The translations under genes were made by a program, and so were the position numbers. The notes under the pieces were generated by a model. It was not told the DNA's origin, searched no databases, and saw nothing but the letters and a program-made list of their open reading frames with translations. Below are positions 1-64,000 of a stretch of DNA of 64,000 nucleotides, in pieces (within the stretch, counting starts at the first letter, position 1; each line of letters opens with the position of its first letter). The stretch is from the NCBI RefSeq assembly GCF_021155765.1, contig NC_060116.1, positions 7,068,001 through 7,132,000 of the forward strand, given 5' to 3'. This DNA is from Diprion similis (Eukaryota > Arthropoda > Insecta > Hymenoptera > Diprionidae).

Positions 1-1537
1 CCTGCGCGGATTCGCGCCTCCCTGTCGTTGACCGCACCAAATCTTTCGTTGTAAGGGGCGTAATATATCTCCTGCAACAACTCTTATATACTTTTCGTGC
101 TTCCTCGTGATCGTAACTTAACGCTTCTTACGAGGCGCGTCGATTCTTTAACTCTGCGTATTCCCGCTGATTACACGGCATGGTTGGATCGCATGCGATC
201 GGACACACCTGCGGGATGATTCTCGGCGCTTCCGTGGGTAGATTAGATTAAAATTTCAGAGGATGACAGGAGTAAATATCGCGTGGCGAGAACGCCGCTG
301 GGTTTCTCACGTGCGTGACAACAACTGCTTTGTTAAAAAGCTCGCACCGCTAATTATACCGTATGCTTCATAAGGTGGTATTATTTCGACCAATTAGAAG
401 GCACGATTTTCATCTATATTTCACTATTAGTACAACGTATAATTCTGTTAAATGTTATGCGTCGAGTACTCGTCGTTTAATCGCGATATCATTGTCAGTA
501 CATTTGCTGGGTACCAAGTATGTACTTGAAGAATCAGCCATCCCTCCCCCTTACACGACGTGATACTATCTATTCGCGAGTCACACCCTCACGTCTCTTG
601 TCCGAACTGTCTCAAGGTACTGCTTTTGCTGATTTACACCTTGTGCGATATCTTGAACTTACCTACAAACGAGATCGACGCTACGTGACGATAACATAAC
701 GCAATTTTCCAGTCTAATTTACGACCGCGGAGAGATTGCAGAATAAAAAAGACATCAATCTTCTTCGTTCGTCTTGAGATAACTCCTATAGTATGGTTGG
801 TTATAAGGTGAAACCGGGAGAGAATTTGTCCTCATTCTTATCCGACAACTTTCCAAGGAAGTAGTAATAAACTAGTTTTACTGGACAGGGACGAAACTTT
901 GGCTACGTCGAGTTCCGAGACTCGACTATAAGCTTCCATACATACATACATACATACATACATACGTACGTACATATTCTGTGTACATAGAAGCGATGGA
1001 ACAGGGAGAACATAATGGCTGGCTGAGGCGCGATCCTGCCTCAACCTGGATAAGAAATTGTGTTCGAGAAACCGAACTTTTCAACAGCCTTGCTAACTAC
1101 CAAAAATCTATACCCGTCATTATAAGCTTATATTCGAACTTTTAGATGGGCAAAGTAAATCGGAGTCTAAACGACTTCGCTGTAATAAATACTAACTAAT
1201 GATTAATTTTAGCCCGTCTCGCGCGATCGATAACCCTAATACAAAAGTCTCTTCCATTGTGTCTCTTGCTCTCTCGCAGAAAATGTGCCTATAAGTATGT
1301 CGCAAGAGCAGCTGAGAATCGAGAATCGTTATCACGTTCCCGGATATTGAGTACAAGATACTATAAAAGAATTCGACAACTTTTACCCACGGTCGGTCGT
1401 ATTCTTAGTTGTCATACCAAAGACTGGACTGCCTACACCTCAGGGGACTACAATATTTTTATGATAAACTTGGGAACTCCGAGATCCTCTTGGTCTGTTC
1501 CCGTATGCTAATATGTCCGACTGTGCTTTACCCCCAG
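1..1537 (+). other. Non-coding stretch, presumed 5' intron of the dpr gene
   Basis: The segment ends with a clean 3' splice site (pyrimidine-rich tract then CAG at 1535-1537). No exon encoding a signal peptide was recognised. A (CATA)n tract sits near 937-976. The short open frames here have no recognisable family signature. Confidence 0.55.
937..976. repeat. (CATA)n microsatellite
   Basis: Seven uninterrupted CATA units are followed by a CATACGTACGTACATA variant tail. It lies in presumed dpr intron sequence. Confidence 0.9.
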
Positions 1538-3063
1538 GGGTCAGTACGAGATCGCACTCGCTGGTGAAGAGGCTCAACGGACTCTACACCGGTCCCTACT
1601 TCGACACAAGTAGTCCCCAAAACATCACGGCGCAGCTTGGAACCCACGCCTACCTACCCTGCAAAGTCCGGCAGTTGGGTAACAAATCGGTGAGTTGAAA
1701 CGGTTCGCCGTGTTTGAAGCTATTGAAGGAATTTACATTCGCGTAATTAAATATGACGAAAAACATTGAAGAGACACTCGAGGAGAAATGGATTAAATTT
1801 TTCACCCGCATGTGAATTGGTCCGGATATGATATCGGATAAATTTTGGTGTAAGTCAAGGTAAATATAATAACTGATAACAATGGTTTGCCGATTGGAGG
1901 CGTTGCGAAGTACGACATCCGCAGTTGGGCGATAATAACAATGAGCTTCCGTTGGTGGTAACACAGTCGTTAATCACACGTCCGTTGTATTGACTTGGGT
2001 CGGATGTGACGTTTTAATCGATGGTCTAGATTCGATTTGTTCCTAACCGGTAACAGCTAAGCCCGTTTCTCGCTTCGCCTCGCCTCACCTCGCCTCACTT
2101 TATATCCCACTGTGTGGACTTCATACGGCACGACAAAGGTGAATACCGGGTCTTGGCGTTAAAGTTGAGTTTGAAGTAAATCTAAAGTCCCCAACTGTAC
2201 CCTGCACCCGCTTTCCCATACCTTGGAGCTATAACTCTTCGGAGCTCGCCGGAGTCTGAGAGAAATTTATGTTCCCCAAGGTGTCGTGGATCAGGAAGCG
2301 AGATGCTCACATCCTAACGGTGGACAGATATACCTTCATCGCTGACGAACGGTTCCAGGCGTTCTATTTGGACGGCCAAGATACGTGGACCCTCCAGGTG
2401 AAGTATGTCCAGCCCCGGGACGCTGGCGAATACGAATGCCAAGTCTCCACTGAGCCGAAGATGAGCTACTTTATCAAGCTAAACGTTGTCGGTAAGCACG
2501 ACTATCAAGATTTAACATGGGCGCGAGGGCTTGTCACTTGTGAGCTCTTACTCTATCTTATACAGTTTATCTCTGATTCGAGTCTTAACTTTGAAAAATA
2601 AGAAAACGGTGGTGAGAAGCGTAGGAGGCTTTGTATCCCCGGGATGAGAATAGGTAGTTCGGCTGTGGGACCATTAGGACGTGGGACATTTGTATTACCG
2701 TCGCAACCGCGCCCTCGTAGGTCATTTGATCTCTGGGAAATTTACCGTAACGTTCAGTTAGCCTTGGGGCTAAATGGGTCAATATCTTTTTTACTCCATT
2801 CTCGGATCAAAAGGGTAGGATTGCGCTAATACGAGCCACTCCAATTTCTTTGATACATGCTAATCACCGTACCTTCTTCTTTTACTTTCTTATCTCGACC
2901 TATAGATGATCTTAGGGGGCTAGGACTACGGTAATCCACTTGCGGCGCGGGCGTGGAGTAGCGAAATCTTGTTAGTTCTCCGCAGAGGCTTAGACTAGAC
3001 TCAATCGTAAGATGAAACGGCTTTCATTTCCAAACCTAAGCCCATTCGTACAATCATAATAAC

Positions 3064-3095
<32 letters not shown>

Positions 3096-4197
3096 ATGAC
3101 AATAAAAGTAATAATAATCACTCCAGTCCTGCCATACCATTTCGGGTGTGTTCCTATAAGCTGATAAATTATGCGGGAGGAAGGAGGGAGGGTTGGGTGG
3201 TTGGTGACTATAAATATGCGACTGAAGCCCCCACATTCATATTTGGGATTTGGGGAATCGCAGAAAACCTGGTTCTGGTCTAGCAAGACCGAGATCAAAC
3301 CTCAGCTTGTCGATTCGGCTCCTTACAATTATTGCGAGTTTTGGTTCAGGTCTTCATCGATTCGCCGGGGATTTGAAGTATAAACTCCTTCCGTTCCGCA
3401 GTTTCGCACGCTACGCGTCATGTTACTACGTACGGTTAGTCAAGCGTTGTTGGTATAAGGATTCGAATATTTCTAGCATCCCCAAATAATGGTCTCCAAG
3501 CTTATTGGCACCGTTTAATTTACATTCATGATAACGTGAATAAATGAAAACGAATCCCGCAGTTCCAAAAATCGAGATCATGGGAGACCGCGATATTTAC
3601 GTCAAGACCGGAAGCACAGTCACCCTGCGGTGCGTGATAAAGCAGTCGTTGGAGGAACCTTCCTACGTGTTTTGGTACCACGAGAGCGGTCGCGTGCTCA
3701 TATACCAGCAGGGTAAGCTGGAAATGAGGAAGGAACGAGTCGACAGTGACACCGTCAGCAGCCTCATCATACATACCGCGAGGCGTGAGGATTCCGGCAA
3801 TTACACTTGCAGCCCAAGTAATTTGGATAGTGCCAGTGTACAACTCCACGTTCTTAACGGTGAGTCGGAGTCTCTCTTTTTTCCATTTTTCTGCCAACTA
3901 ATACAGCAGCCAACCACTGCTGAGCATACTTATCTGTGAAATGAAGAGAGCCCTGGCGAATTCCGAGCCCAAGCAGTATGTGTACCGGATTGTTTTTGGC
4001 TTCTTTCAGGGGAGCATCCTGCCGCCATTCAAAGAGGCATTAGTTCTGCCCCAGGAGGCAGGGGGGCACTTTGGTGGCTAGGAGGCGCGGTAACTCTATC
4101 CTCGAGCCACGGGGAACGCACCTTTATTCTTGCCATCCTCGTTTCTCTGGCCGTCTTTGTCCAAACCCTACATTCCTACAGTGGTTCGCTGCGATAA
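1538..4197 (+). CDS. dpr: dpr-family two-Ig-domain cell-surface receptor, 3' part (4 exons, 5' end missing)
   Basis: Coding exons are 1538-1689, 2281-2491, 3563-3859 and 4010-4197, joined by GT-AG introns with matching phases (848 nt, stop TAA 4195-4197). The product is the ectodomain of a Defective-proboscis-extension-response (Dpr) protein, a neuronal recognition receptor that in flies binds DIP partners. Ig domain 1 carries the paired cysteines in LPCKV and YECQV and the core Trp in VSWIRKRD, a Dpr hallmark. Ig domain 2 (exon 3) has LRCVI, VFWYHE and DSGNYTC. Exon 4 opens with the family phrase NGEHPAA and ends in a hydrophobic stretch (FILAILVSLAVFV) followed by about 10 residues, suiting a membrane or GPI anchor. 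N-glycosylation sequons are seen at NIT, NKS (across an exon join) and NYT. The first exon begins in mid-codon, so the signal-peptide exon lies further left. I cannot assign the exact dpr paralogue. Confidence 0.9.
3064..3093. repeat. (AAT)10 microsatellite
   Basis: Ten AAT units lie in the dpr intron between the two Ig-domain exons. The apparent poly-Tyr or poly-Asn open frames on either strand come from this repeat. Confidence 0.9.
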
Positions 4198-4382
4198 TCG
4201 ATAAGCGTGCAGAGAGGCTACTACGCGACAACGTTCCAGCACCTCCCTAAAACAGCAGCTGCTTACATACCAACATTCCATCCTCCGCAATTCAGAGATT
4301 GCTAGATGATTGCGCAGACTCGTTTCAGAGTTTTTTGTATGTCGCATAAGAGAGCAAGCGAAAGAGAGAGAAAGACGGAGAG

Positions 4383-4385
<3 letters not shown>

Positions 4386-4415
<30 letters not shown>
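4386..4415. repeat. (GA)15 microsatellite
   Basis: A pure GA run about 190 bp beyond the dpr stop codon, probably in its 3' UTR or just downstream. Confidence 0.9.
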
Positions 4416-4419
<4 letters not shown>

Positions 4420-4722
4420 ATTCGATGCGTGTTTGTTGTTTCATAGTCAAGTAGGTAATGAAAATTCGTTTTCGGTCCAGACCACCGAATACATGATATT
4501 GAATGTCGAAAAGTGTTGGGAAGATGTAAGGGTGATTTAGAAAATTTGAAAAATAAGCACTCTTAGGTGAAGAAATCAATTTTCGTATACAATCAACGAG
4601 TGGCTCTGCGACTCATCCAGCAAATTGATATGTAACACAAAAGTTCCCTCGCAACCACAAGAAATATGTACATCGTGTACGTAAAATCAGTATGCACTCA
4701 TATTATCCGAAGCTCACAGGAA

Positions 4723-4728
4723 AATAAA
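4723..4728 (+). terminator. Candidate dpr polyadenylation signal (AATAAA)
   Basis: The first canonical hexamer seen after the dpr stop, about 525 bp downstream, followed by an A-rich tract. Position and sequence fit, but no transcript evidence is available. Confidence 0.35.
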
Positions 4729-6405
4729 AGAAAAAAAAAATAAGAAAAAATATTCTTTGCCGGGAAATCCGATCCAAGATCCAGACGTATATGATTCAGA
4801 TCTGTGATCAGTTTCAATTTCGCATACTTAAATACGTGCCAAATCGAATATCAGTTTAACCTGTTCCCCGCAGTATCCGTCTGTAATATCAAAATGTTAC
4901 GTTAACTAATTCCGTGAAATGACTGAGCACCGAAGAGATTGAAAATCGGAGACACATAATTGACGCAGTTACCCTAATCCGAGTACTGAGATTATTAAAA
5001 TATTGAAGAACAGAATTATACGCTTAGAATGAGTAATTTATATCTAAATGTCGACTTGAGTCTCAAGACAGAGGTCCGGCCGTTAGTCGATAGAGTTATT
5101 AGTTAAGTTTCAAAGTTTTACATTCGTTTTCGATGGGGTCCCGGAGTAAAGCTGATAAAAACGCCTTGTGTAATCTCCCGAACAAAAGGGGTTCGCTGCA
5201 AAGAATATACGAAGAAGTGACGTCACGTACGCAGACCCTCTTAAACGGTTCGTCACTACGCTAAGGACTTTAGCTTGCAGAACTCTTATCCAAATCCACC
5301 CTTCACTCCCGAGACGTGCTCGAAAAGTCTTTGTTAACCAGATACAGAGACTGAGACAGAGACAGAGAAAAAGAGAAGGAGAAAAAGGGAAACCGAGCGA
5401 TAGTCGAGGTGCAACCTGTATACAAATCGATCTTGCAATCAGAACCTTTCGTTTTTCGATTATATAAATCCATATACATATGTATAATAAATGTATCATA
5501 TATTATGTGTATGAAAATTTTGTTGAAAGCCTGACGGCACGGGCCGCGAACAATGTTCTGATTTCTTACTCAGATACAAGAAGAAAGTCAAGCAGGCGTT
5601 CTTTATCTTCAAAGTTTATTCGTAAAACACTTGTTTCTTTCTTATCGAATGAGTTTATCATTTCAACTTTTGCATGTTATAAACGAATTGGCACATAATT
5701 TCAAAGCTATTCAGTCCAAACCTAAAGTGTATCAGCGCAGCTAATGTCAAACTGTTCTTGAAGCAGTTTTAAAAATCGTAGACAACGGAACAACGGCTTC
5801 ACTAACATACTAGTAAATAAATAAAAAAACGCAATAGTAAATTCGTGAATTCATGCCATTTCTTTATTTGTGCATCAACGGAAAATGTGTTGGAGTGTTT
5901 TTGTTTAGAATTGCATGGACTTCGATATTAGGAGCTATACATATACGTCGACATCGAAATCGACCGGAGCACTCCCTTAACCGCACTTTAAATATTTTTT
6001 GGAACCAACTCCCGATATTTTGAAATATTCCAGACATTTAAATCCCCTGAGCAACTGTGACATTATACTAATTTAAAGTCTAGGGAAAAGTATTAAGTAA
6101 CGCTAAATCTGCTTATTGAATGTGATTCGATCGTAATATCAAAAGTGCAATTGCTGGCTTAAACGATTCCCGTGTTGAGTATCGCTCCCAATCGCTGCCG
6201 GGATTCTGCTAAATTATACCGGTTATACACTCTTCTCTCTTTCACGCCCACTCCGTTTGTTTTCCCTTAATTTAACCGCAATTTGGGCTCACTCAACTGG
6301 GACAAAAGACGCCGCCAGTTTAGCGGAGAATTTCAAGAAGGCGGCAGGGCTTCCAGAGCTTTTGGTTTCGCTTAAAAGAACCGCTCGTTAGAGACTCTCG
6401 TAAAC

Positions 6406-6446
6406 TATAAAAGCGCATCTTGAAGTGCGAGCAGCGCCTTTCAGAC
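6406..6446 (+). promoter_or_regulatory. Orphan TATA box plus initiator-like element
   Basis: TATAAAAG (6406-6413) precedes a TCAGAC initiator-like hexamer (6441-6446) by about 37 bp, slightly longer than the usual 30. About 75 bp further on, CAAAATGG (ATG at 6520) is a good insect translation-start context, but it opens only a 14-codon frame (MACLFIRISFSFGN). No exon junction rescues it that I can see. It could be chance or the start of an unspliced short transcript. Confidence 0.25.
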
Positions 6447-9400
6447 CTCGAACCTCCTGTTTCATTTCCTTTCATATCAATATTCTAATATCTGTCTATC
6501 CATCTCTCTGTCTCTCAAAATGGCCTGTCTTTTCATCAGAATTAGCTTCTCATTTGGCAATTGAGGTTGCCAGAGAAAAGCCGAGCTTTCATTCTTAACG
6601 ATCTATACATAGTTCATACCCACTGTACGTAAATCGATTTCCAGCAGGCGTTTGGACGTAACGAGATTCAATCACCCTTTGCGGGAAAATTTAAATCTAC
6701 TACCGTAGCGTGCCGAAAAAGCTCTCTATAAATTGGAATAACAGAGATTTCAGCCCTCTCTCTCTCTCTGATAAGGCCTTCGTTTATCGTGAGATACGTT
6801 ATTACATGAATTCGAAGGTTGAAGGGTGTAAGAGACGCGTGTAACACGGTTGGCTATACGATGCACTTTGCTTGTCAAATATCGCGTTTTTTCATTATTT
6901 GCAATTACTCATACAGATAGATAAAGAAAGAAAGAAACTCGCGTGCAAAATTAGGTGTTTCCCGACATCATGCAATTTCCCTGAAACTATACGCTATCGG
7001 CGATGACGAAACTAATTGTACTTACACGGACTGCGTGAGTTGACGCTGCAATCATGGATCCTCGGGTTTCTCAACGATCGAATTCTCTTTCAACCTACCC
7101 GTCAATCAATTGGCGATAGTACATGATAACATAATACGGGTGATAGCTAATTTTCGATGAAAAGAACATATTTTGTACGGTAAAAAACTTCAACGTTCAT
7201 CACGACACTCTCGCGACCCGCGTTCCCCCAAACTGGATTCATGTTCTTCAAAGCGTTACTGTGTCGGTTAGAAAAATTGTAAATATACCTACCTATACAT
7301 AGAGGCTTCCGGTCGGTCAAACGACCAACAATACCGTGTGATTTAACGTCAACTCACGCAATGCGATCGGATAAACTGATTCCGAATATACCAATACTGT
7401 ACATAAATGGAATAATTAGAGGAGAATTGATCTTGTTAAGGTCGAGGTGTTTCGAGGTATACATTTGTTATACTTATGTATTGAGTATACTTATACACAC
7501 TGCACACAAATTCACATTAAAACGTCGTCCGTGCCACTGCAGGCAGAATTGAAACTTGTTCGATGATGATAAATTGTTGCACAAAGAGATACATGCACTC
7601 AATGTGCGTACAATTTGTACAGATATAGCGGTGCGTGGTACATTCTGAATATTACATTTATTAGACTGCGATATAATGAACGGTGACAAGTGATCGTGAA
7701 TTAGGATTAGAGACTTCACGGTCATTTGCCTCAGGATGATCAGTACGCGAAGATAAGCTACGTGTAGGTCCGCTGGAAAAAAAAAACTTTCATATCTATA
7801 TATATAGCTACGACGGGAGCTGAAGCCCGACGGTTATTCGTATGAAATGCAATGAATGTTTGATGATAACGGATGGTAGCCACATTCGAGCGTGGACTAA
7901 GAATAAAGCCTGAAACGTTGCCTGTAGAATATATAGGAGTATAAGAATAAGTGCTGGAATACTGTGGCCCTTTATTATGCACGATATACGTTGTATAATG
8001 CAGCGTGCCACACCAATCCACGTGTTTCGAATGTATTTTTATTACTAACTTGACGGACGTTCATTGCTGGTTTCTGTAAAAGTTTCCACATCGCGTCGTA
8101 CGCGTGCTCACGCCATTTGACAATTACACAGAATGAAAATTTATTGCTGATTGTACATTCGATTCGCGGTGAACTGCTTGACAGTTTATATCTACAGTGT
8201 ACAATTGGAGCAATGGATCATGCGAATCTCTTTGCCTCACTTGCTAATATTCCACGTGTCATTAATTTGGCTAATTGTGTACAACCGCAGTGGACATAAA
8301 AAAAAAGGGAATTTTAAAATTCCATAGTTTCGAATTTTAAAATGGTTTATTTACTTGCAGTGAGGCAAACTTGATTCGAAACAAAACTGTATCTGTTGTT
8401 ATGAGCTTGTTTTTCTTCAACGAATCAATTAACTGCTTTGGTCTGTTGAAATAATATTTTCTTCAATTTGAGCATTTTCTTGAGTGCGCGTGTTATGATG
8501 CGATGCAAAAATTAAAACCTCGCAGATATATATTATTCAGAACGTATACGACTGCAGGAGCAATGGTTTTACGGTAGGCTATTATAACGTCAAATTGGTG
8601 ATAAAAATGTGTGCTATTTGCTTCACGAACAGAATGTATACCGCGCCGTTTTCAATGTTTCCGGAGAGAGTAAGCATAGGAGAATTGAACAAGTTTCAGC
8701 TCAAATAAATTGTAGCATATTTAATAAACCGTGAGTAAGACAAGGTTCTTACTTAGGGAAAGGTGAATTTTAGGGTGAAATTGAAATAAGTATAATAGGA
8801 AAGGACGAATAAATACCTACGAATGATAATAGGATATCTACGATTCATGTGATTGTCTGTAAATACATAATTATAAATACATACATTAATTATAATATAC
8901 AATACGTGTTACATTAAAAATAACATAACTGTATGTAATTTCTGGATCGTAAATACATTGGTTTGGTCTGGCCGCCTATGCTAACCGGTATGCAATAGAG
9001 AAGGCGGGGTATTAAATTATACGATATGATTATACTACATAGAACGAAAGATCTTCTGAAATTTCAACACTTTGAAGAACCTTACGAATCGATGAATATA
9101 TACGAAGTTATTTTCAACGTTTATCCACTGATTCTATCGTTGAACTATTTTTGCTACGTAAATACTATAGGTATAGAAACGGTTATTTTGTGATAGCATC
9201 TATGCTTTTGCTGTATAAAATAAGGTTAACAGCATTCCGAACCGCTTACGGATTTCCATGAAACAGCTTTTCCGAGGATTAATAGTCTTCCGCAATGCAC
9301 TCAGTTTACGTAGTTACCGATAAATCGAAAATATTATGGAAGAGCGATGCGTAAAGCATGTATAATGTAACGGGATGCAGGATATTATGTCAGAGGATAG

Positions 9401-11348
9401 CATGGGCTGGCCACACGCGATAGATGTAAGATGTAACACTCGTATATAGGTAAGATTGAAGATAGAAAGAATAAGAGGAAATAATAATAATTATAATAAT
9501 AAATACAATATAATTATTGTCTGATAATTGCCAACGAGAACTGTTCGTTGGACTGACGTCGGATCGTTGGTCGAATGACGCGTTAAACGAAGAAAAGAGG
9601 CGACAGGGACTCGTCTCGCAAAAAGGCGTCTGTATAATGCGGGTAATGCAAATTTCCGTTGTTCAATCGCCCTGGCATACGTGTGGTACGTACATAGGTG
9701 TACGTCGAGTGTATCCAGAGCATGGCTAATACCCAGAGGCATGCACCATCATAAATCTTCAATAGAAATGGAACCGCGGCCAGAGGAGTAAGAAAATGTC
9801 GGACTGCGTCCTCGTCGCTTCTTTGTGATATTATCTAATTATAGCAGCATTAATTTTTGTACCAATATCTATTGTAGTTTTTAAGTGCTCATTTTTCTTT
9901 AGTTTGTATATGAGGTACAGATCTTTATTCAACTACCATTCCATAATGCCTGTACAAAGTTTATTTATTTATAATATTCGAAATTTCAACAATCACTGAC
10001 ACGTAATACTGTGGCTGTGCGATCGATGCGGCGTTCTGGGAGAAGGAATCAAGTGTTTCTTTGTTCTTTTATATAATCACCATTTCCTAAATTATATACG
10101 TATAATAATAGAATTTGAAATTAATTTCGTGCTCTGGCTTTAGTTTAATTAGAAGTCGAATTGATTGGTTTTCCTTAAGGAACGCCGGCAAGAAAGGACA
10201 GTATACAACGTTGTGTGTTTGACTTATATACATCTACATGTATTATGAGGACGAAGATAATGTTGAAATCCCTCTAGGGTTAATTTGAGCTTAGCAAAAT
10301 GCGGTATATTCCGTTTCTGATTATTTTTCAATAATGTCCCTGTAACCATTTCTTATTTTTAGCCAAAGGTCTAATTACTCGTTAAGCGACTAGTCTGCTA
10401 ATTCGAACGTTCGACGAAAAGAATATTATACCTATGATAAGAAGTAAGCCTTGTCGAGCGAACGAGTAAGTGGACAGCGAATCTAGATGATTGCCTCGTT
10501 TCGTGGATTTGAGGCTATATACCTAACGATATAAGAATATAAAATCCCCGAGATGATGCTCAGAATGAGAAAACCTGCGACAGAATAAATAAGAGCGAGA
10601 ACGAGAGCGAAAATATGGTTAGTGTGAAACTGTGAGAATGAACGTGGGATGGTGAAAGGTGTGAAATAGAGAGAAAGAGAGAGATAATAAGTAAATGTTA
10701 CATTCATAAATTCAAAAGCGAATTCATACTTGGAAAAAAGGGAATAAAAAGATAACACTCCATTACTTTCACCGTACGCATAAATTGACTAGCCTATATT
10801 TGGACAAGAATGCAAAGCTGTGACTGTGCTCTCCGAGTCGGGTTACCACGTTTATTTGTGAAAAAAAGAAATAGAAACTTTTTTTTTTCTACATCACCAT
10901 CCGATCGCAGAAATGTTTGTACGATTTTAAAATGCATATGAATTTTTGAATGAAGAAGATCATTGAATAATCATCCGCGTTATTTTACTGCGAATTTACT
11001 TAGCGCGTAATTTATTTCTGATTATTCTCAATGTACTTTTTCAATTTTATCGCGATTATACGTGTGGTAACTTACGACTTAGAGTGCCCGGTTGACTGAA
11101 GTATCTTCACATACACGGTTTAAATTTTAAGTTTAAAAATCATGTGGCAGGGGTGTGATCACCCTTCTTTATGTGTATAAGAACCATAAAGCTTAATGAA
11201 AACCATTATACTATTAACTTACGAGATATTAAATAAAAATAAACCAAACCGTTAATATCGCAGGTATGTCGTATATTGTGTAAAATCATGTGCCCGTCCA
11301 ACTCTTAGCTAACTTACAGTAACATTACTTTACAATTGCTCATTTCAG

Positions 11349-11473
11349 ATATCGGCGAAAATTATCAGCCGCTAATACCTAAATGTTACAGACTAGATTC
11401 TCCAGTCCGTGCAGCAGCAACTGCACCTCCGTCAGTCATAATAGCAAGCCTGAAGGTATTGAAGAGTTGTTAA
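11349..11473 (+). other. Unassigned exon-like segment, possible alternative 3' exon of dpr
   Basis: A good 3' splice site (ATTGCTCATTTCAG ending at 11348) opens directly into a frame that runs 41 codons to TAA at 11471-11473. The frame begins IGENYQPLIPKCYRL and continues with an Ala/Pro-rich stretch (VRAAATAPPS). Base composition is visibly richer in G and C than the surroundings. The acceptor phase, two bases completing a codon, matches the phase-1 donor at the end of dpr exon 3 (3859). It would therefore replace the exon at 4010-4197. An alternative donor-like GTATTG follows AAG at 11455. The match may be chance; I do not recognise the peptide. Confidence 0.3.
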
Positions 11474-11699
11474 ATTACACCATAAATATCAGAGAAAATA
11501 ATTTGTTTATTCCTTGACGAAGAAGACACAAACATTTGTACCAATATAAAAAATACAGACAAATATATACTGTTTGATGAACCTATATTTTGTGCACTCT
11601 TTCTAATCGAGTAGGCATGTCGGGTGATAAAGTCGACAGCTATAGTTTTGTGAAATATATCAGGTATGAGTATATAATATAAAATTAATACAGTTTCGC

Positions 11700-11705
11700 T
11701 TTATT
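11700..11705 (-). terminator. Candidate KDSR polyadenylation signal (AATAAA on minus strand)
   Basis: TTTATT on the plus strand lies about 130 bp beyond the KDSR stop. A plus-strand AATAAA begins only about 7 bp further on (11712-11717), so signals for convergent transcripts nearly touch here. Confidence 0.5.
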
Positions 11706-11832
11706 GTTCAAAATAAATACCGATTCATTTGTAACGAGAAGGCATTAAAAAATATTTCGGTATTAATTATGCGTAGTAGAATCAAGAGAAAAACAGAACC
11801 AAGAGTTCATTTTGAATGGCTACATAATACAT

Positions 11833-13248
11833 TTATTCAGATTTTTTGTTTTTGTCACGATTCTTCATACAGTCTAAGATAATTTTTTGGAATGAAACAA
11901 GGTAGCAGGCTCCAACTAGTCTCAGTATTCCTGCCAGTAATGATTGCAGCAATAATTCGCAGATTGAAGAGAATGGGGACATCCCTGCGCAGAGTGTAAC
12001 CAAGATAAAACCGTCTAGGCCAACCGTTGAGAAAAATTTTCCACTCTATATAAAAAGACGGAGATTAAACTATGTGAGATTACAATAAAGGTGATCATTT
12101 TAAACATGTTTTCTTCAACTAAAATTTAAAAATTCGTTGTTCTTGATAAGAATGAGTTGTGATTGAAGAGATAAAACTAAAAACAACTGACCAAAGAATC
12201 CTTCATCAGTTGTTCAGCAACGACTTCTGGTGTGAAAAGCCCCGATCCTGCGGATATTAACTTAGTTTCTAAGGGCTTATTTTGTTCCTCAATTGAAAAT
12301 CCGGGAGTGTCAGTATCTGGAGGGAGGGATAGCGTCACCGAAATATTATGGGGTGCCACTTCCATTGCCAGGCTTTCTGCCAAGCCTCGAATGGCAAACT
12401 TTGTGCTCCCATAAGCTGAGAAACCAAAGATACCTGTGGAATGAAAGAGAAAAAGATCACAAGTGATGATTTTGTTTCAAAGAATCAACAACTTATGCTG
12501 GTTGGCTATTGAAATGTGAATTGCAATTGGAAGCCAATTTTTTTAGTCAAATTTGAAGCATCTACCCAAGAGACCAGCTTGTGACGATGTCAGCACTATG
12601 ATTCCTTCATTGGCACTCTTCATACGCGATATTACAGCTTTAATACAATAGTATGTTCCCATGAAATTGAGATTAACCATGTGTTTTAGATTGTCAATTG
12701 TAGTGTCTTCGATTTTTCCGCAGATAGCTGTGCCTGCACAGTTTATCAACATGTAGATTGGACCAATGGTTCGCTCGATGTTGTTGAAAGTTTTCTCTAC
12801 ATTCTCATAATTGCTTCCGATGTCTAGGGACACGCACTCCACCTTCTGCACATCTTTGTGTTTGCAAGCCTGCAATATTTCGTGCTTTGCTGCCTCCAAT
12901 TTTTTCAGGTCTCTTGCTATTATCGTGACGTGCGCTCCTCGACGAGCTGCGTCTATTGCAACACATTTTCCAATGCCGCTCGAGCCTCCGGTAACCTTAA
13001 AGGCAATAAATAAGGTGGGTTATACAAAATGCTGATTAGCCATTTCAAACTTCTTATCACTGATCTACAACAATGTAATTAGGAATAGGTGAACTAAGAC
13101 TTACCACGACATGTTTGTTTCTGATTTGCTTTTGCCGGCCATGCCAAAAGAACTGCTTGACAGTCAAGAGAACCACAGTCAGCACGAAAATTATCAAACC
13201 AATTGACCAAAAGTGTCCCATCTTATGCGGATTTACGGATATCCCCAT
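11833..13248 (-). CDS. Kdsr: 3-ketodihydrosphingosine reductase (KDSR), complete
   Basis: Coding exons (minus strand) are 13105-13248, 12566-12995, 12192-12433 and 11833-12045. All junctions are GT-AG and in phase, giving 342 aa. This short-chain dehydrogenase reduces 3-ketodihydrosphingosine to dihydrosphingosine with NADPH at the cytosolic face of the ER, the second step of sphingolipid synthesis. Visible features in order: an N-terminal membrane segment (about residues 12-32), the Rossmann nucleotide motif TGGSSGIG (50-57), NCAG near 130, catalytic Ser in SSQAG (185-186), and YGSTK with Tyr199/Lys203. Two hydrophobic C-terminal stretches follow, then KKSE at the very end, a KKxx ER-retrieval signal. 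Length is close to the human enzyme (about 332 aa). The first Met (13248) was taken as start; an in-frame Met nine codons later is also possible. All catalytic residues are intact. Confidence 0.95.
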
Positions 13249-14472
13249 TCAGATTATGGTGAAATGTTGATAACAGTGATGTTCACCCAGAGTAACAATA
13301 CATGAGCTAAAATACTCCGAGGAATACCGCAATTTCATGGGATAACCGACAAATTGCAAATCCGGCTTAGGAATCGATCATCGCCAGCTTCACAATCTGA
13401 CAAATTCTGACAGCTCGACGCTATCCACACCACTATCTCAGTAGACCACGACCGTCGACTCTTGCCTCCAGCAACTCCGACGGCGGACGATTTTCTACAT
13501 GGAACTTATACCGCAACGAAGATCAATCATGGAACATGAAGAGAATAAGAGATATTTAACGGTGTGCGTAACAAGATATGAAAGTAGAATTTCGGAGTAG
13601 TTCAACATGTCGTCACCGAGGACACTGTGTGGCGGCGCAGCCTTACCACGAAAGTCCTCAATTAGGTTGGCAACAGTTGCTGCTGCGGGGACTTACCTTC
13701 TCTTGGGCTGGCAATCAAATAAACGAACTTGATTCTTTTTCCCGCTTCTCTGCCTCCCTGTCTTGCGGTTTGTGCCACAACAATGCGGCCCGTAATTATT
13801 GACAAAACTGAAGAAAACGTTTGGGATAAAGTGTAGCGGGTAAATGTAAAAATAAAAACAAAACGTAATCCCATTTTCGAACTTTTATTAACTGCTCAAT
13901 ATACAAGGCTGTGACTGATGCATGTGGGTCACTTATGGTCGACGGATGAGAGAAGCCGCCGTATGGTGTCATGCAAGACGAAACTACTGAGAACAGAGTT
14001 GTAGCTGCCAACAAAAATATTGAGTGTTGTCTAAAGACAATGAGAATACGAGAATACTGCTAGCCCTGGATTCGTCCTAGTGATTTTTCCGCTCTGGGCA
14101 GGATTAAAGGCAATTCAACTGTATCTTCAAGTCAGCATTGCGAAATAATACAATTACGACGTGGTTAGCAGTCTTTATGCATTTTCAGTGAATGATTAGA
14201 GAAAGAGTATTTGGTCATTTGGGCTATGAAAAAGAGAATGTACAGTTAGTAAAGCATAATAATGTAAGTGTGTGTACTAGACATAGGCTAGGAGGCCTAG
14301 GTAGACGGGTCACCTAGGCAGTCGGTCCACAGACGTGATATCGAGCACGGCCATATATATAAGCTTGGCCAAGCAATACGTGCGTAACAATATCCAGTGC
14401 TGTTAGTATTTATTAATTGATTTACAAATATCCACACATTTCGACGATCCTGCTGGGTTATAAATTTATATT

Positions 14473-14504
<32 letters not shown>

Positions 14505-15019
14505 ATATCACGGACCGACTGCGACTCAACGACGGAAGGCAAAAACCCAAAATAGAAAGATAAGTTAAAACAAAAAGTAGTTTCATTCTATAAAATTGTT
14601 TGTCGATCTTTGTAAATTATGTATTGTAGGTCAAGTTTATTTTGTTCTTGTTTTAGTGTGTATGTGTGAATGATTCTTTTTAGAGATACATATATTTTTA
14701 AGAGATTTAACTTGACTTTTGAGATTTTGGCTATTGCCCCTAATTGTGCGTCGGTGTACCTTTTATTTATATTTATTTATACGTCGATTTCTACCAATAT
14801 ATATCTAATTATCGATATACCTTTCTTTATGTTGTATCTATTTTAATTTTATCTCGTTGATGATTTGGGCCGATATATTTTATAATCGAAATTTCTTCAC
14901 CCCAAATTCATTACAAAAATAGTTACTGATCTATTATCTCCCATGCCCCGTACACGCCAGACAGCGGTTCCTACCCTATCGGGACTGGCTGGTGGAGGAT
15001 GTAAAAAAGATAAAAATAG
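13249..15019. other. KDSR upstream region and spacer before the satellite array
   Basis: It should hold the KDSR 5' UTR and promoter just right of 13248. No second gene was recognised. A (TA)n tract lies at 14472-14498. The last 90 bp before the array are noticeably richer in G and C than the rest. Confidence 0.55.
14472..14498. repeat. (TA)n tract
   Basis: A simple dinucleotide run in AT-rich spacer DNA. Confidence 0.85.
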
Positions 15020-15650
15020 TTTTCTAGGTTCCTAAGAGTCCATTTGATACAAAAAGGGTCATGCCAATTGATTCCGAGACAAAAAGCTTTTCGCCGAAAA
15101 TATAGGCGAGGTTAACCGCTTTGGATTTTTGACGAGAATCTCAGTAATCAGAAAAACTTGTTTTATACCCTATGAGGACATGATTTTGCTAAAGGAATCA
15201 ACTGCTTGCAGTCTCAATACGCTGCGAGCAACGGATCAAAAGTTACAGCCGTAAAACGAAAGACGTATTTTCTCAATTTTCCTGCTGATGGTCTTTGCGT
15301 CGTCATTTCTCTGCTGTTGGTCCTACGCTTTTTTTGTTGACTTTTCTGAGTTCCTGGGAGTCTGATTGAGCTAGAAAGCGTCATACTAATTGATTCCGAA
15401 ATAAAGGATTCTCAACTCCAAAATTGACCAAAAGAGTAAGGCTAACCCCTTTGAATTTTTGGCGAAAATTTCGACGACTTTGAAAAGTGCTGCAATTGAT
15501 TCTTTAGGGCACTATTCCGACGTAATTTTGCGAGAGAAATCGATTGAGCGCAGTCCCAATACGCTGCGAGCAACGGATCAAAAGTTACAGCCAAAAAACT
15601 GCAAATTTTCATCGTCATTTCTCTGCTGTTGATCCTACGCTTTTTTTAAT
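15020..15650. repeat. Decayed left-edge monomers of the 312-bp array
   Basis: Two or so monomers are recognisable but carry many substitutions and indels, for example TAGGTTCCTAAGAG in place of GAGTTCCTGGGG and CTGATTGAGCTAGAAAGCG in place of CCAATTAGCCAAGAAACGG. The spacing of the first landmark is off by roughly ten bases. This is the usual appearance of an array edge that escapes homogenisation. Confidence 0.8.
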
Positions 15651-18600
15651 GTGTTTTTTGAGTTCCTGGGGTTCCACTTAGCCAAGAAACGGTCATACAA
15701 ATCTATTCGGAGACCAGAAATTTTCGGCTCCGAAAATCGCAAAAAAAGTGAGGCTAACCCCTTTGGATTTTTGGCGAAAATTTCGACGACTTTGAAAAGT
15801 GCTGCAATTAATTCTTTGGGGCACTATTCCGACGTAATTTTGCGAGAGAAATCGATTGAGCGCAGTCCCAATACGCTGCGAGCAACGGATCAAAAGTTAC
15901 AGCCAAAAAACTGCAAATTTTCATCGTCATTTCTCTGCTGTGTATCCTACGCTTTTTTTAATGTGTTTTTTGAGTTCCTGGGGTTCCAATTAGCCAAGAA
16001 ACGGCCATACAAATCAATTCGGAGACCAGAAATTTTCGGCTTCGAAAATCGCAAAAAAAGTAAGGCTAACCCCTTTGGATTTTTGGCGAAAATTTCGACG
16101 ACTTTGAAAAGTGCTGCAATTGATTCTTCAGGGCCCTATTCCGACGCAATTTTGCGAGAGAAATCGATTGAGCGCAGTCCCAATACGCTGCGAGCAACGG
16201 ATCAAAAGTTACAGCCAAAAAACTGCAAATTTTCATCGTCATTTCTCTGCTGTGTATCCTACGCTTTTTTCAATGTGTTTTTCGAGTTCCTGGGGTTCCA
16301 ATTAGCCAAGAAACGGCCATACAAATCGATTCGGAGACCAGAAATTTTCGGCTCCTAAATCGCAAAAAAAGTAAGGCTAACCCCTTTGGATTTTTAGCGA
16401 AAATTTCGACGACTTTGAAAAGTGCTGCAATTATTTCTTTAGGGCACTATTCCGACGTAATTTTGCGAGAGAAATCGATTGAGCGCAGTCCCAATACGCT
16501 GCGAACAACGGATCAAAAGTTACAGCCACAAAACTGCAGATTTTCATCGTCATTTCTCTGCCGTTGGTCCTACGCTTTTTTTGATGTGTTTTTTGAGTTC
16601 CTGGGGTCCCAATTAGCCAAAAAACGGTCATACGAATCAATTCGGAGACCAGAAATTTTCGGCTTAAAAAATCGCAAAAAAAGTAAGGCTAACCCCTTTG
16701 GATTTTTGGCGAAAATTTCGACGACTTTGAAAAGTGCTGCAATTGATTCTTTAGGGCACTATTCCGACGTAATTTTGCGAGAGAAATCGATTGAGCGCAG
16801 TCCCAATACGCTGCGAGCAACGGATCAAAAGTTACAGCCAAAAAACTGCAGATTTTCATCCTCATTTCTCTGCCGTTGGTCCTACGCTTTTTTTGATGTG
16901 TTTTTTGAGTTCCTGGGGTCCCAATTAGCCAAGAAACGGTCATACGAATCAATTCGGAGACCAGAAATTTTCGGCTCAAAAAATCGCAAAAAAAGTAAGG
17001 CTAACCCCTTGGGATTTTTGGCGAAAATTTCGACGACTTTGAAAAGTGCTGCAATTAATTCTTTAGGGCACTATTCCGACGTAATTTTGCGAGAGAAATC
17101 GATTGAGCGCAGTCCCAATACGCTGCGAGCAACGGATCAAAAGTTACAGCCAAAAAACTGCAAATTTTCATCGTCATTTCTCTGCTGTTGATCCTACGCT
17201 TTTTTTAATGTGTTTTCTGAGTTCCTGGGGTCCCAATTAGCCAAGAAACGGCCATACAAATCAATTCGGAGACCAGAAATTTTCGGCTCCGAAAATCGCC
17301 AAAAAAGTAAGGCTAACCCCTTTGGATTTTTGGCGAAAATTTCGACGACTTCGAAAAGTGCTGCAATTGATTCTTTAGGGCCCTATTCCGACGTAATTTT
17401 GCGAGAGAAATCGATTGAGCGCAGTCCCAATACGCTGCGAGCAACGGATCAAAAGTTACAGCCAAAAAACTGCGAATTTTCATCGTCATTTCTCTGCTGT
17501 TGATCCTACGCTTTTTTTAATGTGTTTTCTGAGTTCCTGGGGTTCCAATTAGCCAAGAAACGGCCGTACAAATCAATTCGGAGACCAGAAATTTTCGGCT
17601 CCGAAAATCGCAAAAAAAGTAAGGCTAACCCCTTTGGATTTTTGGCGAAAATTTTGACGACTTTGAAAAGTGCTGCAATTAATTCTTTAGGGCACTATTC
17701 CGACGTAATTTTGCGAGAGAAATCGATTGAGCGCAGTCCCAATACGCTGCGAGCAACGGATCAAAAGTTACAGCCAAAAAACTGAAGATTTTCATCGTCA
17801 TTTCTCTGCCGTTGGTCCTACGCTTTTTTTGATGTGTTTTTTGAGTTCCTGGGGTCCCAATTAGCCAAGAAACGGTCATACGAATCAATTCGGAGACCAG
17901 AAATTTTCGGCTCAAAAAATCGCAAAAAAAGTAAGGCTAACCCTTTGGAGTTTTGGCGAGAATTTCGACGACTTTGAAAAGTGCTGCAAATAATTCTTTA
18001 GGGCACTATTCCGACGTAATTTTGCGAGAGAAATCGATTAGGCGCAGTCCCAATACGCTGCGAGCAACGGATCAAAAGTTACAGCCAAAAAACTGCAGAT
18101 TTTCATCCTCATTTCTCTGCCGTTGGTCCTACGCTTTTTTTGATGTGTTTTTCGAGTTCCTGGGGTCCCAATTAGCCAAGAAACGGTCATACGAATCAAT
18201 TCGGAGACCAGAAATTTTCGGCTCCGAAAATCGCAAAAAAAGTAAGGCTAACCCCTTTGGATTTTTGGCGAAAATTTCGACGACTTTGAAAAGTGCTGCA
18301 ATTGATTCTTTAGGGCCCTATTCCGACGTAATTTTGCGAGAGAAATCGATTGAGCGCAGTCCCAATACGCTGCGAGCAACGGATCAAAAGTTACAGCCAA
18401 AAAACTGCAAATTTTCATCGTCATTTCTCTGCTGTTGATCCTACGCTTTTTTTAATGTGTTTTTTGAGTTCCTGGGGTTCCAATTAGCCAAGAAACGGAC
18501 ATACGAATCAATTCGGAGACCAGAAATTTTCGGCTCTGAAAATCGCGAAAAAAGTAAGGCTAACCCCTTTGGATTTTTGGCGAAAATTTCGACGACTTTG

Positions 18601-20640
18601 AAAAGTGCTGCAATTGATTCTTTAGGGCCCTATTCCGACGTAATTTTGCGAGAGAAATCGATTGAGCGCAGTCCCAATACGCTGCGAGCAACGGATCAAA
18701 AGTTACAGCCAAAAAACTGCAAATTTTCATCGTCATTTCTCTGCTGTGTATCCTACGCTTTTTTTAATGTGTTTTTTGAGTTCCTGGGGTTCCAATTAGC
18801 CAAGAAACGGACATACGAATCAATTCGGAGACCAGAAATTTTCGGCTCTGAAAATCGCGAAAAAAGTAAGGCTAACCCCTTTGGATTTTTGGCGAAAATT
18901 TCGACGACTTTGAAAAGTGCTGCAATTGATTCTTTAGGGCCCTATTCCGACGTAATTTTGCGAGAGAAATCGATTGAGCGCAGTCCCAATACGCTGCGAG
19001 CAACGGATCAAAAGTTACAGCCAAAAAACTGCAAATTTTCATCGTCATTTCTCTGCTGTTGATCCTACGCTTTTTTTAATGTGTTTTTTGAGTTCCTGGG
19101 GTTCCAATTAGCCAAGAAACGGACATACGAATCAATTCGGAGACCAGAAATTCTCGGCTCTGAAAATCGCGAAAAAAGTAAGGCTAACCCCTTTGGATTT
19201 TTGGCGAAAATTTCGACGACTTTGAAAAGTGCTGCAATTGATTCTTTAGGGCCCTATTCCGACGTAATTTTGCGAGAGAAATCGATTGAGCGCAGTCCCA
19301 ATACGCTGCGAGCAACGGATCAAAAGTTACAGCCAAAAAACTGCAAATTTTCATCGTCATTTCTCTGCTGTTGATCCTACGCTTTTTTTAATGTGTTTTT
19401 TGAGTTCCTGGGGTTCCAATTAGCCAAGAAACGGACATACGAATCAATTCGGAGACCAGAAATTTTCGGCTCTGAAAATCGCGAAAAAAGTAAGGCTAAC
19501 CCCTTTGGATTTTTGGCGAAAATTTCGACGACTTTGAAAAGTGCTGCAATTGATTCTTTAGGGCCCTATTCCGACGTAATTTTGCGAGAGAAATCGATTG
19601 AGCGCAGTCCCAATACGCTGCGAGCAACGGATCAAAAGTTACAGCCAAAAAACTGCAAATTTTCATCGTCATTTCTCTGCTGTTGATCCTACGCTTTTTT
19701 TAATGTGTTTTTTGAGTTCCTGGGGTTCCAATTAGCCAAGAAACGGACATACGAATCAATTCGGAGACCAGAAGCTTTCGGCTCTGAAAATCGCGAAAAA
19801 AGTAAGGCTAACCCCTTTGGATTTTTGGCGAAAATTTCGACGACTTTGAAAAGTGCTGCAATTGATTCTTTAGGGCCCTATTCCGACGTAATTTTGCGAG
19901 AGAAATCGATTGAGCGCAGTCCCAATACGCTGCGAGCAACGGATCAAAAGTTACAGCCAAAAAACTGCAAATTTTCATCGTCATTCCTCTGCTGTTGATC
20001 CTACGCTTTTTTTAATGTGTTTTCTGAGTTCCTGGGGTTCCAATTAGCCAAGAAACGGCCATACAAATCAATTCGGAGACCAGAAATTTTCGGCTCCGAA
20101 AATCGCAAAAAAAGTAAGGCTAACCCCTTTGGATTTTTGGCGAAAATTTCGACGACTTTGAAAAGTGCTGCAATTGATTCTTTAGGGCCCTATTCCGACG
20201 TAATTTTGCGAGAGAAATCGATTGAGCGCAGTCCCAATACGCTGCGAGCAACGGATCAAAAGTTACAGCCAAAAAACTGCAAATTTTCATCGTCATTTCT
20301 CTGCTGTGTATCCTACGCTTTTTTTAATGTGTCTTTTGAGTTCCTGGGGTTCCAATTAGCCAAGAAACGGACATACGAATCAATTCGGAGACCAGAAATT
20401 TTCGGCTCTGAAAATCGCAAAAAAAGTAAGGCTAACCCCTTTGGATTTTTGGCGAAAATTTCGACGACTTTGAAAAGTGCTGCAATTGATTCTTTAGGGC
20501 CCTATTCCGACGTAATTTTGCGAGAGAAATCGATTGAGCGCAGTCCCAATACGCTGCGAGCAACGGATCAAAAGTTACAGCCAAAAAACTGCAAATTTTC
20601 ATCGTCATTTCTCTGCTGTGTATCCTACGCTTTTTTTAAT

Positions 20641-23600
20641 GTGTCTTTTGAGTTCCTGGGGTTCCAATTAGCCAAGAAACGGACATACGAATCAATTCGG
20701 AGACCAGAAATTTTCGGCTCTGAAAATCGCAAAAAAAGTAAGGCTAACCCCTTTGGATTTTTGGCGAAAATTTCGACGACTTTGAAAAGTGCTGCAATTG
20801 ATTCTTTAGGGCCCTATTCCGACGTAATTTTGCGAGAGAAATCGATTGAGCGCAGTCCCAATACGCTGCGAGCAACGGATCAAAAGTTACAGCCAAAAAA
20901 CTGCAAATTTTCATCGTCATTTCTCTGCTGTTGATCCTACGCTTTTTTTAATGTGTTTTCTGAGTTCCTGGGGTTCCAATTAGCCAAGAAACGGCCATAC
21001 CAATCAATTCGGAGATCAGAAATTTTCGGCTCCGAAAATCGCAAAAAAAGTAAGGCTAACCCCTTTGGATTTTTGGCGAAAATTTCGAAGACTTTGAAAA
21101 GTGCTGCAATTGATTCTTTAGGGCCCTATTCCGACGTAATTTTGCGAGAGAAATCGATTGAGCGCAGTCCCAATACGCTGCGAGCAACGGATCAAAAGTT
21201 ACAGCCAAAAAACTGCAAATTTTCATCGTCATTTCTCTGCTGTTGATCCTACGCTTTTTTTAATGTGTTTTTTGAGTTCCTGGGGTTCCAATTAGCCAAG
21301 AAACGGACATACGAATCAATTCGGAGACCAGAAATTTTCGGCTCTGAAAATCGCGAAAAAAGTAAGGCTAACCCCTTTGGATTTTTGGCGAAAATTTCGA
21401 CGACTTTGAAAAGTGCTGCAATTGATTCTTTAGGGCCCTATTCCGACGTAATTTTGCGAGAGAAATCGATTGAGCGCAGTCCCAATACGCTGCGAGCAAC
21501 GGATCAAAAGTTACAGCCAAAAAACTGCAAATTTTCATCGTCATTTCTCTGCTGTTGATCCTACGCTTTTTTTAATGTGTTTTTTGAGTTCCTGGGGTTC
21601 CAATTAGCCAAGAAACGGACATACGAATCAATTCGAAAACCAGAAATTTTCGGCTCTGAAAATCGCGAAAAAAGTAAGGCTAACCCCTTTGGATTTTTGG
21701 CGAAAATTTCGACGACTTTGAAAAGTGCTGCAATTGATTCTTTAGGGCCCTATTCCGACGTAATTTTGCGAGAGAAATCGATTGAGCGCAGTCCCAATAC
21801 GCTGCGAGCAACGGATCAAAAGTTACAGCCAAAAAACTGCAAATTTTCATGGTCATTTCTCTGCTGTTGATCCTACGCTTTTTTTAATGTTTTTTTTGAG
21901 TTCCTGGGGTTCCAATTAGCCAAGAAACGGCCATACAAATCAATTCGGAGACCAGAAATTTTCGGCTCCGAAAATCGCAAAAAAAGTAAGGCTAACCCCT
22001 TTGGATTTTTGGCGAAAATTTCGACGACTTTGAAAAGTGCTGCAATTGATTCTTTAGGGCCCTATTCCGACGTAATTTTGCGAGAGAAATCGATTGAGCG
22101 CAGTCCCAATACGCTGCGAGCAACGGATCAAAAGTTACAGCCAAAAAACTGCAAATTTTCATCGTCATTCCTCTGCTGTGTATCCTACGCTTTTTTTGAT
22201 GTGTTTTTTGAGTTCCTGGGGTTCCAATTAGCCAAGAAACGGCCATACGAATCAATTCGGAGACCAAAAATTTTCGGCTCCGAAAATCGCAAAAAAAGTA
22301 AGGCTAACCCCTTTGGATTTTTGGCGAAAATTTCGACGACTTTGAAAAGTGCTGCAATTGATTCTTTAGGGCCCTATTCCGACGTAATTTTGCGAGAGAA
22401 ATCGATTGAGCGCAGTCCCAATACGCTGCGAGCAACGGATCAAAAGTTACAGCCATAAAACTGCAAATTTTCATCGTCATTTCTCTGCTGTTGATCCTAC
22501 GCTTTTTTTAATGTGTTTTCTGAGTTCCTGGGGTTCCAATTAGCCAAGAAACGGCCATACAAATCAATTCGGAGACCAGAAATTTTCGGCTCCGAAAATC
22601 GCAAAAAAAGTAAGGCTCACCCCTTCGGATTTTTGGCGAAAATTTCGACGACTTTGAAAAGTGCTGCAATTGATTCTTTAGGGCCCTATTCCGACGTTAT
22701 TTTGCGAGAGAAATCGATTGAGCGCAGTCCCAATACGCTGCGAGCAACGGATCAAAAGTTACAGCCAAAAAACTGCAAATTTTCATCGTCATTTCTCTGC
22801 TGTGTATCCTACGCTTTTTTTAATGTGTTTTTTGAGTTCCTGGGGTTCCAATTAGCCAAGAAACGGACATACGAATCAATTCGGAGACCAGAAATTTTCG
22901 GCTCTGAAAATCGCAAAAAAAGTAAGGCTAACCCCTTTGGATTTTTGGCGAAAATTTCGACGACTTTGAAAAGTGCTGCAATTGATTCTTTAGGGCCCTA
23001 TTCCGACGTAATTTTGCGAGAGAAATCGATTGAGCGCAGTCCCAATACGCTGCGAGCAACGGATCAAAAGTTACAGCCAAAAAACTGCAAATTTTCATCG
23101 TCATTTCTCTGCTGTGTATCCTACGCTTTTTTTAATGTGTTTTTTGAGTTCCTGGGGTTCCAATTAGCCAAGAAACGGACATACGAATCAATTCGGAGAC
23201 CAGAAATTTTCGGCTCTGAAAATCGCAAAAAAAGTAAGGCTAACCCCTTTGGATTTTTGGCGAAAATTTCGACGACTTTGAAAAGTGCTGCAATTGATTC
23301 TTTAGGGCCCTATTCCGACGTAATTTTGCGAGAGAAATCGATTGAGCGCAGTCCCAATACGCTGCGAGCAACGGATCAAAAGTTACAGCCAAAAAACTGC
23401 AAATTTTCATCGTCATTTCTCTGCTGTTGATCCTACGCTTTTTTTAATGTGTTTTCTGAGTTCCTGGGGTTCCAATTAGCCAAGAAACGGCCATACAAAT
23501 CAATTCGGAGACCAGAAATTTTCGGCTCCGAAAATCGCAAAAAAAGTAAGGCTAACCCCTTTGAATTTTTGGCGAAAATTTCGACGACTTTGAAAAGTGA

Positions 23601-23760
23601 TGCAATTGATTCTTTAGGGCCCTATTCCGACGTAATTTTGCGAGAGAAATCGATTGAGCGCAGTCCCAATACGCTGCGAGCAACGGATCAAAAGTTACAG
23701 CCAAAAAACTGCAAATTTTCAGCGTCATTTCTCTGCTGTTGATCCTACGCTTTTTTTAAT
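20641..23760. repeat. Ten-monomer block, copy 1 of a long-range duplication in the array
   Basis: This block matches 27817-30936 at a constant offset of 7176 bp, which is exactly 23 monomers. Rare variants occur in both copies at the same offset: ATTCGAAAACCAG, TTCATGGTCATT, AGCCATAAAACTGC (22451 and 29627), GGCTCACCCCTTCGG and GACGTTATTTTGC. Monomers left and right of the block do not share such markers. Confidence 0.85.
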
Positions 23761-25480
23761 GTTTTTTTTGAGTTCCTGGGGTTCCAATCAGCCAAGAAAC
23801 GGCCATACAAATTAATTCGGAGACCAGAAATTTTCGGCTCCGAAAATCGCCAAAAAAGTAAGGCTAACCCCTTTGGATTTTTGTCGAAAATTTCGACGAC
23901 TTTGAAAAGTGCTGCAATTGATTCTTCAGGGCCCTATTCCGACGTAATTTTGCGAGAGAAATCGATTGAGCGCAGTCCCAATACGCTGCGAGCAACGGAT
24001 CAAAAGTTACAGCCAAAAAACTGCAAATTTTCATCGTCATTTCTCTGCTGTGTATCCTACGCTCTTTTTAATGTGTTTTTTGAGTTCCTGGGGTTCCAAT
24101 TAGCCAAGAAACGACCATACAAATCAATTCGGAGACCAGAAATTTTCGGCTCCGAAAATCGCAAAAACAGTAAGGCTAACCCCTTTGGATTTTTGGCGAA
24201 AATTGCGACGACTTTGAAAAGTGCTGCAATTGATTCTTTAGGGCCCTATTCCGACGTAATTTTGCGAGAGAAATCGATTGAGCGCAGTCCCAATACGCTG
24301 CGAGCAACGGATCAAAAGTTACAGCCAAAAAACTGCAAATTTTCATCGTTATTTCTCTGCTGTTGATCCTACGCTTTTTTTAATGTGTTTTTTGAGTTCC
24401 TGGGGTTCCAATTAGCCAAGAAACGGCCATACAAATCAATTCGGAGACCAGAAATTTTCGGCTTCGAAAATCGCAAAAAAAGTAAGGCTAACCCCTTTGG
24501 ATTTTTGGCCAAAATTTCGACGACTTTGAGAAGTGCTGCAATTGATTCTTTAGGGCCCTATTCCGACGTAATTTTGCGAGAGAAATCGATTGAGCGCAGT
24601 CCCAATACGCTGCGAGCAACGGATCAAAAGTTACAGCCAAAAAACTGCAAATTTTCAGCGTCATTTCTCTGCTGTTGATCCTACGCTTTTTTTAATGTTT
24701 TTTTTGAGTTCCTGGGGTTCCAATTAGCCAAGAAACGGCCATACAAATTAATTCGGAGACCAGAAATTTTCGGCTCCGAAAATCGCCAAAAAAGTAAGGC
24801 TAACCCCTTTGGATTTTTGTCGAAAATTTCGACGACTTTGAAAAGTGCTGCAATTGATTCTTCAGGGCCCTATTCCGACGTAATTTTGCGAGAGAAATCG
24901 ATTGAGCGCAGTCCCAATACGCTGCGAGCAACGGATCAAAAGTTACAGCCAAAAAACTGCAAATTTTCATCGTCATTTCTCTGCTGTGTATCCTACGCTC
25001 TTTTTCATGTGTTTTTTGAGTTTCTGGGGTTCCAATTAGCCAAGAAACGACCATACAAATCAATTCGGAGACCAGAAATTTTCAGCTCCGAAAATCGCAA
25101 AAACAGTAAGGCTAACCCCTTTGGATTTTTGGCGAAAATTGCGACGACTTTGAAAAGTGCTGCAATTGATTCTTTAGGGCCCTATTCCGACGTAATTTTG
25201 CGAGAGAAATCGATTGAGCGCAGTCCCAATACGCTGCGAGCAACGGATCAAAAGTTACAGCCAAAAAACTGCAAATTTTCATCGTTATTTCTCTGCTGTT
25301 GATCCTACGCTTTTTTTAATGTGTTTTTTGAGTTCCTGGGGTTCCAATTAGCCAAGAAACGGCCATACAAATCAATTCGGAGACCAGAAATTTTCGGCTT
25401 CGAAAATCGCAAAAAAAGTAAGGCTAACCCCTTTGGATTTTTGGCCAAAATTTCGACGACTTTGAAAAGTGCTGCAATTG
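23700..25480. repeat. Tandem duplication of a three-monomer (936-bp) block
   Basis: A run of unusual variants appears twice 936 bp apart: TTCAGCGTCATTTC (23717 and 24653), AAATTAATTCGG, TTTTGTCGAAAATTT (23879 and 24815), ACGCTCTTTTT, GAAACGACCATAC, AAAAACAGTAAGG, AATTGCGACG, CATCGTTATTT and TTGGCCAAAATTT. This is a block copy of three monomers, nested in the larger array. Confidence 0.85.
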
Positions 25481-27816
25481 ATTCTTTAGGGCCCTATTCC
25501 GACGTAATTTTGCGAGAGAAATCGATTGAGCGCAGTCCCAATACGCTGCGAGCAACGGATCAAAAGTTACAGCCAAAAAACTGCAAATTTTCATCGTCAT
25601 TCCTCTGCTGTGTATCCTACGCTTTTTCTAATGTGTTTTTTGAGTTCCTGGGGTTCCAATTAGCCAAGAAACGGCCATACAAATCAATTCGGAGACCAGA
25701 AATTTTCGGCTCCGAAAATCGCAAAAAAAGTAAGGCTAACCCCTTTGGATTTTTGGCGAAAATTCCGACGACTTTGAAAAGTGTTGCAATTGATTCTTTA
25801 GGGCCCTATTCCGACGTAATTTTGCGAGAGAAATCGATTGAGCGCAGTCCCAATACGCTGCGAGCAACGGATCAAAAGTTACAGCCAAAAAACTGCAAAT
25901 TTTCATCGTCATTTCTCTGCTGTTGATCCTACGCTTTTTTTAATGTGTTTTTTGAGTTCCTGGGGTTCCAATTAGCCAAGAAACGGACATACGAATCAAT
26001 TCGGAGACCAGAAATTTTCGGCTCTGAAAATCGCGAAAAAAGTAAGGCTAACCCCTTTGGATTTTTGGCGAAAATTTCGACGACTTTGAAAAGTGCTGCA
26101 ATTGATTCTTTAGGGCCCTATTCCGACGTAATTTTGCGAGAGAAATCGATTGAGCGCAGTCCCAATACGCTGCGAGCAACGGATCAAAAGTTACAGCCAA
26201 AAAACTGCAAATTTTCATCGTCATTTCTCTGCTGTGTATCCTACGCTTTTTTTAATGTGTTTTTTGAGTTCCTGGGGTTCCAATTAGCCAAGAAACGGAC
26301 ATACGAATCAATTCGGAGACCAGAAATTTTCGGCTCTGAAAATCGCAAAAAAAGTAAGGCTAACCCCTTTGGATTTTTGGCGAAAATTTCGACGACTTTG
26401 AAAAGTGCTGCAATCGATTTTTTAGGGCCCTATTCCGACGTAATTTTGCGAGAGAAATCGATTGAGCGCAGTCCCAATACGCTGCGAGCAACGGATCAAA
26501 AGTTACAGCCAAAAAACTGCAAATTTTCATCGTCATTTCTCTGCTGTTGATCCTACGCTTTTTTTAATGTCTTTTCTGAGTTCCTGGGGTTCCAATTAGC
26601 CAAGAAACGGCCATACAAATTAATTCGGAGACCAGAAATTTTCGGCTCCGAAAATCGCAAAAAAAGTAAGGCTAACCCCTTTGGATTTTTGGCGAAAATT
26701 TCGACGACTTTGAAAAGTGCTGCAATTGATTCTTTAGGGCCCTATTCCGACGTAATTTTGCGAGAGAAATCGATTGAGCGCAGTCCCAATACGCTGCGAG
26801 CAACGGATCAAAAGTTACAGCCAAAAAACTGCAAATTTTCATCGTCATTTCTCTGCTGTTGATCCTACGCTTTTTTTAATGTGTTTTTTGAGTTCCTGGG
26901 GTTCCAATTAGCCAAGAAACGGACATACGAATTAATTCGGAGACCAGAAATTTTCGGCTCTGAAAATCGCGAAAAAAGTAAGGCTAACCCCTTTGGATTT
27001 TTGGCGAAAATTTCGACGACTTTGAAAAGTGCTGCAATTGATTCTTTAGGGCCCTATTCCGACGTAATTTTGCGAGAGAAATCGATTGAGCGCAGTCCCA
27101 ATACGCTGCGAGCAACGGATCAAAAGTTACAGCCAAAAAACTGCAAATTTTCATCGTCATTTCTCTGCTGTTGATCCTACGCTTTTTTTAATGTGTTTTT
27201 TGAGTTCCTGGGGTTCCAATTAGCCAAGAAACGGACATACGAATCAATTCGGAGACCAGAAATTTTCGGCTCTGAAAATCGCGAAAAAAGTAAGGCTAAC
27301 CCCTTTGGATTTTTGGCGAAAATTTCGACGACTTTGAAAAGTGCTGCAATTGATTCTTTAGGGCCCTATTCCGACGTAATTTTGCGAGAGAAATCGATTG
27401 AGCGCAGTCCCAATACGCTGCGAGCAACGGATCAAAAGTTACAGCCAAAAAACTGCAAATTTTCATCGTCATTTCTCTGCTGTTGATCCTACGCTTTTTT
27501 TAATGTGTTTTTTGAGTTCCTGGGGTTCCAATTAGCCAAGAAACGGACATACGAATCAATTCGGAGACCAGAAATTTTCGGCTCTGAAAATCGCGAAAAA
27601 AGTAAGGCTAACCCCTTTGGATTTTTGGCGAAAATTTCGACGACTTTGAAAAGTGCTGCAATTGATTCTTTAGGGCCCTATTCCGACGTAATTTTGCGAG
27701 AGAAATCGATTGAGCGCAGTCCCAATACGCTGCGAGCAACGGATCAAAAGTTACAGCCAAAAAACTGCAAATTTTCATCGTCATTTCTCTGCTGTGTATC
27801 CTACGCTTTTTTTAAT

Positions 27817-30800
27817 GTGTCTTTTGAGTTCCTGGGGTTCCAATTAGCCAAGAAACGGACATACGAATCAATTCGGAGACCAGAAATTTTCGGCTCTGAA
27901 AATCGCAAAAAAAGTAAGGCTAACCCCTTTGGATTTTTGGCGAAAATTTCGACGACTTTGAAAAGTGCTGCAATTGATTCTTTAGGGCCCTATTCCGACG
28001 TAATTTTGCGAGAGAAATCGATTGAGCGCAGTCCCAATACGCTGCGAGCAACGGATCAAAAGTTACAGCCAAAAAACTGCAAATTTTCATCGTCATTTCT
28101 CTGCTGTTGATCCTACGCTTTTTTTAATGTGTTTTCTGAGTTCCTGGGGTTCCAATTAGCCAAGAAACGGCCATACAAATCAATTCGGAGACCAGAAATT
28201 TTCGGCTCCGAAAATCGCAAAAAAAGTAAGGCTAACCCCTTTGGATTTTTGGCGAAAATTTCGAAGACTTTGAAAAGTGCTGCAATTGATTCTTTAGGGC
28301 CCTATTCCGACGTAATTTTGCGAGAGAAATCGATTGAGCGCAGTCCCAATACGCTGCGAGCAACGGATCAAAAGTTACAGCCAAAAAACTGCAAATTTTC
28401 ATCGTCATTTCTCTGCTGTTGATCCTACGCTTTTTTTAATGTGTTTTTTGAGTTCCTGGGGTTCCAATTAGCCAAGAAACGGACATACGAATCAATTCGG
28501 AGACCAGAAATTTTCGGCTCTGAAAATCGCGAAAAAAGTAAGGCTAACCCCTTTGGATTTTTGGCGAAAATTTCGACGACTTTGAAAAGTGCTGCAATTG
28601 ATTCTTTAGCGCCCTATTCCGACGTAATTTTGCGAGAGAAATCGATTGAGCGCAGTCCCAATACGCTGCGAGCAACGGATCAAAAGTTACAGCCAAAAAA
28701 CTGCAAATTTTCATCGTCATTTCTCTGCTGTTGATCCTACGCTTTTTTTAATGTGTTTTTTGAGTTCCTGGGGTTCCAATTAGCCAAGAAACGGACATAC
28801 GAATCAATTCGAAAACCAGAAATTTTCGGCTCTGAAAATCGCGAAAAAAGTAAGGCTAACCCCTTTGGATTTTTGGCGAAAATTTCGACGACTTTGAAAA
28901 GTGCTGCAATTGATTCTTTAGGGCCCTATTCCGACGTAATTTTGCGAGAGAAATCGATTGAGCGCAGTCCCAATACGCTGCGAGCAACGGATCAAAAGTT
29001 ACAGCCAAAAAACTGAAAATTTTCATGGTCATTTCTCTGCTGTTGATCCTACGCTTTTTTTAATGTTTTTTTTGAGTTCCTGGGGTTCCAATTAGCCAAG
29101 AAACGGCCATACAAATCAATTCGGAGACCAGAAATTTTCGGCTCCGAAAATCGCAAAAAAAGTAAGGCTAACCCCTTTGGATTTTTGGCGAAAATTTCGA
29201 CGACTTTGAAAAGTGCTGCAATTGATTCTTTAGGGCCCTATTCCGACGTAATTTTGCGAGAGAAATCGATTGAGCGCAGTCCCAATACGCTGCGAGCAAC
29301 GGATCAAAAGTTACAGCCAAAAAACTGCAAATTTTCATCGTCATTCCTCTGCTGTGTATCCTACGCTTTTTTTAATGTGTTTTTTGAGTTCCTGGGGTTC
29401 CAATTAGCCAAGAAACGGCCATACGAATCAATTCGGAGACCAAAAATTTTCGGCTCCGAAAATCGCAAAAAAAGTAAGGCTAACCCCTTTGGATTTTTGG
29501 CGAAAATTTCGACGACTTTGAAAAGTGCTGCAATTGATTCTTTAGGGCCCTATTCCGACGTAATTTTGCGAGAGAAATCGATTGAGCGCAGTCCCAATAC
29601 GCTGCGAGCAACGGATCAAAAGTTACAGCCATAAAACTGCAAATTTTCATCGTCATTTCTCTGCTGTTGATCCTACGCTTTTTTTAATGTGTTTTCTGAG
29701 TTCCTGGGGTTCCAATTAGCCAAGAAACGGCCATACAAATCAATTCGGAGACCAGAAATTTTCGGCTCCGAAAATCGCAAAAAAAGTAAGGCTCACCCCT
29801 TCGGATTTTTGGCGAAAATTTCGACGACTTTGAAAAGTGCTGCAATTGATTCTTTAGGGCCCTATTCCGACGTTATTTTGCGAGAGAAATCGATTGAGCG
29901 CAGTCCCAATACGCTGCGAGCAACGGATCAAAAGTTACAGCCAAAAAACTGCAAATTTTCATCGTCATTTCTCTGCTGTGTATCCTACGCTTTTTTTAAT
30001 GTGTTTTTTGAGTTCCTGGGGTTCCAATTAGCCAAGAAACGGACATACGAATCAATTCGGAGACCAGAAATTTTCGGCTCTGAAAATCGCAAAAAAAGTA
30101 AGGCTAACCCCTTTGGATTTTTGGCGAAAATTTCGACGACTTTGAAAAGTGCTGCAATTGATTCTTTAGGGCCCTATTCCGACGTAATTTTGCGAGAGAA
30201 ATCGATTGAGCGCAGTCCCAATACGCTGCGAGCAACGGATCAAAAGTTACAGCCAAAAAACTGCAAATTTTCATCGTCATTTCTCTGCTGTGTATCCTAC
30301 GCTTTTTTTAATGTGTTTTTTGAGTTCCTGGGGTTCCAATTAGCCAAGAAACGGACATACGAATCAATTCGGAGACCAGAAATTTTCGGCTCTGAAAATC
30401 GCAAAAAAAGTAAGGCTAACCCCTTTGGATTTTTGGCGAAAATTTCGACGACTTTGAAAAGTGCTGCAATTGATTCTTTAGGGCCCTATTCCGACGTAAT
30501 TCTGCGAGAGAAATCGATTGAGCGCAGTCCCAATACGCTGCGAGCAACGGATCAAAAGTTACAGCCAAAAAACTGCAAATTTTCATCGTCATTTCTCTGC
30601 TGTTGATCCTACGCTTTTTTTAATGTGTTTTCTGAGTTCCTGGGGTTCCAATTAGCCAAGAAACGGCCATACAAATCAATTCGGAGACCAGAAATTTTCG
30701 GCCCCGAAAATCGCAAAAAAAGTAAGGCTAACCCCTTTGGATTTTTGGCGAAAATTTCGACGACTTTGAAAAGTGCTGCAATTGATTCTTTAGGGCCCTA

Positions 30801-30936
30801 TTCCGACGTAATTTTGCGAGAGAAATCGATTGAGCGCAGTCCCAATACGCTGCGAGCAACGGATCAAAAGTTACAGCCAAAAAACTGCAAATTTTCATCG
30901 TCATTTCTCTGCTGTTGATCCTACGCTTTTTTTAAT
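27817..30936. repeat. Ten-monomer block, copy 2 of a long-range duplication in the array
   Basis: Second copy of 20641-23760, with the same rare variants in the same order and no net indel over 23 monomers. It has its own later changes, such as TTTAGCGCCC near 28610 and GGCCCCGAAAATC near 30700. Confidence 0.85.
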
Positions 30937-32496
30937 GTGTTTTTTGAGTTCCTGGGGTTCCAATTAGCCAAGAAACGGACATACGAATCAATTCGGAGAC
31001 CAGAAATTTTCGGCTCTGAAAATCGCGAAAAAAGTAAGGCTAACCCCTTTGGATTTTTGGCGAAAATTTCGACGACTTTGAAAAGTGCTGCAATTGATTC
31101 TTTAGGGCCCTATTCCGACGTAATTTTGCGAGAGAAATCGATTGAGCGCAGTCCCAATACGCTGCGAGCAACGGATCAAAAGTTACAGCCAAAAAACTGC
31201 AAATTTTCATCGTCATTTCTCTGCTGTTGATCCTACGCTTTTTTTAATGTGTTTTTTGAGTTCCTGGGGTTCCAATTAGCCAAGAAACGGACATACGAAT
31301 CAATTCGGAGACCAGAAATTTTCGGCTCTGAAAATCGCGAAAAAAGTAAGGCTAACCCCTTTGGATTTTTGGCGAAAATTTCGACGACTTTGAAAAGTGC
31401 TGCAATTGATTCTTTAGGGCCCTATTCCGACGTAATTTTGCGAGAGAAATCGATTGAGCGCAGTCCCAATACGCTGCGAGCAACGGATCAAAAGTTACAG
31501 CCAAAAAACTGCAAATTTTCATCGTCATTTCTCTGCTGTTGATCCTACGCTTTTTTTAATGTGTTTTTTGAGTTCCTGGGGTTCCAATTAGCCAAGAAAC
31601 GGACATACGAATCAATTCGGAGACCAGAAATTTTCGGCTCTGAAAATCGCGAAAAAAGTAAGGCTAACCCCTTTGGATTTTTGGCGAAAATTTCGACGAC
31701 TTTGAAAAGTGCTGCAATTGATTCTTTAGGGCCCTATTCCGACGTAATTTTGCGAGAGAAATCGATTGAGCGCAGTCCCAATACGCTGCGAGCAACGGAT
31801 CAAAAGTTACAGCCAAAAAACTGCAAATTTTCATCGTCATTTCTCTGCTGTTGATCCTACGCTTTTTTTAATGTGTTTTTTGAGTTCCTGGGGTTCCAAT
31901 TAGCCAAGAAACGGACATACGAATCAATTCGGAGACCAGAAATTTTCGGCTCCGAAAATCGCGAAAAAAGTAAGGCTAACCCCTTTGGATTTTTGGCGAA
32001 AATTTCGACGACTTTGAAAAGTGCTGCAATTGATTCTTTAGGGCCCTATTCCGACGTAATTTTGCGAGAGAAATCGATTGAGCGCAGTCCCAATACGCTG
32101 CGAGCAACGGATCAAAAGTTACAGCCAAAAAACTGCAAATTTTCATCGTCATTTCTCTGCTGTGTATCCTACGCTTTTTTTAATGTGTCTTTTGAGTTCC
32201 TGGGGTTCCAATTAGCCAAGAAACGGACATACGAATCAATTCGGAGACCAGAAATTTTCGGCTCTGAAAATCGCAAAAAAAGTAAGGCTAACCCCTTTGG
32301 ATTTTTGGCGAAAATTTCGACGACTTTGAAAAGTGCTGCAATTGATTCTTTAGGGCCCTATTCCGACGTAATTTTGCGAGAGAAATCGATTGAGCGCAGT
32401 CCCAATACGCTGCGAGCAACGGATCAAAAGTTACAGCCAAAAAACTGCAAATTTTCATCGTCATTTCTCTGCTGTTGATCCTACGCTTTTTTTAAT

Positions 32497-34992
32497 GTGT
32501 TTTCTGAGTTCCTGGGGTTCCAATTAGCCAAGAAACGGCCATACAAATCAATTCGGAGACCAGAAATTTTCGGCTCCGAAAATCGCAAAAAAAGTAAGGC
32601 TAACCCCTTTGGATTTTTGGCGAAAATTTCGACGACTTTGAAAAGTGCTGCAATTGATTCTTTAGGGCCCTATTCCGACGTAATTTTGCGAGAGAAATCG
32701 ATTGAGCGCAGTCCCAATACGCTGCGAGCAACGGATCAAAAGTTACAGCCAAAAAACTGCAAATTTTCATCGTCATTCCTCTGCTGTGTATCCTACGCTT
32801 TTTCTAATGTGTTTTTTGAGTTCTTGGGGTTCCAATTAGCCAAGAAACGGCCATACAAATCAATTCGGAGACCAGAAATTTTCGGCTCCGAAAATCGCAA
32901 AAAAAGTAAGGCTAACCCCTTTGGATTTTTGGCGAAAATTTCGACGACTTTGAAAAGTGCTGCAATTGATTCTTTAGGGCCCTATTCCGACGTAATTTTG
33001 CGAGAGAAATCGATTGAGCGCAGTCCCAATACGCTGCGAGCAACGGATCAAAAGTTACAGCCAAAAAACTGCAAATTTTCATCGTCATTTCTCTGCTGTT
33101 GATCCTACGCTTTTTTTAATGTGTTTTCTGAGTTCCTGGGGTTCCAATTAGCCAAGAAACGGCCATACAAATCAATTCGGAGACCAGAAATTTTCGGCTC
33201 CGAAAATCGCAAAAAAAGTAAGGCTAACCCCTTTGGATTTTTGGCGAAAATTTCGACGACTTTGAAAAGTGCTGCAATTGATTCTTTAGGGCCCTATTCC
33301 GACGTAATTTTGCGAGAGAAATCGATTGAGCGCAGTCCCAATACGCTGCGAGCAACGGATCAAAAGTTACAGCCAAAAAACTGCAAATTTTCATCGTCAT
33401 TCCTCTGCTGTTGATCCTACGCTTTTTTTAATGTGTTTTCTGAGTTCCTGGGGTTCCAATTAGCCAAGAAACGGCCATACAAATCAATTCGGAGACCAGA
33501 AATTTTCGGCTCCGAAAATCGCAAAAAAAGTAAGGCTAACCCCTTTGGATTTCTGGCGAAAATTTCGACGACTTTGAAAAGTGCTGCAATTGATTCTTTA
33601 GGGCCCTATTCCGACGTAATTTTGCGAGAGAAATCGATTGAGCGCAGTCCCAATACGCTGCGAGCAACGGATCAAAAGTTACAGCCAAAAAACTGCAAAT
33701 TTTCATCGTCATTTCTCTGCTGTTGATCCTACGCTTTTTTTAATGTGTTTTCTGAGTTCCTGGGGTTCCAATTAGCCAAGAAACGGCCATACAAATCAAT
33801 TCGGAGACCAGAAATTTTCGGCTCCGAAAATCGCAAAAAAAGTAAGGCTAACCCCTTTGGATTTTTGGCGAAAATTTCGACGACTTTGAAAAGTGCTGCA
33901 ATTGATTCTTTAGGGCCCTATTCCGACGTAATTTTGCGAGAGAAATCGATTGAGCGCAGTCCCAATACGCTGCGAGCAACGGATCAAAAGTTACAGCCAA
34001 AAAACTGCAAATTTTCATCGTCATTTCTCTGCTGTTGATCCTACGCTTTTTTTAATGTGTTTTCTGAGTTCCTGGGGTTCCAATTAGCCAAGAAACGGCC
34101 ATACAAATCAATTCGGAGACCAGAAATTTTCGGCTCCGAAAATCGCAAAAAAAGTAAGGCTAACCCCTTTGGATTTTTGGCGAAAATTTCGACGACTTTG
34201 AAAAGTGCTGCAATTGATTCTTTAGGGCCCTATTCCGACGTAATTTTGCGAGAGAAATCGATTGAGCGCAGTCCCAATACGCTGCGAGCAACGGATCAAA
34301 AGTTACAGCCAAAAAACTGCAAATTTTCATCGTCATTCCTCTGCTGTTGATCCTACGCTTTTTTTAATGTGTTTTCTGAGTTCCTGGGGTTCCAATTAGC
34401 CAAGAAACGGCCATACAAATCAATTCGGAGACCAGAAATTTTCGGCTCCGAAAATCGCAAAAAAAGTAAGGCTAACCCCTTTGGATTTTTGGCGAAAATT
34501 TCGACGACTTTGAAAAGTGCTGCAATTGATTCTTTAGGGCCCTATTCCGACGTAATTTTGCGAGAGAAATCGATTGAGCGCAGTCCCAATACGCTGCGAG
34601 CAACGGATCAAAAGTTACAGCCAAAAAACTGCAAATTTTCATCGTCATTTCTCTGCTGTTGATCCTACGCTTTTTTTAATGTGTTTTCTGAGTTCCTGGG
34701 GTTCCAATTAGCCAAGAAACGGCCATACAAATCAATTCGGAGACCAGAAATTTTCGGCTCCGAAAATCGCAAAAAAAGTAAGGCTAACCCCTTTGGATTT
34801 TTGGCGAAAATTTCGACGACTTTGAAAAGTGCTGCAATTGATTCTTTAGGGCCCTATTCCGACGTAATTTTGCGAGAGAAATCGATTGAGCGCAGTCCCA
34901 ATACGCTGCGAGCAACGGATCAAAAGTTACAGCCAAAAAACTGCAAATTTTCATCGTCATTTCTCTGCTGTGTATCCTACGCTTTTTTTAAT
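32497..34992. repeat. Highly homogenised run of about eight near-identical monomers
   Basis: Consecutive monomers of the GTGTTTTCTGAG / GCCATACAAATC type differ at only a handful of positions (for example TTTCTGG near 33550 and TCATTCCTC against TCATTTCTC). This looks like the most recently expanded part of the array. Confidence 0.75.
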
Positions 34993-36552
34993 GTGTTTTT
35001 TGAGTTCCTGGGGTTTCAATTAGCCGAGAAACGGACATACGAATCAATTCGGAGACCAGAAATTTTCGGCTCTGAAAATCGCAAAAAAAGTAAGGCTAAC
35101 CCGTTTGGATTTTTGGCGAAAATTTCGACGACTTTGAAAAGTGCTGCAATTGATTCTTTAGGGCCCTATTCTGACGTAATTTTGCGAGAGATATCGATTG
35201 AGCGCAGTCCCAATACGCTGCGAGCAACGGATCAAAAGTTACAGCCAAAAAACTGCAAATTTTCATCGTCATTTCTCTGCTGTTGATCCTACGCTTTTTT
35301 TAATGTGTTTTCTGAGTTCCTGGGGTTCCAATTAGCCAAGAAACGGCCATACAAATCAATTCGGAGACCAGAAATTTTCGGCTCTGAAAATCGCAAAAAA
35401 AGTAAGGCTAACCCCTTTGTATTTTTGGCGAAAATTTCGACGACTTTGAAAAGTGCTGCAATTGATTCTTTAGGGCCCTATTCCGACGTAATTTTGCGAG
35501 AGAAATCGATTGAGCGCAGTCCCAATACGCTGCGAGCAACGGATCAAAAGTTACAGCCAAAAAACTGCAAATTTTCATCGTCATTTCTCTGCTGTGTATC
35601 CTACGCTTTTTTTAATGTGTTTTTTGAGTTCCTGGGGTTCCAATTAGCCAAGAAACGGACATACGAATCAATTCGGAGACCAGAAATTTTCGGCTCTGAA
35701 AATCGCAAAAAAAGTAAGGCTAACCCCTTTGGATTTTTGGCGAAAATTTCGACGACTTTGAAAAGTGCTGCAATTGATTCTTTAGGGCCCTATTCCGACG
35801 TAATTTTGCGAGAGAAATCGATTGAGCGCAGTCCCAATACGCTGCGAGCAACGGATCAAAAGTTACAGCCAAAAAACTGCAAATTTTCATCGTCATTTCT
35901 CTGCTGTTGATCCTACGCTTTTTTTAATGTGTTTTCTGAGTTCCTGGGGTTCCAATTAGCCAAGAAACGGCCATACAAATCAATTCGGAGACCAGAAATT
36001 TTCGGCTCCGAAAATCGCAAAAAAAGTAAGGCTAACCCCTTTGGATTTTTGGCGAAAATTTCGACGACTTTGAAAAGTGCTGCAATTGATTCTTTAGCGC
36101 CCTATTCCGACGTAATTTTGCGAGAGAAATCGATTGAGCGCAGTCCCAATACGCTGCGAGCAACGGATCAAAAGTTACAGCCAAAAAACTGCAAATTTTC
36201 ATCGTCATTTCTCTGCTGTGTATCCTACGCTTTTTTTAATGTGTTTTTTGAGTTCCTGGGGTTCCAATTAGCCAAGAAACGGCCATACAAATCAATTCGG
36301 AGACCAGAAATTTTCGGCTCCGAAAATCGCAAAAAAAGTAAGGCTAACCCCTTTGGATTTTTGGCGAAAATTTCGACGACTTTGAAAAGTGCTGCAATTG
36401 ATTCTTTAGGGCACTATTCCGACGTAATTTTGCGAGAGAAATCGATTGAGCGCAGTCCCAATACGCTGCGAGCAACGGATCAAAAGTTACAGCCAAAAAA
36501 CTGCAAATTTTCATCGTCATTTCTCTGCTGTGTATCCTACGCTTTTTTTAAT

Positions 36553-36808
36553 GTGTTTTTTGAGTTCCTGGGGTTCCGATAATCCAAGAAACGGCCATAC
36601 AAATCAATTCGGAGACCAGAAATTTTCGGCTCTGAAAATCGCAAAAAAAGTCAGGCTTACCCCTTTGGATTTCTGGCGAAAATTTCGACGACTTTGAAAA
36701 GTGCTGCAATTAATTCTTTAGATCACTTTTCCGACGTAATTTTGCGAGAGAAATCGATTGAGCGCAGTCACAATAAGCTGCGAGCAACGGATCAAAAGTT
36801 ACAGTCAC
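36553..36808. repeat. Truncated, diverged right-edge monomer
   Basis: The last unit carries private changes (CCGATAATCCAAG, GTCAGGCTTACC, TTTAGATCACTTTTCC, CACAATAAGC) and stops within the monomer just after AAAAGTTACAG. Unique AT-rich DNA follows at once. Confidence 0.85.
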
Positions 36809-38275
36809 AACTGTATCGAATATAGTGTTATCACAGGTATGTACATGTAATAACTGATTATTATTCGAGAACTCTTTTGCATTATTCGATAAAATTCAGC
36901 ATGCAAGAAACTCTTCTGTTCATAACAAATGCTGCATTTATAAAAATGATGGTATCAATATGCCAGTACGAGGCTATTAAATTCCTCACAATCTATGAAA
37001 TTCTCCGTTTTATTATCAATTCATCGATTCTATAGATGCGGATATTTTCTTGATTTCTTTAATGTTTGTAAAAAAAACCACTGTATGGTGTAAAAAACAA
37101 ATGAAATTACCTGTATATGTATTTTTCTATGCTGACAGTTAAAAATTGTCTTATTGTGATCCATAACATCATTAGTAGGACTCCGATACTAGATCTTAGT
37201 TTAGTAATATAATAGGCAATTCTAAATGTATGTAACAATAAAACTGGTTGTTTTGTATTACGATAATCTATGTATTTACATTTACATGTTTCCGTGTGTA
37301 CAAGATCGTTGAAAAACATCAGAATGTTTACAATTTATGTTTTCCACTTTTTCATAAATTCTTTGTTGCTTAAAACCTTTCACGAATTTTGTTATTTATT
37401 TACAGTAAAAAAATTTATCTGGTAACAACGTTGAAACTACGGCCCTTCATCATTTGCCTAGTTATGAATTTCGTCTACGGGTAATATCATATTCCAGTTT
37501 TCATTTAAAAAAATGAATATGCTGATACGAATATAAATTGAGTATGAAAATCGACGATGAAATCCATACTCTCATTATTATGTACAAATTCCGAAATACA
37601 TAATTCAGCGTGGTTGCTTAGACTATCTAACTGATTTTACAGGAAATGTACATAGCTGGTAATAAATGGTTCTCGCATCTCTCAGGTCATTTACACTTTA
37701 GCCTTATATCAAATATTGTGCTACAACGGGCGTAAATGAAATACATTTTGGTCATTGAATTGTCTATTCCTTCTACTCATACGTCGATTTTTTGCTAATG
37801 AATCAAGTATGAGCGTCCATCCGAGTAGCTGATTTTCATCAAGTAATAAAAGTTAACCAATTTACTTAAATTTTATTTACAAAAATGACAATAAAATAAG
37901 ATAAACATTTGTTGGCCTCATATATACTCGACATACATTATTTCGCATAACAAAATACCTAATATTAACGCGTGTCCTTAATCTCTGCGTAAATATGAGT
38001 AACGAATCGAAATAGCAACTAAGTTATGCCGATAAAAGTCTCCGTAAAACAAAGTACATCCTTTCTGCATTGCATTTTCATGAAAATGAAGTTTAATTTA
38101 AATTTTACAAAGCCGTAGACTGATTCGAACTTCTTTTATGGATAAAACTGTAACGGTTGAACCGATGAAAAGTAATGAAAAATAAATTACAGCTTAGCAA
38201 GCATGAAAATTTTTCTCAGAGATTGCAAAATGTTTGTCATAGATATCTCAGGACTGTTGGACTTTTGGCGAATCG
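36809..38275. other. Unique AT-rich spacer between array and INTS3 3' end
   Basis: No gene, RNA or mobile element was recognised. It follows the satellite abruptly and runs to the INTS3 polyadenylation signal. Confidence 0.6.
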
Positions 38276-38281
38276 TTTATT
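38276..38281 (-). terminator. Candidate INTS3 polyadenylation signal (AATAAA on minus strand)
   Basis: TTTATT on the plus strand lies about 120 bp beyond the INTS3 stop codon, a normal short 3' UTR. Confidence 0.5.
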
Positions 38282-38400
38282 TACAGATTGCTTACTCTAT
38301 TATGTATAGCATATTATATTATCTTACTACTCTTAAAACTGGATTAACTTGCTGCACACACGCGCACGTGGTCCATATGACGCATGAAGACACTGGGTGG

Positions 38401-41400
38401 TCAGTCGCTATCAGAGCCAACAGGGTTTATCTTTTTTCTTTTTTTCGCTTGCTTTGGTTTGATGATTTCTTCTTCCTGAAATACAAAGTAAACCCTTCAG
38501 ACTTGACTTAAATGCAATTTTCTGTCACAATGATGCATGCGGTTGGGATTTTTTGTCACAGTGACGTCCGTGTGAATTCGGTTACTTGGTGGCGATAAGG
38601 GTAATGCAAGGGCACTAGAATATGCGACGTATTTCGGAGACACATTACGTGACATTTTGGTGCAAAAATTTCGGCCGCAATGGATTCCCAAGAGACGAGT
38701 AAAAATGGCAAAAATGAATAAATATTATTCAACGAAAACATAGGTTCATTTCGCAAATCGGTGAACCGTTTGCAGTAAAATACGCAATGCATGTCTATAC
38801 TAGATTCGCAACTGAAATACTGCTCTCTACACTCAGCTTTTACTGCCCGAACTAAATTAGATACTTACGTAAATCAGTAAATGTTCATTTATTTTTAAAG
38901 TACTCACTTCACTACTCTGATCGCTACTTTCTGTAGTCCTATCTCGGGGCGGCGGACGTTTGGCAGCAGGTCTTTCTCTTGTACTGGCACCAGCTTTTCT
39001 ATGACCTCCTTTTCCTCCACCGCCGCTGCCTGTGTTGGCAGCATGTTTCCTTGGTGGAGGTGGGGGTGGTTCATTTTCTTCATTAACTTCAGCTAGCGCA
39101 AAGAGATCCCCAAAACTTTTACGTAAAGAATCACTGCTCGAAGCTTGTGCCTGCTGCAGTGCTCTCTGCATTCCATCTAACTGATAAAATTCCAATTCAG
39201 TTGACGATAGACAGTGCTGTCTGAGTTGGTCGAGGTGTCCTAGTACTTGTTCTCCTGTTGGGGGTCCTGACTGTTGCGCATGCTTAGCTGTTGTCCGCTT
39301 CCGCTTATTAGGGCTAGTCGCAGGATAGCGTGTACTCAATAAATTTGCTACTAATTCGCCCAATTTGTCTTCGTATTCGCGACACCAGTAGCGTAATGCA
39401 GCTACCACAAACATATCACCGTCAACGCTGTGCCGGCAAAAAAGCTGTCGTAATAGCTCCATTGTGGGTCTGTGAATACAAGAGACAATAAATATTAATT
39501 TATTAATTTCCTTCTATATCTATTTCAAGAGTGATTGACAACTTATAATCAATAGAATGAAAAAACAATCAAAATTTGATTGCAACTACTAACTTTTCTT
39601 GCTTTAGCATGAAAAGAATTGACGTTAACGCTTCTGCATGGTTTCGAAATTCGAGTTTTGGCAATATAGGTAACACAGACTCTATGGAAAAGTCGTGTGC
39701 AGCAATAAGCTGCCAGAAGCAATATTGCTCAAACGTTTCCCAATGTAGACTAGCCGTGAGAATGGTGGTAAATGATTCCTTTTTGAGCATTCTCAAGTGA
39801 CCTTGCATTATCTGACAAATTAAGTCCTGCAATTGACTGGCATCAACAGTTGATACCACTAGTTGTAATAGGTGTACGTTTCCGACAGCCACATTTTGAA
39901 ATCCCATGTAAACATCAGGGATTAAGTAACAGAGTAAGTGTATGTCGTCTTCGTGGCAAAGCTGTAATTGAAAATGATATAGACTTTGATGTGAGTTAAT
40001 CTTACAGTTTTAGGAAAGTCGCTTCTAGTTTTTATTAAATCAGTTCATATAATATATTTATAGTAAAGTGCCGCACCTTTAAATCCGCCAAAAGACATGC
40101 TTCTAATTTCTTTTCTCGTTCTGAGCAAAAATCCTTATACACTAACGCCTTAACGTCGTTCAACTCGTTACTGAAAAAGAAAAGAAAGTGATACCCAAAA
40201 GTACAGTAAATAAAGTTCTTGTCAAAGCTTAGTCAGCTACTTGAATTTCTTTCAAATCATGGACCACCCATCCTGATTTGGTGCGGTAAATATATTTAAA
40301 TTGTTCTTAAAAATCAAGTCTACTAACCTAGGCTCGCCTTCTCTCTTCTCTTCTTCTCTTCCCCACACTTTGAGAAAATACAAAAGTAAGTATCCAGTTC
40401 TTGGCTGGATAACTTGAACTTCTGCCAAAACTCTAGATAAGAGTTTTCTACGCTTGTCTTCTTCTTTACACAACTGAAATTGGTTTCTGTACATGACAAA
40501 TAACGGCGTGCTTATACTATCTGCCAAACTCTCGTCATTTAGATTATCTGCAGGAAATATCTGCGATGTCGTTTGTAAAAATAGAACTGTAGATATCGCT
40601 GATGCTAACGCAGGTAACGTTTCCGATTCGATTTCGTCTTCTATGACTAATTGAACTATCCTCTCCATAGCTTGGCACCTGCACACATAAATTAGGGGTA
40701 TAACTAAAAACAAAATCATATTCACCTATGAACTTATTACAAATCTCTTAAACAATTATTCATCTCATTGAAAAATGAATCGATAGCAAGGTTCAGTTTA
40801 AAATTGAATTTGAATGAACAATTTGCATTTGCAAGTGTAAAATATTTTTTGTAATATTTTGCTATGGTTCAATAAAAAGATTAATCGCTTAATAGTAAAT
40901 ATTTGCGCTAAAGGCTGGTATGAAGAGTAACTTACTTAGCCTCATTATCAGGTTCAAGATGTAAACTTTCAACCGCTACTCCCAGTTCTGGAGGTTCCAA
41001 CATAAAACTCAACTGCGGTACTACTTCCTTCTCTTCTTTTTTAACGACGCAATTGGCATTCCTTTGGTCATTTTTTAGTTTCACTTTGGCAAGTGGCATG
41101 TCATCCTCATCTTCTTCCTCCTCAATTTTTGTAATTATCCTGCCAAGTAGAATGAAGCACTTAATGAGTGAATGTGATTACAATAATATGAACAATGAAC
41201 TAAAAACATGTTCGAGTTATACAGATTGAATAGCTAACAGTCCAATGGTCTAACATGCATGCGCTAAAATTCTGAAGTAAAAGCAGTTATTTTGTCAGGT
41301 TGACCAACCGTCATAAGTTCAGATGACAGGCCGCCGCGATGTATGTAACTTCAACTGTCAACTGTCAAAATTTTTAAAGTTACATACATCGCGGCAACCT

Positions 41401-44400
41401 GTTATCTGAACTCGTAACGGTTGGTCAACCTGACGCAATAACTGCTGTTGCACTAGAATTTTTGCACATGCGAGTTACACCATTAGACTGTCAGCTACTT
41501 ACTCTGAATAACACATGCGATAAGACTGCGGGGAAACGTTGGGGAAAGACATGGATTAATTTGATCAATACAAATGCCCCACTTACTGTAATGGCATTTC
41601 TTCTTCCTCGTCACTAAAAGCTGGCTCATCTTGTCCCACATGATTGTTATCCAATGTATTTCCAGGTCCTTCCAGCATCAGCCCAGGACCAAGATCCTTA
41701 TTAAGTTCTTCCATTTTACCTGAATACATGGGGATTGGAAGCTTATTGCCTGGTCAAAAAGATTGTGCAAAAAACAGTGTTAGTAAGCAGTCGAGTGACA
41801 AATGAATATTCAAAATGGTAGTGCCAAAAAATTAGCTTTGACGTTATTCATTGTTAAAATTTTCGATGAAAATCAGTTCTGTTATCTAAAATAAGCTGGC
41901 AGTGATATTGATGTGGTAGCATGCATGCAGTATACAAATGACGATTACCTGGATCAGTATTGGGCGGTAGACAAAATTCTTTGAAAGTTTCCCGTATCTT
42001 AGTTCTCAATTCTCTGTCTAGTTTCGGGCTGTCAAATAATGGATACAGGCTAGGCAGCACACGCTTCTCTAAAATCTGCCTGAGTGAGGAGAAAATACCA
42101 CTTCTAACTTTCTCAGTCAACGCTGGGTAGAAATTTGGAATTATCTGAAATATGTACGTTCGCTTTAAGACGTTCAGGATCAAATGAAAAAACTGGGTAC
42201 GAAGGATTTGAGTATCAAATGTTTAACTTACCCTGCACAAAAAATCTAACAAAGTGGCAGTGACAGCAGGATGTGATCTCATGGAATTGTGCATCACTAG
42301 AATAGCTGGTTCTATGTTCATTATATTATCTTTTTCAGGTTCAAAAAATAGCCAATCGTAGAATAATGCCAATTTGGCATTACTTGCGGCGACGGTGGAT
42401 GTGCAGGTGGTGAATAGCCAACCGATCACTGCCCACCTTGGAATAATATCCGAGCACAAGAGTTCATTCGTTGGATGAATAACACCAACTATAAATCTAA
42501 TGAGGTCGCATCTGAGAGATTGAGACTCTGGGGTGGCCAAGTATTGTCGTTGGAACCAATCTTGATACCGCTTATGGTTGCCAAAACGCACTTGACTCGT
42601 TAAGAATACCAGCTTCCTCTCCATGTCAGGTGTCAATCTCGACTGTAAAAACCTTCTAGACGTTCTTGTTTGTAGAAGTTGCAATACACCGATGAAGTTT
42701 GGACATAAGGACTTTGGATTCAGCAACAGGTCTTTCCAGAGAGCTTCAATCTCGGGTATTCTTGCAACATTTTGTAACAGTCGAACCAAATCTCTGAAAA
42801 TAATATTTCATCGGATTATTTATTGGCAAGAGTTCTATGAAAATGACAGATAATTGTTCTACAGTCATATGAAATAGGAATGACAGTAATTTTAAATGAA
42901 ACTTGAGGCATGTTATAATATATTGTGGCATTTTAAAGTTTTTTTCAGATTGTAAAATATGAAAATTTTTATAATTACGAGATATTTAAGAATAAAGCAT
43001 ATAATTGGTTGAATGAAACATTTGAATCTGATTACCTGCCAATCACTAAACAGTCGGCACACCTTTCTCTGATCAAAGATACCATAAACGAGACTTCCTT
43101 CTGCCTAAGAGTAGCTAAATGTGGAGCAGTGTGGTCCTCGATTAAACGTAGATAAGTATAGACAATTGAGGCAACCAAGAATGGGAATTTATCTAGCCAC
43201 GGTCGGTTCTCTTGAAATATGTCCAAGAGAGCATCGACCAGAAATAGATTTCTCACTGACGTATCTCCGCCAGCAGCATGCCTCAATAAACTCGAACAAA
43301 GGTTGTCGACATTTGTGACACTTGTTCTTATCATTTCCCTGAGAAGCCATAACAACTGACTTCTTGCTGTATCGTGAAGGCGTAAATATCGTTCCAGTAC
43401 TAATTGGTTGAGGTGACCTAATACAATGGCTAAACCATCTCTCGTAATAAGGGTCAAGTCACGATAACTTTTTGCTGCGTTGGGTGGCTCGGTCAGAATA
43501 ACTACTAAGAGTCCCAAAGACACTTCTTCGTGAGTCTTATCCTTGCACACTGCATTATTCAGGCTATCGTGGGCTTCTTTCTCGGAGAGTCCCGAAATTA
43601 GGTTTTGCAAAATTGTGTAGCAGCGCTCGAACTTCTGTTGAAAAGATCAGTCCATTAAATTACTAAATGTCATATTCATCAATGATACATCAAGGTGACA
43701 AAAGCACGATAAATTTTGGGTTTTCCTGACATGCATTAGGTGTTAAAATATTGCATTCGCCGCGTACCCAGGTAAACATTCTTTAATTATTAAAGTTAAA
43801 AATTTCGAACTTGTAAGATGCACTCTTCATCATGTTATGTATGTAAACTTAGTCAGCAGCTGTGTGTTTAAATGTTCTGTTGGAATGAAGTAGAGACACG
43901 GCAGTACATACACTTGTTTAAATCTAATAATTAGTAGTTTGGTATTCAAACAGCATGATGAATTTTTATAGGGAGTTGGATTTATTTTCACTGACCAAAT
44001 ACTACACTCATTGTTAAATTCTTGTCACCGACTCTGTTTAGTAATTCAAAAAATGTTCTTCCGAATTGCGACTGTTTCGATTGTCGTTTATTTTTTTTGT
44101 TCTTAGAACAGTTTATAGTAATGAAATATGTATTTTTTGTTTTTTCTTTTCTTATATACACAACCTTTGCCTGTGGGATAATTATTTTCATCTACGATGA
44201 CATAAATCAGTCACAGTCGATTTAAATTCCCCGCGAAAATAGGTATTTAGTAACAGGTGGCGCCGCGTGCGGCCGCTTCCGCAAACACGGGACCGTCACA
44301 ACAATGGCTGACTTCGCATTTGATACGTATCCAGGGATTATTTAAAATATTAATATTACCTCTTCCAAGTCGTCCTTGTTCTCGATGCATGAGGTGTAGA

Positions 44401-44434
44401 AGAGCCTAGAGGCGGTCGCTTTCGTTTGGTCCAT
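38401..44434 (-). CDS. IntS3: Integrator complex subunit 3 (INTS3), complete, 11 coding exons
   Basis: Exons (minus strand) are 44360-44434, 43036-43634, 42232-42793, 41949-42144, 41587-41749, 40936-41139, 40328-40678, 40077-40170, 39594-39961, 38908-39469 and 38401-38475. All joins are GT-AG and in phase, giving 1082 aa against about 1043 in human. INTS3 is a helical-repeat scaffold of Integrator, which cleaves snRNA and promoter-proximal Pol II transcripts, and of the SOSS single-strand-DNA complex in repair. Diagnostic stretches are [64 protein letters not shown] and [13 protein letters not shown]. The middle holds an acidic linker (EEEEDEDD, exon 6). The C-terminal tail is disordered, with PPPPPP, a Gly run, the basic cluster AKKRKK (likely nuclear localisation) and the terminal acidic SDSD, which needs the small last exon. 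The start [11 protein letters not shown] was chosen over upstream in-frame codons because it fits the family's short N-terminus; the extension is Arg-rich UTR-like sequence. Confidence 0.96.
41233..41495. mobile_element. 263-bp palindromic MITE-like (foldback) element in an INTS3 intron
   Basis: Two arms of about 117 bp (41233-41350 and 41379-41495) are imperfect inverted copies around a 28-bp loop. Matching stretches include CAGGTTGACCAACCG against CGGTTGGTCAACCTG, and GCGATGTATGTAACT against AGTTACATACATCGC. The outer ends GCTAACAGT and ACTGTCAGC are flanked by TA on both sides (41231-41232, 41496-41497). A TA target duplication is typical of Tc1/mariner-derived elements. It has no coding capacity and lies between exons 5 and 6. 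Confidence 0.85.
44255..44263 (+). promoter_or_regulatory. CTCF-core-like motif AGGTGGCGC in INTS3 intron 1
   Basis: AGGTGGCGC matches the AGRKGGCRS core of the conserved CTCF binding motif; the bases 5' of it match poorly. It lies in a GC-rich patch about 100 bp beyond the first coding exon. A single short match is weak evidence. Confidence 0.25.
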
Positions 44435-44652
44435 CGTTGGCCTTTCCGTGCGCGAGCACTCGCTCAAAGGTCTTCCACGCGCGAGGCCTGCCCTGCCTGC
44501 CTGCCGTTTCCTCCGAGCATCGTGTCTGTTTATTCCTCGTCCTCGGGAGTCGTGAAACGTTTCGATGCGATTGCGCATTGATACACTCCGTTTCCCTGCC
44601 TTGCTTCGCTGCGTGACGCGGTCTCAACCGGGGGAACAAAATAGTGCGTTTT

Positions 44653-44662
44653 ACGCATGCGC
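44653..44662. promoter_or_regulatory. NRF1-like palindrome upstream of INTS3
   Basis: ACGCATGCGC lies about 220 bp upstream of the INTS3 start codon in a GC-rich region and resembles the NRF1 half-palindrome (GCGCATGCGC). Such sites are frequent at TATA-less housekeeping promoters. Motif reading only. Confidence 0.35.
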
Positions 44663-46404
44663 AGTTGTAGGATTCACTACATATTCAGCGCTTGTTGGCT
44701 CGCGATCTCAACTCCCTAAAGCCCCAGCTGCCCCCCATAGGCCCCTTCACTCCCCCCTCGAACCCCCCGCCAAGTTCATTGTTGCCTGAACCGAGAATGC
44801 GATCTCGTGCAAATTCGAGTACACCTCGCGTTCTCGTCTCCTTCATCATCATTTCCGTCTTTCTGTCGTTCCGCATTTGCATCGTTACATTTCTCTTTGT
44901 ATTCGGTCGTCTCCTTTTAACTTTTTCGTTTCACCTTTTATCTTTATGTGTTGTATGCACATTACTCACGTATTAGATGCCTGCGTTTACCGCTTGACCG
45001 GACTTAACGTACTACCTGTAAAACCATATACTTCCGATTTCTCATAAACATGTAAGCTATAGAATTGTTAACAATAAAGTTTTTCTCGCGCAGCCCTTTC
45101 CAAACCTTTCAACGTTGCTACGCGGCCGATACAGCTCTTGATACTAGAACAATTTAATTATTTTTTTCACCGTATCTCGGTCTTATAAATCTACCGGCCG
45201 GGCAGCCGATAGTCACGAGGTCACTTCCGGTTTTCCTGTATTAATTATCACAGGTTCAATCTTACATCGAAATAACACAAATCTACTAAATGTTACTATA
45301 GAGAATTTCCACGTGTATTCAGTCTCTATACAATTTTAAACGCACCACAATGAATGTGCATGCAATTCGTTATCATCTTTGAAATATAACCCGTACACGC
45401 GGTTTGGCCATTAGGAAATTCGGATGGTTGGTTGCGTAGATTTTTTCATCATCTGCGTATAAATCACTGTCAGCTGTGATGCTATTCACTAAAATGCTTC
45501 GAGTATTCCTTACCGAGAAAAAATTTGTCTCAAATGGCGCATAGAATACACGTTCGATTTCAACTCCTTTTTTGGATGCGATGAAAAGCGGCGAAGAGCG
45601 AAGAGCAAACAGACTTCGGCAGCTGCAGGTCAACTTATGTATGATATTCACATCATGTGGTTTACAGGTACTCTTCCATGCCGTTTCGAATTCTTTAAAG
45701 CTCGATTTAAAGCACATCCAATTAAAACAAACGACAGATGATCCCAAGCGTTGAAGAAATCACCATGTAGGGTGGAAAATTTAGTATTTGATAGATATTA
45801 CACATTATACGTCATAAACGTAATGCGATCGAACATTTCATCGCTTGCCGTATACCGTGTAAAAGTTGATCAAACAAAGACTTCTGCAGGCGTTGGAATG
45901 TGAGTTCCACATTTTCACAATGTGCACCATGTAGCGAGTTTGAGTGTGTAGGACAGATTAATTGCCCGTCACATTTTCCCCAGTCCCTAACTAGTATGCC
46001 CTACATTTATATGACTTAACGAAACGTTTGATTATCAATAGATTCACGTGAAATTTATTTATTGCATTTGCATTGTAATGCGAAACACTTTCCGCTATAA
46101 TGTTTATCAGTTAGAATATATTCACCGACTTTCGATACCTTTATACTCAGAATTTGACTACTTAATCAACTTTTGCGTTATTAATCGTACAAATCTCCGA
46201 TGTATTTATAAGTAATTACAATTTGAGGTCAGACCTACCGGCAGTTATCACTTATCGAACAGGGACTGTGCGTCTCACGTCTGACTGCACAATGGGCAGA
46301 ACCACTTCTGTCGATCTCGTTATTAGTAAGAATTTTTGGGAAACCGGGGCGTACAGCTATTTACTTTACTCGTGTCATTCACTGATATGATAGGAATGCG
46401 GTTC

Positions 46405-46832
46405 GATTGTACAGAACAATTGGTCTACATAGTATGTTCTACAGACTCGTTTCTACAGAAATATTTTTTTCTACGGAATATTTTTGTTTGAAAAGGAATT
46501 CGAAATTCACGTCAGAAATAATTCCACATCAATTATTCTACGAACATTCCAAGTAATCATTAAATCGTAAAAATAATATTTTTAATCGTCAATTTCGTAT
46601 ATTTTTATTTCATTCAATTTAATTTCATCTAATTTAATTTTAATTATTTATGTTGAATTTATTTGTGTGTTGAATGTGCGCTGTGTCGAACTGGTATTGT
46701 GTTGAATGTGTGAAACTAGAAAACTATTCCGTAGAAAAATATTGTGTCAAAAAATTCCGTAGGAAAATGTTCTGTTGACGATATTCTGTAGAACGTTTCC
46801 TCTGTAAAACTGATTTCTGTAAAATCGATCTT
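46405..46832. repeat. Diverged inverted repeat (foldback-like)
   Basis: The segment near 46405-46490 is an imperfect inverted copy of 46735-46832. Shared pieces in inverted orientation include GTTCTACAGA, CGATTNTACAGAA and TTTCTACGGAATA. A very AT-rich spacer of about 250 bp separates the arms. It may be an old non-autonomous transposon. No clear target duplication was found. Confidence 0.45.
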
Positions 46833-48268
46833 CCTATATAGGAAAGTAATACAGAGCCATGCAGGTACGCGTGTGACCTATAAATTAATGAATACATTGT
46901 AAAATACATTTTTAGTATTAATATATTTATTACAACGATGCCAGATTCATACAAATAAATTATGACCGGAATTTTTTATGTTTATCTGTATAATAATACG
47001 TTTCAAACTTCGAATTGATGCTATACTTTTTATACTAATTGCAACTACCGCGATTACTGGTGAAATTAACACATCTGCGTCTTCAGGATTGTAGAGTATT
47101 GATATTTTTACGTTTTGCATCTCGAATAATTCAGCCTTATCCCTTTTGTCGGTACCCGATTTCTTAACGACCAACGCATTTGGATTGTATGCTTATCATT
47201 AGTCGTTAAGGCCAGGAATACAGGAGTGCTTGATTTAACAGCGAACTGTGGTTATTTCAAGGCATGAGACCCCTGTATATTCTCCAAGGCTTCTGCATAT
47301 TTTTTAAATAATTCCTAAAAACAAGTAGCGTAGGCACCCCTGTTTGTGTAATTGTGTTTATATTCATTGTCAGACTTGTCTTAAACGTGTGGATAAGTAT
47401 TATGCACGTACAGATGAATGCATGAAACACTACATAGGCAAGTAACGGTGCGGTACTTCATTCAAAATCGTATAACGACATTTTTATATCTCCAATTACG
47501 AGATATTGTAAATGCATCGATCGGTCTGACGTCTATTTATTTATACAGCATACATTCATTATAATTCAATAAATCGTACAAATATGGTAGAAAACGGGAG
47601 CTATATATGTACCCAATACATTGTTTATACTAAATTTGCTGCACATATTGTTCATTGACCTATAGTGCAATAGTCCCGATTGCAACCCGCATAACGCGCG
47701 GATATAAAAATGATTTTCCGCTGAGTATTCCACATTAATTGACTCGCGATATCGCGGTTGAATAAACACTTTTGTAGATTTTTCGGATTTGTTGTTTCAC
47801 CGAGCAATTAATTTTATCCCCTTGAATAAATCGAGCGAAGGTATACGCTACAGCGCTATTCTCACGCAATGGTAATATATTACGTATTATTAAGAATAAG
47901 GGAAAAATCACGAAAGTTGCGTAGATAAGTGACCAAAAGTAGATGTGTCAACCTAATAACAGTTATGCTCGCACGTGCTATATAACTAAGAATTTTATGG
48001 TGAGAGAGTGGAATCATTGCGGAATGGTGAAGAACGCTTCGAACTCGCCTATAATATTTCCTATATAGTATGTTATATCAATTGAAATAATTCGTCGTAT
48101 CCCTGCGGCCACCGTGCAAGTGATTATACGCGGTGTTTGTAAAAGTCTCTAATTGTAAGACGTGTACGACGGATATGGGATAAAGGGCAAAGATAAACGA
48201 CGGGAATATCCTAAACCGTCCGCAGGGATCTAGAATACGTTGAAGAAGAAATCGTTTGCCACGTTTTG

Positions 48269-51200
48269 TTACGACTTTCCTTTCTTGAAGCGCTGTCTTG
48301 CCTGAGCTTTACTATATTTCGGATGCTTGTCTCTGTCTTCATTGCTCATCTGCTCCTGCTGCGACTCTTCCGGTTCTTCCTTGCTGCCCTCCTGCAGGAG
48401 ATCCACCGGCGGCTCAAGCAGCGACCGTCTTTGACATTTTACGAAATAACGGCAACCCTTCGCGATCCCAAATCCGAGCATGGCGATGGCGATGGTAAGC
48501 AGAGCCATCAGTAAAGGGTGCTAAGTGCAGATATTTAATAGTTGAAGAAATTTTGATCCGGTTATTCAAAGTTGCAGGTTTGAAGGGAATATTTGATTAT
48601 TGCTCGCTGACGAGCTTTTTTCTAAATTCATTTAAAAATGGACGTGCCGATTGTGAGTTATATTTTACTTCCTGTATAGCCTATAGGTAGTCCATTATTT
48701 TCGAAGAGCCGGAATGTACATATAGAGTGAGACTTTTCGGTTTTACAATTCAAATTGGGAACGAAATAAATTCTCAGCTATAAAACAGATCACCGATTCA
48801 CACATTTCATCTATTGTTTTAATAGGCCGTTGCGAGCACCGACATGATAAATATTCGCATCGAAATGTATTCCCTGCGTGTAATGTAGATGCTTGAGTAT
48901 CAGCGGCAACTTGACATGGTAGATTGTTTTGCTTTGCAGATGATTGAGACGATTGAATCGCGATTCAAAAACAAAGCCTGCGCCCATAGCATAAAATAAA
49001 TATCACGAGGAATAATGCAGTAGACATGGCGAACGAACCCGACTAATTCTAATTGAAATTGTATTTTCATTGCTCGTACATTGTGCAAGCTATAGGTACG
49101 TACGAGTACGCCTGTGAAAGTGTGACAATTTGATCGATTACCTATAGAATGTATATGTACATGTAGAACTTGATACAGGGCAGCTCGTTACCCGGTAATC
49201 AAGTTGACAATCAGAATAGATTACTTTTCAATGCGTTCACACAATTTCGATAATATATGTATATATATTAATATTAGACTGTATCAAAAAAATTGACTAT
49301 TTTTTTTTTTTAATGGTATACTGAAAATATTGTTCAAGATGACGAAAAAGAAATACCACAAAAATTTCAGATTTTAATATTGATATTTAGAGGTGCCTCA
49401 TCGCGATTTTCTACTTTCCATAAGAATAACATGGCAAAAATGGTTCTTGCTCCTTGCGATTTTTATAACTAGATAACGACGCGTCGTACAGAAAATTCAA
49501 AAACATGTTTTTGTAGGAAATTGAACGTTCTACAAAAAAGGTCTCTTGTCATTTTACGATAAGTCTACTCCTTCAAAAGTTATTCGAGGTCAAACATCAG
49601 CAAAGGACCTCTTCGTTCAAACCTCCGGGAGTGCTAACTATTAAACGGGGAAAAACGCATGCAAGATCGGATGCGGAATAACGCTGCGTTATAATAAGGC
49701 CAAGTATTACGCAATAGCTCAGTAGCGAATGTTGAACACTGTAATAGTTTCTTTTTAAATCGATTACATACACGCTCAGCCGTTAAACTGTGAAGATCGT
49801 ACACTCACACTTCTGACATGACTGAAATGCACATAGCAAACGAATATTTTTCTATTTCCAGGTCTGCTGTTTCAAAGTTTTTTCAAATCTGGTTTCTCTT
49901 CGTACGCGTTTTATTATACTAACGTGCTGAAAAAATTTGCAAATCTATGAACATCTGCATATACGTAGCAATATATTATCTTTGACATCGTTACACGTAA
50001 GCTACCTCAGAAATTGTCAGATGAAATTTACTCCGGTAAATTATTATCTCTGATCATAAGTAATGATGTGTTATTTCAGAAGAATTGTAAATTCAAAGAG
50101 AAAATTGGTCGAGAGATTGAAATGATTCATTTACATATATACATATATATATACAAATAGATTGCTCGAACTATAATTGAGCTAATCACGCGTGATTTGA
50201 TCTACGACATGTCGTTGTCCAAAGCTATATGAGCAGTAAATTTCTCACATATAGCATCAATATACGTAGACGATGCTGCAAAGTTGTGAATCATCGATTT
50301 GATTTAATTAGGGTAGAGACTTGATCTCATCACTATCTACGCATAGCAATATCACTTTATACCGGTGGAAGAGAGATGAAGATATCCACGTATTATTCTC
50401 TGCACGCCACATGCAATTCAACATATAGATAGATAGCCGTATATAACGTATACATTTACATAAATGTATATGACTTATTAATCTCTCTCAAGAAGTGCGC
50501 GCTGTCTGCGTAAGCATGTCTTTATCATTCAAGTGATTTTATACACGCGTTCAATCTGCGGAGAGGGTACATCATCGCACGTGTTCGCAGTAAGCTTGAG
50601 TTACGAACTTCCGAGTCACGGGAATAAAAGGGAACAACTATCAGCTTGAGTAATAACTGTGACAACAAGCCGTCAAACATCGTCTAGATAAATTTAGGAC
50701 CGAGGTCGTTGTTTTACCTACCGTTAAGGTCGGTTTGTTAGTGAAGACGTAATCGGCAATCACCACGATGACACCCAGTATTATTCCCACCCCAGCACCC
50801 AACCAAGGTATCTGTTGGTCGGCTGAAATGATTATGCAAAGCTAGTCATATCGGAAATCTAACTTAAATTGTGTAATTCATTTGCAGTATCCGCGCAGAA
50901 GTTCATAAGCATCGAATTACGAGGAAAGTTTATTCTCGTTCTATACTAAAACCGAGAATCAAAATGCCACATGATAAAAAGGCCTGAACGTAAAGTGAAA
51001 TTATTTCACAAGACTCGTGAGGCAGAGATGTGATACTTTTGGGAAGTATTTACGCTGCGTGAATGTAGTTTAAAATCCAGACTAACTTTTCAAGAATTGA
51101 TACACAAACGGAGACATAATTATTTACGTCAAGTGGTGCATTCTTATACCTCTCCTATCTTTGATGAGCTGCTTCGAAGCCCTTTTCATGGCGTCTAGAA

Positions 51201-52002
51201 TACTGGGGTCATTTGGCTGCAGACTGAGAGCCTTGCTGTAGGACTGAAGAGCTTCGCTAAATCGAAAGGTCTGTGATTCGACTTCCGCCTTACGGTAGTA
51301 TCCCTGGAACAAACAGAGGAGATTATTATAAATAGCTAGAACCCCGGTGGGGGGTTGCACGAATCTAAGCGATCTAAGGGGTTCTGGTTCTCGCCTTTGT
51401 CCAATCGGGTTTCAGCTGAATGGTCATGATCGCGTCTTCCATGGCAAAGTGGTACTGCTGCATTTTCAAAAATACCAAAGACCGGTTGCTGTACAACGAA
51501 AAGTTCTTGGGGTCCAGTTTTATTGCGTGCGTATAGTGGAACATCGCTTCGGCATATTTTTGCTCCTTAACGCAGGCGTTACCACGTTCCTTCAGGTTTT
51601 GTACCTGAAAATATGACGGAATATTGTTTTTGCTTATGTTAATAAGAGATCCTTTATAGGCTTATAATTCAACATATTTATATTTGCAGGTAATTGAATT
51701 TAATACGAACTACGTTGTCCAAGTAAAATTGATCCCTTCATTCGTTAACATTTAATTACAAGTATCAATCGCAAGATGTTTTAAGACCCCAAAACAGTAA
51801 CAATTTCAATTTAGGGGTGTGAATGGATACGTGAAGGTGTGTGGAAAAAAATTGAAGTAACAAACTGTGCAACCTGCCGGTTATCACAATGGAATTTAAA
51901 TAATAGATATGATAGCTGAAGAGCAAGTCATGTATAATATAACAGCACTGCAATTCGCACAAAACTAGAATATCTCACCTCAGTTTCACGGCTGGCAGCC
52001 AT
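48269..52002 (-). CDS. TPR-domain membrane protein, complete (5 exons, 246 aa)
   Basis: Exons (minus strand) are 51979-52002, 51395-51604, 51150-51303, 50722-50822 and 48269-48520. The first exon encodes MAASRETE. Exons 2-3 hold about three tetratricopeptide repeats of the HOP/STIP1 type (KERGNACVKEQKYAEAMFHY, YSNRSLVFLKMQQYHFAMED, then WTKGYYRKAE and FSEALQSYSKALSLQPND). Exon 4 gives a hydrophobic segment (LGAGVGIILGVIVVIADYVF) and exon 5 a second one (MALLTIAIAMLGFGIAKG), followed by an acidic then Lys-rich tail ending RFKKGKS. TPR domains of this kind commonly bind chaperone C-termini, so a membrane-tethered co-chaperone is plausible, but that is inference. I do not recognise a named orthologue. 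The intron 51304-51394 appears to start with GC. Intron 4 is about 2.2 kb. Confidence 0.85.
49280..49640. repeat. Possible interspersed repeat fragment in TPR intron 4
   Basis: A 350-bp segment of the large intron has the texture of an insect interspersed repeat (alternating A/T runs with islands such as GACGACGCGTCGTACAG-like sequence and CAAAAGTTATTCGAGGTC). No terminal repeat or coding region was seen. Weak call. Confidence 0.2.
51304..51394 (-). other. GC-AG intron in the TPR gene
   Basis: The upstream exon must end at AAG (51395) to give the canonical TPR phrase DWTK-GYYRKAE, and the intron then begins GCGAGA. No GT occurs in the next 25 bases, and the frame hits TAG if read on. The acceptor (TTGTTCCAG) is normal. 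The other introns of this gene begin with GT. Confidence 0.75.
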
Positions 52003-52230
52003 TATCGAGATAATTTGATATGAGAGTGGTTAATATAGTGCTTGCGTAGCGATAGTTGCTGGTTTTAAATTGAATTAACCATCGAATATCGTTCGGAATA
52101 TCGTCAACCTTGCCGGAAAATAATGATCAACAATGCCGAGATGCAGACGACATCTTGGCCGGCCATCGGGACCCAGTCGAAACCCGTATAGCTCGATGCT
52201 CTTAATACGCATGCTTAAAGTCGACGGCCT

Positions 52231-52238
52231 TGCGCATG
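52231..52238. promoter_or_regulatory. TGCGCATG motif upstream of the TPR gene
   Basis: It lies about 230 bp upstream of the TPR start codon, near ACGCATGC at 52207-52214. It resembles the NRF1-like palindrome upstream of INTS3 and suggests a similar housekeeping promoter. Motif reading only. Confidence 0.25.
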
Positions 52239-54217
52239 TCTATTCACAGCATTTCGAATGGCATCGGTGGCAGAACTTGTCGACGGTAGGTATCTAGGTA
52301 AGTAGGTACATGCTTAATCTCTTGCGGAGCTTTATCAGCGCGAGTTCTCTCATACACGTGTATAAACTATATGTAGAAACGATTTGCACCTACCGAAAAC
52401 TTTGTTTCAATATACATGCTATTCTAAAAAAAAATGAAAATTGTAGCACCTTTCTATATATTTAATATTTAAATTAACCACGATTTCATCAGATCCCCGA
52501 ATTTTAATAGAAGTTTTTGCCCGTTCGCTTGCACGATGCGGAAAAACGTATACCTACGCGTAGAGAAGGATTTATGCGTTAAGTGTTTACGGAATAAGGT
52601 AGGCTCGCGGTTATTTTCATCATTATTTTTTAATGATATCTCCATTTCATACAAATTAAGTGGGGAGTTATAATACAAACTTAAAATATATACATCAATA
52701 TCTCATGAAACTTTTCAATAACTATTCAACTCATCCATTAAATCCATATGCTTTATAGATCTTTTCGAATCATCTATATATAGAAACATATATGCATATA
52801 CATACATACATATTGTATATATGTATACACGTATACATAGTCTGTCAATAGGTATACATATAATTATACTGTGCAATGAACCTGACAAGTAATTTGAATA
52901 AATATTCAATTATCTATAGTCGTCAGCTGCTGCTCTCGCTGCAATGCCGGAGACTATACACAAGGATTTGGGTAGAGCAGATCGAGAATTAGACCAATCG
53001 TAAATCATTATATGCGTGTATCACAACCTATAAATATAAAATATATGTATATATACTTTTTTACATACATATATAATATTAAAAATCATTGGGCGGCGTT
53101 GTCGTCTCATTTTTGAAAAAAGAAAACACACTCTCGTAATATCAACAGCTGCTTGAACCTATTTTAGTCTACAACAGAAAAAGAAAATTCTTCATCGCAG
53201 CTTTTATCGTAGCATGTGAAAGTCATCAATCGATCGCCAATTAATACGATATCTATATAGGAGAGTATATGTATATCGTTTTCAGCGAATGATTTTTCAC
53301 CCTCGTTTCGCAGACAATTTTTTTTTTCTTTCTTGTTTTAACTCTCAATTTTATCTGCGTATAATAAGTCGAAAAGATAAAAGTGATACAATTAGCAGAA
53401 TGAAATTTTTTTCTCTTTTAACAATACAAAATTGTGTAATCATCTCGAAATATTCTGCCCAAAGCCGTACGTATATCCTGTTTATGCACAATCCACACTA
53501 GGTGTCGTTCGACTTGCGTTATCCTGAATCGTAAATTTCCTCGCTTAGAATACATTTTATGAATTTTTTTTTTTTCAAGTTTTTTGTTTTCTTTTACTTG
53601 TTGTAATTTTTTATTTTCACATGTGTGGTTTTTATGTTCATCATATGTATAGTAATATGCAAATCCTCGAATAAAACAGAAGCACATATACAAAAACGCA
53701 TATATAGTTGAGAATGAAGAGATTGAGAAGCATAGACCGGGTGAAAATATACATAATACAAACGGTAAACGGTTGAATAAACTTTCGACATAAATTATTG
53801 CAGCAATCGTCGTCAATCCTAATTCACCAATATGTAATTATCTCTATAACGATGGAAACCTTTGTGAAAAGATTAAAACGTTGAATATCTTTCATGAAAT
53901 TGTGCGAGAGTATGCGAGCTAGTGTATAAATGATATATACACACATGCCTCATGCAAGCTCTCGTACAAGTACGGTAGCGTTGAATATTCTTCGATATTT
54001 TATACACAAACGATGTGTTTCACGATTTTCCAAATTATGTTATATACATATACATGCATATAAAGTGGAATGACTTCCTACCGCACCCCACTGCCGCATG
54101 CCCATTGCCCGATATTCATCTCCTTATTGTACTGTACCACGTATATTGTGTTTTTAGAGTCTTAAATAAATATTTCCTGTCCCAAGTTTATTCAGCCGTT
54201 TAAAGCATATAGTATAG

Positions 54218-54260
54218 TATATATATTTATATATATGTATATATATATATATATATATAC
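54218..54260. repeat. (TA)n tract
   Basis: An almost pure TA run with few interruptions. Confidence 0.85.
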
Positions 54261-54737
54261 ATAGTATAATTTAACGTAAGTACGATACGATCGGTTTTGA
54301 ATGCTTTGAGACGTTCGAAAATTAATAAAAACATGTAGGTACGTACATGTCTTAAGGTGGCTGCTTCTATCGTGATCATTCTCTACATAATAACTATCTT
54401 TTTATTATAATATATAATCTTTATTTATTTATTCAATTAATTAATGAATATAATATAGGTAATAATTGCAAATACAACTATATAGGTATAGGTATACGAC
54501 GAAGATACGAGCGTTTGTCAGGGAGCAATGCAGTCGTCATAAATGTATAAGAGTCGGTCGGTACATAACTATATAATATATAGTATAAGTAGTACGTTGT
54601 ATGTGATACAAGATATATCATACACAACGTATGATTCCCTCCTACGTGCTTGCGTTATTATCAATTATTGGTAGATATACAGGTGAATTATGGTCATGCA
54701 CGCACGCACGCATTCCCTTTCGATTTCCACGGTTTCA

Positions 54738-54756
54738 GGGGGGGGGGGGGGGGGGG
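54738..54756 (+). repeat. Homopolymer of 19 G
   Basis: Nineteen consecutive G, then CGCAAGGGGG, in otherwise AT-rich DNA. The tract could form a G-quadruplex and is prone to sequencing-length error. Confidence 0.85.
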
Positions 54757-56008
54757 CGCAAGGGGGTAACGATATGCAGACGATGAAAGTTGACAGAGGT
54801 GGACAAGTGTTAAAACTATCCGCGTTTCTTACATACCTTGTATGCATGAATATATGTACAGTAACGTAGTTTGTATTTATTTCATATAGGTACGTAGACG
54901 CATATATGTATAAATGTATAGGTATGTATATCACGCAGGTGTAATAATGATTTCACGGAATTCTACCGGGTGACACGGGGTCCGGATTATTTTAATATAA
55001 CGTATAAGAAAAAGTAATTAAACATATATGCGGTTGAGCGACACGTTGTTTTTAGCATCACATATTAAATTTTCGCGGTTTTACTATTTTGATAGTTTAT
55101 TTTTTCTTGCCTTTATTACAATGCACTCATCACAGTGGAAATGAAGATTCATGAACGTAATTAAATTCCTGTCGTATGGTTGGTGCGTAGAGGATATGAA
55201 AATGTATAATAAGACGAATTTGCCCACGAAAACTTTAGGTTGAAACAAAAGTGGTATTACAATGGTAGCTCTAGTTATATTATGCATCACGGCCCCCAGA
55301 ATTTAATTATTGAAAGGAAATGCATATATAAATATAATATTACGTATATATATATACATAACAGCATCACAGTCGAAAATATAATATTACAACATTGGGC
55401 ATATTTCTTTTTCCACTCCGCGCTGTCGAACTTTATATAGTTAAATTCTGATGTCAAAACAAATTTTGTCCACCATGTTCAAAAATATAATTTTTTTTTT
55501 TTAACGAAAATTATATCAACGTCGTTTCAATGCTTATACACTAATCACATGTACGTCAATACGTCATCCACTTTTCGGCACGTGTCATTTTCCCTTTTTT
55601 TTATTTTGCTTTTTTTATTTTTCGGCAAATAATAACTCCACCCCAATTTTTATAATTTTCAATTATTCAATTCTGACCTTTGCGAAGCTTTCGAAGATTT
55701 ATTCATTTCTTTATTCTTTTGTCTGTTTGAGAACTCCAAATGTTAAGCGTGTTTGAGCTTAGACATTGAAATCATATTTTTGAACCAACCACGAGCAAAA
55801 ATTTATGTCTACATCGTATAAACAAATACGATTCGTATATATAATTTTAAATTTCGTGCGTCTAGTGGTTAATTCAAACGGCGTGACACACCTGTATAAC
55901 CGCGATAAAAGCAAGATTTAAACAAAATGAGTAATATAAACAACACTGCATTTAAGGAAGAAAAAAAAAAAAATCAAACTTTAGCTTACGCCAATCGACG
56001 TTTGTTTG

Positions 56009-56038
56009 TTTTTTTTTTTTGTTTTTTTTTTTTTTTTT
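56009..56038 (+). repeat. Long T tract
   Basis: A 12-T and a 17-T run separated by one G. On the minus strand this is a poly-A tract, but no retroelement body was recognised next to it. Confidence 0.7.
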
Positions 56039-59000
56039 AATTACCCGATAGCGAATGTCGGAAAACAGACCATTAAATTCAGGAGCAATCATACCCGCAG
56101 TAAAATTAACAATACATATTTATCTCTAAAGTACAACGCTGCTTTCGTAATATTCGTACACAATACAGGTTTTTAACTTTACACGGAATAATTGGCCGCT
56201 GGTCACGCAGAAAAGGTAACTACTAACTAATAATTGGTAATAAAACATCAATACAATTGGCGGAAGTTATCCCCCTTTCTGCGTCATTGAATACGTCCAA
56301 TTCTCTATCAATTATTAACTACTTAATGCACTTGACTTGGTAAAATGGTACATCATAATATTACATTACATGTTAATAAATTTTACACGCGATTATGTAC
56401 TTGTATAAAAATTAACAGAATAGGGGCATGCTAGTTGCGGGTTGTTCGTTTTTCGTGAATCGTTTCACCACCTCTATATGCTACGAATATCATACAATTT
56501 TTTCTTCCTTCCTTCAGTTTTATCACGCAACGTGCATTTTACTTAGATATCTAAGATTGGCTAATAATTTTCATTTTTCTTTCTATATTTTATTATTATT
56601 TATTCCCTGCACTCCGAAAGCTGCAAGAATTTTATACTTTTGAGCCACTAAGTAGTTCCTTATTATTTACAGTGTCTAGGAAAAAAATTTGCTGCCGCAA
56701 TCAACTTCACCTTTTCAAATGCTTTCACAATTCAATAGATCAATCGATTGTTAAATACTTCTATTTAACACAAAGCTGAAACATTCTTTTCTTTATTTCA
56801 TAATAATAATAATAGTATAAAAGTTCTGGCAAGAAATTTACACCAATTTCAATATAAATATATAATAAATTACGTGAAATAAAGTATACAAATTTCGATT
56901 GTTGTTAGGGTTTTTTTTTCATTTAGACAAACGTGAACATGTCGCCAGTGAAAAATAGAACCTTTGTTCTTGAGGCATTCGCTGTGCAAGGTTTGTTCCC
57001 ACAAAAAGACTCATACATTGTTCATTTGACTCATGCGATCGAATGAGAACGATTGATTCTGAAGAGTTCGGCTTAGATGCAAGCGAATGTCCTATAACAA
57101 TTTTTTATCCCTCAGATTTCACGATAGGACAATGGCTATATTGGCACACGATTACATTTAAGTTTACGTTGTTAGATTAGGCGTGTACATGCAAATACAT
57201 TTTGTTCTTTAAATTATGTCAACTTTTGATTAAATTTTGAAATTGTACAAGATCTTCCCGTCCGCATTTTGTAACTCTCAAAAATCAATGAACTCATTCG
57301 TATCCGTAAAAACTATATCATTAGATATAGAAACAAAATATTTTTGCATCCATATTATAGCATGCTAATCATTGTCGTGGTGACGCTATATCCGTATAGT
57401 AAGCTACTCATACTTTTCAGGCACAAAAAATTCTAAAATGCTAATTTGTATCGTCTAAGTATTAACGAATTATTACAGTTTTATTATTATGTACGCGCTT
57501 GTCTCACGAGTAAAGGACAGGTTAAAAATTTTCATTGGAATACACATATGCATATAACGATAATAATAATAATAGTATAATAATAAAATTAATAACAGCA
57601 AAGTACGCACCAGCACACCCCTGTACCTCCTCTCTTTACGCGGTATTCTAAAAAGGACGTCACACACAAGGAAACAATATCTAATTCATTATTATAATCT
57701 GAATATGTAATTCCCTTTACAATATATGTGTATGTATATAAATGGCCTACGATCATTCAAACTGCTTTCAATCTTCAATTAATTTTTTTTTTTGTTCTTG
57801 TGATCTGTAATCTCTGTCCTGTCACATTAACTAATTGTAAGATGTATTTTATTTCGAAAAAGAAGGATATGACGAGCAAGTAGTTCGAACCGAGAATTGG
57901 TGGTCGTAAAATTTGACCAAGTATCGTTAGATTTCTTTCTATTCTACAGATTTCGTAATTCAACTACTCTGCTGAATAACAGAGGTATAGAAGATATAAC
58001 TTTCTATTTTTAGGTATAGTTCTCGTCTTCTGGCATACTCTAGTTTGCTGTTTTGTTATCTGTATACAATCATTGTTTATATTTCTAGATTTCTTTCTCT
58101 ACAATTGGCACTTGATAAATCTTTTTTTCTCGTATGTATGAAAAGTTTTCTATAAAGTTTTACTATTCACCAAACAAACGTGAACTATATATTTGTAGAA
58201 CTGTGATATGATTATAATACTTGAATTTCCGCGTTACTTACAGTTATATAAAAATGTAGCATGTTATTTTGCAAATAATACTTTCAAGCACAGATATTCG
58301 ATGGAATTCTATCTTGTGGATTGATGAAAGTCTAATGCCCAATTAATAGCTGGATTCTGCTTTGTCGAAAAGTAAGCAATTCAATCATCAAGGCAACGAT
58401 TACCAAGCTGTAGAACGGGAGTGAAAAAAATAAGCTTGTCAGGCAATACAAGTGGTGAATTTATGGGAAGATAATCATAAATTTTTCCAAGAGGAAGCAC
58501 CGTAGATATTTTCAACTATGACTCACTTGCGATTTCCCCAAGTTACGCGAATTTCGGTGCTACCTATATCCTCATAGCGACATATCTATTTTATAAACAG
58601 CGATGATCGTGATTGCACACGTCTTTGTTATATAAACGGGATGCAATAAGTGTTGAATTCGTCGGTATGGTAACTAGATTTACTTAACGTTAATTCGGTG
58701 GAACCTATTTACCGAGTTCGGTGATTGTGTTCCATTGTCTCGCTATGCAAGTATTTTTTATTTTTTATTTATTATTATTATCGTAAAGTGTGCGCAACTA
58801 GAGTCTTCGGCACTTCAAGATAGACAGAGCATAATTACCGATCTCAGCCACTATTATGATGTATGACACAGTGTCGTGGGTGTTGACTAGTGAATTGAAT
58901 TTAAAATATGCTCGTTTTTCGACGGGAATATATATGCCTATTAGTCGTGCTTCACTGAACCGGATGTCAAACGAGTGAACCCTCGCTTAAGGCACGACGA

Positions 59001-61778
59001 TTGTTGATTGGAAAGATATAAAAATTAAGAAAAGACGAAAATTCTTGTTTCAATAGTGTTTTATTAACTTGCAATGCAAAAATTAGAATTAAAGTTACCC
59101 TTCAAGAGAATATATTATTATGCACCCATTATTGTTTACTTTTTATTTTATTTTATTTTATTTTATACATTTTTTTATTCCTTTAATTTGTATTTTTTTT
59201 TTATGTTTTATGTTTTTGCTGCTTTCCTCGTACGCACTTGGTTAGTGATACATTTGTTTAATATATTTATAAATAATATTATAAGTGAAATCACTTCTTT
59301 TTTTTATGTTTGCCATTTTTTCTATACACACGTTAAAGCACTGTGCCATACATTTCTATACGTTTATATCCACTTTTCTCTGTTGTATGTAATATCCAAC
59401 ATGTTTAATTTTAGTACATTGTCCTCTGAGTTCAATATTGAACAGCAGATGCTGCCATAATAAAATATAACAAACGTCAAATTTTTTTGATGTATCAGCA
59501 TACCAACATAACACTTGTTTCTAAGTAAAACGTAAACACATCATGTAACATACTAAAATTTGAGTAACGTAACATCGTTTTTGTTTTGAATCGTCGTTAT
59601 CTGTGAAGCTTACTAGGCTAAGCTGGCCATACTACGTATATTGTATCATTGACACAACCATCAATGAAAATTTCAATCATTTGTAGAAACGCCGTCATTG
59701 ATATAAATTTCGAACAATTGATTCAATTAGAAATTAACTCATATTCACCAACATAAAAACGATAAATTCCAACACTGGTTTGGAGATAATAACAATAATT
59801 TACTGTACAAGTTTTAAATATGGTCTACGTATTACAAATAATCAAAAGTAGATAGAATAGCCGAAAATTTTAAACGTGAAATTTTCAATAAAATTAAAAG
59901 GAGTGCCAGTTATTTATTCGAAACCTGTTACAACCAACTTTTTACTGGAAGATTCCGTTAACAAAGGAAAAAGCAGAAGAAAGGACAAGCACAATTCAAC
60001 AGTTCCGATGAGATGGAAAGGCCAACTTATCCTTGAAAATCATCAAGCTAATCGCATATTTTGCATATCTTCCATATTTTATCGCGAATCTGCGTCTCTA
60101 TAATATCACAGAATACCAGAGAGAGAGTAAATACTTTAGATGCACATGGAACGACACATAAGCATTTGTTAAGTGTTAAAACGCCCCTGAAGTTGTTCCG
60201 TAAAAAGAATACCTTGTTAAGGCACGGGCATAAAGTAGTCCGATATTCACAGATTGAAATAAAAGTCAATTAAAAGGTCATGTGGATCTTTTTTGATATT
60301 TTACTATTTTTAATATTTGGCACAGAGTGTGATCAATGATTATCACCGCGTTCACCTATTTCCAGTTTTCTGTGATAAATATACCAGCTAGTAAATTTTC
60401 ATTTAATCAATATTGATAATAATAAGTATAATAATTACACAACAAAATATTATTTAGAAGTGAAACATCACGGTTTGCCTGTACATATGTATCATCAAAT
60501 GATCAATCATTAAACTAGCTTGATATTCTTCTTGAAATTGATGTTATCATGAATTACATTGAATATTATTATTTATTAATAACTATCGTTAAAATTATTA
60601 AAATATTTATATTACTCAATATACACAATCTGGACACAAATCACAAGCTTTGTTTACTTTTCCTTATTAGTCAATCGTTGATTCCCTTTTTCCTCAGCGT
60701 ACTCTAGAGATTCCGAGTGTTTCAGGTAATTGTGTTTCCCATTAAGGAAATCCCCAATCACTTCAACCGATAACTTTGTTTTTACTCTTAGTTTGGCTTT
60801 TGGTGGCTAAGCCAGTGGCTTCGGAATTTCTGTATCAGTTGTGCCGGTGATACTTTTAAATGTTACTGTTATCCTATTTCATGGTACGGAACATGTGTGT
60901 GTATTATTATTATGTTTTATTGAGAAATGAAAATTACCTTTTTTAAAACAAAACTTCAAGCTTTTCAATATGTGTAAAAAACTCTAATTTTTTTAGCATT
61001 AAAAATAGGATATAGCAACGAAATGTTTGTGGACTACTCTTATCAGACCTCTGTATTGGATCAGCAATCAGTTTGATATGGTAAAACCAATGATGTACAG
61101 ACTCTGATAATCGTGGGATAATAATTCTGAAAATTGTAATTCTTTACTTGTTATATGTTTCCGCAACTTCGTATGTCTTTCTTTTTATTTTTGTGTTTAG
61201 TTTTTGGCTGAACTGCTTACGAATTTATTAGCTTTATCCTCAGACTCTCACTCACATAACTACTGGACACTTTTGGACGCGCGTATTATATTATTTATAG
61301 CTTAGTATTTTTCTCTGGACAGTCTTGGACGTAGACGCAGCTTATTATACGATACAGGACAGAGTCCTTTCTTTTTCTTTATACGATAGGATTGTCTTTC
61401 GTGCTTGGTAATTGCTTTGTGAATTACGTATCCAGTTACTTATAACGAAAACTTTTTCGCTGTTACCGGATATACAATATCAAACCTTGCCAAACATTGC
61501 CTAACAAGTGGATCCCGTTGTTCTTTCATGGATGCAGTTGAGCAGAATCTATGGCCTCTGATTTAAAATCAAATACGAAAGTAATGAGCATTTTAGGGTA
61601 AGTTAAAAATGCCGGGACAAAAACAGCTCAAACCGTCGCAATGTCTTCGGGGACGTTTCTGCAGGAACAATTTTAATTAACCTTGGAGTTTGCCGAGAAA
61701 ATGCACACTTGGCAATAACGTCGACAGCAGCGTATTAACAACCGAGAAGAGTAGAAGGGATAAGTGTTTGAGCTTATG

Positions 61779-63676
61779 TCAGTAGTGCAAACTGCCTGCA
61801 CCCCCGCTGCCATATTGAGAATCATAATCATGAACCAGCCGCTTTATGTGACTCAGCTTGTCGTGGAGATAGTGAAACCGCCTCTTGGTCTGCTGATGAT
61901 CCGGATCATTTTTGATCTCGTTATACTCGGAAAATATTTGGCTCTTGATTTCCTGCACATAAAATTAATACTTCATTGTAAAGTGATCGTGAAATTTCTA
62001 TGCCTGGATGAAAGTTCAGCTTCAATAATTCAACGAGCTTTCTTTTTCAGTGCAGTTCACCGTTTGGAGAAGAATTTATTGAATACGTTCTTTGAACGAT
62101 ACAAGAAATTCCAATATTTTCCAATTTCAACAGTCTCAAATCCCAACATTTGCAATATTGCCAAAGTAGCATACAATAGCATGTAGGATAAAAAAAATTT
62201 CAGATGACTTGAGAACACTTTTATGCTTATCGCAGACTGAAATGAATAGCATCGCAGACTATCACGAATAGCAAAATAGATATGTACATTATGTATTGTT
62301 GTATAAAACGGACGGGAATTTAGATTTTCCTCCGTTAATATGTTACAATAAATTATAGGCTGAGAATTACGAATAATGAATTAAACTGACCGAATATTTA
62401 GTCTCGTTTCCAGATTCAAGCTCTTTCCTTAAATGTTCTTCAAGCTGCGCAAATCGTTTCGAAACCTTGGTCACTTGCGTGTGTAAACGCCTGTACTCAT
62501 CGTAGTCCGCACTAAACTCTGCCTTGTAACGTCTTTTTTGCTCGTTGCTGCTGATTGTCGTGAAGTACCTGTCGTTCGATGTATGTTGAGAAATAAAAAA
62601 ATTCTAATTAAACTAATTATAGAAAGATATCGAAGGTCTCAGTACAGCTGTATAACGAGCAAATTGAAATCTCTACATTGACAACATACCAGCTTTACTG
62701 CGTTTTTCCACAAATAATCATACAACATTTTGCAAACAGATAGGGTAATTTAAAATTGAAAAAATTCTAAATACAAGAAAATTTTCAGCAATAGTAACTT
62801 ACGTGAGGTAGTCTGGAAATTCCGTTGTCTTGCTGTTCTCAGATCGGGGGGGTGAAGTACGTCCAGATCCCGAGTTAATATGCCCTGAATTGCCATTTGT
62901 ATTTCCGATGTAACTATTGCCACTGTGAGTCGTAACTTCAAAATTCGAAGATCCACCACTATTTACACTTCTCCCCCGTTCTCTCTCGCGCTCCCTTTCT
63001 CTCTCTCGTTCCCTCTCCCTCTCCCGCTCTCTTTCCCGCTCTCTCTCCCTCTCCCTTTCTCTCTCTCTTTCCCTCTCCCTTTCCCTCTCTCTTTCCCTCC
63101 CTCGGTCGTCCCGATCTCGCCTATCACTGGCGCTTGGACTACCCCCGAAGTTGGCACCACCACTCCCTCGCACAAAATTCACAACACCGCTATCAACACT
63201 GCTCAATTTATTACTGTTACCATTATGGTTATTTATAATGTTATTATGGGTTAGACTACTATGCGAATTATGGCTGTTTAGATTGCTAGGTGCGCTATGA
63301 ATGTCCTCACAGTCACTGGATGGCGTCAGGCACGATTTGCTGACACTATAGCTGCTTCGAAGCACATCACTGTTTGTTCTCTCCGTGCGATAATCGCGTT
63401 CGCGTTGCTGTCTCGGATCCCAGCTGTTGTTATTACTACTACCACCACCACCACCACCTGATGTCCTTCCATTGTCCACAGCAGCCGATCCATTGTTGCT
63501 CGTTGTGGAAATACTCGGTTCTGGTTTACGGTAGTGAGATATTCGGGGTCTCTTGGTTGGGAGCCCGTCATTTCCTTGGAAGTAGCCTGGTCTCTTTGAG
63601 CCCATTATACTCGGAGGTGGCGCTGTTATCCCTGGAGGTGAACCCGGATGCGTAGAGTTTGGCGACTGACCACTAC
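61779..63676 (-). CDS. Ell: RNA polymerase II elongation factor ELL, C-terminal part (3 exons; 5' end outside window)
   Basis: Exons (minus strand) are 62803-63676, 62391-62568 and 61779-61952, GT-AG and in phase, with stop TGA at 61779-61781. ELL (Su(Tpl) in flies) suppresses Pol II pausing within the super and little elongation complexes. The last two exons encode the occludin-homology domain: YFTTISSNEQKRRYKAEF, ADYDEYRRLHTQVTKVSKRF, then FSEYNEIKNDPDHQQTKRRF and YLHDKLSHIKRLVHDYD. These agree with the family pattern YKxxFxxxYDEYxxLH and YLHxKLSHIKxLV. The large exon is a disordered linker with Gly, Asn/Ser and Pro stretches, a basic PTKRPRIS (possible nuclear signal) and a perfect R(ER)20 run (62976-63098). 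The exon opens in mid-codon, so the N-terminal elongation domain lies beyond the right edge. Confidence 0.92.
62976..63098 (-). repeat. Coding Arg-Glu alternation, 41 residues
   Basis: The ELL linker encodes R(ER)20. Arg is spelled with several codons (AGA, AGG, CGG, CGC, CGA) and Glu with GAG and GAA, so at DNA level it is a CT-rich imperfect hexamer repeat rather than a clean microsatellite. The other strand gives a Pro/Leu/Ser/Phe open frame that is only a shadow. Confidence 0.95.
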
Positions 63677-64000
63677 CTGTTCAAACAAAATAAAAACCAA
63701 ATGAGTTTTTTCATCTTTTCGAGTCACTCTTCGTAAAACCCAAAAATGAAGATTTGTAAACGTAACTTGAGAATTGAGAGACATACGTTTCTATCTAAGA
63801 AAATTCATCGAGAAGAATGTTTAAAAATTACCAAGCATTGAGCTTTTTTGTAACGATCAACATTATCTGTTTAACTTTGTTTGTCAATATCAAGAATCAA
63901 GTTTCAAATTTGATTTTATGAAATTTCAACCATCGTTAACTTCTCTACACATTTGAATTGACGTATCCTTGTATTAATTATACAATCGCTGAAGCAACAG
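63677..64000 (-). other. ELL intron (partial)
   Basis: Lies upstream of the acceptor (TTGTTTGAACAG) that opens the large ELL exon. AT-rich, nothing else seen. Confidence 0.7.

Follow-up and report, generated by a model that had tools for sequence, protein, structure and literature searches.

Gene-interspersed satellite DNA is a known kind of sequence. In Tribolium, TCAST repeats are dispersed in the euchromatin with a preference for single copies, and sequence clustering was not significant in earlier work on TCAST1 and TCAST2 (PMC5844308). Satellite families described in 2015 form numerous tandem arrays that are almost exclusively euchromatic (PMC5844308, PMC10218199), and each family mostly accounts for 1% of the genome or less (PMC10218199). 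In Drosophila and Locusta, satellites with a main block in heterochromatin also have short arrays in euchromatin, and gene-rich DNA is among the many places where the same repeat is found (PMC10048060). Finally, in the holocentric plant Rhynchospora pubera, thousands of regularly spaced Tyba arrays of 15-25 kb lie amid other DNA and bind CENH3 (PMC10264360).

Here, we describe a 312-bp satellite in Diprion similis, seen in a stretch of 64,000 nucleotides (the window). In the assembly, a mitochondrial COI reading frame and the TTAGG-type repeats on two of four contig ends are as expected for an insect. The array in the window is a good example of this known kind and is not unique. The satellite is like the 2015 families in forming numerous tandem arrays, but the species and the sequence are different, single arrays reach tens of kilobases, and its share of the genome is larger (about 2.3%). 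Unlike TCAST, its copies form long arrays with strong array-specific homogenization. As in Drosophila and Locusta, the repeat is present at many places, including gene-rich DNA, but there is no main block among the spans listed (it may be unassembled or outside the list). The array in the window is about as large as a Tyba array, but the loci listed crowd into one zone per contig instead of being regularly spaced. In literature searches by repeat length and taxon, we recognized no title as describing the 312-bp repeat.

A homogeneous array between two genes

In the window, TRF reports a tandem repeat at 15300-36804 with a period of 312 bp (68.9 copies, 97% matches, score 40283). Local alignment extends the edges to about 15019 on the left, within a degenerate monomer, and to about 36810 on the right. 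We also scanned the window for GCTGCGAGCAACGGATCAAAAGTTACAG, a 28-bp piece of the monomer that we will term the box, with a limit of 7 mismatches. It occurs 70 times, from 15221 to 36777 (69 exact copies and one with one mismatch), and none was found on the opposite strand of the window. The step from one box to the next is 312 in 66 of 69 cases (311 in two and 342 in one). Taken together, TRF, the box spacing, and the edge alignments place the whole array, about 70 head-to-tail monomers, at 15019-36810 on the + strand. An array with this period at this place is far beyond chance. The first-pass annotation, which had claimed about 70 near-identical monomers of 312 bp at 15020-36808, was right about the extent, the period, and the copy number.

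The core of the array (15300-36804, + strand) is homogeneous, both by TRF and by the identity of its monomers to the consensus, which is 0.946-0.994 for the 66 full-length monomers. There are 45 distinct sequences among the 66 spans of 312 bp, and variation is found in 81 of the 312 columns. The box scan and the alignment identify one or more degenerate monomers at the left edge (15019-15299, + strand), where the exact box at 15221 is kept. At the other end, the final match to the monomer model is a partial monomer (36621-36813, + strand), and the array stops abruptly just past the box. No lag stands out as a higher-order repeat in this array, although identity rises slightly at lags of 3 and 23 monomers. 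At 1,127 bp, the longest stretch to be repeated exactly within the array is found at 22199-23325 and 29375-30501 (both on the + strand), which match letter for letter at a lag of 23 monomers (7,176 bp) and point to past exchange or duplication among the monomers. A second long exact repeat, of 925 bp, has a lag of 1 monomer.

For the monomer itself, we rejected a dimeric or half-monomer origin, as the ungapped self-identity at lag 149 (0.346) is inside the range of shuffles; the value at lag 1 (0.362, against a shuffle maximum of 0.359) reflects single-base runs. We also rejected a folded RNA or DNA element, as the one monomer folded was not different from shuffles (z of -0.82 as DNA and 0.07 as RNA). 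Across the whole window, no Rfam family reached its gathering score, and neither a hammerhead nor another known RNA motif was found. The 28-bp box ranks with the most conserved segments of the monomer (column-permutation P = 0.059), which is only suggestive of a CENP-B-like box.

The array lies between the 3' end of one gene and the 5' side of another. To its right is INTS3 (Integrator subunit 3; 38860-43643, - strand), with six exon pieces and matches to Pfam PF10189 and PF24566. One piece matches solved INTS3 chains at E 6e-104, and the nearest piece is about 2.05 kb from the array. To its left is a short-chain dehydrogenase (12177-13016, - strand; Pfam adh_short, PF00106) with two exon pieces, at 12177-12473 and 12543-13016. 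By eye, we picked from the list of open reading frames a probable first coding exon for this gene (about 13102-13248, - strand, with approximate borders), about 1.8 kb from the array; it would encode a hydrophobic N-terminus and has no match in Pfam. This KDSR-like gene is likely to be KDSR, but the name is not proven because ketodihydrosphingosine reductase is only among its weaker PDB matches. The first-pass annotation had named KDSR and INTS3 as flanking genes within 2 kb; the INTS3 part stands, the distances are about 2 kb, and the name KDSR becomes a likely one. Its view of a real satellite array among genes that look intact is upheld. The array does not overlap any of the exons described above.

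One of many arrays in the genome

A search of the whole assembly with the monomer, as the first-pass annotation had proposed, was done via the 28-bp box. The 269-Mb genome contains 19,543 copies (10,356 + 9,187) with up to 3 mismatches, while the reversed box, as a control, gave 0. At 312 bp per copy, 19,543 copies amount to about 6.1 Mb, or 2.3% of the genome. The matches listed fall at 57 or more loci, which are spread over 12 contigs (for 9 of these loci, one copy is listed). The largest span of matches listed is 68 kb and none is a megabase array, although large blocks may be unassembled. A cellular protein domain lies 1.3-3.1 kb away from 3 of 12 other arrays that we examined. Thus, the lodging of the array between two ordinary genes is real, but the emphasis that it had been given is not warranted, since this is one of dozens of such arrays. 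(Genome-wide, box variants that differ at a single site and are otherwise exact range from 3 copies, at positions 16 and 21, to 749 copies, at position 14. We draw no constraint from these counts because they are of amplified copies and not of events.)

Across 20 arrays, the mean identity of monomers is 0.943 within arrays and 0.898 between them, and 319 of 343 monomers have their best match in their own array (with ties shared). Each array has its own private variants. Several arrays have a homogeneous core and degenerate monomers at the edges, and abrupt, undecayed edges are found on the right of the window's array and on the left of an array at 7.26 Mb of contig C8. The 312-bp repeat is tandem, non-coding (see below), high-copy, and locally homogenized, and so it is satellite DNA.

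We propose that the window contains a mid-sized array of a gene-interspersed, non-coding satellite of moderate abundance that is homogenized locally, and that the separate arrays of this satellite number in the dozens, perhaps even the hundreds, with several sitting between genes. We give this explanation as a whole a probability of roughly 0.85. Unequal crossing-over or gene conversion within each array would keep its monomers uniform, and the exact copies, the private variants, and the decayed edges of several arrays are the kind of trace that such a process would leave. New arrays would arise rarely, when a piece is copied to another site, possibly via circular DNA or jointly with a flanking repeat. 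The array most likely has no job that is specific to either gene. It probably has no function or else forms local heterochromatin, which at most would be a small island upstream of the KDSR-like gene.

Among the matches listed, the loci on each contig are concentrated in a single multi-megabase zone. In the four complete lists (27 loci), the mean pairwise distance is 0.15 of the contig, as compared to 0.33 for uniform placement (P = 0.0002), although this clustering may be inflated, as neighbouring arrays can share the listing variant by descent. The most likely cause of the crowding would be lower recombination, or weaker selection against arrays, in these zones.

Alternative explanations

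A first alternative, which we hold only tentatively, is that the satellite is a centromeric or pericentromeric repeat and that the window belongs to a wide pericentromeric zone with interspersed genes. Besides the single zone per contig, there is the position of the array in the window, which, at 0.40 along contig C12, falls within the range of the other arrays listed on that contig (0.19, 0.27, and 0.53). Also, of four contig ends, two have TTAGG-type repeats and two have another repeat that, by eye, is not the 312-bp satellite. However, the ranges listed run from several to about sixteen megabases, the largest span listed is 68 kb, and genes are found 1-3 kb from arrays. Two loci are near contig ends (at 0.117 Mb on C1 and 0.136 Mb on C3), and those on C3 are spread from 0.01 to 0.85 of the contig. 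A spread over many megabases would be a poor fit to a tight pericentromere but would fit a broad zone that bears genes. The first-pass annotation had offered "euchromatic satellite" and "near a pericentromere" as its two readings, and both may be partly right; a euchromatic setting is suggested solely by the proximity of genes. The pericentromeric explanation is compatible with our preferred one and would say what the zones are.

A second alternative, which seems unlikely, is that the arrays belong to a mobile element, as tandem repeats within a transposon or at its end, and were spread by transposition. The 5' sides of 5 of 15 arrays do share non-satellite sequence, in two groups and in the same orientation, and two arrays with shared flanks (C8 at 1.59 Mb and C6 at 5.39 Mb) start at the same position in the monomer. 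Therefore, some of the spreading involved larger units. But the other 10 of 15, including the window's array, share nothing longer than a pair of 38-50 bp matches, which are on opposite strands, and array start positions within the monomer differ. The evidence for a target-site duplication at the window's array is unconvincing (only two 7-bp matches), and spans of up to 68 kb are too large for the usual mobile elements, which are smaller than that.

Third, the dozens of arrays, of which the largest listed is 68 kb, could jointly form a distributed, meta-polycentric-like centromere in the gene-bearing, multi-megabase zone of each chromosome. We consider this very unlikely. If it were true, kinetochore chromatin would be assembled on islands of satellite with genes such as KDSR and INTS3 between them.

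Even less probable is an assembly artefact that inflated the copy number or misplaced the array, given that 45 of 66 monomers are distinct, that the left edge is decayed, that private variants are found across 20 arrays, and that similar arrays lie on other contigs. Finally, we reject a monomer that encodes a repeated protein as next to impossible: one consensus frame is interrupted by one stop in 104 codons and open reading frames of 165-339 amino acids run through the array, but a frame as open as this one is found in 780 of 2000 first-order resampled monomers, the variable sites are flat across codon positions 1, 2, and 3 (28, 29, and 24), the synonymous share is 0.26 as compared to 0.22 expected, and the one array reading frame (223 amino acids) that we compared to Pfam had no match.

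Significance

Our preferred explanation, a locally homogenized satellite interspersed among genes, adds a clear case, on chromosome-sized contigs, of one satellite with many arrays that are tens of kilobases in size, each homogenized on its own. As several arrays are directly between genes, the spread and the tolerance of satellites in gene-rich DNA become testable. Also, the zone-like crowding of the loci listed offers a cheap prediction for the positions of centromeres or low-recombination regions in this species.

A satellite array between two genes

The first-pass annotation claimed a satellite array at 15020..36808, and this was borne out. By local alignment, the array begins at ~15019, where it is reached through a decayed monomer, and ends at ~36810, where it stops abruptly just past the anchor (a 28-bp piece of the 312-bp monomer). 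Tandem Repeats Finder reports a core at 15300-36804 with a period of 312, 68.9 copies, and 97% matches. On its + strand, the window has 70 copies of the anchor, 69 of them exact and one with a single mismatch; none was found on the − strand. Successive anchors are 312 bp apart in 66 of 69 steps (the exceptions are two steps of 311 and one of 342). The 66 monomers that measure exactly 312 bp represent 45 distinct sequences, and 81 of the 312 columns are variable.

The annotation also named KDSR and INTS3 as the flanking genes. INTS3 is confirmed: six exon pieces to the right of the array (38860-43643, − strand) match Pfam's Ints3_N (positions 1-170, 168-358, and 354-409 of 409) and HEAT_Ints3_C (positions 14-123, 146-271, and 264-393 of 393), and the one piece that we compared with solved structures matched INTS3. 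To the left is a short-chain dehydrogenase (12177-12473 and 12543-13016, − strand; Pfam). Judging from its sequence, this is likely to be KDSR, and no more than likely, because bacterial short-chain dehydrogenases outscore the 3-ketodihydrosphingosine reductase among its PDB matches. Its C-terminal motif may be one typical of KDSR, and its first exon is probably at ~13102-13248, as read by eye from the reading frames. Each gene lies ~2 kb from the array. As transcription of both genes runs leftward, the array lies 3' of INTS3 and 5' of the KDSR-like gene. (Elsewhere in the window, at 62970-63103, a short 30/60-bp tandem repeat within a − strand reading frame encodes an Arg-Glu dipeptide run; we found no Pfam match for this putative protein.)

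We considered several ideas about the monomer itself. It does not appear to be coding: the variable columns fall at codon positions 1, 2, and 3 in similar numbers (28, 29, and 24), the synonymous share, expected to be 0.22, is 0.26, and an equally open frame turned up in 780 of 2000 monomers generated by first-order resampling. It is no obvious dimer. One monomer, as DNA or as RNA, folded no better than shuffles, and an Rfam search of the window gave no match. Finally, the anchor is among the monomer's most conserved windows, with P = 0.059 by column permutation, so we do not claim a protein-binding box there.

Abundance and distribution of the satellite

The first-pass annotation had proposed a search of the whole assembly (269.0 Mb, 60 contigs), which established that the array is not alone. 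In this assembly the window occupies C12:7068001-7132000. We found 19,543 matches to the anchor with at most 3 mismatches (10,356 forward and 9,187 reverse) and none to a reversed-anchor control. This corresponds to ~6.1 Mb of satellite (19,543 × 312 bp), or 2.3% of the assembly, with further-decayed copies falling outside the count; the window's array contributes 70 of the matches.

To locate individual loci, we searched for rare variants of two parts of the monomer, the anchor and one other stretch, and added the places given by two other genome-wide searches, one of them the anchor count. Four variants were listed completely (3, 56, 71, and 3 places) and five in part (100 of 137, 251, 149, 749, and 173 places), so early contigs are over-represented. 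There are at least 57 loci, each more than ~100 kb from the next, across 12 contigs (C1, C2, C3, C4, C6, and C8-C14, of which the 11 whose lengths are known measure 14.3-28.0 Mb). Nine of these loci are known from one listed copy each; all eight of the single-copy listings that we read are arrays of at least 5 copies. Counting listed matches only, satellite spans reach 68 kb (C12, 3.403-3.471 Mb), 43 kb (C4, 18.158-18.202 Mb), 40 kb (C8, 7.260-7.300 Mb), and 39 kb (C4, 16.444-16.484 Mb).

The loci are clustered. For the 27 loci from complete lists (11 contigs, of which the 8 with at least two loci contribute; C11 was excluded), the mean pairwise distance within a contig was 0.15 of its length, versus 0.33 for uniform placement (P = 0.0002, 5000 placements). 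For 54 listed loci it was 0.18 versus 0.33, and none of 5000 uniform placements was as close. This clustering might be inflated if neighboring arrays share the listed variants by descent. C4 has ten listed loci at 0.45-0.74 of its length, C1 has eleven at 0.01-0.53, and C12 has four at 0.19-0.53, with the window's array at 7.083 Mb; C3 is the least clustered (eight, 0.01-0.85). A later list (100 of 173 places) added one locus, at 6.50 Mb on C8, within the earlier range. On C1, C2, C3, C4, C6, C8, C9, C10, and C12, the listed loci are concentrated in a single zone of several megabases on each contig, which we read as each chromosome having one broad, possibly pericentromeric, zone that gathers arrays.

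We also read four contig ends. The start of C12 (piece L040) and the end of C8 (L042) carry a different tandem repeat of ~270 bp, whose commonest words occur 11 times in 3 kb at each; by eye, the two look alike in opposite orientation. The other two ends have TTAGG-type repeats. Separately, a COI-like stretch inside the nuclear contig C7 (L058, ~8.18 Mb), with its mitochondrial reading broken off, is probably mitochondrial DNA that was copied into the nucleus.

Homogenization and spread of the arrays

We aligned 346 monomers from 21 arrays, excluding any with fewer than 260 of 312 positions aligned, and compared the 343 from the 20 arrays that contributed five or more each, which leaves out three from C8:1.6 (contig:Mb). 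Mean identity was 0.943 within arrays versus 0.898 between them, and the best match lay in the monomer's own array for 319 of 343 (ties shared; 266 of 278 in a smaller, earlier set). In two of the 20 arrays the within-array and other-array values were nearly equal (C9:7.8, 0.877 and 0.875; C6:8.9, 0.871 and 0.862), and in C1:2.9 the within-array identity was the lower (0.873 versus 0.885). Seven positions separate the window's consensus from the overall one. The window's array also contains an exact internal copy (22199-23325 equals 29375-30501, 23 monomers apart) and 925 bp that recur unchanged one monomer further on. Several arrays have a homogeneous core and decayed edges; edges are abrupt on the right of the window's array and on the left of the C8 7.26-Mb array. 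This is the pattern that repeated unequal exchange or conversion would leave if it took place inside each array and seldom between arrays.

How did the arrays spread? In satellite orientation, we compared the 5' sides of 15 arrays and the 3' sides of nine. Five of the 15 have non-satellite 5' flanks in common, in matching orientation, and fall into two groups that involve different contigs. In one, C8 1.59 Mb matches C6 5.39 and C6 8.91 Mb over separate stretches at 75-86% identity (pieces L059 2614-3754, L062 2529-3240, and the right flank of L063); in the other, the 600 bp right next to the array, which are repetitive in their own right, show 80% identity between C1 9.66 and C4 13.42 Mb (L055 4420-5016 and L054 92-686). 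For the remaining ten 5' sides, including the window's, the matches were limited to two, of 38-50 bp and between opposite strands. The 3' sides gave two weak matches (66-109 bp, 69-76%), one of which involves decayed satellite. In addition, both flanks of the C8 7.26-7.30-Mb array have 129 bp in common, and a 174-bp match (70%) links flanks of the C1 9.66 and C8 1.59 Mb arrays. The monomer position at which an array starts differs among most arrays. Some arrays may thus have been copied together with flanking sequence, and these comparisons (15 5' sides and nine 3' sides) did not reveal a single element that carries all of them.

A satellite interspersed with genes

Genes lie near other arrays as well. 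In 16 flank pieces from 12 other arrays, we listed the 26 longest reading frames of at least 75 amino acids and scanned ten with Pfam, of which four had matches and six had none. The four matches were a G-alpha exon (C9, 3.1 kb from the array at 7.79 Mb), a Frizzled-type domain (C8, 1.3 kb from the array at 7.26 Mb), a COMM-domain exon (C6, 2.7 kb from the array at 5.39 Mb), and an LTR retroelement frame that has RNase H and integrase domains (L061 6245-7999; C13, 0.4 kb from the array at 5.47 Mb). Thus, a search over part of the flanks placed a cellular protein domain close to three of the 12 arrays.

Centromeric arrays of 15-25 kb, about the size of the window's array, are described for Rhynchospora (PMC10264360). 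However, those arrays are regularly spaced and bound by CENH3, whereas the loci listed here form clusters. Satellite arrays in euchromatin are already known: the literature describes dispersed repeats associated with genes, together with tandem arrays in euchromatin, in Tribolium (PMC5844308), euchromatic arrays in other animals (reviewed in PMC10048060), and moderate-copy satellites found chiefly in euchromatic regions (PMC10218199). We put the probability that the window's array is real and belongs to the class of gene-interspersed satellites at roughly 0.85. Its genomic context, that of this class, makes the array ordinary.
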